Notes under the pieces: generated by a model | Told to the model about the DNA's origin: nothing | What the model saw: the letters and a program-made list of their open reading frames with translations, nothing else | Databases searched by the model: none | Assembly (NCBI GenBank): GCA_903927465.1 | Contig: CAIYMY010000215.1 | Span: 1 to 64,000 of the forward strand | Source of the DNA: an uncultured Rhodospirillales bacterium | GTDB taxonomy: Bacteria; Pseudomonadota; Alphaproteobacteria; Acetobacterales; Acetobacteraceae | Reading direction: 5' to 3' | DNA length: 64,000 bases | In this document: positions 1 to 64,000 of the stretch, piece by piece | Numbering within the stretch: position 1 is the first letter of the stretch | Layout of the letters: each line of letters starts with the position of its first letter | Program-made: the position numbers and the translations under genes

Positions 1-9
1 CTGGACGCT

Positions 10-369
10 TTGGTCACGGGCTATGAACCACTGATCAATGCCATGGACTTGCCGGATCCAGATGACCGGCATGTGCTTGCGGCGGCGGTCGTCTGCAAGG
101 CGAGTTGTATCGTCACTTTCAATATTTCGGATTTTCCAGAGGAAAGTCTCGCACCCTACGGGCTGCATGCCGTGCATCCGGATGATTTTCTGCGAGATGT
201 TGAAAGTGTTGACCCGGCGGCTTTCGCCGACGCCGTTTGGCAAGATTTGGACCACTACCGGGCGCCTCCACTTGACCTTCCGGAATATGTTGTCGCGCTC
301 CGCAAGGCAGGAGTACCGCGTATTGCAGAACAAATCAGCAAACTCGCCCCGATCCTTGAACGCCGCTAG
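10..369 (+). CDS. PIN-domain (VapC-like) toxin, 5' end may lie outside window
   Basis: Translation has PIN-like C-terminal pattern (DPDDRHVLAAAVVCKASCIVTFNISDFP); ORF open near window edge. Confidence 0.65.
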   Translation: MVTGYEPLINAMDLPDPDDRHVLAAAVVCKASCIVTFNISDFPEESLAPYGLHAVHPDDFLRDVESVDPAAFADAVWQDLDHYRAPPLDLPEYVVALRKAGVPRIAEQISKLAPILERR

Positions 370-709
370 ACTGCGCGCCTTCACTGCAAGGCCCAGAAGC
401 TGAGGCATTCCTTTCGGTACTACCCTCGGCCATGCCGATGCGGATCGCCATCAGCATTTCAGACGCGGCCCAGCCACTGGCGCCAAGCTCGCGCGCGGCA
501 GCCAGCGCATGCGTAAAAGGCAGCGTGATGCCGGCCATGCTGGCCTCGGCGCAGGCAGTGCCGGCGGCCCAGCAGGCATGGGCTTCGATGCTGATGGGCG
601 CATTGGCGATGTAGGGGCAGGCATTGGCGCAATCGCGCTGAATGGCCGCGCAGCCGCGGCAGTATTCGGGCCCGCGGCCGAAATGCCAGACGGCGCGGGC
701 CCTCAGCCG
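335..709 (-). CDS. -1 frame extension of tail chaperone (gpGT-like T domain)
   Basis: Open -1 frame RLRARAVWHFGRGPEYCRGCAAIQ... entered from GGGAAAC at 715-709. Confidence 0.55.
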   Translation of the reverse strand, partial: RLRARAVWHFGRGPEYCRGCAAIQRDCANACPYIANAPISIEAHACWAAGTACAEASMAGITLPFTHALAAARELGASGWAASEMLMAIRIGMAEGSTERNASASGPCSEGAQSSGVQGSGRVC

Positions 710-1098
710 TTTCCCTCGGCGGCCACGGTGGCGACAGGGGCGGTTGCGCGGTCCCAGAAGGCGGCGGCGATGTCGTCCATATCCATAAGGCGTTCCACTG
801 CATCGGGGGAAAGCGGCAAGGGCTTGCCGGCGGTATCGCCGACACCCTCCCAAGCGGTGACGGCGTGGCGGGCAAGCGCCTTGACCAGGAACGCGAAGGC
901 CAGGCCGCGCGACATGTCGGGGTCTAGGTCTGGCTCTATGGCGCGCAGGGCGCCGAGGTTGCGCGCGGCGGCGGCCTGGGCGGCGGCCATGACGGCGGTG
1001 GTGACGGGCTTGATCTCCACGCGCACGCCGCGCGGGAGATTGAGCCAGTAGGGGGTGATGGGGAGGTCGAGGGTGAGCATGAAAATTGGCCCCTTCAT
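703..1098 (-). CDS. Phage tail assembly chaperone (lambda gpG-like)
   Basis: 131 aa ORF between tail tube gene and window edge; ends just after slippery heptamer G GGA AAC. Confidence 0.6.
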   Translation of the reverse strand: MKGPIFMLTLDLPITPYWLNLPRGVRVEIKPVTTAVMAAAQAAAARNLGALRAIEPDLDPDMSRGLAFAFLVKALARHAVTAWEGVGDTAGKPLPLSPDAVERLMDMDDIAAAFWDRATAPVATVAAEGNG

Positions 1099-1126
1099 GC
1101 GTTAAGTAGGTTATGTAGTTTAAGGA

Positions 1127-1372
1127 GTGCATCCAATGCCCGAGCCTATGCTCAAGGTTGGTGCTGCCGAGGCCCAGCGGAATTTCGGCCTCTATCAGGA
1201 CAAGGCGCTGATCCAGCCGGTTGCCATCACTCGCAATGGCCGTCCTCGTACGGTCATGATCTCGATCGAGGAATATGAGCGTCTCAAGCGCCGCGATCGC
1301 CAAGTGTTCCGGACTGAGGACGCCCCGCAGGATATCGTGGACGCCGTCCTGAATGCCGAGATCCCAGGGTGA
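1127..1372 (+). CDS. Phd/YefM-family antitoxin, no adjacent toxin seen
   Basis: VGAAEAQRNFGLYQDKALIQPVAITRNGRPRTVMISIEEYERLKRRD. Confidence 0.75.
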   Translation: MHPMPEPMLKVGAAEAQRNFGLYQDKALIQPVAITRNGRPRTVMISIEEYERLKRRDRQVFRTEDAPQDIVDAVLNAEIPG

Positions 1373-1423
1373 GCATAAAATTCTCCTGTCAGGAATAACG
1401 CCGCCCTTGAACGGCGCATCATT

Positions 1424-1735
1424 TTGATGCAAATATACGGCATGCCGAATGCCCCCCCTGCCGTCCGACCGGGTGTCACTGTCCGCCTCGAGCCCGAGGC
1501 ACATGCACGCCTTCAGCAAATCGCCAAGGCCGAACATCGCTCGGTCGCTGCGGTGCTGGAGCTGCTTGTCGAGCGTGAAATCCGGGCGCGCGACGAAGCC
1601 GAGCGTACGATCCGCCTGCATGTGGCGCCGGAACTCCAGGGTCAGCCTTTCAGCGAACCCGATCGTCGAGCGGGCGAGAGCGACAAGAGTTATGCTCGCC
1701 GCAAAAAGACCATCGACGCGTTGTTTGGCCGCTGA
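1424..1735 (+). CDS. RHH-type antitoxin-like protein
   Basis: GVTVRLEPEAHARLQQIAKAEHRSVAAVLELLVEREI RHH-like pattern; directly upstream of 1742 ORF. Confidence 0.5.
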   Translation: MMQIYGMPNAPPAVRPGVTVRLEPEAHARLQQIAKAEHRSVAAVLELLVEREIRARDEAERTIRLHVAPELQGQPFSEPDRRAGESDKSYARRKKTIDALFGR

Positions 1736-1741
1736 AGCGGC

Positions 1742-2179
1742 GTGGCAGATTGCCCGATCCCGTCCGGGTGCTTTGTCTGGACCATGTTCCCGTTTGGTCC
1801 GCCGGATCCGCCTGACCGGCCCGGGCCAGTGCGGCACATCGCCTATGTGCTGGCTACTGACAGTAAGCCAAAGGTGCCAATGCTACTGCTCGCCTACACA
1901 AGTTCTGGGCCATGGCGCGGTGCCACGGGCCGGCTACCGCTTGGCGTGATGGAGTTTGACGATGCCGCGGCCCGCGCGGTCGGCCAGAAGCCATTCCATA
2001 TTGATTTACGCTGCCTTGCGCAGGTGCCGCTGGCAAAGCGCTGGTTCCCTGATCTCAGCCAAACAGGCTTCGGCATTATCGGCACCGCAGGTGCGCGGCT
2101 CCGCGAGCGGATTGATGTGATGCTGAGCGATTTGGTAACCAGGAACCGTGACCTGATTGAAATGCGCGGGCCGAGGTAG
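1742..2179 (+). CDS. Possible PemK/MazF-like toxin
   Basis: GPVRHIAYVLAT...PKVPMLLLAYTSSG...GVMEFDDAAARAVGQKPFHIDLR; follows RHH ORF. Confidence 0.45.
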   Translation: MADCPIPSGCFVWTMFPFGPPDPPDRPGPVRHIAYVLATDSKPKVPMLLLAYTSSGPWRGATGRLPLGVMEFDDAAARAVGQKPFHIDLRCLAQVPLAKRWFPDLSQTGFGIIGTAGARLRERIDVMLSDLVTRNRDLIEMRGPR

Positions 2180-2182
2180 GCG

Positions 2183-2362
2183 ATGCGCGCAGCACTTAGC
2201 TTACTTAAACAACAGGAGGCGCGTCGCGCTGCCTTCACCGAGATGCTTGAGCGTGTCGCACGTGAGGCCGATGAAAAAGGTTGGCTTACCGCCGAAGAAG
2301 TGGATGCCGAAATTCGAGAGATCATCGCGCAAGCCAAATCCGCGAGGACAAAAGGAGCTTGA
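2183..2362 (+). CDS. Small ParD-C-terminus-like protein (59 aa; below ORF-track cutoff)
   Basis: My translation MRAALSLLKQQEARRAAFTEMLERVAREADEKGWLTAEEVDAEIREIIAQAKSARTKGA*; resembles antitoxin C-terminal tails, lacks RHH strand. Confidence 0.4.
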   Translation: MRAALSLLKQQEARRAAFTEMLERVAREADEKGWLTAEEVDAEIREIIAQAKSARTKGA

Positions 2363-2378
2363 AGGCGAAGGCGGCGCC

Positions 2379-3335
2379 TCACCCATACTCTGTCCCCGCC
2401 TGCTGATTCCTCAACACCACCGTCATCATCCGCTGCGCCGTCGCGTTGAACGCAGCGCGGAATTCAAAACTCGCCTCCACCCCCGCCGGTCCTTCGATCG
2501 GCGTCTTGGCCAGCGCGAGATATACCTCATGCAGCGTGATCGTCAGACTGCGATTAGCATCCATCGTGAAAGCCATGGCGAATTCCGCCGGCGTGCCGCC
2601 CTGCGCCTGCGCCAGCAGCACCGTATTCTCAAATCGCACCGTGATTTGGCCAGTACAGCGCGCAATGCCCGGATCCACCCCCTCCACCTTCCGGTCAGCG
2701 CGGATCGTGCGCACCGTCTCCATCCCATTTGAAAAACTGAGCCGCGCGCCGGTTACCTGCGCCAGCGCCGCACCAGCGCGCGTGATGGAACCCTGCGCCT
2801 TGTTGAAGGCCGTAAACGCCGCACCGCTTGGCGTGCCACCAGAACTCGCCGCACCGCGTAGCGATCCCTGGCCCAGCAGCCCAATCGTCGCGCTGGCAGC
2901 ACCGGTGGGTGTGAAATCCATCTCCAGCGTATCAGCGCGTACGCCTGTGCAAACATCGAAATTCGGCACATCGGGATAGCCGATTTCGATACTGTTGGAA
3001 GGCAGCGCAGCAAGGCCCGAGCCAAAGCTATGGATGAAATTCGGGCTGGTGCCACTCGTGGTCGGTGGGCCGAATAGCAGCCGCAGCCAATGCCCGAAAT
3101 TGATCAGGTCAATCGGCACCACCGCCTGGCCCGCCACCGTCACCGTATCCAATAGCGGCGCGCCAGTGTCGCGATTACCGCCAATGCCAATCACATCCGC
3201 ATCCAGCAGCGGCTGCTCCGCGCCCAGATTGCAGGACAGAAAGGGCATGCGCCGCCAATTGCCGCTTGGCGCGGTGCCATAGCTGGCCTCGGGAATCATG
3301 AGCAGGCGCGCATTCGCACCAATGGCACGGGGCAT
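2379..3335 (-). CDS. Phage tail tube protein
   Basis: 318 aa; NARLLMIPEASYGTAPSGNWRRMPFLSCNLGAEQPL..., tail tube-like. Confidence 0.75.
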   Translation of the reverse strand: MPRAIGANARLLMIPEASYGTAPSGNWRRMPFLSCNLGAEQPLLDADVIGIGGNRDTGAPLLDTVTVAGQAVVPIDLINFGHWLRLLFGPPTTSGTSPNFIHSFGSGLAALPSNSIEIGYPDVPNFDVCTGVRADTLEMDFTPTGAASATIGLLGQGSLRGAASSGGTPSGAAFTAFNKAQGSITRAGAALAQVTGARLSFSNGMETVRTIRADRKVEGVDPGIARCTGQITVRFENTVLLAQAQGGTPAEFAMAFTMDANRSLTITLHEVYLALAKTPIEGPAGVEASFEFRAAFNATAQRMMTVVLRNQQAGTEYG

Positions 3336-3356
3336 GGGATTTCTCCTGGTGGGCGA

Positions 3357-3785
3357 TCAGGCCAGCGGTGAGCCGGTGGCGGTAAAGAACAATGCGACAG
3401 GCAGGCTCGCGGCACGCGCGCTGGCTGCGCCTTCGAATTCAACATCCTCGATATCCGCGCTGCCGGGCTGCGCCCATTCCACTGCGCCGTCCAGCATGGG
3501 ATCGGCGGTGATGGCGGCTGCGATGGCAACCAGCAGCGCATCCAGCAGCGTATTATCCGTCGCCAGCACCTCAATCTCGGCGCGGTGTTCAATCGCATAG
3601 GCCAAGGGCGAGAGGATTGGCGTTTCCGCCACACTCTCCCCATCGCGCAGCACCACAAGCCCGCCCGCGGGCAGGCGCTGCGGCACGGTCTCATTGCGGC
3701 GGATGACGGGCGCTGGGTTGCGCGCGGCCAAGCTGGCGTTCAGGCGCGCGAACAGGGCGGTCAGGGCGGCTTCACGCAGGCTCAT
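3357..3785 (-). CDS. Phage tail/minor structural protein
   Basis: 142 aa from ATG at 3785 (MSLREAALTALFARLNASLAAR...); position between DUF6441-like and tail tube. Confidence 0.55.
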   Translation of the reverse strand: MSLREAALTALFARLNASLAARNPAPVIRRNETVPQRLPAGGLVVLRDGESVAETPILSPLAYAIEHRAEIEVLATDNTLLDALLVAIAAAITADPMLDGAVEWAQPGSADIEDVEFEGAASARAASLPVALFFTATGSPLA

Positions 3786-4510
3786 CGCGGCCTCCCTGCC
3801 TCGGCGGCCCAGGCCGCCACAAAACGCCCGGGCAGACGGCGCAGGCCACGCTCTGCCGCGCCCTTTACGTCCAGGCGTTTTGTGAGCTTCACCTGCGGCA
3901 GCAGCAGGAACATCGGCACCATGCCGCGCGCGAGTAGCCCGCGCGCCCAGGCCTCTCGGCCACGGCGATGGGCGGTGCCGACTTCTGTGACACCCCCGGC
4001 AATCAACCGCAGCCGCTGCCGCCGCCGCCCGACCTGTTCCCCGGCGCGGAGTGGCAGGCACCAGACAAAGCCGCGCCCGGATTTGAAGGGTCGCAGAAAC
4101 GCCTGGCCCGAGGCCACCATCTGCGCTGGCGTCACGCGCATGCCTTTCTCGCCCCGCCCGCGCCGTCCGCGTGCGGCGTTAAAGCCGGTGGGGATAGCGA
4201 GGAATTTACGACCGCCCTTGGCGCGGATCAGTGAGCCGCGCTCAAAAGCATCAATCACCTTGGGGACTTTGGTGAATACCAACCCGGCAGGCCGGAGAGA
4301 CTGGCCCGTCCGAGGAAACACCATGGACCGCCAAGCATTGGCGATGCCGCGCGCATTGCCGGCAAAGGCGGTGGTGACTTGTTGGCGGAGTTCGGCTTTG
4401 ACCTCAGCGGTCTCGGTGCGGATCGCGGTCATGGCAGCGCGTTCGCCCGCGCGTAGTTCTTCGGCCAACATCTTACGAAGATCGCCGACAAGCTGCGCGC
4501 CAAGCCTCAT
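3782..4510 (-). CDS. Phage protein, DUF6441-like
   Basis: 242 aa; syntenic with head-tail connector region; ATGA overlap with next gene. Confidence 0.6.
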   Translation of the reverse strand: MRLGAQLVGDLRKMLAEELRAGERAAMTAIRTETAEVKAELRQQVTTAFAGNARGIANAWRSMVFPRTGQSLRPAGLVFTKVPKVIDAFERGSLIRAKGGRKFLAIPTGFNAARGRRGRGEKGMRVTPAQMVASGQAFLRPFKSGRGFVWCLPLRAGEQVGRRRQRLRLIAGGVTEVGTAHRRGREAWARGLLARGMVPMFLLLPQVKLTKRLDVKGAAERGLRRLPGRFVAAWAAEAGRPR

Positions 4511-4519
4511 GCTGTTTGC

Positions 4520-4828
4520 CTATCGCTGACAAAAGACGCGCCAGGCGGTGCCGGTGGCGTCGCGTTCGGCATGGCGGACGGTGAGCAGATCGCCGCCGAT
4601 CGAAAAACTATCGCCCGCCGCGATATCAGGCAGGGTGGCGATGGCGAGTGAGAGAATATCGCTGGCGGAGATCACCTCTGTACCAAAAGCATCCGCCATG
4701 CGGTCGGGCGAGGAACGCAGCACGCGCAGGCTGATCGGCGCGCCCGTGCCGCCCTGGCGATACTGCGCATCGCAGCCAAGATGTGGATCGGCGATCAGGC
4801 TTGCCATTGCCCCATCAAAGGCGCTCAT
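4520..4828 (-). CDS. Phage head-tail joining-like protein
   Basis: 102 aa MSAFDGAMASLIADPHLGCDAQYRQGG...; synteny. Confidence 0.5.
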   Translation of the reverse strand: MSAFDGAMASLIADPHLGCDAQYRQGGTGAPISLRVLRSSPDRMADAFGTEVISASDILSLAIATLPDIAAGDSFSIGGDLLTVRHAERDATGTAWRVFCQR

Positions 4829-5214
4829 CGTTTCAGCACCTCGACAATGCGTGGCAGCGTCTTTTCGGCGGAACGGCCAATGACGTAACCGCCGAGGCCG
4901 ATCTCCACGATGTTCCAAAGCTTAAGCGCCTCCGCCTCACTGATCCCAGGCGCGGACCAGCCAAGCCAGCGTGCGACGATCAACAAGCCGAAGGTCAGCA
5001 TCAGGATTGGTCGCCAGCAGGCGGCGAGCCAATGTTCCGATTGCGCCTCCGCCTTGATGATATCGGCGGCGGCTTTTTCCAATTCGCCCGCGCGCGCGAG
5101 CAGGGCGGCGTTCAATTCCGCCTCGGCCCGCTGCCGCGCCTCGGCATCGGGGAATAGGCGTTTCAGTGCATCGCCCAGGATCGGCACCAGCGCGGGTAGC
5201 AATGCGCCGATCAT
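4825..5214 (-). CDS. Holin (GTA/3TM holin-like)
   Basis: MIGALLPALVPILGDALKRLFPDAEARQRAEAELNAAL...RPILMLTFGLLIVARW; next to endolysin. Confidence 0.7.
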   Translation of the reverse strand: MIGALLPALVPILGDALKRLFPDAEARQRAEAELNAALLARAGELEKAAADIIKAEAQSEHWLAACWRPILMLTFGLLIVARWLGWSAPGISEAEALKLWNIVEIGLGGYVIGRSAEKTLPRIVEVLKR

Positions 5215-5615
5215 GGGTATTTCCCTCGGGGCAATTCGAAATGCGGCCCATCGGGAAAGCCTGGCCAATCACCGCCCCAGGTGATTGCCACGCCAAGCTT
5301 TTGCGCGGCACCCTTCATGGCGCTGGCGAGTTGCGCATATAGCGGCCAATCCCAACGGATTTCGCCATTCTCCGGCACGGCGTCCCCGTCATCGAGCCAA
5401 TAGCCGAGATCGACGGCATGGCCCGTCAAATGCCGGCTGTTCATGGTGCGCGAGGCACCGAGTGCCACAAGCTTGGCTTGCCTTTCGCGGGACCGCAGCC
5501 CTTCCAGCACAATGAAGGGTGCGGCCTTGCGCGCCTCGATCACCACGCGCACCAGATGGGGATGCACGCCTTGCATGCGCTCGTGATCGCGCGTCAGCAG
5601 ACTGGCCATGCTCAC
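5211..5615 (-). CDS. M15-family peptidase endolysin
   Basis: LEGLRSRERQAKLVALGASRTMNSRHLTGHAVDLGYWLDD...GGDWPGFPDGPHFELPR. Confidence 0.85.
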   Translation of the reverse strand: MSMASLLTRDHERMQGVHPHLVRVVIEARKAAPFIVLEGLRSRERQAKLVALGASRTMNSRHLTGHAVDLGYWLDDGDAVPENGEIRWDWPLYAQLASAMKGAAQKLGVAITWGGDWPGFPDGPHFELPRGKYP

Positions 5616-5959
5616 GCCCCCGCCGCGGGAACGCGGTTGAGCCAGACACGCACGGTGGTATCGGCAGCCAGGGCGGCCTGGGTGGAGATGCCCACCTGGA
5701 AATTACCAGCGGCGGTCGCGGTAATGCGCCGGTTGGTATTGTCCCAAAAGACGCGCACCCCAGCGGCGATGGCAAGCGCCGGTTCCTTGGTGAGATCAAA
5801 TACGCCCGCGGTTGCGGCCTCGATCATGGCGTTCTGCACACCATCCACGGCAGCGACGCCGAACAGCGCGCCGACAAGCACGCCCTGACCGGCGGAAACT
5901 CCGGTCGCATAGGGCACGGCAATCGCCAAGCTATTGCCCGGCTGGATGAAGTTACGCAT
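5612..5959 (-). CDS. DUF2190-family phage capsid-associated protein
   Basis: MRNFIQPGNSLAIAVPYATGVSAGQGVLVGALFGVAAVD. Confidence 0.75.
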   Translation of the reverse strand: MRNFIQPGNSLAIAVPYATGVSAGQGVLVGALFGVAAVDGVQNAMIEAATAGVFDLTKEPALAIAAGVRVFWDNTNRRITATAAGNFQVGISTQAALAADTTVRVWLNRVPAAGA

Positions 5960-6042
5960 GGGAATTCTCCTTCTGGTGAGGGATGAGGTGGTTGAAATCG
6001 CCATCGGGATAGGTACATGTAACCCCCTATCAGGAGGTCCCG

Positions 6043-6285
6043 ATGGCTCGTTCCGCCGTTCGTTCACCTGTTGCCGCGCATCGCGCGCAATTGCGTGCGC
6101 GTGGCCTGCGCCCGATTCAGATTTGGGTGCCGGATACGCGCGCGCCTGGCTTTGCGGAGGAGGCGCGGCGCCAATCGTTGCTCATCGCCGCCGAGAGGAA
6201 TTTCGACGACATGATGGATTTCATTGAGCGTGAAGGGCCTGGCCCCGACTATCTCTCTGGCTGCGATACTAATGCGCTACGATGA
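6043..6285 (+). CDS. MazE-like antitoxin (DUF3018)
   Basis: [39 protein letters not shown]; no downstream toxin, overlaps alginate lyase start. Confidence 0.75.
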
Positions 6286-7411
6286 CATCACGAAGGCTAC
6301 GGATTGGTCGGTCGGTGATAACGCCCATAAGCGCCGAACCTTATTGTTTGGCCTGAGTGCTGCGACACTTTTCGGCTGCGCTTCGACACGCTTGTCCGGA
6401 CCAATCGCCCCGCTGGTAAATCCCTACGACGCGGCAGCACTACGTGCACGTAAAGGCGGAAAGGCTAGTAGCAATACTGCATGTGCGCCGTCACCGGCGC
6501 CCATACGTGATTTGATCGTTCCACAATTCTATACAGATCCGCCGGTATTTAGCCGCGTGGACCCTGATCGCTTGGCCGCGCGTGACGCAGCCGTTCGGCC
6601 GCTTCAGCTGCTGGTACGGACGGTCACCGAGAATGCGGACAGGTGGGCGTCATCTCAGCCGGTTGAAGATCGTTTTGCGCGATGCGCAATCGCCTCACTC
6701 GATGCGGCCGCACAGGCTCACTCCTTTCTTGGTCGCGTGGATAATCAGGGTGGGTATGAACGTAAATGGACATGGTGCGGATTGGCGCTTGCGCATCTCA
6801 AGCTTTTGCAGGCGCCGGAATACGACACTGATGCACAATTGCGCGTTCGGGCTTGGTTCACGCGCGGCTTCGATGCGATGCGTGGAACCTATGATCGGCC
6901 ACCAAGAGGCTCACCTTCAACCCAACTCAATAACCACATGACCTGGGCCGGGTTGACGGCCATGGCGTTGGGCCTCGCAACCGAAAATTATGATGCGTGG
7001 TCCTGGGGTCTTCTTCGCTTGGAACGGACACTCGCGCAGGTCGATGCGGACGGATTTCTTCCCCAGGAATTATTGCGTGGGTCGAAAGCGTGGAACTATC
7101 ATATTTTTACCATGGGACCGCTGGCCTTGGGGGCAGTACTGGCGCGCGCTAATGGTACCGACATTGCTGATGCGCGGTTTGACCGTTTGGCGCGGCGCAG
7201 CTTTGAAGGTTATGCCAATACCACTGCTTTTGAACGGCGGACTGGCCGAACTCAGGAATCTTTCTCGGAACGGCCGAGTGTTGGATGGCTGGAACTTTAT
7301 GCTGGCGAATTTGGCGTTACCGAAGCCTTGATCCCATTGCGCAATCGAAGGCCACAGCGCCAACCCTGGCTCGGCGGAGATCTCACGCTATGGCATGCGC
7401 GCGATGTGTGA
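6272..7411 (+). CDS. PL5-family alginate lyase, signal peptide/lipobox-like N-terminus
   Basis: AlgL-like blocks: [89 protein letters not shown]. Confidence 0.8.
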
Positions 7412-7477
7412 AGGAACGGCAAAGCGACTTGCGATAGTCAGTTGCAGAAAGTAGTCCAATTCACTAGATTTTTCTCC

Positions 7478-7720
7478 ATGGACAAACTTATTCCAGCCGC
7501 CGAAGCAAATCACGTCTTTTCCCGGCTCCTGCGCGAAGTTCGCGAGGAAGACCGGCGGTTCGTGGTGTCTTCCCATGGCAAGCAGGTTGCCCAGGTCGGG
7601 CCTTGCAGCGCTGCCGAAGCAGGCCGCAAGGGTGCGCGCGAGGCTTTGTTGGCACGCCTTACGGCGCAACCCGTTCAGGATATCGGCCGCTGGCGCCGCG
7701 ACGAATTATACGAGCGCTGA
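7478..7720 (+). CDS. Phd/VapB-type antitoxin
   Basis: MDKLIPAAEANHVFSRLLREVREEDRRFVVSSHGKQVAQVGP. Confidence 0.75.
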   Translation: MDKLIPAAEANHVFSRLLREVREEDRRFVVSSHGKQVAQVGPCSAAEAGRKGAREALLARLTAQPVQDIGRWRRDELYER

Positions 7721-7721
7721 A

Positions 7722-7896
7722 ATGCGCGTCGCACGCGACGCCAATAGCCACCCATCGCCTCAGCTTTTGGGATTCCGTGATGCTTGCCGCCGCAGCGCAG
7801 GCTGGATGCCGCTTCCTGCTTTCCGAAGACATGCAGGATGGCTTTACCTGGCGAGGGGTGACGGTGCGAAACCCCTTCAGCGACGCGCCAGATTAA
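7722..7896 (+). pseudogene. Internally deleted vapC (PIN) remnant
   Basis: ATG CGC GTC GCA CGC GAC GCC AAT gives PIN-like start MRVARDAN; PIN C-terminus (SFWDSVMLAAAAQAGCRFLLSEDMQDGF) follows in another frame. Confidence 0.6.
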
Positions 7897-7911
7897 GCCT
7901 GCCGCGATCCA

Positions 7912-9960
7912 TCACACGCCCGGATTGAACCAGGCCCCGCGCCAATCAATGGCCCCGACGCCGAAGTCAAAGATCACGCTGACCTCGACACCATCCACGC
8001 CGGAAACCGGGCCGGTGGTCACTTGCGGTCCCTCCGCGCCATTCAGATAGCCATAGACATAGACAGGCGCGGTGGGTGGATCGGTAAACAGGTACCAGCG
8101 GTTATTCGGGATCAGCGGTTCGACCAGGGGCTGGACAAAGCCGGCATAGATATTGGCGTGGCTGATTTGTGTCGCGCCGACACTCACCGTCAATTGCCGC
8201 GCGGGCAGTTCAAGGCTCGGGCCAACCAGCAGCTTCATGGCATTGCCGACGGAAATCGGCAGGCCATCCAGCGTCTTTTGCCGCAGGATCGCAGCACGCC
8301 CGGCAGCGAGGTTGTTGATGTCCAACGCACTGCCCGCCGCCGCCTTATTCAACCGCGCGGCCGCCGTGCCGAATACCGCAGCCGGGCCACTCGTCAATGT
8401 CGGGCCATCGCCATTGGCTTGATTGACCAGCGCATAGGCCGTGGCATTCTCAAAATCCGCCACGCGCCGGCCAATAGCGGCGGCGAAATCCGTGAAGGCA
8501 CCAAGGTCGTCATTCACCAGCATGGGCCGCGTCACACGGATGCGCCGCGCGAAGGTTTGCAGCAGGACAATCTCCTGGCTTTCCGACATGGTGCCGGCCT
8601 GGATTTCGCCATTCTCCATCAGCGGCATGAGCGTCGGGAAATCCCCGACGCGCAGATGGCGGTGCGGCTTGAAGTCGCGGAAATCGCGGCGGAGGAAGAT
8701 CTGCCGATAGCTCGGCGCTGCCGGCTGATAGGCCGCGAGTAGCATCTTGTTCGCCGCAGCCGACAGCAGCAGCGGAAAATCGGAGGTGGTGTGAAAGGCA
8801 CGCTCGGCGAGCAGTGTGGGGTTGCGCGGTACATTGCGTTCGCCACGGACCCGCAGCAATTCGCCGATCATGTCGGAGGGCCGCCAGCCCATGAATTCGG
8901 CGTGCCGCCCCGTGCCTTGCGGCTGATAGCCCGGCATACTGCGAACAGCCAAGGCTTCCGCCATGGCGTCCAGGATTTCCGAGGGCGAGTCATGGCCCGG
9001 CCCGGTTTCCGGTCGCGCGGGGATGGCAGGCGGTATGGCAGTTTTCACCATGGCGTCGAACAAGGAACGGCGCGCCTGGTCCGGATGCCAGCCGCGCTCG
9101 ACAGCCTCGCGCCGGATATGCGCGGCGGTCTCGGTGCCGACCAGGGCGCGGGCGGCGTCAATCGCGGTATCAATGCCGGAGATACGCTCACGTTCTGCGC
9201 GCTGTGCCTCGGCACGGAGCGCTTCAAGGTCAGGCGGCGTTTCCACCGTGGTGGTTGCGGGCGGCGACGCGGCAGGCGGCGCCGAAGGGGCTGCCGGGGT
9301 TTCCGGCGTCGTCTCAGTCATGGGTGGTTCCTCATTCTCCAGGGCAGGTTCAATGGCGAAGGACGGCGCGCCCTGCGGCGCCGCACCCCGCACTTGCGCA
9401 TCCCGATCAACCGGAATGGGCACGATTGAAATCTCGAAGGGTTCCCAATCCACGGCGCGATAGATCATCTCGCCGCTCACCGGATCGGGGCGTTGGTCAT
9501 AGCGATGCACGCGATAGCCAATGCTGACCGCGCGCAGCGTGCCATCGGCAATGCGCTGCCAGAGCGGTTCCACATCGGCAGCAGCAGAAAACTGCAGCCG
9601 CGCATGGCCGCGCCCGCCTTCAAGCCGCGCAGCAATTACACGCCCCAGCACATCGCGCACATCGCTGTTGCGGTGCGTGTTCAGCACCGGGGCATTGCCG
9701 GAGCCGAGTTGCGCCATGCGCACCGCATTGGGCGACATGTCCAACTCCTCCGTGATGCCACCAAGGGATGGCACGAAGTTGCGCGCCCGCGCGCCGGTGG
9801 ACCAGACGACCTCCACCGTGCGTGCGGCACGATCTACGGTCGCGGGTGCGGTGATGGCGCGGCGTGCGGTGATCGATTGCCCATCGGAGGGAAGTCGATC
9901 AGGCAAAGCGGGATCAGCCGGCGCGGGATCGCTCCCGCCCGGGTCGGTGGTTTCGGTCAT
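7912..9960 (-). CDS. Prohead protease / major capsid protein fusion
   Basis: 682 aa; HK97-type protease N-term (VLNTHRNSDVRDVLGRV...RAVSIGYRVHRYD...EPFEISIVPIPVDRDAQVR) and capsid-like C-term. Confidence 0.85.
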   Translation of the reverse strand: MTETTDPGGSDPAPADPALPDRLPSDGQSITARRAITAPATVDRAARTVEVVWSTGARARNFVPSLGGITEELDMSPNAVRMAQLGSGNAPVLNTHRNSDVRDVLGRVIAARLEGGRGHARLQFSAAADVEPLWQRIADGTLRAVSIGYRVHRYDQRPDPVSGEMIYRAVDWEPFEISIVPIPVDRDAQVRGAAPQGAPSFAIEPALENEEPPMTETTPETPAAPSAPPAASPPATTTVETPPDLEALRAEAQRAERERISGIDTAIDAARALVGTETAAHIRREAVERGWHPDQARRSLFDAMVKTAIPPAIPARPETGPGHDSPSEILDAMAEALAVRSMPGYQPQGTGRHAEFMGWRPSDMIGELLRVRGERNVPRNPTLLAERAFHTTSDFPLLLSAAANKMLLAAYQPAAPSYRQIFLRRDFRDFKPHRHLRVGDFPTLMPLMENGEIQAGTMSESQEIVLLQTFARRIRVTRPMLVNDDLGAFTDFAAAIGRRVADFENATAYALVNQANGDGPTLTSGPAAVFGTAAARLNKAAAGSALDINNLAAGRAAILRQKTLDGLPISVGNAMKLLVGPSLELPARQLTVSVGATQISHANIYAGFVQPLVEPLIPNNRWYLFTDPPTAPVYVYGYLNGAEGPQVTTGPVSGVDGVEVSVIFDFGVGAIDWRGAWFNPGV

Positions 9961-9968
9961 GATGGGCC

Positions 9969-11456
9969 TTATGGTGTTTGGGTGTCTGGCGGCGTTGGTG
10001 CTTCGGCCCCGGCCGCGCCGGTTGCGGCGATTTCCACCGCTGCCATTTGCGCCGCGTCCTGCGCACCGCCGGATTTGGCGACCCGCCTTGGATCGGTATC
10101 AAGCGAGATGCCCGCGGCATCCAGTGCGGCATTGGCTTCGCGGATCATCTCGACAGCCGAGCGGAAATCATAGCCAAAGGCGCCGGCGGCTTCGGGTTGC
10201 GGTACAAAGCCGGCGCGCACCTGGGCGATCAGCGCGGTGGTGTCCTTGAGTGGATCAATCATTTCATGCGCTGGCGGCACATGCGCGACGCCCTTCGGCA
10301 TCACATCGCCCCAAAGCCCGAGCAGCGCGCCTTGCGCGTGAAAGCGCTCGGCGATGGGCCGCACGAGCATCGGGATCAGCATGCCGTATTGCATCTGTTC
10401 GCAGAGGCGGCGGAATTCGATCTTGCCGGCGCGGAGGCTGGAGTAATTCGCCTGTGTTAGATCACCGGAGACCTGGTCGTAGGTCAGGCCCGCGCCAACA
10501 GCAGCGGCTTCAAGCGAGCGTCGCGCGAAGGCGGTATGCGATCCACCACCGGAGGGGTTCACCACACTTACATCACCCTGGCCGCGCCGATAGAGGATCA
10601 TCCCAGGCTCAAAGCTTTCCACCGCGCGGCCTTGCGCGTCACGCAACAAGCCAGGGTTGGCGTCGCTCGGTTTCGTGAGTGTTTCCTCGCCGTCATCAGT
10701 GACCACGGCGGCAAGGCAGGCTTCGATCTTGGCTTTCATCAGCAGCGCGCCTTCGTAATCGCCAAGGTCGCGCAACCGCAGCAGTATTGGCGCGAGCCAG
10801 GAGACATCGCGCAATTGCCCAGGGCGGCGCTTGCGAAAGATATGCAGCACATCGCGCGCGGGGATGAAATTGCTGGCGAGCCGCGCGCCCGGCAGCATCC
10901 AGGCGCCGGGATGGGTTGGGAAAAGCCAGTAGCCAATCGGCTCGCCAAAATTCCCAAGTGCGATGCCCTGGATGGTCGGTGCGCCATTCACCACGCCATT
11001 GCGCGCGGTATCCAGGTGGTCGCTTTCCAGCACCTGCAAGCTGAGGCCGATGGGGTTCCGCGGCGATGTCGGCACGGTCAGCAGCCGAATGAAGCATTCA
11101 CCGCTTTCGACGACTGCCCGCATGGCCAGCGCCTGCAGGCCATAGAGATCGAGCTTGTCCTCCGCATCGCAGGCCGTGCTTTCCGCCCAGGCCTGCCAGG
11201 CATTGCGATGCGCGGTTTCAGGCCAGCGCGTGGTGATACCCGCGCCGACCGCATTGCCGGTCCAAAGATCCACGATACGCGCGGCATAGGGATCATTGCG
11301 CACCGCATCGCGCGCGCGACGCGCGACGCTGGCGGCGGCCATGCCGACTTCGCCATTTGCACTGCCGCCAGAGGGCGACCAGACCGAGGCACGGTTCTCC
11401 TGTGCGGCCGCATAGCCCCGGAGGGCCTTCCAGGCAGCGCGCAGGTGGAGCTTCAT
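9969..11456 (-). CDS. Phage portal protein (lambda family)
   Basis: 495 aa; RRARDAVRNDPYAARIVDLWTGNAVGAGI; DQVSGDLTQANYSSLRAGKIEFRR. Confidence 0.9.
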   Translation of the reverse strand: MKLHLRAAWKALRGYAAAQENRASVWSPSGGSANGEVGMAAASVARRARDAVRNDPYAARIVDLWTGNAVGAGITTRWPETAHRNAWQAWAESTACDAEDKLDLYGLQALAMRAVVESGECFIRLLTVPTSPRNPIGLSLQVLESDHLDTARNGVVNGAPTIQGIALGNFGEPIGYWLFPTHPGAWMLPGARLASNFIPARDVLHIFRKRRPGQLRDVSWLAPILLRLRDLGDYEGALLMKAKIEACLAAVVTDDGEETLTKPSDANPGLLRDAQGRAVESFEPGMILYRRGQGDVSVVNPSGGGSHTAFARRSLEAAAVGAGLTYDQVSGDLTQANYSSLRAGKIEFRRLCEQMQYGMLIPMLVRPIAERFHAQGALLGLWGDVMPKGVAHVPPAHEMIDPLKDTTALIAQVRAGFVPQPEAAGAFGYDFRSAVEMIREANAALDAAGISLDTDPRRVAKSGGAQDAAQMAAVEIAATGAAGAEAPTPPDTQTP

Positions 11457-11692
11457 TCGGCGGGGGCCTCGGTCATGGCATCAAGCAGTGCGCCAGCCGC
11501 TTCGGCGATTGCGCCATGGCAAGCGGCGCGGTCGGCTGCGACCCAGGCGAGGGCGAGGCTGGCGGCTTCGGGGGGCGAGAGCTCTTCCTCCCAGGGGATC
11601 TGGCGCAGCCGAGCAAAGGCGCGGAACGCCTCCTCCGGCACGCCAAGCGCTGCCGCCAGCGTGGCGGGTTGCCAATGTTGGGTTTGATGCAT
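11453..11692 (-). CDS. Small phage protein upstream of portal
   Basis: MHQTQHWQPATLAAALGVPEEAFRAFARLRQIPWEEEL...; 4-nt overlap with portal. Confidence 0.5.
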   Translation of the reverse strand: MHQTQHWQPATLAAALGVPEEAFRAFARLRQIPWEEELSPPEAASLALAWVAADRAACHGAIAEAAGALLDAMTEAPAE

Positions 11693-11970
11693 GGTGATTT
11701 CCATAAATTTTGTGGATAGCCGGATCATCGGCACGCTATGCAAGGAGCAGTTCTGGTTTGGCTTTTTCTGGGGAATGCAATGCCGATGAAAGTCACGGCC
11801 AAGGGTCAGGTGACTATTCCAAAAGCGATCCGCGATCTGCTTGGCATTGAGCCGGGCAGCAAGGTTACTTTTGCGCTTGCCGAGGATGGTGGTGTCATGG
11901 ACCAGCCCCCAATTCGACCGGACACCTGGCGCAACCGTGAGGGCCTAGGTGTAAGCCTAGGCATACGCCT

Positions 11971-12360
11971 ATGTCTAAGCCCATTGAGCGTGTTGAAATC
12001 ATCACCGGCATTCAGCGCCGTCGGCGCTATACTGCCGAGGAAAAGGTCCGGCTGGTCGAACAGACCATGCAGCCTGGCATGACGGTCTCAGCCGTTGCCC
12101 GGCTTTATGGCGTCGCCCCAAGCCTGCTGTTTCAGTGGAGGCGCCGCATGAGCGAAGGTGGGCAAGAAGCCGTCAGGGCCGATGAGGAGGTCGTTCCCCT
12201 GAGCCGCGTCCGCGAGCTTGAAAACCGTGTCCGCGAACTGGAACGCCTGCTTGGCCGCAAGACCATGGAAACCGAAATCCTGCGTGAGGCCCTGGAAGCT
12301 GCACGCCCAAAAAAACAAGCCTTGCACTTACCATCGCCGCCTCGGGACGCTTCCCGGTGA
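11971..12360 (+). CDS. IS3-family transposase OrfA
   Basis: HTH RRYTAEEKVRLVEQTMQPGMTVSAVARLYGVAPSLLFQWRRRM and leucine-zipper-like tail; A7 slippery tract at 12309-12315. Confidence 0.9.
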   Translation: MSKPIERVEIITGIQRRRRYTAEEKVRLVEQTMQPGMTVSAVARLYGVAPSLLFQWRRRMSEGGQEAVRADEEVVPLSRVRELENRVRELERLLGRKTMETEILREALEAARPKKQALHLPSPPRDASR

Positions 12361-13208
12361 AGGCCGTGGCTGAGACGCTCGGCGTGGCCAGGTCCAATCT
12401 GGTCGAGCAACTCCGGCGCCCCAAGCGACCTCAGCGCGGCCCCTATCGGCGTGCGGAGGATGAGGCCGTGCTGGGCGAAATACGCGCCATCACCGATGCC
12501 CGTCCCACCTATGGCTATCGCCGCGTCACGGCCTTGCTGAACCGGGCCAGGCGCAATGGAGGCGTGCCACAGATCAATCACAAGCGCGTCTTTCGGCTCA
12601 TGCGCCTCTCTTCAATGCTTTTGCAGCCCCATACCGGCAGGCGCCCCATTCGCGCTCATGAGGGCCGCGTCGTCGCGGTTGCATCCAATCAGCGCTGGGC
12701 GTCCGATGGCCTTGAGATCCCTTGCTGGAACGGCGAGGTGGTGCGCATCGCCTTCGCCATCGACACCCATGACCGCGAAATCATCACCTGGGTCGCCACC
12801 CATGGCGGCGGCATTTCCGGTGAGATGATCCGCGACATGATGCTTGACTGCGTCGAGCGCCGGTTCAACGCGCTACGCGCGCCGTTTCCCGTCCAATGGC
12901 TCGCCGATAATGGCTCCGCCTATACCGCCACCGAAACCACGGACTTCGCCGCAGCCTTGAACCTTGTTCCATGCTTCACGCCAGTCCGTAGCCCTGAAAG
13001 CAACGGCGTCTGCGAGGCCTTCGTCAAAACCCTGAAACGTGACTATGCCCGCGTGAACCCAAGGCCAGACGCCATCTCGGTCCTCCAGCAGCTGCCAGCC
13101 TGGTTCGAGGATTACAACAACATCCACCCGCATTCGGGCTTGCGCATGCGCTCGCCACGTGAGTTCATAGCAAGCCAGTTAGTCAAACAAGCCAAGTGTC
13201 CGGTTTGA
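12357..13208 (+). CDS. IS3-family transposase OrfB (rve integrase core)
   Basis: NQRWASDGLEIPCWNGEVVRIAFAIDTHDREIITW...LADNGSAYTA...SPESNGVCEAFVKTLKRDY DDE pattern; -1 frame to OrfA. Confidence 0.9.
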   Translation: MKAVAETLGVARSNLVEQLRRPKRPQRGPYRRAEDEAVLGEIRAITDARPTYGYRRVTALLNRARRNGGVPQINHKRVFRLMRLSSMLLQPHTGRRPIRAHEGRVVAVASNQRWASDGLEIPCWNGEVVRIAFAIDTHDREIITWVATHGGGISGEMIRDMMLDCVERRFNALRAPFPVQWLADNGSAYTATETTDFAAALNLVPCFTPVRSPESNGVCEAFVKTLKRDYARVNPRPDAISVLQQLPAWFEDYNNIHPHSGLRMRSPREFIASQLVKQAKCPV

Positions 13209-13382
13209 TAGGGGCAAGTCCATGTCACGCTCAGTAAGTGTGACGAACATCACGCATCCAGAGGGCAGCCCAACCGGTTCGTCGCGCTGCGTGGTAGCAG
13301 CAGTTCAGGCATGAGCACGGATGAAATCATGTCGCTTATGCGGGGCGAGAAATAACGCCGCACTAGCCCGATTGGGGGGGCT

Positions 13383-13652
13383 TTACCGCCTTCTCGCCTC
13401 AACCGCCCGAATGACAGTAGCAGCACCTTTAAAGGTTTTGAGTTGCTTGCCCGAACGGGCGTCTTTCATTGCAGCATGCGTCTCTGCATTCGGAATTCGT
13501 ACCTCGAAAGGCAAACCCCCCTGAAGTGAAACCTGGAGATAAAACAAACGGATCGCTTCGGTTGGGCTTAGCCCGAGCCGAGCCAGCACAGCCTCGGCTT
13601 CGACCTTAAGGCTCGGCTCAACGCGGACGCGAATTATCGCGGCTTTGCGCAT
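13383..13652 (-). CDS. RelB/DinJ-family antitoxin, no adjacent toxin seen
   Basis: IIRVRVEPSLKVEAEAVLARLGLSPTEAIRLFYLQVSLQGGLPFEVRIPNAET. Confidence 0.8.
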   Translation of the reverse strand: MRKAAIIRVRVEPSLKVEAEAVLARLGLSPTEAIRLFYLQVSLQGGLPFEVRIPNAETHAAMKDARSGKQLKTFKGAATVIRAVEARRR

Positions 13653-13776
13653 GGCAAATCTCCTTGGTGGGAGAAAGTGTAGCATACGCAGAGTAGACAT
13701 CTAACGCTTAATGATCGGGAGTTCATGTTCTAATTCCGTCAAACCTTAAATATACGGCACAAACCATCGTAACTTT

Positions 13777-14007
13777 TCACCCCAAACGAGAGAATTGGGC
13801 GAATGTCACGCCCGGTCGCCGTGCGGCCGTGTTCTCCGCGCCGTAAAGGGCGGCGATGGCGCGGCCCAACTCATCCAGGCTGCGATATTCCACGGTGCGA
13901 CCTTCGAAGGTCACGCGCGTGACGCCGCCGGTATAGGCGGAGGCCAGGACAGCAGCGCGGCTACCCGCAGACTGCGCCAGCGCCCAGGCGAGTGTTGCAG
14001 AATCCAT
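13777..14007 (-). CDS. gpW-like head-tail joining protein
   Basis: YTGGVTRVTFEGRTVEYRSLDELGRAIAALYG. Confidence 0.7.
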   Translation of the reverse strand: MDSATLAWALAQSAGSRAAVLASAYTGGVTRVTFEGRTVEYRSLDELGRAIAALYGAENTAARRPGVTFAQFSRLG

Positions 14008-14032
14008 AGGTTATCCCTCGGCGTAGCCAGCT

Positions 14033-15094
14033 TTACGTCAGCGTGTACCAAGTTGTGCGGCCACCACCATGACGAACCAGATGACCCTTTTCGACAAGCT
14101 GGCGAAGCTGTTGCTTCAGCGTGTTTCGACTGGCGCCTGTCAGCCGGATGATTTCGCCCATACTGACCCGACCGTGATCACGCACATGATCCAAGACGCG
14201 CAATGAAAGCTCTGGCAGGCTTGGCGCCACCAGCCTTTCGCGCTCAATCTTCGCAGCAAGGCGCCGCTTCTGCTTCAGTAGCGCATTGAGGAAAAAGACC
14301 AGCCAAGGCTGCCAATCAGGCACGTCGGTGCGGATGGAACCTTGAGTTTGCCGAAGGGCGAGATAATAGCCCTCCTTGTTTTGCTCAATGACGCTCTCGA
14401 GCGATGAATAGGCAACATAGGCATAGCCGGACTGCAACAAAAGCAATGTGGTCAGGATACGGCTGAGGCGCCCATTACCATCCTGGAAGGGATGGATTTC
14501 CAGAAAAACCACCTTGAATAGGGAAATCAGCAAAAGCGGATGCAGGCGCCTTGCTTCGCGTTCCTTGTTGAACCAATCGATCAGCTCGCCCATCAGGCGT
14601 GGCGTGTCGAAAGGCGTTGCCGTTTCGAATACGATGCCTATCTGCCGCCCATCCTCATCAAAGGCGGCAACACTATTTGATGAGGTCTTGTAACTGCCGC
14701 GGTGCCAGGCGTCCTTCTCGCTATGCGCAAGAAGGTCTCGATGCAGCTGCTTGATGTGGTTTTCAGTGATGGCGATGTCTTCCCAAGCGCGAAAGACCAG
14801 ATCCATCACTTCAGCATAGCCAACGACTTCCTGTTCGTCGCGCGTTGCAAAGGATTTGATTTCAAGATTGGCCAGTAGCTGTTCAACTTCCCGATCGGAA
14901 AGCTTGCTGCCTTCGATGCGGGTGGACGAACCAATACTTTCGATGGTGGCCACGCGGCGCAGCGCCAAAAGCCTCTCGGGGGCGAGCGTGCCGAGCGCGC
15001 GCCATGCCCCTTTGAACTCATCAATTTCGGCAATCAGCCCGAGCAATTCCGGGGTGATGATGATAGTTTCGGTATTGAGGGCGGTTTCTGACAT
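14033..15094 (-). CDS. Fic-domain protein
   Basis: Fic motif HPFQDGNGRLSR plus SSTRIEGSKL inhibitory-like motif and C-terminal wHTH. Confidence 0.9.
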   Translation of the reverse strand: MSETALNTETIIITPELLGLIAEIDEFKGAWRALGTLAPERLLALRRVATIESIGSSTRIEGSKLSDREVEQLLANLEIKSFATRDEQEVVGYAEVMDLVFRAWEDIAITENHIKQLHRDLLAHSEKDAWHRGSYKTSSNSVAAFDEDGRQIGIVFETATPFDTPRLMGELIDWFNKEREARRLHPLLLISLFKVVFLEIHPFQDGNGRLSRILTTLLLLQSGYAYVAYSSLESVIEQNKEGYYLALRQTQGSIRTDVPDWQPWLVFFLNALLKQKRRLAAKIERERLVAPSLPELSLRVLDHVRDHGRVSMGEIIRLTGASRNTLKQQLRQLVEKGHLVRHGGGRTTWYTLT

Positions 15095-15236
15095 GTCCGA
15101 ATATACACCCAAATAAGCCCAATTAGACAAGCCTAAAATCACACCCAATTGCACCCGAATTTGTCAACCTATTGATAAGACGTTATTTCCTATCCAGTCT
15201 CAGCCGAAGCCTTATTGCGGCACCTGGGGAGCATCC

Positions 15237-15467
15237 CTATCCCCCAGCGCCGCGCGAAATCGCACGCAGGATAGGCAAGATCTGCGCCCCGCCCGCGCCT
15301 AGCGCGATCAGCACGGCAACGATGCCCCAGATCGCGCCCTCAATCCGGCGTGTCTGCTTGCGCAGGCCACAGATCTCCGCGCGTACCGCCGTGTAGCGTT
15401 CGGCACAGCGCTCGACATGCAGCGCCAGATCCTCGCGCTCACGCGCGTGGAGTTCCCCGTTACTCAT
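15237..15467 (-). CDS. Small phage membrane protein
   Basis: 76 aa with one TM-like segment AIWGIVAVLIALGAGGAQILPIL. Confidence 0.45.
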   Translation of the reverse strand: MSNGELHAREREDLALHVERCAERYTAVRAEICGLRKQTRRIEGAIWGIVAVLIALGAGGAQILPILRAISRGAGG

Positions 15468-15632
15468 GATTTCCTCCGGAAATGGATCAGCGCGGCTGGT
15501 CGCCGCGTCGGTCGTTCGCTTTGGTGATCAGCGGCCCAAGGTGATGCCGCATTCCTGCATCAGCCCGCCAACATTCCCGCGGGTGGCATTGGCAACACGG
15601 GCGACGCGGGTAGGAGTCAGCCTTTCCCGTTT

Positions 15633-15878
15633 TCACCCTGTATGTTTGCTGCGCATGCGCTTGAGAAATGCAGTATTTTCAAACGGTGCCGGTTGGCCGG
15701 ATTCCTCTCCGACAATCAGCGCCTGCTGCAGCGCCGTTAACTTAGCCTCCCGATCTTCCAGAAGATGCAAACCAGCGCGCACAACTTCATCGGGCGTAGC
15801 GTAGCGGCCAGATTGAAGCAGGCGGTCGATGAATTTCGTAAAATGGTCATCGAGTGAAATAGACGTTTTGTCCGTCAT
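15633..15878 (-). CDS. ParD-family antitoxin, no adjacent ParE seen
   Basis: TSISLDDHFTKFIDRLLQSGRYATPDEVVRAGLHLLEDREAKL. Confidence 0.8.
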   Translation of the reverse strand: MTDKTSISLDDHFTKFIDRLLQSGRYATPDEVVRAGLHLLEDREAKLTALQQALIVGEESGQPAPFENTAFLKRMRSKHTG

Positions 15879-15974
15879 CTTGCATCTCCCAACCCTCGAC
15901 AACTGATACTAAATCCTGGCGAGAATGGGTACCCTAGGCTCTTGCCTCACCGGTGTAACGGATCGCCAAAAAAA

Positions 15975-17930
15975 TCAGCGCAACCAACCGCCACGCGGCG
16001 CAAGCCAACCAGGTCGGCGCATCAATGGCGGTGGATCCGGAGTCGGCGCTGGCTCGGGCCGGGGATGTTCCGGCATTTCCACCGGCGCATTCGCGATATC
16101 TTCACGCAGCCTCAGCCAAAACCGCTCCCCATACCGATCCGCACCCAGCAACCACAGAGCGGCACGCGCCAGCACCGCGCAATCCAGCGCCTCATTCCGA
16201 TCGCGCAGCTTCGCCCATTCCTGCCGCACAAAGCCGCGCCGGTCCTTCACCTGGTGCAGCTGCTCCGCCACCAACTGCTTGACCCATTCAACCTCAATCC
16301 CCTGCGGCAAATGCACCCAGCCGAGCGGGAATTCCGCTGCCTCACCGCGCCCGAGCCAAAGCCGGCGATAGAGATCAACCTTCCAGGTCGAAACCGACAC
16401 CGTCCAAAGCTTCAAGCCGCGCCGCAGCTTGCGCCCATCCACCAGCGCATCGACAGGCGTCGGGCCCTGCACCGGCTGAGCCCTATTCCAACCATCCACG
16501 CCCTTGGTCGGCGCAATGCGCGGGTCGCGCAGCCGGCGCAGGTGGCCATAGACCGCTGCGGTGTCGCGCCCGCCTGTGTCAACACAGGCCTTGGCAATGC
16601 GGATCGCGCCACCATTCGCCCGCGGCCAATCCCGTGCCAGCAATTCCGCCAACGCATCCCAGGGCGCACGCTCACGAGGGCTGCCCACAATGACGATGTG
16701 ATCGACAAGCCAGGAGGAATAGCCCTCCGCCCAGGCCCAGACATCGCATTCCAGCCGGTCATCCTGCACATCCACACCAGCCGTCAGCACCAGCGCGTCA
16801 TGCGCCACCACGCCAAGCCGGAAATCCTCGCGCCGTTCCACCAGGCGTTCCCAATCCGGTGCCTCGCCACGATCTTGCCAGGTCTCGCCAAGCACCGTGT
16901 TGCGGAAGGTTTTGAGATCCTCGGCCTTACCCTGCGCGGCTTCCCAATCGCGCGCGATCTGTTCCCAGGACAACCAGCCGACCGGCGAATAGAGCGCCGA
17001 GATATGAAAGCCGATGGTATGCGGGTTCTCAGCCGATGCTGTCGGCCGCCATTCGCCGGCGGCGAGCATCGCGGTCTTGTGGTGTTCCTCAATCGGCGTG
17101 TCGCAATCTTCACAATGGTAGCGAACGCTGCGTGGGTCGCCCTTCTCCCAGATCAGGCGTTCGAATTTCAGCCATTGCATGGCGCCGCAGTGCGGACAGG
17201 GCAGGAAGAAGCGCCGCTGGTCCGAGGCCGCGTATTCCCGTTCAATCCGGCTGCGCCCGGCGATGGTCGGCGTTGACACCAGAAAGGCTTTCCTGCGCCA
17301 GCCGAAGGTGCGCGCCCGGGCTTCGGCCAGCGCAATCGGATCGCCTTCGCCTTCGATGTCGCCGGGATAGGCGTCCACCTCATCCAAAAACAGAAACCTT
17401 GCTGGCATGGAGCGCAGCCCAACCGCGCTATTGGCGCCGGTCAGCACCAGAATGCCGCCGGGGAATTCCTTGGACAGCATCGTATTGCCGCTGTCCCGCG
17501 CGCGGGCGGGCGCCACGCGATCGCGCAGCGCGGGCGTTTCCTCCAGCAATGGGTCAATGCGCTGGCGGGAGAAGCGCTTGGCGAGTTCCACGGTGGGCTG
17601 CACGGCAAGCACCGGTGCCGGGACGTGGTGCAGAATATAGCCCAACCAATTATTGCCTGCCTCGGTCGCGCCCACCTGCGCGCCCTTCATGAACACAATC
17701 CGCCGCGCCGGATGCACGGCGGAAAGCGCATCCATCACATCGCGAAGATAAGGCGTGCGGCTGGTGCGCCAGGGTCCGGGTTCCGATGATGCGCGGCTGC
17801 CCAGGATGCGGTGATGTTCCGCCCATTCTGAGACATTGAGTTGCGGCGGCGGACGCAGCATGGCCCCGGCGCGGCGGCGCACATGTTCACGCGTGCGGCT
17901 CTCGCTCGCCGCCGATGCCGGGGGGGTCAA
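15975..17930 (-). CDS. Terminase large subunit (GpA family)
   Basis: RRIVFMKGAQVGATEAGNNWLGYILHHVPAPVLAVQPT; FLFLDEVDAYPGDIEGEGDPIALAEARARTF. Confidence 0.92.
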   Translation of the reverse strand: MTPPASAASESRTREHVRRRAGAMLRPPPQLNVSEWAEHHRILGSRASSEPGPWRTSRTPYLRDVMDALSAVHPARRIVFMKGAQVGATEAGNNWLGYILHHVPAPVLAVQPTVELAKRFSRQRIDPLLEETPALRDRVAPARARDSGNTMLSKEFPGGILVLTGANSAVGLRSMPARFLFLDEVDAYPGDIEGEGDPIALAEARARTFGWRRKAFLVSTPTIAGRSRIEREYAASDQRRFFLPCPHCGAMQWLKFERLIWEKGDPRSVRYHCEDCDTPIEEHHKTAMLAAGEWRPTASAENPHTIGFHISALYSPVGWLSWEQIARDWEAAQGKAEDLKTFRNTVLGETWQDRGEAPDWERLVERREDFRLGVVAHDALVLTAGVDVQDDRLECDVWAWAEGYSSWLVDHIVIVGSPRERAPWDALAELLARDWPRANGGAIRIAKACVDTGGRDTAAVYGHLRRLRDPRIAPTKGVDGWNRAQPVQGPTPVDALVDGRKLRRGLKLWTVSVSTWKVDLYRRLWLGRGEAAEFPLGWVHLPQGIEVEWVKQLVAEQLHQVKDRRGFVRQEWAKLRDRNEALDCAVLARAALWLLGADRYGERFWLRLREDIANAPVEMPEHPRPEPAPTPDPPPLMRRPGWLAPRGGWLR

Positions 17931-18402
17931 AGCGATCGGAAGCCTCCGTCAGAAGCTCATTGATGTGCTGCTGCAGGATGGTTTGCAGCAAATGGGGTTC
18001 GACGCCGAGTTCGGCGGCAATTACACCGGCCACGCGTGCGGGCCAATTCAGCAACGCGTCACGCATGGTGCTGGCGATTTCATCAATCGTCGCATTGGCG
18101 GTCGCGACATCGAGCAGCCGGCCCTTGCTTTCGTCGAGCGCCAGGCGCTGGGCTTCGACCTTCAGCGCAAGCTGGGCAACTTTCAGTCGGGCGAAGGGCG
18201 TGCCCTCGGCCGCCGCATTGCCGCTAAGCGGGGAACGCTGCGGGTCCGAGGTTTCCAGCAGCCGGGCGCGTGTCTTAGCGATGTCCCATTGGCCATCGGG
18301 CTCGCGCGCGATGCGTCCCGTGCGCTCGGCCTTATGCATGGTAGTGTCGCTGACGCCGAGGCGTCGGGCCGCTTCGCGCGTGGAGGATGTCAGTTCAGCC
18401 AT
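17887..18402 (-). CDS. Terminase small subunit-like protein
   Basis: HTH STREAARRLGVSDTTMHKAERTGRI; overlaps terL start. Confidence 0.75.
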   Translation of the reverse strand: MAELTSSTREAARRLGVSDTTMHKAERTGRIAREPDGQWDIAKTRARLLETSDPQRSPLSGNAAAEGTPFARLKVAQLALKVEAQRLALDESKGRLLDVATANATIDEIASTMRDALLNWPARVAGVIAAELGVEPHLLQTILQQHINELLTEASDRFDPPGIGGEREPHA

Positions 18403-18446
18403 GGCGGCGACCTCCCGCCGCGCGTTGGTAGGGGTTCAGGAAATGA

Positions 18447-18782
18447 TCAGCCTATCAACGCCTTGAGCTTCGCGCGTACTTCGGCGAGTTCCGATGCTGA
18501 AACGCGACCCTTCCGCGTGGCGCGGCGCGCTTGCCAATCCATGCTCTTGACCTGATCTGCCAGTACCACGCTCGCGGGATTTCCCTCGATAGTGACTTCG
18601 AAAGGATAGCCCTTGATGCGCGTTGTCAGCGGGCAGCACACCATCAAGCCTGTCTTGCCATTATAGGTCGCCGGGCTGAGTACCAAGGCCGGGCGATGAC
18701 CAGCCTGTTCGTGGCCAGCCTGTGGATCGAATTCCAACCAGACGATATCGCCAGCTTCCGGAACGTAGCGGCGACCACTCAC
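18447..18782 (-). CDS. mazF: MazF endoribonuclease toxin
   Basis: YVPEAGDIVWLEFDPQAGHEQAGHRPALVLSPATYNGKTGLMVCCPLTTRIKGYPFEV. Confidence 0.92.
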   Translation of the reverse strand: MSGRRYVPEAGDIVWLEFDPQAGHEQAGHRPALVLSPATYNGKTGLMVCCPLTTRIKGYPFEVTIEGNPASVVLADQVKSMDWQARRATRKGRVSASELAEVRAKLKALIG

Positions 18783-19021
18783 CAGATTTCGCGCCCCATG
18801 GGGCGGCCTGTTTCAACCGCATCGTGTCTATTCTTTTTGGTAATGCCATTGAGCAGCGTATCAAGGTCATAGCTCGGCTCACGAATGGGTGTGATGACGA
18901 TGCGACCGTCTTCCTCTTTCACTTCGACCGGCTGATCGAGCGAAACCTTCGCTGCAGCCATAACGGCGGCTGGTATGCGCAGCGCAGCGCTATTACCCCA
19001 TTTCTTGACGAGCACCTTCAC
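18779..19021 (-). CDS. mazE: MazE antitoxin (GTG start)
   Basis: VLVKKWGNSAALRIPAAVMAAAKVSLDQPVEVKEEDGRIVITP; overlaps mazF start. Confidence 0.85.
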   Translation of the reverse strand: MKVLVKKWGNSAALRIPAAVMAAAKVSLDQPVEVKEEDGRIVITPIREPSYDLDTLLNGITKKNRHDAVETGRPMGREIW

Positions 19022-19098
19022 GGTGGTAGGTTTCCCTCTAGATTCCGGAGCCTGAATAGCGCTTTGCACCCTTCGGTGTCAACATTGTAGATACGCCG

Positions 19099-19392
19099 TT
19101 AGCCTGTGGCTTGGGCCAGGGCCAACCCGCGCAAACGCTGGAAAGCAGCAAGGGCAGCTTGCCAGTCTGCTTTGTGATCGGCGCCAATGCGCTTGAGAGG
19201 AGCGAGCGTCACCTTTCCCCGGCTGTAGTAGTCGCCCTGCATGCACGCGAGCCATCCAGAAAGCCCTTGCGCGGTGAGCGCATCACTCACGCCGATGATT
19301 TCCATATCAGTGGGCGGTGTTGCGCGCCCAAGCGACATGTGCCGGCCATCGGCGCCGAGCACGATCCAGCGTTGCTGTACGCCGGCGCTCAT
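19099..19392 (-). CDS. Hypothetical phage protein
   Basis: 97 aa ORF in operon orientation. Confidence 0.45.
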   Translation of the reverse strand: MSAGVQQRWIVLGADGRHMSLGRATPPTDMEIIGVSDALTAQGLSGWLACMQGDYYSRGKVTLAPLKRIGADHKADWQAALAAFQRLRGLALAQATG

Positions 19393-19586
19393 CGCGCCGG
19401 CCCCGCGTTGCGAATTTGCGTCAGCAATTCGCCGAGCCTACGGCGCCACACACCCGCACCCTCGATGCAATAGGCCGGGCCGTATTTGCCAGTGCCGCCC
19501 TTCCGCGCTGCGCCGAGCCAATGTGCGTGGCTCAGCCGGGCGTGTTCAGCGAGACCCTTGAGTTTTGCGGTTTCCATCTGCTGCAT
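19389..19586 (-). CDS. Hypothetical small phage protein
   Basis: 65 aa from MQQMETAKLKGLAEH; ATGA-type overlap with next gene. Confidence 0.45.
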   Translation of the reverse strand: MQQMETAKLKGLAEHARLSHAHWLGAARKGGTGKYGPAYCIEGAGVWRRRLGELLTQIRNAGPAR

Positions 19587-19672
19587 CTTCAATCTCCGTC
19601 CTACGGGGCGGCATGCCCTTCGCGTGACGGACGCTTCGCGCTGTGCTTCGCGTGAGCCAAGGCAATAAAGCG

Positions 19673-19695
19673 CCAGGGATCGCGATGATCCCTGG
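19673..19695. terminator. Hairpin CCAGGGATC-gcgat-GATCCCTGG
   Basis: Perfect 9-bp stem, 5-nt loop, between 19.39-19.59 and 19.73-20.49 kb genes. Confidence 0.45.
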
Positions 19696-19732
19696 GCTTG
19701 GCAATCATTCATGCCGCTGTGGCTGCGCCGCG

Positions 19733-20491
19733 TCACTCGGCAACGCGGTAGACGGTGTAGGACCCTTTGGCGCCCTGCTTGTTCGGGCCGACTTGGCGAA
19801 TGCGCTCGGCGATCTCCACCGTGATGCCCTGGCGCTTTTTCAGCCCGGCGAAAAACCCGCGCACCGTGTGTTGCGCCCAGCCTGTCGCCTCGGCGATTTG
19901 CGCCACCGTCGCGCCCTCAGGGCGGCGGAGCATCGCCAGCACCACTTCCTGCTTCGTGCCCTCGCGCGGCTTGCGTGGCGCGCCCGTGGCGCGTGTGCCG
20001 CGCCGTGAGAGCGCGTTGCGCAGCATGTCCATCGCGCGCGTGATGGGGTCTTTGTCAGCATTCGGCGGAGGCGTTTCCTCCCAGGCTGCGAGCAAGCGCT
20101 CGGCTGCCTCGCGCAGGTTCACACTTCCCATATTGGGCGCATCTGGCGCGGGCTCGGCGGAAGGTTGCTCCTCGGCCTGCGGTGTCTTTTCCTCGCCGCC
20201 CTGCGGCGCCGTGTCGCGCGCGACGCGCCCTTCATTCGGGTCAATGCCAATGGCGCGTAGCCCCTCATCCGTCACCTGGATCAGGATCGGCGTGCCATCC
20301 CCATCCTTGCGCCACACCATCGCCAATTGATCGCGCGGTGCAGCAACCTCAATCAGCAGGCGGCTTTTGATCAGGCTGTTCACCACCGCGCGGCAGGCAG
20401 CGACTGGCAAATGCTTCGGCGCAATCGCCAGCAATTGCGGGTGCTGCGCGCCGTGGCTCAATACAATCCGCTGCGTATCAGAAAGCTTCAT
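19733..20491 (-). CDS. DUF3489-domain protein
   Basis: GTKQEVVLAMLRRPEGATVAQIAEATGWAQHTVRGFFAGLKKRQGITVE. Confidence 0.85.
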   Translation of the reverse strand: MKLSDTQRIVLSHGAQHPQLLAIAPKHLPVAACRAVVNSLIKSRLLIEVAAPRDQLAMVWRKDGDGTPILIQVTDEGLRAIGIDPNEGRVARDTAPQGGEEKTPQAEEQPSAEPAPDAPNMGSVNLREAAERLLAAWEETPPPNADKDPITRAMDMLRNALSRRGTRATGAPRKPREGTKQEVVLAMLRRPEGATVAQIAEATGWAQHTVRGFFAGLKKRQGITVEIAERIRQVGPNKQGAKGSYTVYRVAE

Positions 20492-20597
20492 CGTCTTCGT
20501 CTCCGGTTGCGGGCGCCGACCATCGGCCCCTACTGCCGGGAGCCCCGCGGGCGGACCCTGCGGGGCAGTGCGGCGCCGCCTTGCGGCGGGCGTCGCT

Positions 20598-20954
20598 TTA
20601 ATCCTGCGCTTCGGCGGCGATGCCCTCGTTGATCACGAAGCCCGTCAGGTAGGGCAGGCCGGCGGGGATGCCCGTCTCGCGGCTGGTGCGCTGCGTGATG
20701 CGCCAGCCCATCCATTCCGCAGTGGTCTTCGCAATCGCGTCCGCGAGGCTCGCGCCGTAATGCATCTGGCCATTCACCCCATCCGCGAAGTGGCGCCCGT
20801 AGCGGCTGTCGAGAAAGGCGCGGACCGAGGCGGGATCCGTGCTGGTCGCGTTGTGGATTGCGGTGAAGGCGATCGGCCAGGCTGGCGCGGCGTGTTCGCG
20901 CATGGTGCCCCAGAAACCCCAGTCTTGGTTTTCGGTGGGAAGGATCATGCTCAT
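20598..20954 (-). CDS. Hypothetical protein
   Basis: 118 aa from MSMILPTENQDWGFWGTM...; in row with DUF3489/DUF6900 genes. Confidence 0.5.
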   Translation of the reverse strand: MSMILPTENQDWGFWGTMREHAAPAWPIAFTAIHNATSTDPASVRAFLDSRYGRHFADGVNGQMHYGASLADAIAKTTAEWMGWRITQRTSRETGIPAGLPYLTGFVINEGIAAEAQD

Positions 20955-21123
20955 CTGTTTGTCTCCGTCATCGGCGGGGAAAATCCCCTGCGCGTGACAG
21001 ACCATTCGCGCTGTGATGGGGGCTGAGCCAAGCGAAATAGAGCGTTATTTCATTGCTATGTTCGGCAGGGTTTGATCATGATGTGAGGGCCAAATGGCAG
21101 CACCATTCGGCCCTCGCTTTGCC

Positions 21124-21324
21124 TTATCGGCTGCGCTTTTTGCTGCGCTTCGCGGCGGCTTGCCCGGCTGCGTAGGCTTCCGCGAGCGAATTGCGGATGG
21201 ACCAGACGGCGACATCGTGGAAATCGAGCGCATCGCGGTTTCTGGTTTCCAGCGTTTCAACCGATGGCATGTGCCGCTTGGCGATTTCCAGGAAAAGCTG
21301 GTCGGTTGAAGGTGTGTCGTTCAT
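21124..21324 (-). CDS. DUF6900-like protein
   Basis: MNDTPSTDQLFLEIAKRHMPSVETLETRNRDALDFHDVAVWSIRNSLAEAY. Confidence 0.6.
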   Translation of the reverse strand: MNDTPSTDQLFLEIAKRHMPSVETLETRNRDALDFHDVAVWSIRNSLAEAYAAGQAAAKRSKKRSR

Positions 21325-21518
21325 CTTGGTCTCCTTGCTGTGGCGCTGGGGCAATTCCCTGCGCCTGAGGGACCATTCGCGCTGTAGCGGGGGACGAGCC
21401 AAGCGAGATTGAGCGTAATTTCGTTGCTATGATTCGGTCTGATTGGTTGTAATCAAACGGGTGCCAAGGTCACCAATAAAAACTTGCCAAAATTTGCCAT
21501 ACCAGCCATACTTGCTGC

Positions 21519-21758
21519 ATGAGCACCATGAACATATCCCTTCCCGAAACGCTTAAAGCCTTCGTTGACGATCAGGTCACTGAGGGCGGCTACAGCACGA
21601 GCAGCGAATATGTCCGCGAGTTGATCCGCCGGGATCAGGACCGCCAGCAACTCAAAGGGCTATTGCTGCAGGGGGCCAAATCAAAGCAAGGCGCTGTGGC
21701 AGACGCCGCCTATTTTGACGGGCTCCGTCAGAAGCTGAAGCAACGCAAAAAAGCGTGA
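21519..21758 (+). CDS. parD: ParD antitoxin
   Basis: MNISLPETLKAFVDDQVTEGGYSTSSEYVRELIRRDQDR. Confidence 0.9.
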   Translation: MSTMNISLPETLKAFVDDQVTEGGYSTSSEYVRELIRRDQDRQQLKGLLLQGAKSKQGAVADAAYFDGLRQKLKQRKKA

Positions 21759-22078
21759 CCATCAAGCCGGTCATCCTGCGTATCCTTGCTGAGCAGGATC
21801 TTCAGCAGGCAAGCCTTCATTACCAGTCTGAGGGTGGCGAAGCGCTGGCCCTGGATTTCATCGAGGAGGCTGAGCAGGCTTTTCGCCGCATCGGCCGCAA
21901 TCCCGCGATCGGCTCACCGCGGTATGCCTACGAGCTTAGCCTGGAGGGGCTAAGGGTTTGGCCTCTTCGGCGCTTTCCCTATCTGATTTTCTATATTGAA
22001 CAGCCCGATGCGCTTGATGTTTGGCGCGTTTTACATGGCCAGCGCGACATCCCGTCCTGGATGCAGTCTTCGGAATAA
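21755..22078 (+). CDS. parE: ParE toxin
   Basis: ILRILAEQDLQQASLHYQSEGGEALALDFIEEAEQAFRRIGRNPAIGSPR; overlaps parD stop. Confidence 0.9.
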   Translation: MTIKPVILRILAEQDLQQASLHYQSEGGEALALDFIEEAEQAFRRIGRNPAIGSPRYAYELSLEGLRVWPLRRFPYLIFYIEQPDALDVWRVLHGQRDIPSWMQSSE

Positions 22079-23320
22079 TCACGCAGCTCTGCGTAGTGCC
22101 GAGACATCAGCAAAGGTGCGGTCCTCACAATCAAGCACCGCCGCTTGGCCCGTTTCCTCCTGCCAGCGCTGCACAATCACATCGCAATAGGCGGGATCAA
22201 TCTCCAGCAGTACCGCGCGGCGCCCGGTACGCTGCGCCGCAATCATCGTGGTCCCCGAACCGCCAAAGCAATCCAGCACCGTATCGCGCGGCTTGCTGCT
22301 ATTGCGGATGGCACGCTCGACCAGCGCCACCGGCTTCATGGTCGGGTGCAGATCGTTTCTGGCCGGCTTGTCGAAATGCCAGACATTTCCCTGGTCGCGC
22401 GCGCCGCACCAGTAATGCTGCGCGCCGGCCTTCCAGCCATAGAGCATCGCTTCGAATTGCTGATGGTAATCTGCGCGGCCCAGCGCAAAAGTATTCTTGG
22501 CCCAGATGATGGTGCTGGACCATTTGCCGCCCGCTTCCTGCCAGGCGCGATGCAGCGTCGGCCACTCGGAAGACGACATGCAAACATAGCTGGCGCCCTT
22601 AGTGACAGAGAGAAGGTTTGTCAGTGCCGGGCGCAGGAAATCCAGAAAACCCTTGCCCAGCGCGTCATTCGCGATGGTCATCTTGGCCGCCGTGCCGCCT
22701 TCGTAAGCAACATTATAGGGCGGATCTAGAAAGGCCATATCCGCCAGGTGGCCGGCGCCAAGCGCACGCTGCACATCGGCAAGCTTGGTCGCATCACCGC
22801 AAAGCAGCCGATGCTCACCACAACGCCAGAGATCACCTTCGCGCGTGATGGGATTGACTGGCAGCGGCGGCGCTTCGTCAGCGTCTTCGCCATCAAGGCC
22901 GGCATCGGCGGCGGCCAGCAGCCGGTCCAGCTCCATGCCGGAGAAGCCAAGTACGTCCAAATCCACCGCTGCATCATCACGGATGCGCGCGATCTCCGCT
23001 GCCAGCAGTGCCTCGTCCCAGCCGGAATTGAGCGCGATCTGATTATCAGCAAGCCGCAGCGCACGCGCCTGGGGTTCGGTGAGATGCGCCAGCCGAATGG
23101 CCGGGACGCTCGCCATGCCGAGCCGCTTGGCCGCCATGATGCGACCATGACCTGCGACCAATACCCCAGCGCCATCCACCAGCACCGGGTTCACAAAGCC
23201 GAACTCGGCGATCGAGGCAGCAATCTGCGCCACCTGCGCCGGCGAATGCGTGCGCGCATTTTCGGCATAGGGCACCAGCGCTGAGACTGGCAGCGAGACA
23301 ACGGCAAGGTCAGGCTGCAT
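22079..23320 (-). CDS. ParB-domain / N6-N4 DNA methyltransferase
   Basis: ParB-like N-term NARTHSPAQVAQIAASIAEFGFVNPVLVD...GHGR; DPPYNV and FGGSGTTMIAA motifs. Confidence 0.9.
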   Translation of the reverse strand: MQPDLAVVSLPVSALVPYAENARTHSPAQVAQIAASIAEFGFVNPVLVDGAGVLVAGHGRIMAAKRLGMASVPAIRLAHLTEPQARALRLADNQIALNSGWDEALLAAEIARIRDDAAVDLDVLGFSGMELDRLLAAADAGLDGEDADEAPPLPVNPITREGDLWRCGEHRLLCGDATKLADVQRALGAGHLADMAFLDPPYNVAYEGGTAAKMTIANDALGKGFLDFLRPALTNLLSVTKGASYVCMSSSEWPTLHRAWQEAGGKWSSTIIWAKNTFALGRADYHQQFEAMLYGWKAGAQHYWCGARDQGNVWHFDKPARNDLHPTMKPVALVERAIRNSSKPRDTVLDCFGGSGTTMIAAQRTGRRAVLLEIDPAYCDVIVQRWQEETGQAAVLDCEDRTFADVSALRRAA

Positions 23321-24764
23321 CGGAAACTGCCCCTTCGCGCGCTGCTGCCAACGCATCGTAATCGCGCCCATCGCCCGCAAGCGTCACCGGCTGATCCGGA
23401 TACAGCATCCGCCAGCGCGCAATCGCCAAATCCACATAAGCGGGCGCGAGTTCCACGCCTCGCACAACGCGGCCCGTGCGTTCGCCGGCAATCAGCGTTG
23501 TGCCGCTGCCCGCAAAGGGCTCAAACACCGCCTCGCCAGGATTAGTGTAGGCACGCATCAGAAAATCAGGCAGCGCGACGGGGAACACCGCCGGATGTTC
23601 CGTCTCGATCCCGCGTCCCTTGTGGCGCGTGATGCGCAGCACCGCGTCGGGGATGCGCATGTCCTGCACGGGTTGGCCGATGTGTGTGTACGCCTTCACC
23701 TCGCCATCCGCGGCGCGCAGCCCGCTGCCCTTGTTCGGCGTGCCGGCCCATTTGCAGGGGATGATCTTATTCGCCTGCCGCGCCGAACGGTTGAAGTGAA
23801 ACACCAACTCGAAGGCCGGCGCTAAACGTCCATTCCAATCCCCCGGCAATCCCGGCCCTTGGTCCCAGGTATAGAGGCCAAAGCGGCGCCAGCCACGTGC
23901 GCGCATCCATTCCAGCCAGCCTTCCCAATAGGGCTGCCATTCATTCTCGCGATGGATCAGGCCGAGATTGATCAGCGCCTGGCCGTCCGGGCGCAGTGCC
24001 GCGTCCAGATGCTGAAACACGCCCTGCATCAGCGCATCCCAATCCGTCACACCGCCGGTGGTGTAGGCGCGTTGGTTCCCATAGGGTGGCGATGTGAACA
24101 GCATAGCGGCACGATCGCTTTCCATCACGCGCGCGACCGCCGCCGCGTCGGTGCTATCGCCGCACAGCAGCCGATGCGCGCCCAGCAGCCACAAATCACC
24201 GGGACGCGAGACCGCCTGGCGCGGTGCCTCAGGCTCGGCATCGGCGGGATCGTCGGCATCATCGCCAATCGCGGGCGCGGCAGGGTTCTCGGCAGTGTCT
24301 GCGGGCAGGGCCTCGGGCGCGTCGCCGTTGGACACGGCATCTCCAGCCGCCGCGAGGATGCCCGCAAGTTCATCCGCCGAGAAACCAAGCGCCGCGAGGT
24401 CAATCTCCGCCGCCTGGACGCTCGCCAGCGCATCGCGCAGCAGCGCCTGGTCCCAGGTGGCGTTCTCTGCGATGCGATTATCCGCAAGCCGCAGCGCTTC
24501 CTTTTGCGCGGGCGCCAAATGCTTCAGCACAATCACCGGCACCTTGGCGATGCCGAGCGCTTCTGCCGCTGCCAATCGGCCATGACCCGCGATCAGCACT
24601 CCATCCTCGTCCACCAGCAACGGATTGGTGAAGCCGAAGGCCTGCATGCTTGCCATGATCTGCGCGAGCTGCGCCGCGTCATGCACGCGCGCATTGCCTG
24701 CGTGCGGGCGCAGTGAGGCGATCGCGCGGAGTTGGATCCGCTCGGCCATCCAGGGAAGCGTCAT
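23310..24764 (-). CDS. ParB-domain / DNA methyltransferase paralogue
   Basis: NARVHDAAQLAQIMASMQAFGFTNPLLVDEDG; TSPPYGNQ and FAGSGTTLIAGE motifs. Confidence 0.9.
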   Translation of the reverse strand: MTLPWMAERIQLRAIASLRPHAGNARVHDAAQLAQIMASMQAFGFTNPLLVDEDGVLIAGHGRLAAAEALGIAKVPVIVLKHLAPAQKEALRLADNRIAENATWDQALLRDALASVQAAEIDLAALGFSADELAGILAAAGDAVSNGDAPEALPADTAENPAAPAIGDDADDPADAEPEAPRQAVSRPGDLWLLGAHRLLCGDSTDAAAVARVMESDRAAMLFTSPPYGNQRAYTTGGVTDWDALMQGVFQHLDAALRPDGQALINLGLIHRENEWQPYWEGWLEWMRARGWRRFGLYTWDQGPGLPGDWNGRLAPAFELVFHFNRSARQANKIIPCKWAGTPNKGSGLRAADGEVKAYTHIGQPVQDMRIPDAVLRITRHKGRGIETEHPAVFPVALPDFLMRAYTNPGEAVFEPFAGSGTTLIAGERTGRVVRGVELAPAYVDLAIARWRMLYPDQPVTLAGDGRDYDALAAAREGAVSDAA

Positions 24765-24941
24765 GGGGGATATCCGGGAAGGGTTGGGCGGGGATGCGCG
24801 GCGCTATGCGCTGAGGTTTGTACTAAGCTGCTGAAATCACGTGGAAAGGATATGAACCAGGAGACGTAAAATTCATGCAACCGTGATTGACCTTAGGGTC
24901 TACGGTCTGAGAAACATTCCAATTCAAGCGGAGAGAGACCG

Positions 24942-25940
24942 ATGCTGCACCGTGCGCTTTTCCTATGCCTGTTCTTGGCCCTACCGGTTTCAGGGTTTGC
25001 GCAGGACGCTTTTCGTTTTGTCGCGTTCGGTGACATGCCCTATTGCACGCCAAGCCGGCCCGAAGCTTGCGCTGAGGAAGAAGCCCGTGTGGCGCGCTTG
25101 ATGCGCGACATCAATACAGCGACGCCAGCTTTTTCCGTCTTTGTCGGCGACACCAAAGGCGGCAGTGAAATCTGCAGTGACGAACGGGTATTGCGTGCCT
25201 TTTCCTGGATGTCGCTGGCGCGCCATCCCTTGATTTACACGCCGGGCGACAATGAGTGGACGGATTGCTGGCAGACGCGTGCCGGACGCTTCGACCCTTT
25301 AGAACGGCTTGCGTTGCTTCGGGCGCGGTTCTTCCGCGACCACCGTAGCCTCGGTAGTGAAAACCTGATCTTGACGAGGCAGGCCGACATCGATCCTGAT
25401 TTCCGACTTTATGTCGAGAATGCGCGTTGGACGAGGGAAGGTATTGTGTTTGCCACTCTGCATGTGACCGGGAGCAACAATAACCGTCCTACAGAAGCCG
25501 GAGAAAGACCAACGTCAAACCCTCCAGCCGGCGCGCTCGAGGAATTCCAGGCACGCGACGCGGCCAATCGTGCCTGGCTGCGTGCAAGCTTCGCCGAGGC
25601 GCAGAGGATTTCGGCGAGAGCAGTTGTGCTGATGCAGCAGGCGGACATGTATTACGCCGAACGATGTGGGCGCGGGCAGAGGTCCGGTTTTCTGGCCATG
25701 CGTGAGGCGTTGGAGGAGCAGGCGCTAGCCTTCGGTAAACCCGTCCTGTTGATCCATGGCGACAGCCACGTATTTCTTCGGGAGCCTCATGGCCCTGCTA
25801 TCCCAAATCTGACACGGCTGATGGTGCCCGGTGCGCAAGACGTCCGGGCGGTGCTTATTGAGGTTGGCAATGGGCCTGAGGTTCCTTGGCGCTTCGAGGC
25901 CATTGGCCCAGTTGACCGCGTGGCGACCAATCCCTGCTGA
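24942..25940 (+). CDS. Secreted calcineurin-like phosphoesterase-type protein
   Basis: Signal peptide; FRFVAFGDMPY...VFVGDTKGGSEIC...YTPGDNEWTDCW...LLIHGDSHVF. Confidence 0.7.
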   Translation: MLHRALFLCLFLALPVSGFAQDAFRFVAFGDMPYCTPSRPEACAEEEARVARLMRDINTATPAFSVFVGDTKGGSEICSDERVLRAFSWMSLARHPLIYTPGDNEWTDCWQTRAGRFDPLERLALLRARFFRDHRSLGSENLILTRQADIDPDFRLYVENARWTREGIVFATLHVTGSNNNRPTEAGERPTSNPPAGALEEFQARDAANRAWLRASFAEAQRISARAVVLMQQADMYYAERCGRGQRSGFLAMREALEEQALAFGKPVLLIHGDSHVFLREPHGPAIPNLTRLMVPGAQDVRAVLIEVGNGPEVPWRFEAIGPVDRVATNPC

Positions 25941-25972
25941 GGTGCAAACCTGAAGGGGTGAGGTTTGCACCT
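25940..25972. terminator. 12-bp perfect stem-loop AGGTGCAAACCT/AGGTTTGCACCT
   Basis: Starts at the phosphoesterase stop codon; no obvious U-tract. Confidence 0.5.
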
Positions 25973-26235
25973 AAGTCATTGAATTCACGCGGCTATGGTG
26001 CAAACTGCAACCCATATTTTTATTCTGACGCTAGAGGGGTCGGGCGCTTCCGCCCCCCGCATACAAAATCGCCAGGAAGGAACCATGAGGTTGAAAGCGA
26101 AGAAGCCCAACGTCCCTTCGCATCTGGCATGGCAAAGGCCATGAAATTGTATTGAATAAAGGGAGAATTTATTGGCACGCGCCATGATTTGTTGCACAGT
26201 AACGAAACACATAAAGACTTCTCTTTGGAGAATTC

Positions 26236-26559
26236 ATGTCAGCGAAAGCAAAAGGAAGAAGCTCAACAAGCCATCGTGCCGCACGCAGCAAAAAGGATAC
26301 AGCCTCAGTCGTTATCAAATTTCGCGTTCTGCCCAGTGATCGTGCCCTGATTGATGAGGCTGCCCTGCTTGCCGGGAAATCTCGCTCTGAGTTTGTCCGT
26401 GCGGCATCTTTGGATGCGGCGACAGATGTGATTTTCGATTGCAGGTTTCTGCGCCTCACGCCCGAAGCATTCTCTCGCTTTGTCGAGGCGCTTGATGCGC
26501 CGCCGAACGCTAATGAAACGCTACGCAAGCTGCTCAACAAAGCACCACCCTGGCAATGA
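26236..26559 (+). CDS. DUF1778 (TacA-like) antitoxin, no adjacent acetyltransferase toxin
   Basis: VVIKFRVLPSDRALIDEAALLAGKSRSEFVRAASLDAA...LTPEAFSRFVEALDAP. Confidence 0.85.
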   Translation: MSAKAKGRSSTSHRAARSKKDTASVVIKFRVLPSDRALIDEAALLAGKSRSEFVRAASLDAATDVIFDCRFLRLTPEAFSRFVEALDAPPNANETLRKLLNKAPPWQ

Positions 26560-26695
26560 GGGCGTTACCACGGGCGTTTGGCATAACTTATGATTTCAAT
26601 TGACCGAGCGTCCCTGGTTGGGGCTCCGAGAACGCCGCCCGGTTGCGCTAGCCCCCAGTAGACGTCATAGCTTTCGTATAGCCAAGGAAGTTCCC

Positions 26696-26920
26696 ATGTC
26701 GGCGCTTAAGCTCACCTCTATCGGCAATTCGGTCGGCTTGATCCTGCCCAAGGCGCTGCTGGCCAAGCTCGGTGTCGGTAAGGGCGATACCCTGTTTGTA
26801 GTGGAGACTGATGAGGGCATTCGCCTGACCACCACTGTCCCGGAATTCCAGAAGCAGATGGCCGTGGCGAGGCGGGTCATGAAGAAACGTCGCGCCGTCC
26901 TGCACGAACTTGCAAAATGA
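26696..26920 (+). CDS. AbrB/MazE-family antitoxin, no adjacent toxin
   Basis: LKLTSIGNSVGLILPKALLAKLGVGKGDTLFVVETDEGIRLT. Confidence 0.85.
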   Translation: MSALKLTSIGNSVGLILPKALLAKLGVGKGDTLFVVETDEGIRLTTTVPEFQKQMAVARRVMKKRRAVLHELAK

Positions 26921-27063
26921 AAGTCTCGTCGATGCGCGCAATTCGTCGCATGAAAGGTTTATACGCAATCCAGATTCTGGTGGGGAGTTCCAGATTGTAG
27001 CGTTTCTCAATTTTAGTCTCGCCAATCTTTTGAAAAACGAATCTCACGTCATTGAAGCGCCCA

Positions 27064-27780
27064 TCACTTTACCCGAAAGATACGCGTGGAGGTCGAGATC
27101 TCCCGCACCAAATCCACTCTCTCTCCATTCCAATGGTAATCCAAGTGCCGTCCCTGGATAACGTTGGAGGCAAGGTTCGGATGGAAAAGCGCGGCGCACT
27201 CACCGCCAGGGTCACGAACACTTGGATAAACAATTCCGTCCGTTCCCGAATTTCTAAGCAATGCAGATAAATTTTGCGGCTTTGTATAATCACTGGGGGA
27301 CAGGAACATTGAAAAATCGGACTTTTCCCCGCGTAGATCACGCAGCATACCGTCAACATCAATCAGCAATTCGCGGAACTGTGAGGTCCAGCCTGGCATC
27401 TGATTAGTGGTCGTCATGAAAACTTCATGGTGATGGATCGTCTCAGCAAGGGCCGTTTCGAAGCTGCGACCAAGGTAAAGAACGCCAAACTGCCCGTCGC
27501 TGAAGCGACTAGGCCGTTCTGAGCTGACATGGGTAAAAGGCGCCATGAGGTAAGAAGCGCCTGGGCCTGAAACACGCCTATCGGGTGGCACGAGATCCAG
27601 TTTGCCAATGGTTTCAGCAAGCCTTGGATTGGTCTTCATCTCCGCCGCAATCAGCAGCGGCCAGTCCTCTGGATCGGCAACATCTTCGAATAAATCAATC
27701 GGGGGATGCAAGGTCCTGACGATTCGTCTCGCAGGTCGCCAACTTACCAGATTGATTGGTATATCGTCTGGGTCAATCAC
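27064..27780 (-). CDS. RES-domain toxin (NAD+ phosphorylase family)
   Basis: RFSDGQFGVLYLGRSFETALAETIHHHEVFM; downstream of Xre/ParS antitoxin. Confidence 0.85.
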   Translation of the reverse strand: MIDPDDIPINLVSWRPARRIVRTLHPPIDLFEDVADPEDWPLLIAAEMKTNPRLAETIGKLDLVPPDRRVSGPGASYLMAPFTHVSSERPSRFSDGQFGVLYLGRSFETALAETIHHHEVFMTTTNQMPGWTSQFRELLIDVDGMLRDLRGEKSDFSMFLSPSDYTKPQNLSALLRNSGTDGIVYPSVRDPGGECAALFHPNLASNVIQGRHLDYHWNGERVDLVREISTSTRIFRVK

Positions 27781-28193
27781 CAGCCACCACGTTCAGCATC
27801 CAGATAGTGCCGCACGCGTGTGAGGTCACTGAGTTCTCCGCCGAGCATTACCTCCAGGGCGGATCGGCCTGCAAATATGCTGTTTGGCGCCTTAATCCAA
27901 TCGTAGCCACGCTGTGCTTCCCTAAAGACGATACGCAGCGACTTATGAATCCCCATCAGGTAAGACAATCGTGCCTTGCCATCACGGCCAAGCCTTCCAG
28001 GCGCACGATCCGCCTTCCATCTGGCGAATGTACGCGGCGGAACGTCCAACAAAATCGCCGCCTGATCGTCCGTCACGCCCCATTGCCGGAAAAGGTTAAG
28101 GGCGGCACGAAACATCGCCCCAGCCTCATCATCAGAGATGGGAGAGGGGGAAAAACCCAGGGGGGTAGTCGTGACCTGCGTCAGCGTCGGCAT
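27777..28193 (-). CDS. Xre/MbcA/ParS-family antitoxin
   Basis: WGVTDDQAAILLDVPPRTFARWKA...LMGIHKSLRIVF...PNSIFAGRSALEVMLGGELSDLTRVRHYLDAERGGW. Confidence 0.9.
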   Translation of the reverse strand: MPTLTQVTTTPLGFSPSPISDDEAGAMFRAALNLFRQWGVTDDQAAILLDVPPRTFARWKADRAPGRLGRDGKARLSYLMGIHKSLRIVFREAQRGYDWIKAPNSIFAGRSALEVMLGGELSDLTRVRHYLDAERGGW

Positions 28194-28255
28194 GGTGCCT
28201 CCTTCTGGCGTTCATATCCGAATTGGGAGCCAAATGGCAAGAAAATTCCTATGCT

Positions 28256-28819
28256 TCACGTTGATGACCCTACGCCAGCCCGCTCCCCCACCAACCCATA
28301 ATACCCCGCAAGCACCCCAAGTGCCGACACCAAAACCCCCTGGCCTTGCGCGTGCCCAATCGCCTTGCCGCCCCAGCCTGACTGTCGCGCCCATTCCGTA
28401 ATGGATTGCTCGAGGCCCACCACATGCCACACGCAAGCCCCTCCAGGGCTGGCAGCGCCACCCAGCGCCTCAAGCGCTCCTGCCACGCGCTTGCGGGCCT
28501 GGAATTGCTGCTCGGTCAGCGTATCGCCACCGCCGCCCGGCATGCGGATCATCGGCATGGCGCGCAGCGTGTCCAGCGCGGCCGCTCGAAAATGCCGGCG
28601 GAATGACGCGCCCGCATCATACATCTCGCGCGTGATGGTGCCGTTGTTCAGCATCACGGCGAGTGTATCAATCGCATAACGATGCTGCACTGGCCTGCCG
28701 GTTTCGGGATCTGCTTCACGAACCGGCGCGGTGAAATCACCATGCTGCAGCCGCCATTTGGACGGGCGGGACAAATCCTCACGCGGCATGCCCCGTTTGG
28801 TCTTGCGCTTATTGGCCAT
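28256..28819 (-). CDS. DUF6456-like phage protein
   Basis: 187 aa from MANKRKTKRGMPREDL; RYAIDTLAVMLNNGTITREMYDAGASFRRHFRAA. Confidence 0.65.
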   Translation of the reverse strand: MANKRKTKRGMPREDLSRPSKWRLQHGDFTAPVREADPETGRPVQHRYAIDTLAVMLNNGTITREMYDAGASFRRHFRAAALDTLRAMPMIRMPGGGGDTLTEQQFQARKRVAGALEALGGAASPGGACVWHVVGLEQSITEWARQSGWGGKAIGHAQGQGVLVSALGVLAGYYGLVGERAGVGSST

Positions 28820-29039
28820 GGGAACCTCCAGCCTTGCGCGCGCCCCAGCGCCGCGTGGCTTCGTTGATGATCGCCTGACGCAGCCAGGGATCGGTGATGT
28901 CGAGAACGGAAAGCGCCGCCACACCATGCCGGTGCCAGGCGGCGGCACGCATGCGCTCCATCTCCCCGTCATGGGTCGCGCTGCGCGTGCCACGATCAAG
29001 CGATGACCGCGGCGACAAGGGCGGGCCAAGGTGTCTCAT
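28809..29039 (-). CDS. Hypothetical phage protein
   Basis: 76 aa from MRHLGPPLSPRSS; overlaps neighbours. Confidence 0.45.
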   Translation of the reverse strand: MRHLGPPLSPRSSLDRGTRSATHDGEMERMRAAAWHRHGVAALSVLDITDPWLRQAIINEATRRWGARKAGGSHGQ

Positions 29040-29647
29040 GGCGTAGCCCTTGTCGTGATCGGCGTATGCGCGTGGCTGTCGCAAAACCCATGGCCAAAGG
29101 GAATTTCATCGCCGAGCTTCCAGTCGAATTCCGAGCCTCGTGGTGTCAGCCGCAGCGCCGTGATTTGCGCGCCAGGAAAATGCGCATGGCTGGCTTCCAC
29201 CCAGCGATAGGCATCCCAGGCGGTAAGCACGCGGCCAACCTCGTCCAGCGTCCAGATATCGCGCTCCCGCCCGTCTCCGGCCAGTGCATGGGCTTCGGGC
29301 AGGCTGCGCACAATGCCGAGCACGCGGCCATTGGGCATGCGCGTTTCCCAGACTTCTGTCGCCAGGATCTGATGGCCGGCTGCGATGGCGGCTTGCTCCA
29401 ACGCGGCCCAGGCGCGGCGCATCGCCTCCGAATGGGCGCGCACCGCGTCCAGATCCTGCGCCGCATAGGCCGCCTGCCACTTGGCCCATTGGCGGTCAAA
29501 GCGCTCACGCAGCCCATCACCCACCAGCAGGCGCAGCCGCCCGACACCCCATTTCCGTTCCAGCGCATCGGTGACCAGATCAACCGATTGCACGAGGCCC
29601 TGGATGGCCATGGCCGTGCCGCTGGTATCTTGCTGGCCCGGATTCAT
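29036..29647 (-). CDS. Hypothetical phage protein
   Basis: 203 aa from MNPGQQDTSGTAMAIQGLVQ; ATGA overlap with 29039 start. Confidence 0.5.
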   Translation of the reverse strand: MNPGQQDTSGTAMAIQGLVQSVDLVTDALERKWGVGRLRLLVGDGLRERFDRQWAKWQAAYAAQDLDAVRAHSEAMRRAWAALEQAAIAAGHQILATEVWETRMPNGRVLGIVRSLPEAHALAGDGRERDIWTLDEVGRVLTAWDAYRWVEASHAHFPGAQITALRLTPRGSEFDWKLGDEIPFGHGFCDSHAHTPITTRATP

Positions 29648-29667
29648 GCCGCGGCCCTTGTGGGGAT

Positions 29668-29895
29668 TTGCGCCACTGCTGCGCCACTGGAAATGCTGTG
29701 GCGGCCCAAAACAGGGGTTCTTGGCTGCGCCGCTGCCCCACCGGTCCGGTTTGCGCCACTGCGCCACTGCCCCATGTCCCCTAAGGGACATGAGGGCGTG
29801 GGCCTTGCCAGTGGCGCAGAGGCGCAATCCTTCCCGGCCACCGGTTGCTGCGCCACTGCGCCAGTGATTTGCCAGTGGCGCAGGCCAGTGGCGCA
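29668..29895. repeat. Cluster of ~8-9 TGCGCCACTG(G) repeats, both orientations
   Basis: Copies at 29668-29678, 29679-29690, 29751-29761, 29761-29769, 29848-29858 (forward), 29808-29818, 29872-29882, 29885-29895 (inverted); palindrome ATGTCCC-CTAA-GGGACAT at 29774-29791. Confidence 0.85.
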
Positions 29896-29909
29896 AGACT
29901 GAACGCGGC

Positions 29910-30188
29910 TCATGCTTCCGCTCCGACAGGTATCTTGACCCGACGTTTCGGGTCGCGATGTTCGGCGCACCGGCGACGATCGACGCGCACCGGCGCATTC
30001 CGACGCGGCGTCAGCAGGTCAAACGGGGCACCGCAATCAGCGCAGTGGCAAAGCCACCGTGTCAGTTCGATTTGGCGCCCATCCTTGGTTTTGTGCGGGC
30101 GTATTTCCACACACTCAAATCGCTGGTGCTGCACAAGGGCGATACTGCCAAGCACTGGGCGGCCTGGCAGGGTCAATCGGGTTTTCAT
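29910..30188 (-). CDS. Small Cys-containing phage protein (possible Zn-binding)
   Basis: WLCHCADCGAPFDLLTPRRNAPVRVDRRRCAEHRDPKRR; 4-nt overlap with 30185 gene. Confidence 0.5.
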   Translation of the reverse strand: MKTRLTLPGRPVLGSIALVQHQRFECVEIRPHKTKDGRQIELTRWLCHCADCGAPFDLLTPRRNAPVRVDRRRCAEHRDPKRRVKIPVGAEA

Positions 30189-32416
30189 GGGTGCTCTCCT
30201 TCCTCGGCGTGCAACCGCATGCCGGCGACGACCTGCGGATCATGTTCGAGCCCCTTGCGCGGCTTGCGCTGCTTGGGGCTTGGGTAATCGACGATGCGAA
30301 GGGCCTTGCTCGCGAAATAGGCGGCGAGCATCGCGCGCGCCTGTTCCTCGCTGCATCCGGTGGTGGCCATGATCAGCTCACCACCCCAGCGCCCAAAATC
30401 CTGTTTGCGTGCGGACCAACGTTCCCCATCATCCCTGGGGCTGCCGAGCTGCTCGACCAGATCGGCGGAGTCATTCATGGACAATTCGCAAAACACCGAG
30501 GCCGGGCGCCAACGCGCGATGGCCTGCACATGATCGCCATTCGGCAGCGCGATTGATCGAAGCTGCAGCCAGGTGGCATCGAGCGGCCGCGGTGCCAGAT
30601 TGAGCTTGGCGTTATCGGCGCGGACATAGAACCAGCGTTCTTCTTCGGGGACGCCAAAGCGCTTGGCTTCACCATCATCCATGCTGCGCAGCGCTACAGC
30701 CGCGCGCGCTGCATCAACCAGCGCCGAGGCACCGCGGAACGCATCTGCATCGCCCGCCACGCCGCCCTTGCGGAAATGATGCACCAGCAGGATGGCGCAG
30801 CCCGCCGCATCGGCAACGCGCGACCAAAGCGTTGCCGCGAAATCCACCTGCTCGTTGCGGTTTTCCTCAAGCCGATGCGATTTGACGAAAGGGTCAACAA
30901 TCAGCAGCCGCACTTCGCGCCGGATCAATTCGGCAATCAGCGCATCGGCGATCGGCGTTGCAACCGTGCTGCCATCCGGCAGGCGCACGGCCATGATCAA
31001 TGGCTGGTCCCGCCCGCTATCGAGGTAAAGCCGCCCCGTCATGGCTGCAGGGCGAATGCCATGCGCAATCAGCGCGGCCTGAACTCGGCGCAGCAGTTCC
31101 TCGCGCGGGTCTTCCAAATTGTAGATCCAGACCGCGCCGGTGCTATGCACTGGCTCCTCGACCAAAGGGCGACCAAGCGCGACGGCAAGCCCGACGGCAA
31201 TGGCATAGGCGGTCTTGCCGGTGCCGCCCGGCGCGCCAAGCACAGAGACAAAGCGCCGGATCAGAAAATGGCCATAGACCCATTCGCGCGGCGGCAGCTT
31301 GGCAAGCTGGTCAGGCTCGAAGGGGGTGGCAATCAGGCTGGGCGCAGTCTCCGCCGCGATGGCGCCTACGGGTGCGCTACGCGCGGCCAGGGGCGGGTTG
31401 GGCAGGTTGGACTCCCAATCCTCCCCGGCAGGCGGTGCAACGCCAACACGCCCGGCCGCACTGGCGTTTCCAGCGATCAGCGATGGCTTGACCCAGAGCG
31501 GATTGGCCATTCGCGCCAGATGATACAAGGACGCATAGCCAATCCGGTCGGGTGGGCTGCGAAACCAATGCTGCCAGCGTTCCAGGCAGGCCACTTCCTG
31601 GTGCTTGTTGGATTTCGCCGACCAGGCAAGCCAGGCAGCAAGGCCCTCCTCACTGGCCGATGACGCACGCCAGACCGCCATGCCGATCTTTGACCATTCA
31701 TCCCAGGGCAGATCGGCATTCGGTATTTGCGCCAGTGCCGCGACGATATCCGCAGCCGCAGCCCGGCTATCGGGATTGGCGCGCGGCGGCGCTTGGTCGG
31801 GCAATGTCTGCGCATCGGGCCGCGCCAGCAGCAGCAATTCCGTCGCAATATCAGCGATGGGGCGCAAGGCATCGGGCGTTTGAGGCAATTGGCGACCGGA
31901 GACAGTGACGAAACGCGGGCAGCGATGGAAAATCTCGACACTGCCGCCCTCCGGCATGGCAATGCGCCGATGCACCGGCGCGCGCAGCCCATCATTGCTG
32001 CCAATGATCCGAAGCCCGCGCCCGGATGGCGTGATTTCCGTATAGCTATCAGCTTCCTCAACAAGGCGTAGCGCCCAATCGGCGAGTATGCCCGTGGCCG
32101 GGTCGCGGCAATGATCGAGATCGAGAAAGACATGCGTCGCATCATCGCGCAGCACATATCCGGCGCCATCGGCCTCGGCGGCGGCGACAGCACCCATGGC
32201 AGCCGCAAAACTATCCCAGGACGCAGGATCCTGGGTTGAGGCATGGCGCCAGGGATCGCTGGCGCGAAACAGCGGCTTGTCGGGCTTGGCGCCGGGGCTG
32301 GTTTCCGTCCAGCGCCAAATCACCCAATGATTGGCGGCGGTGAGGGCTTGCAGCGCCATGGGCAACGGGCAGATCAACCCATCGCCCATGGACGCAACCT
32401 GCTCCACCGCCGACAT
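30185..32416 (-). CDS. Phage replication protein: primase-like N-term + RepA/AAA helicase-like ATPase
   Basis: VIWRWTETSPGAKPDKPLFRAS...HVFLDLDHCRDP...TPSGRGLRIIG; Walker A VLGAPGGTGKTAYAIAVGLAVA; LLIVDPFVKSHR. Confidence 0.85.
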   Translation of the reverse strand: MSAVEQVASMGDGLICPLPMALQALTAANHWVIWRWTETSPGAKPDKPLFRASDPWRHASTQDPASWDSFAAAMGAVAAAEADGAGYVLRDDATHVFLDLDHCRDPATGILADWALRLVEEADSYTEITPSGRGLRIIGSNDGLRAPVHRRIAMPEGGSVEIFHRCPRFVTVSGRQLPQTPDALRPIADIATELLLLARPDAQTLPDQAPPRANPDSRAAAADIVAALAQIPNADLPWDEWSKIGMAVWRASSASEEGLAAWLAWSAKSNKHQEVACLERWQHWFRSPPDRIGYASLYHLARMANPLWVKPSLIAGNASAAGRVGVAPPAGEDWESNLPNPPLAARSAPVGAIAAETAPSLIATPFEPDQLAKLPPREWVYGHFLIRRFVSVLGAPGGTGKTAYAIAVGLAVALGRPLVEEPVHSTGAVWIYNLEDPREELLRRVQAALIAHGIRPAAMTGRLYLDSGRDQPLIMAVRLPDGSTVATPIADALIAELIRREVRLLIVDPFVKSHRLEENRNEQVDFAATLWSRVADAAGCAILLVHHFRKGGVAGDADAFRGASALVDAARAAVALRSMDDGEAKRFGVPEEERWFYVRADNAKLNLAPRPLDATWLQLRSIALPNGDHVQAIARWRPASVFCELSMNDSADLVEQLGSPRDDGERWSARKQDFGRWGGELIMATTGCSEEQARAMLAAYFASKALRIVDYPSPKQRKPRKGLEHDPQVVAGMRLHAEEGEHP

Positions 32417-32419
32417 GCT

Positions 32420-33103
32420 TCAGAATTCCGTATCGTGCGTCGCCAACTCCGGGGCCGGCGCCGCAACCGGCGCTGGCACATGGCGCGCGGGCGCGGGCGC
32501 TATCGGCGCGGTAGCGCGTGGCGCGACGCTGGCTGGTGCTGCGATGCTCGGCAAAGCGCCCATCGGCATGTCATCTGGTCGCGGCAGCCATTTCTCGATC
32601 TGAAAAATCGGTGCGTAATTGGTTGTCTGCCCTTGCGGCGCTTTGCTCACAACGGGTGTCGTGCCGGCCAGCATCACCAGGGGGACCAGACGCTGGCCTG
32701 ATTCTGGTGCTGCTTCATATTGGTTGTGCAAGGCATCCATGGCCGCGATCACCACGCGCGCGGTGGCAGTAAATTCACGCAAGCCGCCGAGCAGCTTCGG
32801 CGCATAGACACGAAGGCGAAAACCCTGGCGATGCTCCTTGGAAGGTTGCTGCGGCATGGGTTCGCCAAAGCGCACCATGTGAAAATCCGGCGCGCCACCC
32901 GTGAAGGATATCCAGCCCACTTCAATCTGGGCCAGATCCATCAGCATGAGCGGCGCTGGCGAGGTGATATCCGTGTTTTTGGATTCCCACTTGCCATCAG
33001 GCTTTTGTTCGCGGTCGTGGCGGAACAGGCGCCCGGCACGCGCATCGTAGCGGATATGCGGAAAGATTTCGGCATTGGTGTTGGTATTGAGTCCGAGGGC
33101 CAT
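32420..33103 (-). CDS. Phage replication-associated protein
   Basis: 227 aa, between nuclease and primase; RLFRHDREQKPDGKWESKNTDIT. Confidence 0.5.
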   Translation of the reverse strand: MALGLNTNTNAEIFPHIRYDARAGRLFRHDREQKPDGKWESKNTDITSPAPLMLMDLAQIEVGWISFTGGAPDFHMVRFGEPMPQQPSKEHRQGFRLRVYAPKLLGGLREFTATARVVIAAMDALHNQYEAAPESGQRLVPLVMLAGTTPVVSKAPQGQTTNYAPIFQIEKWLPRPDDMPMGALPSIAAPASVAPRATAPIAPAPARHVPAPVAAPAPELATHDTEF

Positions 33104-33167
33104 TGGCCTCTCCTTTCTTGCGGGGGGTGCGCGCCGGTTGCGGCGGGCGCGCAGCGCCGTGGCCGGG

Positions 33168-33290
33168 TCAGGCGATCAGCCCCCAGGCCAGGAACAACAG
33201 CGTCCAGAGGCCAGCCCAATGCAGCGTGGCCAGGATCAATTCGGGCGAGAGCGCAGGCCGCAGCCGCGCGCGTCGGGGTTCAAAAGCCAT
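33168..33290 (-). CDS. 40-aa membrane peptide
   Basis: MAFEPRRARLRPALSPELILATLHWAGLWTLLFLAWGLIA; overlaps upstream gene end. Confidence 0.4.
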   Translation of the reverse strand: MAFEPRRARLRPALSPELILATLHWAGLWTLLFLAWGLIA

Positions 33291-34041
33291 AGACTTCCTT
33301 CCCCAGCGCGCGGGCTTCCGGTGATGACCACCAGAAGGTCTCAAAATCAGGGCAGATGAGTGCCGCGAGTTCTTGTGCATCACGCGATAGGCGGAGAAAG
33401 CGTTCCAGCCGGATGGCGATGGCCCGCAGTATCGCAAGCTGTGCCGGCACATCGGGAAGCACATAGACCGCCACTTTCTTTGGCGTGGCATAGCAAAAGC
33501 GCATTTCCCGATTGGTGCCGGCCACATAGACAGCGCCCTGGCGCGCATGGGGCGCGCTGATGTCACTGGCCAGCCGGAATTGCGTCTTGAGATCCAGCAC
33601 AATGCCATGCGCGTCCCAGACGAAATCCTGATAACCGATGACAGGAACGGGGATATCATCCAGGCGAATTTCCACCCGATGCTGATGCTGGCCCTCAGGC
33701 GGGCTGGTCGGCACCCCATATTGGCGCAGCTCCGCCAGCGCCAATTCGACAATGGCTGGGATCGCCTCGCGTTCCTTGGCGCGATTGGGATCGGCGGAAA
33801 GCGCCGACAGCCGATCAAATTCCGCGAGCGCTGCCGCCTGGCATTCCGCCACGGGCAAGGCCGGATCGAAAAGGCCGAGCGACACGCCATGTTCGGCCGC
33901 CGTGCCGCGATACGCTGCCGCGCCAACCGGTGCACGCCGACGCAACAGTTTTTCCACCACCCAAAGCGCGGGCGCGGCGGCATAGAGATTGAGGCTGGTC
34001 GCTGAGAGATGCTCAAGACCATGCAAGGCAAAGCCGTTCAT
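33280..34041 (-). CDS. PD-(D/E)XK-like nuclease
   Basis: LSATSLNLYAAAPALWVVEKLL...VIGYQDFVWDAHGIVLDLKT. Confidence 0.7.
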   Translation of the reverse strand: MNGFALHGLEHLSATSLNLYAAAPALWVVEKLLRRRAPVGAAAYRGTAAEHGVSLGLFDPALPVAECQAAALAEFDRLSALSADPNRAKEREAIPAIVELALAELRQYGVPTSPPEGQHQHRVEIRLDDIPVPVIGYQDFVWDAHGIVLDLKTQFRLASDISAPHARQGAVYVAGTNREMRFCYATPKKVAVYVLPDVPAQLAILRAIAIRLERFLRLSRDAQELAALICPDFETFWWSSPEARALGKEVYGF

Positions 34042-34394
34042 GCCTGCATCTCCCGCTCGGCAGGCGGCAGGCCGCGCCCGAGCAATTCAAGCCAGACATG
34101 CAAGGGCACCACCACAAGCGGTGCGGCACGGTCACGCCAGAGAAACAGCGCGTCATGGCTGCCAAGCCAGCGTTCCAGCGTCTTGAAGCCCTCGCCATCG
34201 CCGCGCGCCTTGACTTCGGCCACCAGGGGCGGCTCGGCCGTGCCGCGCGCATAGATGTCAATGTCAGCGCCATTGCTGCGATAGTGCGTGGCACCAGATA
34301 ACGGGACACGTTCCGCCGCGATGCCGCTTTGCTTGTGGATCTCCACCAGCGCGCGTTCACGCCGAAGGCCTTTGTCGCGTGAGGGCTTACCCAT
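34038..34394 (-). CDS. Holliday-junction-resolvase-like nuclease
   Basis: GKPSRDKGLRRERALVEIHKQSGIAAERVPLSGA...DIDIYARGTAEPPLVAEVKARG. Confidence 0.7.
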   Translation of the reverse strand: MGKPSRDKGLRRERALVEIHKQSGIAAERVPLSGATHYRSNGADIDIYARGTAEPPLVAEVKARGDGEGFKTLERWLGSHDALFLWRDRAAPLVVVPLHVWLELLGRGLPPAEREMQA

Positions 34395-34722
34395 GTTGGG
34401 GCCCGCCCTTGGCCAGGACCAGTTTCGCCTTGCCCAGATTGGCAGACCGATCAGCAGACGCATCGCTAATGGTGCGGGAGCGACCGATGGAGCCAAGCTC
34501 GGTTAGCAGGCGTTCATCCACTGGCTTGCCGGTCATGCGCGCGGCAGCCGCGACGCCGGCCCAATGCCGGGCAGGGATGCCCCGGCGGCGCCAGGCGCGG
34601 ACCGTGACGGCCTCGACATCGAGCGCGATGGCGAGCTCGGTCGCGCTGCGCCAGAGGTTGATGACTTCCGCGAAATCGCGCGGCATTTGCGGGGTATGGG
34701 GGCGCGAAGGGTGCTGGCGCAT
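34387..34722 (-). CDS. Cro-like HTH protein (carph-isopro type)
   Basis: VINLWRSATELAIALDVEAVTVRAWRRRGIPARHWAGVAAA; divergent from CI-like repressor. Confidence 0.7.
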   Translation of the reverse strand: MRQHPSRPHTPQMPRDFAEVINLWRSATELAIALDVEAVTVRAWRRRGIPARHWAGVAAAARMTGKPVDERLLTELGSIGRSRTISDASADRSANLGKAKLVLAKGGPQHG

Positions 34723-34784
34723 TGTCTCCTCGGGGGGGCGAGACGGGTTGGGTGGCCAACAGATACATAGAGTCGCGCTACTAA

Positions 34785-34797
34785 AACAAGACTTGTT
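34785..34797. promoter_or_regulatory. Candidate repressor operator AACAAG-A-CTTGTT
   Basis: Perfect 6-bp inverted repeat in divergent CI/Cro intergenic region. Confidence 0.5.
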
Positions 34798-34853
34798 GTA
34801 TATTTTTCTTTCTGCTACATAATGGCGCAGTAAACGCTACAAGATGCAACGCA

Positions 34854-35627
34854 ATGGACACCATCGCAGAACGCCTACGCCGCTTTCGGGAGGCCAAAGG
34901 CATTGATTCCGGGGCAGAATTGGCCCGCCTCGCCGGCGTGCCAGAGGCGACTTATCGCGCCTATGAAAGCGGCCGCCGCCCCCTGACGGCGCGTGCTGCG
35001 CGCGAGCTTGCCGTGCCGCTTGGCATCTCCTGGCAGCTGCTTTTGTTCGGCAAGGAGCCGACCGAGGGCGGCATTGCTATCAATACGCCCGAGGAAGCCG
35101 CGGCGATGCTTGGTCAGCGCGTGCGCCGCAAACCCATGTCGTCCCGCGTGCCGGCTTACACTGGGCCTACCGAGGTCGAGCTGGTGAATATGGCGGGTGA
35201 CAGCTACGCGCTGCTGCCCGTTTATGATGCTGCCGCCTCTGCAGGGCCTGGCTTGGAAATTGACCGTGCCTCGGTGATCTACCGCATTGCCTTTCGCGAG
35301 GATTGGATCCGCAACGTGACGCGCGCCCCGCTGGAGCAGTTGGGCGTCATCACCGTGGATGGGGATTCGATGGAGCCGACGCTGCGTACCGGCGATACAG
35401 TGCTGGTGGATTTCGGACAGAACCAGCCGGGCGACAAGGATGGCATTTACGTCATCCGTACCGGGAATGGGCTGCAGGTGAAGCGCTTGCAGGTGGAGCT
35501 TGGACGCTCGGCGCGGCTGACGGTACTGTCGGACAACCCAGCCTATCAGCCGCAGCGCAATCTGAGCCCCGAGGATATTCAGGTCATTGGCCGGGTGATT
35601 TGGCTGGGGCGGCAGGTCGGATCCTGA
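34854..35627 (+). CDS. CI-like repressor, HTH + S24 peptidase
   Basis: HTH SGAELARLAGVPEATYRAYESGRRPLTARAARELA; S24 GVITVDGDSMEPTLRTGDTVLVDF. Confidence 0.92.
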   Translation: MDTIAERLRRFREAKGIDSGAELARLAGVPEATYRAYESGRRPLTARAARELAVPLGISWQLLLFGKEPTEGGIAINTPEEAAAMLGQRVRRKPMSSRVPAYTGPTEVELVNMAGDSYALLPVYDAAASAGPGLEIDRASVIYRIAFREDWIRNVTRAPLEQLGVITVDGDSMEPTLRTGDTVLVDFGQNQPGDKDGIYVIRTGNGLQVKRLQVELGRSARLTVLSDNPAYQPQRNLSPEDIQVIGRVIWLGRQVGS

Positions 35628-35701
35628 TTGCTAGCTGCTTGACTTTGTAGCGATACAAACTAGCACTCCCCAAGCCTTCTTGTGCTGCGTATTGTCGCGC
35701 T

Positions 35702-35896
35702 ATGCAGCGTGACACATCGACACCCAACCCCCACCTTCCGCCGCACCTCCGCGAGGTCTGCGACATCCTCGCCCGCGGCTTGCTGCGGCTCCGCAGCCGC
35801 ACTGCCGAGAAAGCTGCTGGCCGTGGAGAGCGGTTGCTACACTTCTCGGCGCCCCAGCGCCTGCATGCGAACCCGACCAAACGGAGAGACGCATGA
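35702..35896 (+). CDS. Small ORF upstream of DUF2924 gene
   Basis: HLPPHLREVCDILARGLLRLRSR; overlaps next start. Confidence 0.5.
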   Translation: MQRDTSTPNPHLPPHLREVCDILARGLLRLRSRTAEKAAGRGERLLHFSAPQRLHANPTKRRDA

Positions 35897-36402
35897 CGCA
35901 CAAAACCAAATCCAAATCGGCCGCGACGCCAACATTCACCGCCCCCGCCATTCCGACCGCCGATGTGCTTGGCAGGCTCGCCGCGCTCAAGACCGCCGCG
36001 ATACCCGCCTTGAAGCAGCAATGGCGCGAGCTTTTTGGTGCGGAGCCGCCGCCCTATAATCGGCGCTTTCTGGAAAGCAGGCTCGGCTATCGCATTCAGG
36101 AACTGGCCTATGGCGGGTTGAAGCCGGAAACACTGGCGCGGCTTGAAGTGTTGGGCCAGCAATTCGATGGCGGCAAAATTACCATCCGCCGCATGCGTGG
36201 CGAAGATAGGCCGATCGCCGGAACGATGCTGATCCGCGAGTATCAGGGTGTCGAGTACGTGGTGACCGTGACGCGCAATGGCTATGAATATGCGGGCCAG
36301 CCCTACAAATCGCTCTCGGCCATTGCGCGGGCCATCACCGGCACGCGCTGGAATGGGCGCGTGTTCTTTGGGCTGCGGTCTAGTCGGGGCCTCGCCGCAT
36401 GA
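35893..36402 (+). CDS. DUF2924 protein
   Basis: LKQQWRELFGAEPPPYNRRFLESRLGYRIQELAYGGL. Confidence 0.85.
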   Translation: MTHKTKSKSAATPTFTAPAIPTADVLGRLAALKTAAIPALKQQWRELFGAEPPPYNRRFLESRLGYRIQELAYGGLKPETLARLEVLGQQFDGGKITIRRMRGEDRPIAGTMLIREYQGVEYVVTVTRNGYEYAGQPYKSLSAIARAITGTRWNGRVFFGLRSSRGLAA

Positions 36403-37736
36403 AGCGCGACACGAAGGAGGCCAGCGCGACTTCCGCCGCCACGCGCAAGCTGCGCTGCGCGGTCTATACGCGGAAATCGAGCGAGGAAGGGCTCGACATG
36501 GAATTCAACTCCCTCGATGCGCAGCGCGAGGCCTGCGAGGCATTCATCGCAAGCCAGCGCGCCGAGGGATGGGTGCTGGTGCACGACCGCTACGATGATG
36601 GTGGTATCTCTGGCGGTACGCTCGAACGCCCAGCGCTCAAGCGCATGATTGCCGATATCGAAGGGGGGCTGATTGATGTGGTGGTCGTCTATAAGATTGA
36701 CCGCCTGTCACGATCGCTGATTGATTTCACCAAGCTGGTCGAGGTGTTTGATGCGCATAGCGTGACCTTTGTCTCCGTAACGCAATCCTTCAATACCACG
36801 ACCAGCATGGGACGGCTCACGCTGAACATCTTGCTATCCTTTGCGCAATTCGAACGCGAGGTGATTGGCGAGCGCATTCGGGACAAGGTGGCGGCATCAC
36901 GCAAGCGGGGCATATGGATGGGTGGCTTTGTGCCGCTCGGCTATGACGTGCGCGACCGGAAGCTGCTGGTGAATGAGGCTGAGGCCGTGTTGGTGCGCCG
37001 GATTTTTCAGGGCTTTGCGGAGTTGGAATCCTGCATGAAGCTGGTTCACGCGCTGCGCGCCGAAGGCGCCACCACCAAGCGCGGCAAGCCCCTGAACAAG
37101 AACGACGTCTATCGCATTCTGACAAACCGCGTTTTTCTGGGCGAGGCCGTGCACAAGGGCAATTCCTATCCCGGCGAGCATGACGCCATCATCACGCAAG
37201 CGCAGTGGGACGCGGTGCAGGCCATTCTGAAGATCAATCCGCGCATCAGGATCAACCGGTCACGGAACACCACCGCGCCATTGTTGCGCGGCTTGATCTT
37301 TGACAGCGATGGTAACGCCATGTCGCCGTCCCATAGTCGCGGCCGCAGCGGAAAGCGATATCGCTACTATGTCAGCCAGGCTTTGCTGAAAGGGCCGGTC
37401 ACAGAAAGGCCCGCAATCGCGCGGCTGCCGGCTGGCCAGATTGAAGCCGCCGTGACCGATCAGGTTCGCGCGCTGCTGCGTCAGCCGGAAATGCTGGTCG
37501 GCACCTGGCGGGCGGCACGAGGCATGGCGCCGGAGGTTACGGAGCAGGAGGTGCGGCTGGCGATGGAACGGATCGAGCCCCTGTGGGACGAGCTATTCCC
37601 GGCCGAGCGAACCCGCATCGTGCGGCTGCTGGTGGAACGGGTGGATGTCCGGGCTGAGGGGGCTGCGGTTCGGTTGCGGCTGGACGGGCTTGGCGGCTTA
37701 GTCCGCGACCTTACCGCCCAGGGGGTGGCAGCATGA
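36399..37736 (+). CDS. Large serine recombinase/integrase
   Basis: AVYTRKSSEEGLDMEFNSLDAQREACEAFI...DVVVVYKIDRLSRSLIDF...SFAQFEREVIGERIRDK. Confidence 0.95.
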   Translation: MKRDTKEASATSAATRKLRCAVYTRKSSEEGLDMEFNSLDAQREACEAFIASQRAEGWVLVHDRYDDGGISGGTLERPALKRMIADIEGGLIDVVVVYKIDRLSRSLIDFTKLVEVFDAHSVTFVSVTQSFNTTTSMGRLTLNILLSFAQFEREVIGERIRDKVAASRKRGIWMGGFVPLGYDVRDRKLLVNEAEAVLVRRIFQGFAELESCMKLVHALRAEGATTKRGKPLNKNDVYRILTNRVFLGEAVHKGNSYPGEHDAIITQAQWDAVQAILKINPRIRINRSRNTTAPLLRGLIFDSDGNAMSPSHSRGRSGKRYRYYVSQALLKGPVTERPAIARLPAGQIEAAVTDQVRALLRQPEMLVGTWRAARGMAPEVTEQEVRLAMERIEPLWDELFPAERTRIVRLLVERVDVRAEGAAVRLRLDGLGGLVRDLTAQGVAA

Positions 37737-38095
37737 GTGAGGCAGCGCAGACCCTGACCGTGGTCATCCCGCTTCAAGTAAAGCTGCGCGGCGGGCGGAA
37801 GACCATGATCACGAACGGCGTCATGGCGCTGGAGGGGCGGCAGGACATCACCCTGATCAAGGCCGTGGCCCGGGCGTTTCGGTGGCGGGGGATGCTGGAA
37901 TCCGGGGCCTTTGCCACCATCAACGAATTGGCGGCGGCGGAGAAGATCAACCCGTCCTATGTCTCGCGGGTGCTGCGGCTGACGTTGCTGGCGCCTGAAG
38001 TGGTTGAGGCGATCCTGGACGGGCGGCAGCCGGAGGGGGTGACACTGCCTAAACTGATGGAGCCGTTTCCTGTTGAGTGGGGGCGGCAGCGGTGA
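37733..38095 (+). CDS. Recombinase-associated HTH-like protein
   Basis: RAFRWRGMLESGAFATINELAAAEKINPSYVSRVLRLTLLAPEVVEAILDG; ATGA overlap with recombinase. Confidence 0.65.
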   Translation: MSEAAQTLTVVIPLQVKLRGGRKTMITNGVMALEGRQDITLIKAVARAFRWRGMLESGAFATINELAAAEKINPSYVSRVLRLTLLAPEVVEAILDGRQPEGVTLPKLMEPFPVEWGRQR

Positions 38096-38228
38096 GGCGG
38101 AATCGCCCTGGGAAACATAGTCGTTCATATCTCGATACCGAAGGCGCTCCTAAATACCTGATTCCCGTAGCAAAACACTTTGTCTTGGCTGTTCCCGCGT
38201 GTTAAATTGTCCACACGGAGAGCGCGGA

Positions 38229-38432
38229 ATGAAGCAAGACGGCAAGGCAGCAAGCATAGAGCGCCAGCCAAAACCCAGCCAACCTAGGCGGGCAATGGTT
38301 GGCATCAGGATGACGCATGACCGAGAAACCGAGGTGAAGGTTGAAGCAGCCGGGCGAGGCGTTTCAGTGGCCACGTTGTTCGACGAAATCTGGCAAGCCT
38401 ATGTCAGGGGGAAAGCGAGGTTGACGCAATGA
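38229..38432 (+). CDS. Small RHH-like protein coupled to sspA
   Basis: VGIRMTHDRETEVKVEAAGRGVSVATLFDEIWQAYVRGK; stop overlaps next ATG. Confidence 0.55.
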   Translation: MKQDGKAASIERQPKPSQPRRAMVGIRMTHDRETEVKVEAAGRGVSVATLFDEIWQAYVRGKARLTQ

Positions 38433-39622
38433 CATCCTCTCCCTTTGCTATAACAGGCGCCAGCGTTGCAAACGCGCCCATTTTCCTTGATGCCAACGCT
38501 ACTACCCGCCCGCTAGCTGGTGTCATTGACATGGTCGCCGTGGTGATGCGGGACAGCTATGCCAATCCATCTAGCGCCCATTGGCTGGGCGATGAAGCGC
38601 GGCGCGTATTGGAGGTAGCGCGGGACGACATCACGGCCCTCTTTCCGGGAATGTTTCCAGAGGCGGTGATCTTCACGTCGGGCGGAACAGAGGGAAACAA
38701 CGCGCTCCTGAACCACATAGGACGAAGTGCTGCAGGGATGACTGTGATTACCACAGCGGTCGAACATCTCTCAGTTTTGCGTCCCGCCCAGACCTTTGCG
38801 ACTGGGGGCGGTAAATGCGTGGTGTTGCCCGTAACGCCAGACGGCCTGGTATCCCAAGACGCAATGCGGGATGCAGTCCGTGAAGCCCGCGGCGATATTC
38901 TGATCAGCGTGCAGTTGGCCAACAGCGAGACAGGCGTGATCCAGCCGATTGGCCAAATGGTCGCCGAGGCAAAGCGCGTGCGCTCGGATATCTTCGTTCA
39001 CTCGGATGTAGCGCAGGCTATCGGGCGCGTTCCGATCGACCTAGACGCGCTGCAGCTGGATGTCGTGACTTTCTCAGGCCACAAAATTCATGGGCCGCAG
39101 GGCATTGGCGCCATGGTCTTCCGGGACCCTAACGAACGAAGGGTAACGCCATTCTTACTTGGCGGGGGACAGGAGCGCGGACTCAGGTCTGGAACTCACA
39201 ATGTCGCAGGTGCGGCCGGGCTCGGCCTCGCTGTAAGGACCCGGGCTTCGGAGTTTGCTGTCGCTGTGTCCCGGTTGGCGGCAATGCGTGACGCGTTCGA
39301 AATGCAGCTCCTCGGGGCAGCGCCTCAGGCATCTGTCAACGGAGTTAGGGCACCTCGAGTAGCGAACACGAGCAGCATCCGTTTCGCTGGCAAAGAAGCC
39401 ATGGAGCTTGTCGGACGACTGGATGCCAAAGGCATTGCGTGTTCCGTCGGCTCTGCTTGCTCATCCGCCAAACCAGTACCTTCTCATGTGCTTATGGCTA
39501 TGGGTCTTTCGCAAGCTGAGGCATTCTCAAGTGTCAGGTTTTCTTTTTCTATTTTTAACTCTATGGACGAGGCTACTCGAGCCGCGAATATTGTCGCCGA
39601 GACATTGCTGGAAATGAAATGA
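38429..39622 (+). CDS. sspA: Cysteine desulfurase, SspA/DndA-like
   Basis: FLDANATTRP; SGGTEGNNALLNHI; SGHKIHGPQGIGAMVFR; active-site loop GSACSSAKPVPSHVL. Confidence 0.88.
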   Translation: MTSSPFAITGASVANAPIFLDANATTRPLAGVIDMVAVVMRDSYANPSSAHWLGDEARRVLEVARDDITALFPGMFPEAVIFTSGGTEGNNALLNHIGRSAAGMTVITTAVEHLSVLRPAQTFATGGGKCVVLPVTPDGLVSQDAMRDAVREARGDILISVQLANSETGVIQPIGQMVAEAKRVRSDIFVHSDVAQAIGRVPIDLDALQLDVVTFSGHKIHGPQGIGAMVFRDPNERRVTPFLLGGGQERGLRSGTHNVAGAAGLGLAVRTRASEFAVAVSRLAAMRDAFEMQLLGAAPQASVNGVRAPRVANTSSIRFAGKEAMELVGRLDAKGIACSVGSACSSAKPVPSHVLMAMGLSQAEAFSSVRFSFSIFNSMDEATRAANIVAETLLEMK

Positions 39623-40545
39623 GCACCGAAACACTGACAAAGGGTCGTTATGAATACGGCCGCCACGAAACTTTCGCGGTGAGGCATGGCTGGCTCGGCA
39701 AGGGCTTAAGCAGGATGGATTCTTCGCCCGCAGGATTCAATGCTGATGATACAGCCGTTATTGAGCTGGGTCTCGGCAGCCGAATGGTGAAGTCACTCCG
39801 CTATTGGCTCGAGGCAAGCGGTGTGGGCGAACTTCGCTCAGTCGTTGTTGATGGGCGCAAGGCGCGCGAACTTCACACTAGTGCTTTGGGGCTGGTCGTC
39901 CAAGCTCGAGACCCGTTCATGGAGTACCCCGCGACTTGGTGGTTTGTGCACCTCAACCTTGCAAGGCGATCCGGCAGCGTTTGGGGCTGGTTTTTCAATG
40001 ATTTTCGTGAGCGGTTGTTCGAGCGTCCGACCTGTGTCGAAGCCTACCTTAGCCACCTTCGTATCAACGCCGCCAATGAACCCACCTTGTCTGTGGCACA
40101 GCGCGATATTGCCTGCCTCTTGGCCACGTATGGCACAGGAGCTGCGAATGATGTTCGCGACCCGGAGGATGGTACCGCGTCGCCGTTGCGTGATTTGGGG
40201 CTCGTCCTCCGGCAGGAGGAAACCGGCCGTTTCGAGAAGACGCGTCCACTCGATGAAATCCCGATAGAAGTCTTTCTCGCCTGCGCTGCAGCCCAGTCGG
40301 ATGCCTTGCGGCTTGAAACTCTGTCTATGGGCGAGCTGCTCGGACGGCGCGGTGGGCCAGGATTGCTGCTCGGCATGACCAGCGAGGCGATTGAAGACCT
40401 TTCGGCTCGTGGCGCGAGAGACTTTGGTAACCTTGGTGTAACGCTTGATCTTCTTGGTGCCGAGCGACGCCTCCGCGTGCCGATGATGGGCGGAACGCAG
40501 TTCTGGCTCGATCGCCATTTTCAGCGTCTGGGAGGTGGCGGATGA
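39619..40545 (+). CDS. sspB: DUF4007-family protein, SspB-like
   Basis: HETFAVRHGWLGKGL...ADDTAVIELGLGSRMVKSLRYWLEASG. Confidence 0.82.
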   Translation: MSTETLTKGRYEYGRHETFAVRHGWLGKGLSRMDSSPAGFNADDTAVIELGLGSRMVKSLRYWLEASGVGELRSVVVDGRKARELHTSALGLVVQARDPFMEYPATWWFVHLNLARRSGSVWGWFFNDFRERLFERPTCVEAYLSHLRINAANEPTLSVAQRDIACLLATYGTGAANDVRDPEDGTASPLRDLGLVLRQEETGRFEKTRPLDEIPIEVFLACAAAQSDALRLETLSMGELLGRRGGPGLLLGMTSEAIEDLSARGARDFGNLGVTLDLLGAERRLRVPMMGGTQFWLDRHFQRLGGGG

Positions 40546-43500
40546 GCGGTCGCGTCATCTTTCGGTCGGTAAACCTCAAGGACGATATCGAGAGTCCGGG
40601 CCGGCTCCTGCACTACCAACCGACTAAGCGGTCTGTACCTGTGGTGCGGGCCGTACTGGGTGGCGGTGCGAATATGGTCATTGCAGCCTACGGGAGCGGA
40701 AAATCGCTTGCCGCGGGAGTCGGCAGCCTCCTGGTCCTAAACAACAACAAAGCTGCTCTCAACGATCTAGTTATCCGCCTAGCGGCAGTCGACGCGCAGG
40801 TCGGTGCTCTAGCCGCGTCGCGTCTTGGTGAAAGAGGCCAAGGGCGCGTGATGGTATTGAGTGGGCACATTCGTGATCTACCAGGCGATCTGTGCGAGGC
40901 GCTCGACATTCCGCGAAAGCGAGGAATTGAGGCCGTCTTGGATGCGCTCGATAGCCTGCCTCAAGTTGATCGTGTCGCAATCGTCTGGGACGAGTTCGGA
41001 CGCCACCTTGAAGGCATCGTCAACGAAGGCCGAGCACGTGAGCTCGATGCTGTACAGCGTCTCGCCGAATGGGCAGTGCGGGCTCGCAAGCCATCGGCTA
41101 GCTTCACTCTTCTCTTGCATCAAAACCTTCTGGCCTATGCGTCCGCCCTGAATCAAACCTCTCGAAATGAATGGCGCAAGATCGAGGGGCGCTTCGAACA
41201 GATCCGGTTCGTCGAGGACAGCCAGGAACTCTATGAGCTTGCCGCGACCGTGATCTCCGAGACACGGCCTGAGGGCGTCCAGCCCCATCGCGATACGGTA
41301 CTGCGATCGGTTGCTGAGCGAGTGGTAGATGCGGGTTGGTTCGATGGCCTTAGCGATATGGGTCGGGTCGCAGACCTGCTCGGGCGGGCATATCCCCTCT
41401 CGGCGGCCGCGCTGCAGGTCTTGCCGCGCCTAGTAGCTCGGATCGGCCAGAACGAGCGCAGCCTCTTTGCATTCATTGGGACGGCAGACCTCTCGCGACC
41501 CATTGGCATGGAAGAGATTTACTCGAATTTCTCAGATGCAATGCGGGCCGACGTTGGCATCGGCGGCTCTCACCGGCGCTGGGTGGAAGCTGAAACGGCC
41601 CGGAGCAGGGCGGACGACGGCGTTGAATTGGAGGCGCTCGCTGCGGCATGCCTTCTGCAGCTTGGCATCGATGGGGAACGTCGCAAGCTCACTCGGGGCG
41701 TTCTCGAAACGGCAGTCGCAAGCCGCGGAATCCGCCCCGAAGATGCGATTAAGGCAGTTGACTCACTAATAGCGCGAAAGCTTCTCCTGCACCGCCAGTT
41801 GAATGATGACGTCTCGATTTGGCACGGCGCTGATCTTGATTTGCCCGCACGGATTCTGGAAGAGCGTGCACGGCGCTTGGAGGGTTTCGACCTCATAGCC
41901 TTTCTCGATAAGCACCACCCCGCGCCATTCATTCGCCCAACCCGTCATAATCTCCGCTACGGCACTGCTCGATATCTGCAGGGCCACTACGTGAAGGCAT
42001 CCGCGATCAACGCTGGGCCTGATCGGCTACCCGAGGCGCAGCCTCATTCAGAGTGGGGGCGCGTATTCTTCGTTCTAGCCGACACTGCAGAAGAGCTGTC
42101 GCGCGCACGGCGCAAAGTTGAGGCGGGCTGGCCTGGTTGGTCGCGCGCAATCGTCGCCCTTCCAGAGGAACCCGTATCCATCACTGAAGCCGTTCTAGAG
42201 GTAGACGCGCTGCTAGCGCTACAGAGGGACGATAGCCTGCGAGCTGAAGATCCGCTGGTGGGACAGGAAGTGACGGAGCTTCTGGCAGTCGCTCAGCGGC
42301 AGCTTTCGGTGATGCTACACCGTCTGACGACAGATCGTCCGGTCACCACTGAATGGTGGCAAGGCGGCGCAAAGGTGGAACTGACCGTGGACCGCCCCGC
42401 AGGCATCGCCGCATCCGATCTGCTGGACAAAGAGTACGACGCAACCCCGCGCATCTTCAACGACCAGATGATGCGCAACCGACTATCGAGGCAAATGGAG
42501 ACGGCTCGCATCCGTGTCCTAACGCGCCTGTTGGAAAAAGGGCATGAGCCGCGGATCGGCTACCGTGACGATCAGCTTTCATCCGCTGAGGGTTCTGTCT
42601 TCCGGACGCTTCTCGATGCCACGGGGCTGCATCAATCAGATGGAGAGATCGGTCGGTTTGCGGAGCCTGAGGAAATACCGGACGTCGGGCTAAGGGGCGC
42701 TTGGGCATTGGTGCGCGATTTCTTCCAAGTTCCTGGCGAAAAGTCGCTGCGAGACATCGTTGGCCAGCTTGCTGCCCCTCCGATTGGCCTGCCAGGCGGC
42801 GTTATCCCGATCCTAGTCGTGGCCGGCCTGAAGGCATTTGGACGAGCGGTCAGTCTATATACAGATGGCGCCTATGTATCTGATCTTCTAGGATTTGCTG
42901 CGAGCCGAATGTTCCTTGAACCGGAGAAAACCACGGTTGAAGTTCACCCAACTGATGCGGCGACCCTGAGCTACCTCTCAGAATTCGCCTACATCTTCAG
43001 CCACGCTCGTCCGTCCGCTCTGGACGAGCATGTCCGGTTTGCAGGTGATGCACTGGCGGCGTGGCGGAGTAGCCTGTCGGACGGCGTCAAGCGGTCGAGG
43101 CGCCATACTGACGACGGCCGCATGCTTCTGCGCGTGATTGGGGAGGCTGTGGATGCGCCGAAATTGCTATTCCGCGACCTCATTACACGGTGCGGGACGC
43201 GTTTCCCGCGTGCTGGGCAGTACGCATCCACGCTGAAGATCATCGAGAAGGCTAGGAACGATATTGATCGTTTGATCGATGGCTACGTCCGGGATGCCGT
43301 GGAGGTTGTTGGGGAGGTGTTGAGCTTGGAGGCGGGGGACGACCTGGTGGCCGGGGTTCAGGCCTGGGTTGCATGCTTCGATGTTCCCGCCTTCATAGTG
43401 CGGGAGGATGTCACCATGATCGACAAAGCCATCCTGCGCACAGCTCGTGACACCATGAATGGGCGATACTCTGCAGAAAGTCTGGCTCGTGCCGTCAGCT

Positions 43501-43733
43501 CCGTACTTCTTCAACGAGGGGTCGAGCGTTGGGAGGATGGAACGCCAAATCAGATGCGGCGTCTGCTTCGGGAATGCCGGGCAAGGATCGAGGATGCCGC
43601 CCTATCAGCACCGATTCCTGATGCCGCGCTGGTCCCCATTATCCATGCACGAATCCGCGATCTTCAGTCTAAGCTGAACACATTGAATGACGTAGCGCCG
43701 CCGCTTCAGGTCGCTGCTGGGAGGACGAGATGA
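40542..43733 (+). CDS. sspC: 1063-aa P-loop ATPase, SspC-like
   Basis: Walker A IAAYGSGKSLAAG, Walker B RVAIVWDEFG; position between SspB- and SspD-like genes. Confidence 0.82.
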   Translation: MSGRVIFRSVNLKDDIESPGRLLHYQPTKRSVPVVRAVLGGGANMVIAAYGSGKSLAAGVGSLLVLNNNKAALNDLVIRLAAVDAQVGALAASRLGERGQGRVMVLSGHIRDLPGDLCEALDIPRKRGIEAVLDALDSLPQVDRVAIVWDEFGRHLEGIVNEGRARELDAVQRLAEWAVRARKPSASFTLLLHQNLLAYASALNQTSRNEWRKIEGRFEQIRFVEDSQELYELAATVISETRPEGVQPHRDTVLRSVAERVVDAGWFDGLSDMGRVADLLGRAYPLSAAALQVLPRLVARIGQNERSLFAFIGTADLSRPIGMEEIYSNFSDAMRADVGIGGSHRRWVEAETARSRADDGVELEALAAACLLQLGIDGERRKLTRGVLETAVASRGIRPEDAIKAVDSLIARKLLLHRQLNDDVSIWHGADLDLPARILEERARRLEGFDLIAFLDKHHPAPFIRPTRHNLRYGTARYLQGHYVKASAINAGPDRLPEAQPHSEWGRVFFVLADTAEELSRARRKVEAGWPGWSRAIVALPEEPVSITEAVLEVDALLALQRDDSLRAEDPLVGQEVTELLAVAQRQLSVMLHRLTTDRPVTTEWWQGGAKVELTVDRPAGIAASDLLDKEYDATPRIFNDQMMRNRLSRQMETARIRVLTRLLEKGHEPRIGYRDDQLSSAEGSVFRTLLDATGLHQSDGEIGRFAEPEEIPDVGLRGAWALVRDFFQVPGEKSLRDIVGQLAAPPIGLPGGVIPILVVAGLKAFGRAVSLYTDGAYVSDLLGFAASRMFLEPEKTTVEVHPTDAATLSYLSEFAYIFSHARPSALDEHVRFAGDALAAWRSSLSDGVKRSRRHTDDGRMLLRVIGEAVDAPKLLFRDLITRCGTRFPRAGQYASTLKIIEKARNDIDRLIDGYVRDAVEVVGEVLSLEAGDDLVAGVQAWVACFDVPAFIVREDVTMIDKAILRTARDTMNGRYSAESLARAVSSVLLQRGVERWEDGTPNQMRRLLRECRARIEDAALSAPIPDAALVPIIHARIRDLQSKLNTLNDVAPPLQVAAGRTR

Positions 43734-44542
43734 CTATCATCGCTAAAATGGAGGCAGCAGCCCAAGACCTCGAGGCCCGGCATATCGTTCCGCTATCAGG
43801 CGGGAAAGACAGCACTGCCTTGGCCATATTTTTGGCCCAGCACTATGGCCACCTTAAATTCGAATACGTTTTTTCGGATACGGGAGCCGAGCTGCCAGAA
43901 ACTTATGATTATTTCGAGCGCCTAGAGCACATCCTAGGGTGCAAGGTCACGCGTATCACGGCTCTCGACATGCTTGGCGTGGCCGAGAAGCAAGGACGTA
44001 GCCCTTTTGACGTTGCCCTCTATGACCATTTCTCGGGATTTCTGCCGAGCCCGCGTTCACGGTGGTGCACACGGATGCTGAAGATCCATCCCTTCGAAAA
44101 GTATATCGGCTCCGACCGCGCTTATTCGTATATTGGGATTCGGGCTGACGAGAATCGTTCTGGATATACGGGGAACGGCAAGCCTGTACTTCTGTCCGAG
44201 CAACCGAACATTACCCCTGTCTATCCATTCAAGGACGAAGGTTTGGGGATCGGTGACATCCAACGGTTGCTGGATGACTCCGGCTTGGGGCTTCCCGCCT
44301 ACTATGAATGGCGATCGCGATCCGGCTGCTACTTCTGCTTCTACCAGCAGGTAGGTGAGTGGCAGGGCCTCAAGGAGCGTCATCCAGGGCTCTACGAGAA
44401 GGCCAAGACATATGAGACGGGCAAGAATGGGCGCCGTTACACCTGGGTCGATGGGCGCTCCCTCAACGATGTTGAGAAGATGCCGAGGCGTGCCGTGAAG
44501 GCCAAGTCGGACGAGGAGGGCTGCGCCATATGCCACCTCTAG
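43730..44542 (+). CDS. sspD: PAPS-reductase/ATP-pyrophosphatase family, SspD/DndC-like
   Basis: PP-loop PLSGGKDSTALAIFLAQHYG; FSDTGAELPETYDYFERLE; Cys-rich SGCYFCFYQQ and CAICHL. Confidence 0.9.
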   Translation: MTIIAKMEAAAQDLEARHIVPLSGGKDSTALAIFLAQHYGHLKFEYVFSDTGAELPETYDYFERLEHILGCKVTRITALDMLGVAEKQGRSPFDVALYDHFSGFLPSPRSRWCTRMLKIHPFEKYIGSDRAYSYIGIRADENRSGYTGNGKPVLLSEQPNITPVYPFKDEGLGIGDIQRLLDDSGLGLPAYYEWRSRSGCYFCFYQQVGEWQGLKERHPGLYEKAKTYETGKNGRRYTWVDGRSLNDVEKMPRRAVKAKSDEEGCAICHL

Positions 44543-44573
44543 AGGCGAGCCAGGCAGACGGTGCTGCCTAGCA

Positions 44574-46538
44574 ATGAAGTCGGGCGTAATAGGGAAGCGT
44601 GTTGGTCGCACGCTCTACCTTGGCGCTATCGCTCTGCAGGAACTCGAATCCGATCAACGTGACAAAGTGAGTCGGGCAGTTGAATTCGCAGGCAGCTCAG
44701 TGTGGAATGTATGCAAATTAGAGGGGAATTACGTCTCCCTCCTTCTCTACGAAGACTTCGACGAAGTGGCGTTTCCCGCGCTGATATCCTCGACCCGGGT
44801 CGATCTTCGAAGCGGGAGGGTTTCGACCACTGACTATAGTGGCCGGGCCAACCCCCCTATCCTGCATCGGAAAGAGATGCTGCTCGCCCAGGATGATTCG
44901 CGACGGCCGGCATTCGCATCCCTGACCAGAATGGCCGAAGAGCACGGATTGTTTTCCGATGCGCATTTGATCGGAACACGTCAGGCCTGGCTCGCCAAAG
45001 TTTCCGAGGCAGGTCTGGAGGTAAGGGGACCACGCTTAGTTTCAGCGGGGGCGACACCGCTACAAATTGGCAGGCACAAGACGGCAATCATTCGCCGCGA
45101 CCTATCCCAGCCCATGCAATTGCTAGTGGCGAACGGCATCGTCGCGACAAGTCGTTCAGTGTTCGACTACGGCTGTGGTCAGGGAGACGACGTCGCCGCC
45201 TTGGTAACCAACGGGTTCGAGGCTTTCGGATGGGATCCCCATCACGCCAAAGAAGGCCCTCGGCGACCAGCTGATGTCGTAAACCTAGGTTTCGTTCTGA
45301 ACGTAATCGAGGACCGTCACGAGCGCGTTGAGACCCTTAAGGTCGCTTGGTCGTTCGTGCGCCACGCGTTGTGCGTCGCCGTTATGACCGCGGGGAAGAG
45401 CAGTTTTGCCGGGCTGCGCCCCTATCTCGATGGGCATGTCACTTCCCGCGGTACCTTCCAAAAATATTACGGCCAGCAGGAGCTGAGAGACTTCCTCCAA
45501 GATGTTCTCGGCGAAGTACCGGTTGCGCTGGCGCCCGGCATCTTCGCTGTCTTCAAGGACAAGGAGCTCGAGCAGGAAGTCCTTCTGCGACGACGGTCGC
45601 GCGCGATCGTCCAGCCGGCCGGGATGCGGGCGCCGATCCGGGAGCGGATAACCGCTTTCAAGCCGAGGCCCGGCGTTGCTGAGAGGGCGAAGGTCGAACT
45701 GGAAATTCTCTGGACTGCCATGCTGGAGCGGGGGCGTAGCCTGGATGCCGAAGAGTTTCCTGATGGGCTACTCGGCCGGCTGCTGGCCGCCAGGATCTCG
45801 GCCGGCCGCGCCACCCAGTTTTGCCTCTCCGACCTCTTTGATCAGACCGACTTGGTGCTTGCAGCCACAACCAGGCGCGAAGATCTGCTCGTCCACTCTG
45901 CGCTTAACCTGTTTCCTGGCGCCGCGCCTTACACGAGCCTTCCAAAGCCAATCCAACGAGATATCAAGTCGTTGTTCGGCAGCCATGCCAGTGCGATGCA
46001 GTCGGCGCGGGAGCTCTTGTTTTCTGCTGGGAAGCCAGAAGCAATCCGCGCGGCGGCGGAAGTATCTGGGAAAGGCGGCGCAGGGGCGATGCGAGACGAG
46101 CGCACCTTCCGGTTCCAAGCTCAAGCCCTGACCCGCCTTCCAGCGGTGCTGCGAGTGCTTGTCGGTTGTGCTGGCATTCTGAGGGGGGGCGTGGAGGGTG
46201 CCGACTTCGTAGACATCAAGCTCGATGTTCCGCGTGTGACCTTCCTGACCTGTGTCGACGCGTCGGCCCGCTTGCCGATTGTTTCCGAGCGAACCCGGGT
46301 CGATCTCGGCCGGCTTAGATCAACGACTGAGAAGCCCGAAGGGCTAGTTCTTTACTTAAAGGGGCGATATTTGCCGCTGGATGCCGCCGAACGTGAAAGC
46401 CAGCTGAAGTTCGATCGGCAGCTTGTGGCTGCAGGGTTGGTGTCTTCGGAAGGACGGGGACCGCGATTCTCCGAGCTCCAAACCATGCTCATGCGACGCA
46501 AAGAGGCACGTAGCGCGAGTCCGCCAAATGATGCGTGA
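44574..46538 (+). CDS. Phosphorothioation-associated putative methyltransferase
   Basis: KTAIIRRDLSQPMQLLVANGIVATSRSVFDYGCGQGDDVAALVTNGFEAFGWDPHH; located 31 bp after sspD-like gene. Confidence 0.82.
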   Translation: MKSGVIGKRVGRTLYLGAIALQELESDQRDKVSRAVEFAGSSVWNVCKLEGNYVSLLLYEDFDEVAFPALISSTRVDLRSGRVSTTDYSGRANPPILHRKEMLLAQDDSRRPAFASLTRMAEEHGLFSDAHLIGTRQAWLAKVSEAGLEVRGPRLVSAGATPLQIGRHKTAIIRRDLSQPMQLLVANGIVATSRSVFDYGCGQGDDVAALVTNGFEAFGWDPHHAKEGPRRPADVVNLGFVLNVIEDRHERVETLKVAWSFVRHALCVAVMTAGKSSFAGLRPYLDGHVTSRGTFQKYYGQQELRDFLQDVLGEVPVALAPGIFAVFKDKELEQEVLLRRRSRAIVQPAGMRAPIRERITAFKPRPGVAERAKVELEILWTAMLERGRSLDAEEFPDGLLGRLLAARISAGRATQFCLSDLFDQTDLVLAATTRREDLLVHSALNLFPGAAPYTSLPKPIQRDIKSLFGSHASAMQSARELLFSAGKPEAIRAAAEVSGKGGAGAMRDERTFRFQAQALTRLPAVLRVLVGCAGILRGGVEGADFVDIKLDVPRVTFLTCVDASARLPIVSERTRVDLGRLRSTTEKPEGLVLYLKGRYLPLDAAERESQLKFDRQLVAAGLVSSEGRGPRFSELQTMLMRRKEARSASPPNDA

Positions 46539-46746
46539 GAGTCCGCACAGTCTGCCGAGTTGCCGACGCGGCCCGCAGCAGGTCCAGTCCACCACGCGCA
46601 TAAATTTGCGACAGGCGGTGGAGGGCCAGGTCATCTTGGTAGTTCGAGGCCAGCACATGGCGAGTAGCCCCGGGCCCGGTTTGCTGGATCGGCGGCGAGG
46701 GCGTCGGCGCCTGGGACTTCAACTGCCTTAAGTGATGTGCGGTCAT
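46489..46746 (-). CDS. Possible 85-aa small protein translationally coupled to PLD gene
   Basis: ATG overlaps PLD stop (ATGA); ends convergent into MTase gene. Confidence 0.3.
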   Translation of the reverse strand: MTAHHLRQLKSQAPTPSPPIQQTGPGATRHVLASNYQDDLALHRLSQIYARGGLDLLRAASATRQTVRTLTHHLADSRYVPLCVA

Positions 46747-47732
46747 CGTAGCGAAACTATCTCTGAGTAGTTTGGCGTATCCATTTTGAATCGGTCGCCG
46801 GCGAAGTAAATGAGCCAGCGCAGCAGGACCTGGAGCGCGGCCTGCCTTTGCTCGTGGGACGTGTCCGGCAGGAAAGCCCGCAGTAGGTTTGTCAGCGCGC
46901 CGAATCGCTGCGGATTCCCGAGTGCGGCCTCAAGAGCCCAGACGGCGGGTGTCTCCAGCAGGCGCGCCCTGACCAGCTCGTCGAATGCGGTCCGACTAAG
47001 CGCCGGAGGGATCTGGAGTCGTAGCAGATCTACGAGCGCTGGGTCGTTTGCGCGCGCGGAAGAGAGCCATTCGGCGTCCTGGTAGAGCGGAAATAGGCGA
47101 TCCGGCGAGCGAAACTGCGGTATCCACGCGCGCGCCGGCATATCCATCCGCGTCGCGTCCGGCTCGTACGCATCGGGATCGGTCTCCGGTGTATTGGGCG
47201 CCAACGCATCCGCCGCTAGCTGAATGGCTGCCGCCTCCACCGATGTAGCTCGCCGGCTCCTGCTGCGCAGCTCTGCTTGCAGAAGCGACGCAGTGGCAGG
47301 ATCGAGGTCGATGCGTGACATCAGTTCGAAGTTCGGAGCTGCAGAGAGGCCAAGGCCGGCGGAAGTGACGTTGGCAGAGCCGACCAGGGCTCGCGTACCG
47401 TCGACGAGCACGAGCTTGGCATGCAGCTCATCGATGAGGCCGAGCTTTCCCCCGACCGCCTCTATGTCGCTGAGCGCATCGACGTCACTGACACCTCGGG
47501 CGACTTCATCGGGGCGCCATCGAGTGTAGGCCACGAGTTCCACCTCCGCAGGCAGCGGCGCGAGCAGATGCCCGAGCGCGGTCCGCTTGATGAACGGGGA
47601 AACCACGAGCACCGAACGGCTCGCCGACGCGACGAGATCTCGCGCAATGGCATGAAGCCCGTGCCAGTGCAGCACGCCCCTACTCTTCGGCCTCGCGCAT
47701 GAAGTCGCGGGCGATACGGCCCCACTCGCCAC
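46743..47732 (-). CDS. PLD-family (DrmC-like) nuclease/phospholipase-like protein
   Basis: HKD-type motif ELHAKLVLVDGTRALVGSANVTSAGL; ARDLVASASRSVLVVSPFIK. Confidence 0.82.
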   Translation of the reverse strand: MASGAVSPATSCARPKSRGVLHWHGLHAIARDLVASASRSVLVVSPFIKRTALGHLLAPLPAEVELVAYTRWRPDEVARGVSDVDALSDIEAVGGKLGLIDELHAKLVLVDGTRALVGSANVTSAGLGLSAAPNFELMSRIDLDPATASLLQAELRSRSRRATSVEAAAIQLAADALAPNTPETDPDAYEPDATRMDMPARAWIPQFRSPDRLFPLYQDAEWLSSARANDPALVDLLRLQIPPALSRTAFDELVRARLLETPAVWALEAALGNPQRFGALTNLLRAFLPDTSHEQRQAALQVLLRWLIYFAGDRFKMDTPNYSEIVSLR

Positions 47733-49464
47733 GAATGTCCTCGAGCTCGACCTTCTGATCGCCGGAGGCCTCGTCCTCCATGCGTGCCCATGCGGTCAGC
47801 AGCAGCTTCAGTCCCTGCAGGGCCGGATTCTCCACTGCCTGCGCGTCCGCGTCCCGGAGAAGGTCGAAAAGGTGGCCGTGCGCCGGATGCTTGGTGTTGA
47901 TCGTGATGATGATCACGCCGGCCTTCGAGGTCACGTCGAATACGGAGAATCCCGGAAAGTCGGCGTGCCGGAACAGGAACTTGATCTTCCGGCTGACGTA
48001 GTCGACCGCTATCTCCCGCGCGACGCTCGGATCTACGCCCTCCTGCTCGATTTCGGCCGTCAGTTCGTCGGTGCGTTCCTCGGGTGAAGCGTTCTCGGCG
48101 TTGTCGCTCGATCCGGTCTGACCCAGCTTTTCTTGACGGCGCCGGAGCGCGCGAGTGGCGATGTCCTCAGCCGTGTTCGTCGAGCCGCCACGCTGTCCCT
48201 TCTCCTTGCGCTCGCCCTCGCGCATGCGGCCAATCTGCGCGCGCATGGTTTTCAGGAGCGTCTCGATCGTACGGTTGAGTTCGTAGATCGGGAGGCGCGG
48301 GTCGTGGTCGTCCTCGAGCTGCCGAGTGTATTCAGCCACGCTCAAACCCTCAGCGGTAGCGTCCTGCTCTAGACTGAGCTTGGTAAACTCGGTCGCGGAC
48401 TGCTTATTGTTGGTCACGCCGAAGACGGCGTCTAGCGCTGGCTCGAAGCTGATCTCGATGCCCCACCACCGCTCACGGGGCTCCGATGGGATCTCGAAGC
48501 TGCGGTTGAGCTCGAGCTCGCGCCGAGCCCTGACGACGGAGATGCCGACGTTCTTCGCTGCGAACTGGCCGATGGCCGACGAGCCGCCGAGGATCCGCGT
48601 CTCGGTCTTGCAGATCGATGCCGTGACGGTGATCGGGTGCCGCCCTCCACCATAGCCGATCTCAATGATCTGCGGATCCCCGAATGGCTCGAAGGCCGGC
48701 TCCGCATCATACGGGGTGGGTGCTGCGGTGCCGCTCATCAGCATCAGCGGATCCGTCGGTCGCACGAAGCGATCTACGTGGTTGTTGCGGAGCGATCCCA
48801 CGGCTTCATACGCCGCAAGGCGGATCGTCGCATCGCCGGAGTCGATGAAGTAGCGGTAGATTCGGCCGATGATGAGTTCGGCGTTCCTCAGCAGCGCGGT
48901 GCTCTGCTTGTATCGCATGAGGTCTAGGTCGGACCAGACGACGAGCGTCCCACTGTCCTCGATCTCGGTCGAGATGAGGTCTAACCATTCCGGAGGCAGC
49001 GTCGACGCCGTAGGTTCCGGCACCTCCTGCATTGTCTGGGCCTCGACCTCATCGATGTCGAGATGCGTATGCCAGGTACGTCCGTTCTGCCAGGTCCACA
49101 CGTCCACGCGCCTGCACTGCGAGATCGAGGAGTTCGGTAGGCCCATGCCGAACTTGCCGATACCCTTCTGGTTCGCTGGATCCCTATGCGTGCCTACGCC
49201 GAACTGCAGCGCACGCCTCAGCGTGTCGCGATCCATCCCCGATGCATTGTCGTAGACTGCCACACGGTCGAGACGGCGCCTCCCTCCGGCTTGGCTCCCG
49301 GTCTTATCAATGCAAATCACCTCGACGGCGACACGACGATCGGTTCCCTCGCCGGCTTGGATTGAGTTGTCGATCAGCTCGGCGAGAGCGTAGGAGGCGT
49401 CCTTGTAGCCCGAGCTCCGCATTGCGTCGATCGAGAGGTGCTGTGGGATGATCGCGTAGGTCAA
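47680..49464 (-). CDS. GHKL (HATPase) ATP-binding protein
   Basis: ASYALAELIDNSIQAGEG; AVYDNASGMDRDTLRRAL; NQKGIGKFGMGLPNSSISQCRRVDVWTW. Confidence 0.9.
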   Translation of the reverse strand: MTYAIIPQHLSIDAMRSSGYKDASYALAELIDNSIQAGEGTDRRVAVEVICIDKTGSQAGGRRRLDRVAVYDNASGMDRDTLRRALQFGVGTHRDPANQKGIGKFGMGLPNSSISQCRRVDVWTWQNGRTWHTHLDIDEVEAQTMQEVPEPTASTLPPEWLDLISTEIEDSGTLVVWSDLDLMRYKQSTALLRNAELIIGRIYRYFIDSGDATIRLAAYEAVGSLRNNHVDRFVRPTDPLMLMSGTAAPTPYDAEPAFEPFGDPQIIEIGYGGGRHPITVTASICKTETRILGGSSAIGQFAAKNVGISVVRARRELELNRSFEIPSEPRERWWGIEISFEPALDAVFGVTNNKQSATEFTKLSLEQDATAEGLSVAEYTRQLEDDHDPRLPIYELNRTIETLLKTMRAQIGRMREGERKEKGQRGGSTNTAEDIATRALRRRQEKLGQTGSSDNAENASPEERTDELTAEIEQEGVDPSVAREIAVDYVSRKIKFLFRHADFPGFSVFDVTSKAGVIIITINTKHPAHGHLFDLLRDADAQAVENPALQGLKLLLTAWARMEDEASGDQKVELEDIRGEWGRIARDFMREAEE

Positions 49465-51251
49465 CTAGTCGGTTCCTCTTTCCAAATGTCGTTCCAGAAT
49501 TCGAATCCCTCGACCAAGCTGCGGAAGCCCGGCACCCGTTCCACCACCGTGACAATGCGGCAGTGGTCGTTGCCACCGGCTTTCGGCCCGCGTGCCGCGC
49601 GGCCGATCATTTGGCTGTAGAGCGCCACCGACGTGGTCGGCCTGGTGATGAATGCCACGTTGGTCCTGGGAGCGTCAAACCCGGTTGTGAGGACGCCGTA
49701 GTTGCACAACACAGAGATTTCGTCCGTGTCCTTGTAGCGCTGGATGATCTGCCGGCGGCGGTCGGACGGCGTTCCAGAGGTGACCGCTGCGGCCGAGACA
49801 CCCTTCAGCTTCAGCACGCTCGCGATCAGGCCAGCGTGCTCCACCGACAGCGCAAACATTATCACTTTGCCGCCTGCGGCGACCTCCGCCGCGATGGCGT
49901 CGACGATGAGCAAGTTGCGCGCATCATCGGCCGCAAGGTTGTCGAGCACGTGCTGAGGCAGGTCGAAACCTTCTGCGAGCTTCTGGCTTTCCTGTGTGGT
50001 GAGCTCGATGTCGCCACGCATGTCGAAGGGGAGTTCAACGAACTCCATGCGCGCGAGGTAGCCCTGTTCCACGAGGTAGTCGATCGGGTTGGCATAGCCC
50101 TCAACGTCGAGCGTTACCTTCTGGCGATCAAAGAACGCAGCGAGGGCGAGATCCGCCTGGACGTCTTTCAGTGAACGGCCCGGGGTCGCGGAAAGGCCCA
50201 GAACGCCGGTGCCGGGGTTACGCTGCATAAGGTTGATGAGGTGGGAGTAGGTGGGGGCGATCGCCTGGTGCGCCTCGTCCATCACGATGAGCCGGAGACG
50301 ACGTGCAAGATCGAGAAACTCGTTCTGCCTGCGCAAACTGTCTGAGTACATCAGCGCCAAACTACCCACCACAAAGCCGTCGCGCACGGACGCGAAGTCG
50401 CGGATACGGTTGGATCCGTAGTGTCGGTGGATCGTGAGCTCGCGTGATCCAATTGCGGCCCAGGCCTTCGCCGCCTCGTCGAAGGCCTGATCGCACAGCT
50501 CCTCTGAGTGGGCGAGCCACAGGATCACCTGGCCGTCCGCAGCGCCGCGAAGCAGGTCGACGATAGTGGTCATCGCCGTTCGGGTCTTACCTGCGCCGGT
50601 TGGCATGTGAAGTAGGACGCGAGCGCGGGGCCGGGCGAGCTTCTCGCGCACCTTCAGCGAGGCGACACGTTGGTGCGGAAAGAGGGTGTACGATGGCTTA
50701 AGCTTTAGCTGCGCGCTTTTCTGCTCGGTCTCTTCGGGGCGCTCGTAAGCGACACCGAAGTAAGCGTGGAGCGTGGCGATCAAGCTGTCTGAGCGGCTGA
50801 TGTCGACCTCGGCGATGCTGGTGAACGGGTCGCTCCGGTCTAGGCCAAGAATCTCACAGAGGTTATCAGCTTCGTCAGACTTCAACGACGCCAGCGCCAG
50901 TTTGCGGACCTGCGGTGACTGCAGTGCCTGACTTGCGCCGAAACTGTCTACCACCAGCTGAGCGAGGCCAGTTGCGCTAACGGTCCTGCTCTCGATACGC
51001 CCGAGGAGGTCGACGGCGCCACGACCCACCACCTCATATAGCGAGGTGACGCCGGCTCGCGAAAGCGCTTGCGTCAGTCGTTTCGACAATCGCCCCCCGG
51101 CAAATCTGTTACGAAAGCTTTTTAGCACTGCGGCTACGGCAAAGATAGAGGCGACGTCGCGCACATTTCCGAACGCGAGCGCTACCAGAGCACGCTGAAC
51201 GGAGACTTTGGGCCGTCTTGCTTTGGCAGCCCAGTGAACGAACGTCCGCAT
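49461..51251 (-). CDS. DEAD/DEAH (SF2) helicase
   Basis: LHMPTGAGKTRTAMTTIVDLL; LIVMDEAHQAIAPTYSHLI; TPGRSLKDVQ; SQMIGRAARGPKAGG. Confidence 0.92.
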   Translation of the reverse strand: MRTFVHWAAKARRPKVSVQRALVALAFGNVRDVASIFAVAAVLKSFRNRFAGGRLSKRLTQALSRAGVTSLYEVVGRGAVDLLGRIESRTVSATGLAQLVVDSFGASQALQSPQVRKLALASLKSDEADNLCEILGLDRSDPFTSIAEVDISRSDSLIATLHAYFGVAYERPEETEQKSAQLKLKPSYTLFPHQRVASLKVREKLARPRARVLLHMPTGAGKTRTAMTTIVDLLRGAADGQVILWLAHSEELCDQAFDEAAKAWAAIGSRELTIHRHYGSNRIRDFASVRDGFVVGSLALMYSDSLRRQNEFLDLARRLRLIVMDEAHQAIAPTYSHLINLMQRNPGTGVLGLSATPGRSLKDVQADLALAAFFDRQKVTLDVEGYANPIDYLVEQGYLARMEFVELPFDMRGDIELTTQESQKLAEGFDLPQHVLDNLAADDARNLLIVDAIAAEVAAGGKVIMFALSVEHAGLIASVLKLKGVSAAAVTSGTPSDRRRQIIQRYKDTDEISVLCNYGVLTTGFDAPRTNVAFITRPTTSVALYSQMIGRAARGPKAGGNDHCRIVTVVERVPGFRSLVEGFEFWNDIWKEEPTS

Positions 51252-51661
51252 TCACTAATCTGATGCGCTAGAGCCTACAGTCGGCTAATGGCCAAGTCTC
51301 GCGGCAAAAAGCAGATTTAACATTTGTAATTTAACGATGCGCGCAGTATCTCGTACGTTGAGAGCTGGAGTTTGACTGGCGCGAAGCGTACCAAAGTGAT
51401 CGCTAACTCAGTACGGATCTCAGGCAAGTGTACTGCTAACCACGCCATATTTCAGCCACAAGAAATTCTCGTTTTTCCAATAGCTTAAGACCTCCGTACT
51501 AAATCGTCCAAGTCATCAGGTTCGGAGAGAATTGGCCCTCGGAGAGCGATTTTCGGGCTATTTCCGGCTTTGCCGGTCAATAGGTCCGCCCCAAAAACCC
51601 CAGGAATCCTGCCATCCAACGGGCGGATCGGTTGGGCGGAGAGAGCGGATCACTTTGAAAC

Positions 51662-51752
51662 TGGCGGATGAGGTGGGATTCGAACCCACGATACGCTTTT
51701 GACGTATACGCACTTTCCAGGCGCGCGCCTTAGACCGCTCGGCCACCCATCC
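51662..51752 (-). tRNA. tRNA-Ser(GGA), CCA encoded
   Basis: Minus strand GGATGGGTGGCCGAGCGGTCTAAGGCGCGCGCCTGGAAAGTGCGTATACGTCAAAAGCGTATCGTGGGTTCGAATCCCACCTCATCCGCCA; anticodon GGA, long variable arm, 7-bp acceptor stem. Confidence 0.95.
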
Positions 51753-52084
51753 TTAAAGGGCCCGACCCTGGTGCCATCATTCGGCGTCCCAAGGACGATT
51801 TCTTTCTCGCCTTGTTTTAATCGCGTGTCCAGCCCCGTCTAGCTGGACTTATGTGCCGAAGGAACCCGCCCAGTTTGGCTTAAAAAGGGCTTAGCATTAT
51901 ATTACTTCTGTATCTTGATGTGGCAATTTTGTGCTGCGGCTTGATGAGCCCTTCGCCATAGCGACCACGCAATAATGTGAGCAGGACGGATACGTCGCTG
52001 CGCCGGCCTGAAGGCGATGCGTCGAATTTCCTGGATCGACCAGCGGTTCAGCGCAGGCGCGATCGCGTCCTTATCGTGCTGTGT

Positions 52085-52364
52085 TTTCTTGGGGGCGTCT
52101 TGGTGTTTGCGTGATGCCGGGTGGCAGCCATCATCGTGAAGGCCAGCATGACGAGCGAGACGTGGCGATGCCTGCCATGCCAGGACCGGGTTTCGTTGTG
52201 GTCAAGCCCCGACTCGTTCTTCGCCGTTTCAAAGCTTTCCTCGATGGCTTAGCGGCAACCCCCACCTCTACCAAGGTCTCGACCCAGGTGGTGGCCGGGC
52301 ACCAGATCGAAAAGGACGCCAGATTCTGATCGGCGATATTGCGACGGATTACCAGCCCACGCGT
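52085..52364 (-). pseudogene. IS701-like transposase C-terminal fragment
   Basis: Minus strand EESFETAKNESGLDHNETRSWHGRHRHVSLVMLAFTMMAAT. Confidence 0.6.
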
Positions 52365-52368
52365 CTAA

Positions 52369-53660
52369 CAGGCTGCTGAAAAGCTGTCATTGAGCGTCGC
52401 AATTTTCGCGCGCGAGTATGTTTTCAACGCTGCCTGCGCCTGGGCACAAGCATTTTCAGTGGTTTTTTGGCCCTGTCGGCTCGCTCAGGACAGAGTCCCG
52501 GCATCACGCCGCCACCACCAGCAACTTCGGCAGGCGAACCAGGTTGTAAGCTGCCATCGCCAGAGTGAACTGCCAGTCCACCTTGGGCAGCCCGCGATGG
52601 CGCGCCTTGCGCAGCCCAGCCACTGTCTTTGCCCAGCCGAAGGCCTCCTCGATCCGCTTGCGGATCCGCAGGCTGATGGCATAGCCAGCATGGCGCGTGG
52701 TCCGGCCATCAATCGCCGAACGCCGCCCATTGGTATTCTGCGCCACATGAGGTGTCACGTTGATCTCGCGGAGTTCGGCCACGAAATCCTGCGTATCAAA
52801 GCCTTTATCGCCGCCCAGCGTGACCTTCTGCTGTCGGTCGGCATGCGGTTCTATCAGGTGCCGCGCGGCCAAACGCTCCGCATGGCCAGAGGCGCGTGTA
52901 GCAACAGCACCGACGATCAGGCCATTGCGATTTTCCATCAGCGCATGCCCCATGAACGCCAGCTTGGCTTCCTTGCCGCGTCCCTTGCGCTAAAGCCGGG
53001 TATCAGGATCGGTGGTTGATGCGTGGGTCTCGTTGCTGCGCTTCTGGCCGTGGAAGTTTTGCTCGCCATTGCGGCCCGCGCCAGGCGGCGGGCCTGGGCC
53101 GTCCTTCGGTCGGAAGCTTTTGGTGCTGGCCCACGCTTCCAGCAGCGTCCCATCAACCGAAAAATGCTCGCTTGAAAGCAGGGCCTTTACTTTCGGCTGC
53201 GCCAGTAACGCGCGCATGAACTCCGAGGCCACGTCGCCTTGCAACAGGCGGTCGCGGTTTTTTGTGAAGGTCGTGGCGTCCCATACGGGGTCATCAACGC
53301 CGAGGCCGACGAACCAGCGAAACAGAAGGTCAAACTCGATGCGTTCGACCAACTGCCGCTCCGAACGGATCGACTAGAAAGCTTGCAAAAGCAGAGCGCG
53401 GAGCAGTCGCTCCGGCGGAATGGATTCCCGACCGAATGGCGAATAGAGCGCGTCAAAGTCTATCGAGAGATCAGCCAGCGCACTATTCACCAGGCCGCGA
53501 ATAACGCGCAGCGGATGGTCAGGACGCATCCGCTTTTCAAGATCAACATAGCTGAACAAGGAACCAGCCACCGCGTCATTGCCACGCATCGCAACCTCGA
53601 CCAAATGCAACGACAGTGAATCATGAATACAGAAATCAGGCTACGAATTTCAGCAGTCTG
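52369..53660 (-). mobile_element. IS5-like element, ~1292 bp, flanked by CTAA
   Basis: Ends CAGGCTGCTGAAAA / CAGACTGCTGAAAT (rc); CTAA duplicated at 52365-52368 and 53661-53664. Confidence 0.75.
52504..53610 (-). pseudogene. IS5-family transposase with two in-frame TAG codons
   Basis: ORFs 53374-53610, 52990-53352, 52504-52953 are in one frame, separated by TAG at QAF*SIRSERQL and DTRL*RKGRGKEAKLAFMGHALMENR. Confidence 0.85.
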
Positions 53661-53704
53661 CTAATGCGCAACATCAGCGTAGTGCCCAGCAGGCATTGCA
53701 CTAC

Positions 53705-55579
53705 TCAATGCCGTGCGGGCGGACCGGTGCGCCGCAGACATGGGTTCTGGTTTGCAAAGCCACGCAGTGCTGGCGGTAATGGCGCGATATTATCCGCTGC
53801 GGCCATCTCAGCCCTTCCCTGACTGGACCAGCGCGCCGGTGCGAAATCTGGGTTGTCAAAGCGTCCGTGAATGCGGACAGGAACATCCAAGGCAAAGAAA
53901 TTCGTTGTATCTTCCTGGCTTCCAATCAATAGATCCATGGTGTGGTTATTGATATCAAACCGCCCAGACCCTGCGATTGTTCCTGTTTCAGCCCGGATAC
54001 GCAACGGCGCAATCTGCCCCACGCCGGCACGCATATCCAAAACCCCCAAAAGACAATTAATCGGCGCATTACCATCTGCCCTACGAAACGCAGCGCGTAG
54101 ATCTGTGGAGCCTAATTCGATAACGCGTTTTTCAACGCTGCCCCCCAGCATGGAAATGACAGCGGAAATCCGCGCCTGATGCGCGGCTGTATTCAAGGTG
54201 CGGCCTTCAGCGGAAACCGTCAATCGGCCATTAATTCGACCATTCAGTGGTAGTGTCGTCACACCAAAGCCACGCCCCAACGTATCAATATCTGCGTTAT
54301 GTATTGCCACATCAGCGGTGATACGCGTGCCAGTCGGAATTGTTTGAGCATGCGCCTGTGCTGTGATCTGGGCACCGAAGGTTGAAAGCGAGAGTTCCGA
54401 TACGTCAACCTTATTCGCCGCGAGCACCCCTGCAAAGTGGCTATCGGTCACGCGCATATTCGCATAAATCAAATCCTGCACAGTGAAACGGGCATCAATA
54501 ATGGGATCCTGTTTTGGGTCTAATGTAAGGGCAATGTCAGCATGCTTGTCGGCAGCCCCTGGCGGCGGCGCGCCCGCGATAATTCGATTTAAATTCAGGC
54601 GCGAAAAAGCAAGGTTCACCCGGATGTGATCTGGCTTGCCATGATCGCCCTCCACAAGATGCAGAATGGCGCCCCTGAAGGCCTCGTGGTTTATCTTGCC
54701 CGTAATGCCAGAAAGCTTCCAGTCATTGTCTGCATGTTCAAATTTCCCGGTGAGTTCAATGCCGAGGTTTAATTTGAGAGCCTCACCAGCAAGCGCCACA
54801 AATGCATCCGGCGTCGGCGCATTCAATCTCAGCTCCCCCGCGACGCCTTCGAAATTCAGTGGATCCGTCATGGTGCCTTGAAAAGCCATGGATGTGTGGC
54901 CTGAATTCAAGTGCAGTCGTACCGGAAAGGGCTGCGGTGCGCGACGCAGCGCATCGAAACTATCCAGATCGCCAGTCAATGTTGCCGCAAGACCATTATA
55001 GGAACCCCTCACATTCATCCGCACAGGCGTATTGGCAGCCTCACTGGTCACATGGGCTTGGTCAATTCTCGTACGCAGAAATTGACCGCTTGTTGTACGA
55101 AAGATAACTTGGCTGTTTTTTACTTGAAAATCGAGAATAGTAGGTACTCCATGATAGTCAGGCGGATTGCCCCCAGAAGGCGCGGGAGCTCTCTCTCCAA
55201 AATACCAATTCTTATGACCGTGAATTTTTTCCAGCCTCAAGGTGAAGCCTTCAACGACGACGCTTCGCACAAGCGGTGTTGGAGCAAAGAGCAACGACCA
55301 GGAATCAATCTCAGCCTGAAAATTTTTCAGGCTGAGCATATCCGAATGGCTACCAGAACTTAAATTAGCAAGTGTGACGTCACGTAATTCAACGCCAATC
55401 CAGCGCCCAGGGCTTATGCGTAGACTACCAATTTCGACTTTACGTCCCAGTTTCTCGCTTATTTTGTGAGCGACGAATGTGCCAAAATCCCCGTTTTTCA
55501 CGAAGAAGAAAGCGCCGACCCCTGCCGCTATCAGAAGGATGGCAAACAGGGCTTGGATGATCATAAAACGGCGAAACAC
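53705..55579 (-). CDS. AsmA-family protein
   Basis: N-terminal TM; KISEKLGRKVEIGSLRISPGRWIGVELRDVTLAN; 624 aa. Confidence 0.8.
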   Translation of the reverse strand: MFRRFMIIQALFAILLIAAGVGAFFFVKNGDFGTFVAHKISEKLGRKVEIGSLRISPGRWIGVELRDVTLANLSSGSHSDMLSLKNFQAEIDSWSLLFAPTPLVRSVVVEGFTLRLEKIHGHKNWYFGERAPAPSGGNPPDYHGVPTILDFQVKNSQVIFRTTSGQFLRTRIDQAHVTSEAANTPVRMNVRGSYNGLAATLTGDLDSFDALRRAPQPFPVRLHLNSGHTSMAFQGTMTDPLNFEGVAGELRLNAPTPDAFVALAGEALKLNLGIELTGKFEHADNDWKLSGITGKINHEAFRGAILHLVEGDHGKPDHIRVNLAFSRLNLNRIIAGAPPPGAADKHADIALTLDPKQDPIIDARFTVQDLIYANMRVTDSHFAGVLAANKVDVSELSLSTFGAQITAQAHAQTIPTGTRITADVAIHNADIDTLGRGFGVTTLPLNGRINGRLTVSAEGRTLNTAAHQARISAVISMLGGSVEKRVIELGSTDLRAAFRRADGNAPINCLLGVLDMRAGVGQIAPLRIRAETGTIAGSGRFDINNHTMDLLIGSQEDTTNFFALDVPVRIHGRFDNPDFAPARWSSQGRAEMAAADNIAPLPPALRGFANQNPCLRRTGPPARH

Positions 55580-55633
55580 GATTAAACCCTCAATTCGGAT
55601 AATTGGCTGACAGACATCATTCGTCGCGCCTCC

Positions 55634-55752
55634 TTACTGCACATCAACCCCATAAATATCCCGTGCTGCATGGGGGCGGACCAGTCCATTGGCAACATCA
55701 CGCTTGACCGAGCTTAGGTCAACATCTTTCGGATCAGCAAGCTGTAGATGAA
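55634..55752 (-). pseudogene. Hydantoinase B/oxoprolinase-like C-terminal fragment
   Basis: Minus translation VHLQLADPKDVDLSSVKRDVANGLVRPHAARDIYGVDVQ*. Confidence 0.4.
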
Positions 55753-55952
55753 CAACAAGCATCACAGATGATCTATTATCAAGTTAGCATTTCAACGATC
55801 TGATGGCAGATAGGCAAGCAATTTTCCGCAGAACAAGCAGTCGCCACGCTTCCGAGATGCCCTTTTTAAGCTTGGCACGAGGGTGCCTTTGCACCATTCT
55901 GCGAGGCTGGGATCAGCCGCGCACACTCACGGCCCTCGCCATTGGCCGCGGC

Positions 55953-56504
55953 CTATGACATCAGGCTGCGCGCTACGGCAGGCATGAAATGCGCGACGGT
56001 TGGCGTCTGCAGCCCCTTTACCTTGGCTTGCTCATCATAGCGCCGCAGCCGGACCGCCTCGGCGCTGTGCGGCAGCGCCTCGAAAGCCTTTACCTCCTCC
56101 GTCGACATCGGGCCACCCTGCAGCGCGAGGCTTTTCACACTGTCCTGCGAGAGCTTGGCGAAGTAGTCCGGCTCCACGGCGCAGAGATAGCGCTTGGCCG
56201 CCACATGCAGCCGCACCGGCTCGGTGACCTCAGGGCCGAAATGGTTGACCAGCCAGGCATGGCCCAGCTCCTCATGCCGGTCGTCAATGCCGGCATCGGC
56301 CGGGTTGTCGCCGAGATTGTGCACAAGGTGGCCGATGTCGTGCAGTAAGGATGCAGTCACCAGCGCATCGCCACGCTCCTCCTGCTCGGCGAGCCACGCA
56401 GCTTGTAATGCGTGCTGCTGCTGGTTGATGAAGGTTAGACCGTAGCGGCCCTCCGCCTTGCCTTCCAGCAGGGCTTGGATGTCGGACACGATGTCTTGGG
56501 GCAT
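55953..56504 (-). CDS. HD-domain protein, phosphonate-degradation (PhnZ-like) type
   Basis: QHALQAAWLAEQEERGDALVTASLLHDIGHLVHNLGDNPADAGIDDRHEELGHAWL. Confidence 0.75.
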   Translation of the reverse strand: MPQDIVSDIQALLEGKAEGRYGLTFINQQQHALQAAWLAEQEERGDALVTASLLHDIGHLVHNLGDNPADAGIDDRHEELGHAWLVNHFGPEVTEPVRLHVAAKRYLCAVEPDYFAKLSQDSVKSLALQGGPMSTEEVKAFEALPHSAEAVRLRRYDEQAKVKGLQTPTVAHFMPAVARSLMS

Positions 56505-56515
56505 GATGCGCTCCT

Positions 56516-57421
56516 TCAGTTCGGAAAATGGATGGGGTTGGACCAGGCGCGGCGCCCATGCGCGTCTGCCACGACGACGCGCGCGAAGCCGCCCGCACGC
56601 AGTGCCGCGATGGACAGGCGCGCCCGGGTCTGGAATGGCGCCACCGACTGTGCGGCGCGTGAACCGCGACCAAGCACAATGATGCTAGCAGCGGGAGAGC
56701 AGGTTATCTCCACAGAATCCTCCTCCCAGGCGATGTCATGGATGGCTGGCCCCTGCGTGGCGTAGAAGTGCCCGGCCTTCAGCGCGGCCAAAAGTGCGTC
56801 GGGTTCGTTAGCGCAGGCCTTGACCATCACCCAGCCGCCAAACGCGTCGGGGCAGACGAAATGCGCGTCGTCCACCGCGATGAGGGTGACGCGGCGCCCT
56901 TCGGCCAGGAGCTGGTCGGCGAGATAGACGCCGTCACCGCGCTCGGTCCGCAACTGCGATGTGTGGTTGTAGACCTCCACCGCATGCGCGCCTTCAAGGG
57001 TATTCGCATCCGCCGTGGTAAGCGCATACCAGCCAGGATGGGGGATGGCTACGAACGCACCGGCGGCGATGGCACGGGCAGCCAGTTGCGGTCCCGTTTC
57101 ACCAGCGGCGGTCTTCGCGAAATCGCTGGGCAGGCCTACCGCCAGGATGTGCCACATCTCGCCCAGCGCCGTCGCTGGCGCGTGCAACTCGGCACCCAGG
57201 ATCGTGGTAAAGTCGTGGGTGCGGAAGGGTCGCGTATCGACGACCGGAAAATTGTACTTCGCCAGGAAATGATCCGTCAGTGCCAGGAAATCGTAGCCTG
57301 CCTCGCGATAGGTCGCGCAGACCTCCTCGGGCGTGCGGACACCGTCGGAAGCATTGGAATGGGTATGGATGTTACCCTTCCAGAAGCGGCCGGGCGCGGC
57401 GAAAGCGTGGTCTTGCGGCAT
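56516..57421 (-). CDS. PHP/CehA-McbA-type metallohydrolase
   Basis: WKGNIHTHSNASDGVRTPEEVCATYREAGYDFLALTDHFL; FVAIPHPGWY. Confidence 0.85.
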   Translation of the reverse strand: MPQDHAFAAPGRFWKGNIHTHSNASDGVRTPEEVCATYREAGYDFLALTDHFLAKYNFPVVDTRPFRTHDFTTILGAELHAPATALGEMWHILAVGLPSDFAKTAAGETGPQLAARAIAAGAFVAIPHPGWYALTTADANTLEGAHAVEVYNHTSQLRTERGDGVYLADQLLAEGRRVTLIAVDDAHFVCPDAFGGWVMVKACANEPDALLAALKAGHFYATQGPAIHDIAWEEDSVEITCSPAASIIVLGRGSRAAQSVAPFQTRARLSIAALRAGGFARVVVADAHGRRAWSNPIHFPN

Positions 57422-57427
57422 CGGTTT

Positions 57428-59098
57428 TTATCCTTTTGTGTCAACAAGTTCGGGCTGGCCGGCGCGGGCAGCCCGGGTTGCGGCCCCCAGCAAGGCGGCG
57501 GTGTAGGGGTTGGCAGGATTGCGAAAGATCGCCTCGGTCTGCCCGGTTTCAAGGATACGCCCGCCCTGCATCACGGCCACGCGCCGCGCCATTCGCCACA
57601 CCACGGACAGGTCGTGCGTGATTAGCAGCATCGCCGTGCCCTGGCGGCGCTGCATCGCCGCCAGGTGATCCAGCACCTGCGCCTGGACCGAGGCATCCAG
57701 CGCCGAGGTGATCTCATCGCAGATCAGCAGGTCGGGCTCGGCCGCGAAGGCTCGGGCGATCGCTACGCGCTGTTGCTGCCCACCCGAGAGCTGGCGTGGG
57801 AAGCGCGAAAGCAGCGCCGACTCCAGCCCCAGATCCTCGAACAACGCCGCAGCGCGCCGGGCGGCCTCGCGTTGGTCCAAACCATGGAACAGCCGCAGTG
57901 GGCGCATCACCGCATCGCCCACGCGGCGGCGCGGGTTGAGTGACGAGAGCGGGTCCTGGAACACCATCTGGATGCGCCGACGCTGTTCCCGCGTCCGTCG
58001 CGCGGCGAGGCCGGGCAGGCCCGCCCCATCGAAGCGCACCTCCCCAGCTTGGCCGGCGAGCAGACCGGTGACGATGCCGCCAAGCGTGGTCTTGCCTGAA
58101 CCGGATTCGCCAATGACACCAAGCACCTCTCCGCGTGCCAAGGTCAGGCCGATATTGTCGAGGATCGGCGGCCCGAGCGGTGCACGGCGCAGCAGCGAGG
58201 GGCGCGCATAGCGGAAGCCGAGCCCCGCAATCTCCAGCAGTGCCGGGCCCGGAGCGGTGCGGCTGGCGCAGCTGGCGCGGCTCGCTTCCTCGACCCGTAA
58301 CGCGGCACCCAGCAGCACGCGTGTATAGGCTTCGCGCGGCGCGGCGAAGACCGTGCCGACCGCGCCCTGTTCGACGATCCGGCCATGCTGCATCACCAGC
58401 ACCCGGTCGCAGATATCGGCGACAACATTGAGGTCATGCGTGACGATGACCATGGCCCCCTGTCGGGCTGCGCGCAGGCGGCGGATCAGGTCCAGCACTT
58501 GCGCCTCGGTGGTTTTGTCTAGCGCCGTGGTCGGCTCGTCCAGCACCAGCAGCAAGGGGTCGCAGGCGATGGCGCAGGCCAGCACCACGCGCTGGCGCTG
58601 CCCGCCGGAGAGTTGATGCGGGTAGCGGCGCGCCAGCCGCTCGGGCTCGGGCAGGCCCATTTGGCCAAACAGCTCAACTGCACGAAGCCGGGCGGCGCTG
58701 GCCGATAGCCCGGCGCGCCACCGCAGTACCTCCTCCAGCTGCCGCCCCACCGGCATGTGGAAGGTGAGCGAGGCCAGCGGGTTCTGCGGCACCATCGCCA
58801 TCAGGCGACCGCGCCGACGGGCCAGTTCGGGTTCGGACAGGGCGGCCAGATCATCCCCATCCAGGCGGATGCTGCCACTGGTGATCGCGCTGCCGGCCCG
58901 GCAATGGCCTAGCAGGGCGCGTGCCAGGGTGGATTTGCCGCTGCCGCTCTCACCCGCGATGCCCAGCGTGCCACCGGCAGCGAGGTCGAAGGACACGCCA
59001 TCCACGACACGGTTCGCACGCCCATCCGGGCCGCACCAGGCGATGGAAAGGTCACAGACCTGGAGCACGGGATCAGCCACCGCCACCTCGCGCCGCAT
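57428..59098 (-). CDS. Dipeptide/oligopeptide-type ABC transporter, duplicated ATPase
   Basis: Two Walker A (GESGSGKSTLARALLGH; GESGSGKTTLGGIVTG) and two signature motifs (LSGGQRQRVVLA; LSGGQQQRVAIA). Confidence 0.93.
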   Translation of the reverse strand: MRREVAVADPVLQVCDLSIAWCGPDGRANRVVDGVSFDLAAGGTLGIAGESGSGKSTLARALLGHCRAGSAITSGSIRLDGDDLAALSEPELARRRGRLMAMVPQNPLASLTFHMPVGRQLEEVLRWRAGLSASAARLRAVELFGQMGLPEPERLARRYPHQLSGGQRQRVVLACAIACDPLLLVLDEPTTALDKTTEAQVLDLIRRLRAARQGAMVIVTHDLNVVADICDRVLVMQHGRIVEQGAVGTVFAAPREAYTRVLLGAALRVEEASRASCASRTAPGPALLEIAGLGFRYARPSLLRRAPLGPPILDNIGLTLARGEVLGVIGESGSGKTTLGGIVTGLLAGQAGEVRFDGAGLPGLAARRTREQRRRIQMVFQDPLSSLNPRRRVGDAVMRPLRLFHGLDQREAARRAAALFEDLGLESALLSRFPRQLSGGQQQRVAIARAFAAEPDLLICDEITSALDASVQAQVLDHLAAMQRRQGTAMLLITHDLSVVWRMARRVAVMQGGRILETGQTEAIFRNPANPYTAALLGAATRAARAGQPELVDTKG

Positions 59099-59900
59099 CC
59101 AGCCCCAACGCATCGGACAGCCCTTCGGCTGCAAGGTTGATGCCCAGCACCAGGGTTGCAATACACAAAGCGGGGGCAAGCACGAGCGCTGGCTCGCTTT
59201 CCAGCAGTGCCATCCCATCCTCTACCATCAAGCCCCAATCGGGCGTGGGCGGGGAAATGCCTAGGCCGAGGAAGGACAGCGCCGAGACCAGCAGCAGCGC
59301 GGAGGAGGCGCGAAGCGCGAATTCCACTGCCATCAGGTCGGCCACGTTCGGCAGCAATTCGCGCAGGATAATGGTGGCCCCGCTTTCACCATTCAGTTGC
59401 GCTGCGCGCACATAGCCTTGTTCCATCAATACGATGCCGGCTGCGCGGGTGGTACGGACCACGCCCATCATTTGAATGATGCCGACAGCTACTATCAGTA
59501 CCGGAACAGACTGCCCGAAACCCGTGACGAAGATGGCCACGAAAAGAATGGTCGGCACCGCGAGTTTCATCTCGACTAGGCGCATCAGCACGTCATCGAA
59601 GCTGCCGCGTCGATGGGCTGCGAAGAGGCCCAGCAACGCGCCGCCCAGCACCGCGACCGCCCCGGCTGCGAAGGCGACCAGCATGGCGACCCGCCCGCCC
59701 CAGAGCAGACGCGAGAAGGCGTCGCGGCCAAGATCGTCCGTGCCAAGCCAGTAGGTGGCGTTCGGCGGCTCCAGCGGCGCATCCAGCAGGGAGGTTGGCG
59801 CGAAGGGCGCGATCCACGGTGCTGAGATGGCCACGACCAGGTGCGTCGCCACGAGAAGCAGGCCCAGTAATGCCGCTGGGCGTCGCAGCAACGCAGTCAA
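59073..59900 (-). CDS. ABC transporter permease (DppC-like), TTG start
   Basis: YWLGTDDLGRDAFSRLLWGGRVAML. Confidence 0.88.
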   Translation of the reverse strand: MTALLRRPAALLGLLLVATHLVVAISAPWIAPFAPTSLLDAPLEPPNATYWLGTDDLGRDAFSRLLWGGRVAMLVAFAAGAVAVLGGALLGLFAAHRRGSFDDVLMRLVEMKLAVPTILFVAIFVTGFGQSVPVLIVAVGIIQMMGVVRTTRAAGIVLMEQGYVRAAQLNGESGATIILRELLPNVADLMAVEFALRASSALLLVSALSFLGLGISPPTPDWGLMVEDGMALLESEPALVLAPALCIATLVLGINLAAEGLSDALGLDAARGGGG

Positions 59901-60853
59901 GACCGCCTGGTCCGTGGGTCGAGGGCAACGATACCCAGATCGGCCGCAAGGTTGAACAGCACCACGCAGACGGCAGCGGCCAGCGCGATGGCCTGCACAA
60001 CATGCACCTCGCGCCGCGTCACCGCGCGCACAAGCTCGGCGCCGATGCCGGGATAAGCAAAGACCAGCTCCACCACCACAACGCCCGAAACCAGCGAGGC
60101 AGCATAGAGGGCGGCAGCCGAAAGCCCCGGGATCATTGCGGCCGGCAAGGCGTGCAGCCAAAGGATGCGCCAGCGCGGGATGCCCGAAAGATGCAGCCGC
60201 TCGACGAAATCGGCCGCCATCACCTCGATCAGCCCGACACGAAGAATCCGCCCCAGATAGGCGATGGAACCGATGATAGTGGTGGCAACAGCAAGAGGAG
60301 CCGCGGCCAGCAGTACACTGAGAGGGTCATCGGTGCTGGCGGTGATGGTGGCCGGAAACAGCGGCCACCAGACGGCGAAGACTGCGATCAGCAATAGGCC
60401 CGTGACAAACTCCGGGATCGAGTAGCCGATGATCGCAGCCCCCGAAACCGCATTGTCCAGCAGCCGTCCCTTCGCCTGCGCCGCCGCCATGGCGATGGCC
60501 AGCGCAACCGGCAGAGCCAGCAGCAGGGTCAACCCCGCCAGCGCCACGGAATTGCGCAGCGGCATGGCGACGATATCAGCCACCGGCGCGCGGGTGATGA
60601 TGGTGCGCCCCAGGTCGAATCGCAGTAGCCCGCCAAGGAAGCTCGTGTAGCGTTCGAGGATAGGCCGATCGAGGCCAAGCTCCGCACGGCGCCGGGCCAG
60701 CACCTCGGGCGGCATCATCGCGATCTCGTCGGCCGAAAGCGACACGTCCAGCGCATCGCCCGGCAGCACTTCGGTGGCGAAGAAGATGAAGCTCGCCAGC
60801 AGGAAAAGCGTGACGAGCGACAGCGCGCCGCGCCGCAGGACCAGTGAAATCAA
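59897..60853 (-). CDS. ABC transporter permease (DppB-like)
   Basis: ATEVLPGDALDVSL...RFDLGRTIITRAPV. Confidence 0.9.
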   Translation of the reverse strand: MISLVLRRGALSLVTLFLLASFIFFATEVLPGDALDVSLSADEIAMMPPEVLARRRAELGLDRPILERYTSFLGGLLRFDLGRTIITRAPVADIVAMPLRNSVALAGLTLLLALPVALAIAMAAAQAKGRLLDNAVSGAAIIGYSIPEFVTGLLLIAVFAVWWPLFPATITASTDDPLSVLLAAAPLAVATTIIGSIAYLGRILRVGLIEVMAADFVERLHLSGIPRWRILWLHALPAAMIPGLSAAALYAASLVSGVVVVELVFAYPGIGAELVRAVTRREVHVVQAIALAAAVCVVLFNLAADLGIVALDPRTRRS

Positions 60854-62388
60854 CCGCGCCAGACCTCATCGAAGCGCACCGACCATATCTGCGGATGGAA
60901 TTCAAAGCCATGGACATGGCGGCGGCGGACCGAGAAGGTCATAGTGCCGGCAGGCAGCAGGGCCGGCACTTCCTCATGAAGGATGCGCTGCATCTGACTG
61001 AACATCGCGCTACGGGCCTGTGCATCGCCCTCGCGCATCGCCTGTGCATAGAGCGCCATATAGGCGTCGTGCTGCGGCCCGCGCCAATGGCCGGATTCCA
61101 CAAAAGCGTCGCGCATACGGAACAGCGAAATGCCTGGGTTGCGCGGGCCAACAGCGGTCATCGCGAAGCGGTGGAAGCTGCCCTTGGAAAAGTCATTGTC
61201 GCCGGTGCGGAACTGCACATAGCCATCCGCCGGGCGCTGCTCCAGCGCCATCGTCAGCCCTGCCTCGCGCGCCGTCTCCTGCAGCACCTGGAAATAGCGC
61301 CCGACTTCGGGCGATTGCGGCGACCAGTAGAGCGTGCCGAGATTGATTCCATTAGGGTGCCCGGCGGCGGCCAGCAGCGCCCTGGCGCGCGCAACGGCTT
61401 CGGCGCGCGGGATGCGGGGCAGCGCCAGGAAATTCGGGTCGGCGGCGACAAGGTGGCTGTCATTGCCGACCCAGCCATTACCCTCGCCATAGACCAGGCG
61501 CACGATCGCCTCGCGGTCCACGCCCAGCGCCAGGGCTTGGCGCACCCGCTTGTCCTCGAAGGGCGAGCCCGGGTGCTTGGGCAGTTGGATGACGTAGTGA
61601 TGGCCACCACCGCCGCTGTCCACGACCAGGTCCGCATCGCGCTGCAAGCCGCGGACGCTGCGCGGATCGATGGTCATGACCACATCGAATTGCCCGGAGC
61701 GCAGCCCGGCCAATGCCGTTTCCTGCTGGCCTTCGCGATTGTGCAACTCGATCCGGTCAAGATAGGGGAAGCCCTCGCGCCAATAGGCGGGGTTGCGCTC
61801 ATAGACCGCGATGCGGTTGGGGTCGGTTGAGGCGAAGCGGAATGGGCCTGTGCCGATGCCGGTATTGCCGATGGTCTCGACCGGTGCAGCTGGCATGATC
61901 ATGTTCTGGTATTCGGCCAGGACATAAGGGAATTCGGAATTCCCGGCATCGAGCGTAAAGCGCACCCGGCCATCGGCCATCGCCTCGATCTTCTGGATCT
62001 GGCCCGAAGCGAAGTTGCGCTGACGGTGCAGTTCATAGGAGGCGACGACATCTTCCGCGCGCAGCGGCGTGCCGTCATGGAAGCGCACGCCGGGGCGCAG
62101 CGTGATGTCCCACACGCTCTGGTCCGCGCTGGCGGGAGCCCAGGCGGTGGCGAGTTCGGGCTGGAGCCGCATTTCGCGATCCACCCAGACAAGCGCGTTG
62201 TAGGGAATGCGCGTGGTCAGATCGACGGTGAAATAAGGGTGGCGGGCGGTCTGCGCCGAGGCGACAAAGCGGTTGGCCGAGCATTGCGCGACGATGATGG
62301 TGCCGCCGCGCCGTGGCGTCGCCGTTTGCGCGGCAGCCGCCAAGGGGGTGAGGGCGAGGCCCGCGAGGCCGCGTCGGGTGATGATCAT
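60850..62388 (-). CDS. ABC transporter substrate-binding protein (SBP5)
   Basis: Tat-like signal MIITRRGLAGLALTPLAAAAQ; LRPGVRFHDGTPLRAEDVVASYEL. Confidence 0.92.
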   Translation of the reverse strand: MIITRRGLAGLALTPLAAAAQTATPRRGGTIIVAQCSANRFVASAQTARHPYFTVDLTTRIPYNALVWVDREMRLQPELATAWAPASADQSVWDITLRPGVRFHDGTPLRAEDVVASYELHRQRNFASGQIQKIEAMADGRVRFTLDAGNSEFPYVLAEYQNMIMPAAPVETIGNTGIGTGPFRFASTDPNRIAVYERNPAYWREGFPYLDRIELHNREGQQETALAGLRSGQFDVVMTIDPRSVRGLQRDADLVVDSGGGGHHYVIQLPKHPGSPFEDKRVRQALALGVDREAIVRLVYGEGNGWVGNDSHLVAADPNFLALPRIPRAEAVARARALLAAAGHPNGINLGTLYWSPQSPEVGRYFQVLQETAREAGLTMALEQRPADGYVQFRTGDNDFSKGSFHRFAMTAVGPRNPGISLFRMRDAFVESGHWRGPQHDAYMALYAQAMREGDAQARSAMFSQMQRILHEEVPALLPAGTMTFSVRRRHVHGFEFHPQIWSVRFDEVWRG

Positions 62389-62401
62389 GGCAAGTTCCTC
62401 C

Positions 62402-63973
62402 TCAGGCCGAGCGCCAGACTTCATCCCAGCGGATGGACCAATGCTGCGGGTGATTTTTCAGGTTCTGCACCGTGTTGCGCTTGATCAGCACATTGTTACG
62501 CCCGGCGGGTAGAATGGCCGGCACTTCTTCGCGCAGGAGCGCCTGCATTTCGGTATAAATGGCGCGCCGCGAAGCGGCTTCGGCTGTCAGCATCGCACGC
62601 GCGTAAAGCGCCATGTAACGTTCAGCCGCAGGGCCAGACCAATAGCCGCTCTCATTGTTTGCGGGCCGCATGCGGAACAGGCTGATGCCAGGATTGCGCG
62701 GCCCGACGGCGGTATAGGCGAAGCGGTGCCAATTACCCTTGCTTACATCGGCATCGCCCGTGCGGAAGCGAAGATAGCCATCATTCGGCCTTTCTTCGAT
62801 CGGCAAAGTGATGCCGGCCTCGCGCACGCTTTCCTGGATGAACTGGAAGTAGCGCGCCATCTCCGGCCATTGTGGTGCGAAATACAGCGTCGGCAAGGTG
62901 ATCCCGTTCGGGTGACCGGCCTCTGCCAGCAGGCGCCGCGCCAAAGCCAGGTCGCGGGGGCGTTCGGGGGCGACGAACATCGGGTCGGCGGCGGCGAGAT
63001 GGCTGTCATTGCCGATCCAGCCCCAACGCGTACCGCCATAGACGATCCGCACCAGCCCTTCGCGGTCGATGGCGGCGGAAAGTGCGCGGCGGATGCGCAC
63101 GTCGTTGAAGGCCGATCCGGGGTGCTTCGGTAGGATGATCACTGCCTGGTCGCCGGAGGCCGCCGGCACCAAATCCGTCTGTGCCTCACGTTCCATCTGG
63201 CGGATCAGGCGCGGGTCGATGTTCAGCATCGCGTCGAACTGACGCGCGCGGTAGCCCGCGAGTGCGGCCTCGGTCTGGCCTTCGCGGTTGACCACTTCCA
63301 GCCGGTCCAGGTGGGGAAAGCCCTGGCGCCAGTAATCATCGAAGCGCTCGAAGGTCATGCGTCGCTGCGGGTCGCTGCCGGTGATGCGGAACGGCCCGGT
63401 GCCGATGCCCTCCATGCCGATGCGCTCAAAATCAGGGTTCGCCGGCATCACGACGCAATCATATTCAGCGAGCACGAAGGGGAATTCGGAGTTCCCGGCA
63501 TCCAGGTGGAAGCGGATTGTGGTGGGGTTAACCACCTCAGTGCGCTGGATTTGCTGCGAGGCAAAGTTGCGCCGACGGTGCAATTCGAAGGATGACGCGA
63601 CATCCGCCGTTGTCATGACGCGACCATCATGGAAGCGCACGCCTTCGCGGATCGTTACCTCCCAGACCTTCAGTGATGCATCCGCGGGTTCAATGCGGGA
63701 GGCCAGTTCAAGCTGGAGGTTCAGTTCGTCATCCACCCAGGCAAGGGTGTTATAGGCGGACCGGGTAATGAGATCGACCATGAAATAAGGATGGCGGGAA
63801 TTGGTGGCATCGCCACCGCGCCGATTGCCTGACATTTGCGCATAAACCAAAGTGCCACCACGCCGGGGGGCGGGCTGCTGCGCTTGGGCCAAGCTTGCAT
63901 CAAGCGCGCCGAGGAAGGCGGCGCCGGCGCCAAGCACGCTGCGGCGGGACACATTGGGCATGGTATTCTCCAT
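62402..63973 (-). CDS. ABC transporter substrate-binding protein (SBP5), paralogue
   Basis: MPNVSRRSVLGAGAAFLGALDASLAQAQ; IREGVRFHDGRVMTTADVASSFEL. Confidence 0.92.
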   Translation of the reverse strand: MENTMPNVSRRSVLGAGAAFLGALDASLAQAQQPAPRRGGTLVYAQMSGNRRGGDATNSRHPYFMVDLITRSAYNTLAWVDDELNLQLELASRIEPADASLKVWEVTIREGVRFHDGRVMTTADVASSFELHRRRNFASQQIQRTEVVNPTTIRFHLDAGNSEFPFVLAEYDCVVMPANPDFERIGMEGIGTGPFRITGSDPQRRMTFERFDDYWRQGFPHLDRLEVVNREGQTEAALAGYRARQFDAMLNIDPRLIRQMEREAQTDLVPAASGDQAVIILPKHPGSAFNDVRIRRALSAAIDREGLVRIVYGGTRWGWIGNDSHLAAADPMFVAPERPRDLALARRLLAEAGHPNGITLPTLYFAPQWPEMARYFQFIQESVREAGITLPIEERPNDGYLRFRTGDADVSKGNWHRFAYTAVGPRNPGISLFRMRPANNESGYWSGPAAERYMALYARAMLTAEAASRRAIYTEMQALLREEVPAILPAGRNNVLIKRNTVQNLKNHPQHWSIRWDEVWRSA

Positions 63974-64000
63974 AGAATTATACTATCGTTAGGGAGCAAC

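What the first reader, a model, noticed from the sequence alone, without database searches (positions are those of the whole stretch)
38229..51251. Phosphorothioation island of unusual composition: SspABCD-like genes + methyltransferase facing a PLD/GHKL/helicase module
Seen: one + operon with cysteine desulfurase, DUF4007, 1063-aa P-loop ATPase, PP-loop SGGKDS protein (all with 4-nt overlaps) and a 654-aa protein with an FDYGCGQGDD SAM-type motif, facing a 3-gene minus operon (helicase, GHKL ATPase, PLD-like). Known: SspABCD makes single-strand phosphorothioates, and SspE or SspFGH are described partners. No SspE-like (DUF262/DUF1524-type) gene is visible here. Inference: a PT-sensing defence system in which a methyltransferase joins the modification arm and PLD+GHKL+helicase is the restriction arm. 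I cannot tell from memory whether the three genes are orthologous to SspF/G/H or a new effector set.
Basis: partly seen in the sequence, partly recalled or inferred. Interest (0 to 1): 0.85.

Follow-up and report, generated by a model that had tools for sequence, protein, structure and literature searches.

The report
Third restriction arm for Ssp phosphorothioation
Next to genes that mark bacterial DNA with sulphur sits a three-gene DNA-cutting module (helicase, MORC-type ATPase clamp, phospholipase-D-type nuclease) that recurs beside such genes in about eleven bacterial phyla, is not one of the two described partners, and probably supplies the missing attack arm of many 'orphan' sulphur-marking systems.

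Summary
One plus-strand operon encodes SspA, SspB, SspC, SspD and a TIGR04096 methyltransferase-like protein. It converges with a minus-strand operon encoding an SF2 helicase, a GHKL ATPase and a PLD-family protein. The three minus genes are not SspE, SspFGH or PbeABCD: PADLOC has SspE/F/G/H models and none matches them, and in Agrobacterium CFBP7129 and nine other loci the module and SspFGH sit side by side. The set is not a one-off. Of 59 well-flanked loci carrying this GHKL family, 54 have sspB/C/D within about 10 kb, in about 11 phyla. In 56 ssp loci sampled without regard to the module, 16 carry it (29%), against 12 with SspFGH and 3 with SspE. The helicase resembles RadD/SauUSI, the PLD protein Nuc/NucT/SauUSI, the GHKL protein MORC/SMCHD1. 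The third gene is swapped for a REase-like nuclease in 16 loci, always with a helicase that lost its ATPase motifs. Best reading: an undescribed third restriction arm for Ssp phosphorothioation, most likely R-M-like (attacks DNA lacking the mark); PT-sensing, as in SspE, is not excluded. The 'methyltransferase' is a known PT-associated family, has no DNA-methylase motif, and is not specific to this module. No wet-lab evidence exists.

The parts
38429..39622 (+). sspA, cysteine desulfurase
   Evidence: PADLOC SspA 1e-102; Aminotran_5 2.6e-63; solved SspA 6m4j 4.5e-45
39619..40545 (+). sspB, DUF4007 DNA nickase
   Evidence: PADLOC SspB 3e-60; Pfam DUF4007 6.6e-46; solved SspB 6juf/6lb9 3e-16
40542..43733 (+). 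sspC, large P-loop ATPase (BrxC/SspC type)
   Evidence: PADLOC SspC 5.3e-119; BrxC 5.4e-52
43730..44542 (+). sspD, PP-loop ATP pyrophosphatase (SGGKDS)
   Evidence: PADLOC SspD 8e-89; PAPS_reduct 3.7e-10
44574..46538 (+). TIGR04096 DNA phosphorothioation-associated putative methyltransferase (accessory; substrate unknown)
   Evidence: NCBIfam TIGR04096 2.9e-134, 448 bits against a cut-off of 150; no [DNS]PP[YFW] or PCQ/PCN motif in 25 homologues
46743..47675 (-). PLD (HKD) family nuclease, single HKD motif; third gene of the helicase-GHKL-nuclease module (annotated ORF runs to 47732)
   Evidence: PLDc_2 3.5e-6; invariant H104, K106, N121, N134, E136 in 35 homologues; AF2 model pLDDT 90.9 matches NucT, Nuc, SauUSI, NgoAVII R
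47680..49464 (-). GHKL ATPase of MORC/MutL type (Bergerat fold + S5 region + C-terminal extension)
   Evidence: HATPase_c_3 8e-21; profile to MORC4 4e-10; AF2 model pLDDT 88.7 matches SMCHD1, MORC2, MutL
49461..51089 (-). SF2 helicase/translocase (RadD/SauUSI type); annotated ORF runs to 51251
   Evidence: ResIII 3e-20, Helicase_C 2.6e-14; RadD 5e-34; solved RadD 2.5e-23 and SauUSI 1.5e-9; Walker A and DEAH intact

Best explanation
This is a phosphorothioate (PT)-based restriction-modification locus of Ssp type with a third, so far undescribed restriction arm. SspA-D put a sulphur on one DNA strand at chosen sites of the host genome (inferred from family membership). The minus operon encodes a restriction complex: the MORC-type GHKL protein is an ATP-gated dimeric DNA clamp, the RadD/SauUSI-type helicase translocates on duplex DNA, and the PLD protein, as a dimer with one shared active site, cuts or nicks. 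DNA lacking PT is engaged and damaged; host DNA is spared because of its PT marks. Shown here: gene identities, intact catalytic motifs, fold matches, conserved gene order, linkage to sspBCD across phyla, non-identity with SspE/SspFGH, and swapping of the nuclease. Inferred: PT formation, complex formation, anti-phage activity, and that PT protects rather than activates.
For: Linkage: 54 of 59 well-flanked GHKL loci carry sspB/C/D, 51 carry at least two. Gene order helicase-GHKL-third gene is kept whether the module lies in the same or the opposite orientation to ssp (36 versus 23 non-redundant loci). Independent sampling by sspD: 16 of 56 ssp loci carry helicase+GHKL. Not SspFGH: PADLOC SspF/G/H models hit other genes beside the module in Agrobacterium CFBP7129 (L004; E 1e-237, 6e-219, 0) and none hit the window genes. 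Catalysis: PLD H-K-N-E residues invariant; HxK and NxE present in all 68 PLD genes and GSxN in 65; helicase Walker A and DEAH present in all 64 PLD-type loci; all three GHKL motifs found by simple pattern in 100 of 111. Nuclease slot: PLD replaced in 16 loci by a protein with an invariant E..D..QxK motif, its N-terminus matching a CBASS endonuclease effector model (1.7e-10). Functional precedent: SauUSI joins a PLD nuclease and SF2 translocase in one chain, CglI/NgoAVII in two (PMC7913695); prokaryotic MORC genes sit in R-M operons with SF2 helicases and sometimes HKD domains (PMC2292703).
Against: No experiment: PT, phage resistance and toxicity of the module without PT are untested. No PT-reading domain was identified in any of the three proteins. 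Distances of the two modules correlate only moderately (r 0.2-0.4, against 0.88-0.93 within SspBCD and 0.68 for GHKL-helicase), so partners are exchanged rather than strictly co-evolved. A few helicase-GHKL pairs occur in genomes without SspD (L064, L072, L078, L083), though without the PLD or REase-like gene. SspE occupies the third-gene position in L050.
Confidence: 0.62

Rival explanations
1. Same module, opposite logic: it is PT-sensing like SspE. PT in host DNA switches the GHKL/helicase ATPases on, and the PLD nuclease then damages phage DNA; without PT the module is inert.
For: SspE, the first described Ssp partner, works this way (PMC8092258). SspE sits beside helicase-GHKL in several loci and takes the third-gene place in L050.
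Against: SspFGH, DndFGH and the PLD/SF2 enzymes CglI and NgoAVII act on unmodified DNA (PMC8092258; own knowledge for the last two). No SspE-like PT-binding module was recognised in the three proteins.
Confidence: 0.25
2. The three genes do not restrict DNA but serve the modification arm or genome upkeep, for example repairing or remodelling DNA nicked by SspB, with the MORC-like protein compacting or silencing DNA.
For: The best structural relatives of the GHKL protein are eukaryotic silencing ATPases (MORC2, SMCHD1), and the helicase is closest to the repair protein RadD.
Against: 40 of 56 sampled ssp loci lack the module, so it is not needed for modification. It carries a conserved nuclease that is swapped for a different nuclease fold, as expected of an effector.
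Confidence: 0.1
3. An independent defence system that merely shares a defence island with ssp.
For: The orientation relative to ssp varies, and the window's two operons differ in GC3 (0.60-0.66 for ssp and the methyltransferase, 0.72-0.81 for the module).
Against: 54 of 59 loci in about 11 phyla have ssp next to the module; a shared island would give many other neighbours.
Confidence: 0.05
4. The three genes are divergent SspFGH, making this an already known type.
For: Both are three-gene cassettes next to sspBCD.
Against: SspF has a Walker A motif and SspH an FtsK-like C-terminus (PMC8092258). PADLOC SspF/G/H models do not match these proteins. Both modules coexist at one locus in 10 loci.
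Confidence: 0.01

Closest known systems
SspABCD-SspFGH (Vibrio anguillarum FF-93, PMC8092258)
   Same: SspABCD modification core plus an adjacent three-gene cassette; likely attack on DNA lacking PT.
   Different: None of the three restriction proteins is homologous: SspH is FtsK/HerA-like, whereas here there are an SF2 helicase, a MORC-type GHKL and a PLD nuclease. The two cassettes coexist in some loci.
SspABCD-SspE
   Same: SspABCD core.
   Different: SspE is one DUF262/DUF1524 (GmrSD-type) protein. No SspE gene is in the window cluster; some relatives carry SspE as well.
DndCDEA-PbeABCD (PMC6459918; re-annotated in PMC10853773)
   Same: PT system whose restriction side includes a PLD (HKD) domain and an SF2 helicase (in PbeA).
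   Different: PbeA is a fusion, its other partner is an SMC-like ABC ATPase (PbeC), modification is by Dnd, and there is no GHKL protein. PADLOC PbeA models match only the window's helicase region (2.8e-23).
SauUSI, CglI and NgoAVII (PLD nuclease + SF2 ATPase enzymes)
   Same: PLD-family dimeric nuclease powered by an SF2 ATPase; CglI and NgoAVII split them in two chains as here.
   Different: They carry an SRA or B3 target-recognition domain and work with base methylation; no GHKL protein, no PT.
Prokaryotic MORC/paraMORC restriction operons (Iyer 2008, PMC2292703)
   Same: GHKL+S5 ATPase in an operon with an SF2 helicase and a nuclease, sometimes with an HKD domain on the helicase.
   Different: Described with base methylases; the passages read report no link to PT or DUF4007 genes.
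DISARM (DrmC)
   Same: A PLD-family protein in a multi-gene R-M-like system; weak PADLOC DrmC hits (7e-13, mostly around the HKD motif).
   Different: No DUF1998 or YprA-type helicase pair, no DISARM methylase.
Type-4 BREX
   Same: SspB-, SspC- and SspD-like PT machinery; some relatives of this module sit beside BrxP-type sulphurtransferases (L009).
   Different: PglZ and BrxL are not found in the window cluster.

Membership tests
Ssp phosphorothioation core (SspABCD) | SspA cysteine desulfurase, SspB DUF4007, SspC ATPase and SspD PP-loop in one operon | tested here: met
Ssp phosphorothioation core (SspABCD) | PT present in DNA (single-stranded, e.g. CpsCA) | not testable with these tools
   Needs LC-MS/MS
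SspABCD-SspE | SspE (GmrSD_N/GmrSD_C) gene adjacent | tested here: not met
   No SspE hit for the window proteins; relatives with SspE are recognised
SspABCD-SspFGH | SspF, SspG and FtsK-like SspH homologues | tested here: not met
   No hits to PADLOC SspF/G/H, although these models work on L004
PbeABCD | PLD-helicase fusion, small protein, SMC-like ATPase, Dnd genes | tested here: not met
   Separate PLD and helicase genes, GHKL instead of an ABC ATPase, Ssp instead of Dnd
PLD (HKD) nucleases | HxK...N...E active site and PLD fold | tested here: met
   Invariant H104, K106, N121, E136; model matches Nuc, NucT, SauUSI
PLD (HKD) nucleases | Nuclease activity on DNA | not testable with these tools
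   Needs purified protein
MORC/MutL-type GHKL ATPases | Bergerat motifs plus S5-type second domain | tested here: met
   Motifs; MORC profile hit 4e-10; Foldseek SMCHD1/MORC2/MutL
[quoted passage not shown]
   Motif not available in the text read
DISARM | DrmA/DrmB helicase-DUF1998 pair plus methylase | tested here: not met
   No DrmA or DrmB hit; helicase is RadD-like
DNA methyltransferase (654-aa protein) | Catalytic motif IV [DNS]PP[YFW] (N6/N4) or PCQ/PCN (C5) | tested here: not met
   Absent in all 25 homologues; matches TIGR04096

The most novel reading that the evidence does not exclude
Helicase-GHKL-nuclease is the missing effector of a large share of 'orphan' sspBCD loci. It works by a MORC-like ATP-gated clamp that captures DNA lacking PT, with an interchangeable nuclease: PLD with a live motor, or a Cap4-like REase with a dead motor where SspFGH's FtsK-like motor is often at hand, so that PT effectors are wired together at one locus.
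Probability: 0.3. Interest if true: 0.85.

Novelty: new variant of a known kind. Interest (0 to 1): 0.7.

Why it matters
A published survey of 2,678 sspBCD loci found SspFGH next to 7.3% and SspE next to 7.4%, plus 36 genomes with both, and a 2025 study of Acinetobacter baumannii found the most frequent defence system, Ssp, without its nuclease in 5,518 of 5,530 cases. What most sspBCD modules defend with is therefore open. In my sample a third module is as common as SspFGH. It gives a concrete, clonable candidate, would link bacterial MORC-type ATPases to PT epigenetics, and is absent from the detection library tested (PADLOC 2.0).

Tried and rejected
Orthology of the minus genes with SspE, SspFGH, Pbe or DISARM: tested and rejected. 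A programmed frameshift in Nostoc helicases (ORF start conserved at 8895): reading the frames showed loss of the helicase 5' part instead, i.e. decay. The methyltransferase as part of the new restriction module: rejected, since it occurs at 3 of 16 loci with the module, 2 of 12 with SspFGH and 4 of 26 with no known effector. A tRNA-Ser attachment-site duplication: none found. Strict co-evolution of the two modules: not supported. PDB relatives of the REase-like third gene: none by sequence. Paper searches for SspABCD+GHKL, PT+PLD+GHKL+helicase and PT+MORC gave no description of this module. Subscription papers are mostly not held, so a prior report cannot be excluded.

Full report
WHAT IS THERE. 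The eight genes are real, at the stated coordinates, with the stated overlaps. PADLOC, Pfam and NCBIfam identify SspA, SspB, SspC and SspD and, as fifth gene, TIGR04096, 'DNA phosphorothioation-associated putative methyltransferase' (448 bits against a cut-off of 150). SspB also matches the solved SspB chain. The convergent operon encodes an SF2 helicase (ResIII, Helicase_C; nearest named relative RadD), a GHKL ATPase (HATPase_c_3) and a PLD-family protein. Relatives suggest that the PLD protein starts at 47675 and the helicase at about 51089. The ssp operon has GC3 0.60-0.66 and the minus operon 0.72-0.81, so the two may have different histories.

IT IS NOT A KNOWN EFFECTOR SET. SspF has a Walker A motif and SspH an FtsK-like end (PMC8092258). 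PADLOC contains SspE, SspF, SspG and SspH models; none hits the three proteins. The same models hit, at full length, three other genes that lie beside the helicase-GHKL pair and sspD/sspC in Agrobacterium tumefaciens CFBP7129 (L004). Ten of the loci collected carry both the module and SspFGH. Several others carry SspE too. The three are therefore distinct and can be stacked.

IT IS RECURRENT. tblastn against plasmids found full-length GHKL relatives with the same neighbours in Mesorhizobium, Pleomorphomonas, Roseobacter, Pannonibacter, Hymenobacter, Trichormus and Treponema. A scan of 84,980 species genomes gave 267 relatives, of which 80 loci were kept; IMG/VR gave seven more. After HMM annotation of 93 GHKL loci, 59 have at least 6 kb on both sides; 54 of these hold at least one of sspB/C/D and 51 at least two; 58 of the 59 have the helicase. 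By record titles, loci with both module and ssp core come from Pseudomonadota, Planctomycetota, Armatimonadota, Chloroflexota, Gemmatimonadota, Cyanobacteriota, Bacteroidota, Actinomycetota, Acidobacteriota, Spirochaetota and Bacillota. For a sample not chosen for the module I searched five phyla for SspD and read the neighbourhoods: 56 ssp loci, 16 with helicase+GHKL (one also with SspE), 12 with SspFGH, 3 with SspE in all, 26 with none of these. The sample is small and uneven (none of 16 in Chloroflexota, 5 of 10 in Pseudomonadota). HMM thresholds are mine, so the 'none' class may hide divergent effectors.

THE PARTS LOOK ACTIVE. The PLD protein has one HKD motif; H104, K106, N121, N134 and E136 are invariant in 35 relatives. 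Its model (pLDDT 90.9) matches NucT, Nuc, SauUSI and the NgoAVII R subunit, and its profile matches SauUSI over residues 8-202. The helicase matches RadD and SauUSI and keeps Walker A and DEAH in all 64 PLD-type loci tested. The GHKL protein matches MORC4, MORC2 and MORC3 by profile, and its model (pLDDT 88.7) matches SMCHD1, MORC2 and MutL.

A SWAP POINTS TO THE NUCLEASE. In 16 loci the third gene is not PLD but a ~360-aa protein with an invariant E..D..QVK pattern typical of restriction-fold nucleases (fold inferred from motif). Its N-terminus hits a PADLOC CBASS endonuclease model (1.7e-10). In all 16 the helicase has lost Walker A and DEAH. SspFGH is adjacent in 10 of these 16 and in none of the 48 PLD-type loci. 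These 16 GHKL proteins are about 50-57% identical to the window's, so this may be one evolutionary event. The inference is that the third gene is the cutting subunit, that PLD needs the live motor, and that the REase version does not.

HOW IT LIKELY WORKS. SspABCD marks host DNA. GHKL, as an ATP-gated dimer, clamps DNA; the helicase moves along it; PLD cuts or nicks. SauUSI, CglI and NgoAVII show that a PLD nuclease with an SF2 ATPase forms a working restriction enzyme (PMC7913695). Iyer and colleagues showed that prokaryotic MORC-type genes sit in R-M operons with SF2 helicases, sometimes with HKD domains, and proposed DNA looping (PMC2292703). I favour protection by PT (R-M logic) over activation by PT because SspFGH and DndFGH work that way. 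A weak hint: helicase-GHKL pairs in four genomes without a detected SspD (L064, L072, L078, L083) also lack the PLD and REase-like gene, although in L072 a 202-aa ORF with an ExK motif follows. Which protein reads PT is unknown.

MODULARITY. Distance matrices correlate strongly inside SspBCD (r 0.88-0.93) and between GHKL and helicase (0.68), but only 0.2-0.4 between the two modules. Same and opposite orientations both occur. Linkage is kept while partners are exchanged.

THE METHYLTRANSFERASE. TIGR04096 has a class I SAM-binding motif (DYGCGxGxD, conserved), but none of 25 homologues has [DNS]PP[YFW] or PCQ/PCN. It occurs at 9 of 56 unselected ssp loci, irrespective of effector. It is an accessory of PT systems, not part of the new module, and probably not a standard DNA base methylase.

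LIMITS. No wet-lab evidence; the literature library is open-access only; PADLOC is the 2023 version; loci come from drafts and MAGs; the 80 GHKL loci were the best-scoring of 267, which may favour ssp-linked ones. The sspD-based sample is the fairer estimate of frequency.

Noticed in passing
window 1-38095: Apparent prophage next to the ssp cluster: lambda-family portal (9969-11456), capsid/protease (7912-9960), GpA terminase (15975-17930), primase/helicase (30185-32416), S24 repressor (34854-35627), large serine recombinase (36399-37736) shortly before sspA. The cluster could be its cargo or a neighbour. No att repeat found at tRNA-Ser 51662-51752.
   Followed up: partly
window 22079-24764: Two tandem N6/N4 DNA methylase genes, one with a ParB_N domain, within the prophage region.
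   Followed up: no
window 52504-53352: Transposase-like ORF pieces next to the tRNA-Ser end of the island, probably an insertion-sequence remnant.
   Followed up: no
L004, L013-L022, L024, L028, L030, L031, L070: Variant with REase-like third gene; helicase ATPase motifs lost in 16 of 16; SspFGH adjacent in 10 of 16.
   Followed up: yes
L009:3809-15666; similar L040, L053, L074: The module sits beside a BREX-4-like PT core: in L009 a BrxP-type sulphurtransferase with Fe-S motif plus SspB and SspC homologues; no PglZ or BrxL annotated nearby. L040 also has a 590-aa protein with winged-helix hits between GHKL and PLD.
   Followed up: partly
L050:4307-6616; L047, L058, L075: SspE stands where the PLD gene should be (L050) or beside helicase-GHKL loci that lack PLD, suggesting SspE may fill the nuclease slot.
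   Followed up: partly
L064, L067, L072, L078, L083: Helicase-GHKL pairs without ssp genes nearby; SspD absent from four of these genomes (L067 not tested). Unexplained function or relics.
   Followed up: partly
L044, L046, L054, L066, L068, L079, L088, L090: Nostoc-type loci with 5'-truncated helicase genes and sometimes broken sspC: decaying copies in related species.
   Followed up: yes
L006:8333-11154; L007:15722-17502; L057, L084: A ~170-aa unknown protein followed by a DndB/DGQHR-type gene recurs between sspD and the module.
   Followed up: no
PMC12421847 (A. baumannii global clone 2): The ssp region without SspE is reported to hold a 'histidine kinase' gene; this could be the GHKL protein of this module. 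Not tested.
   Followed up: no
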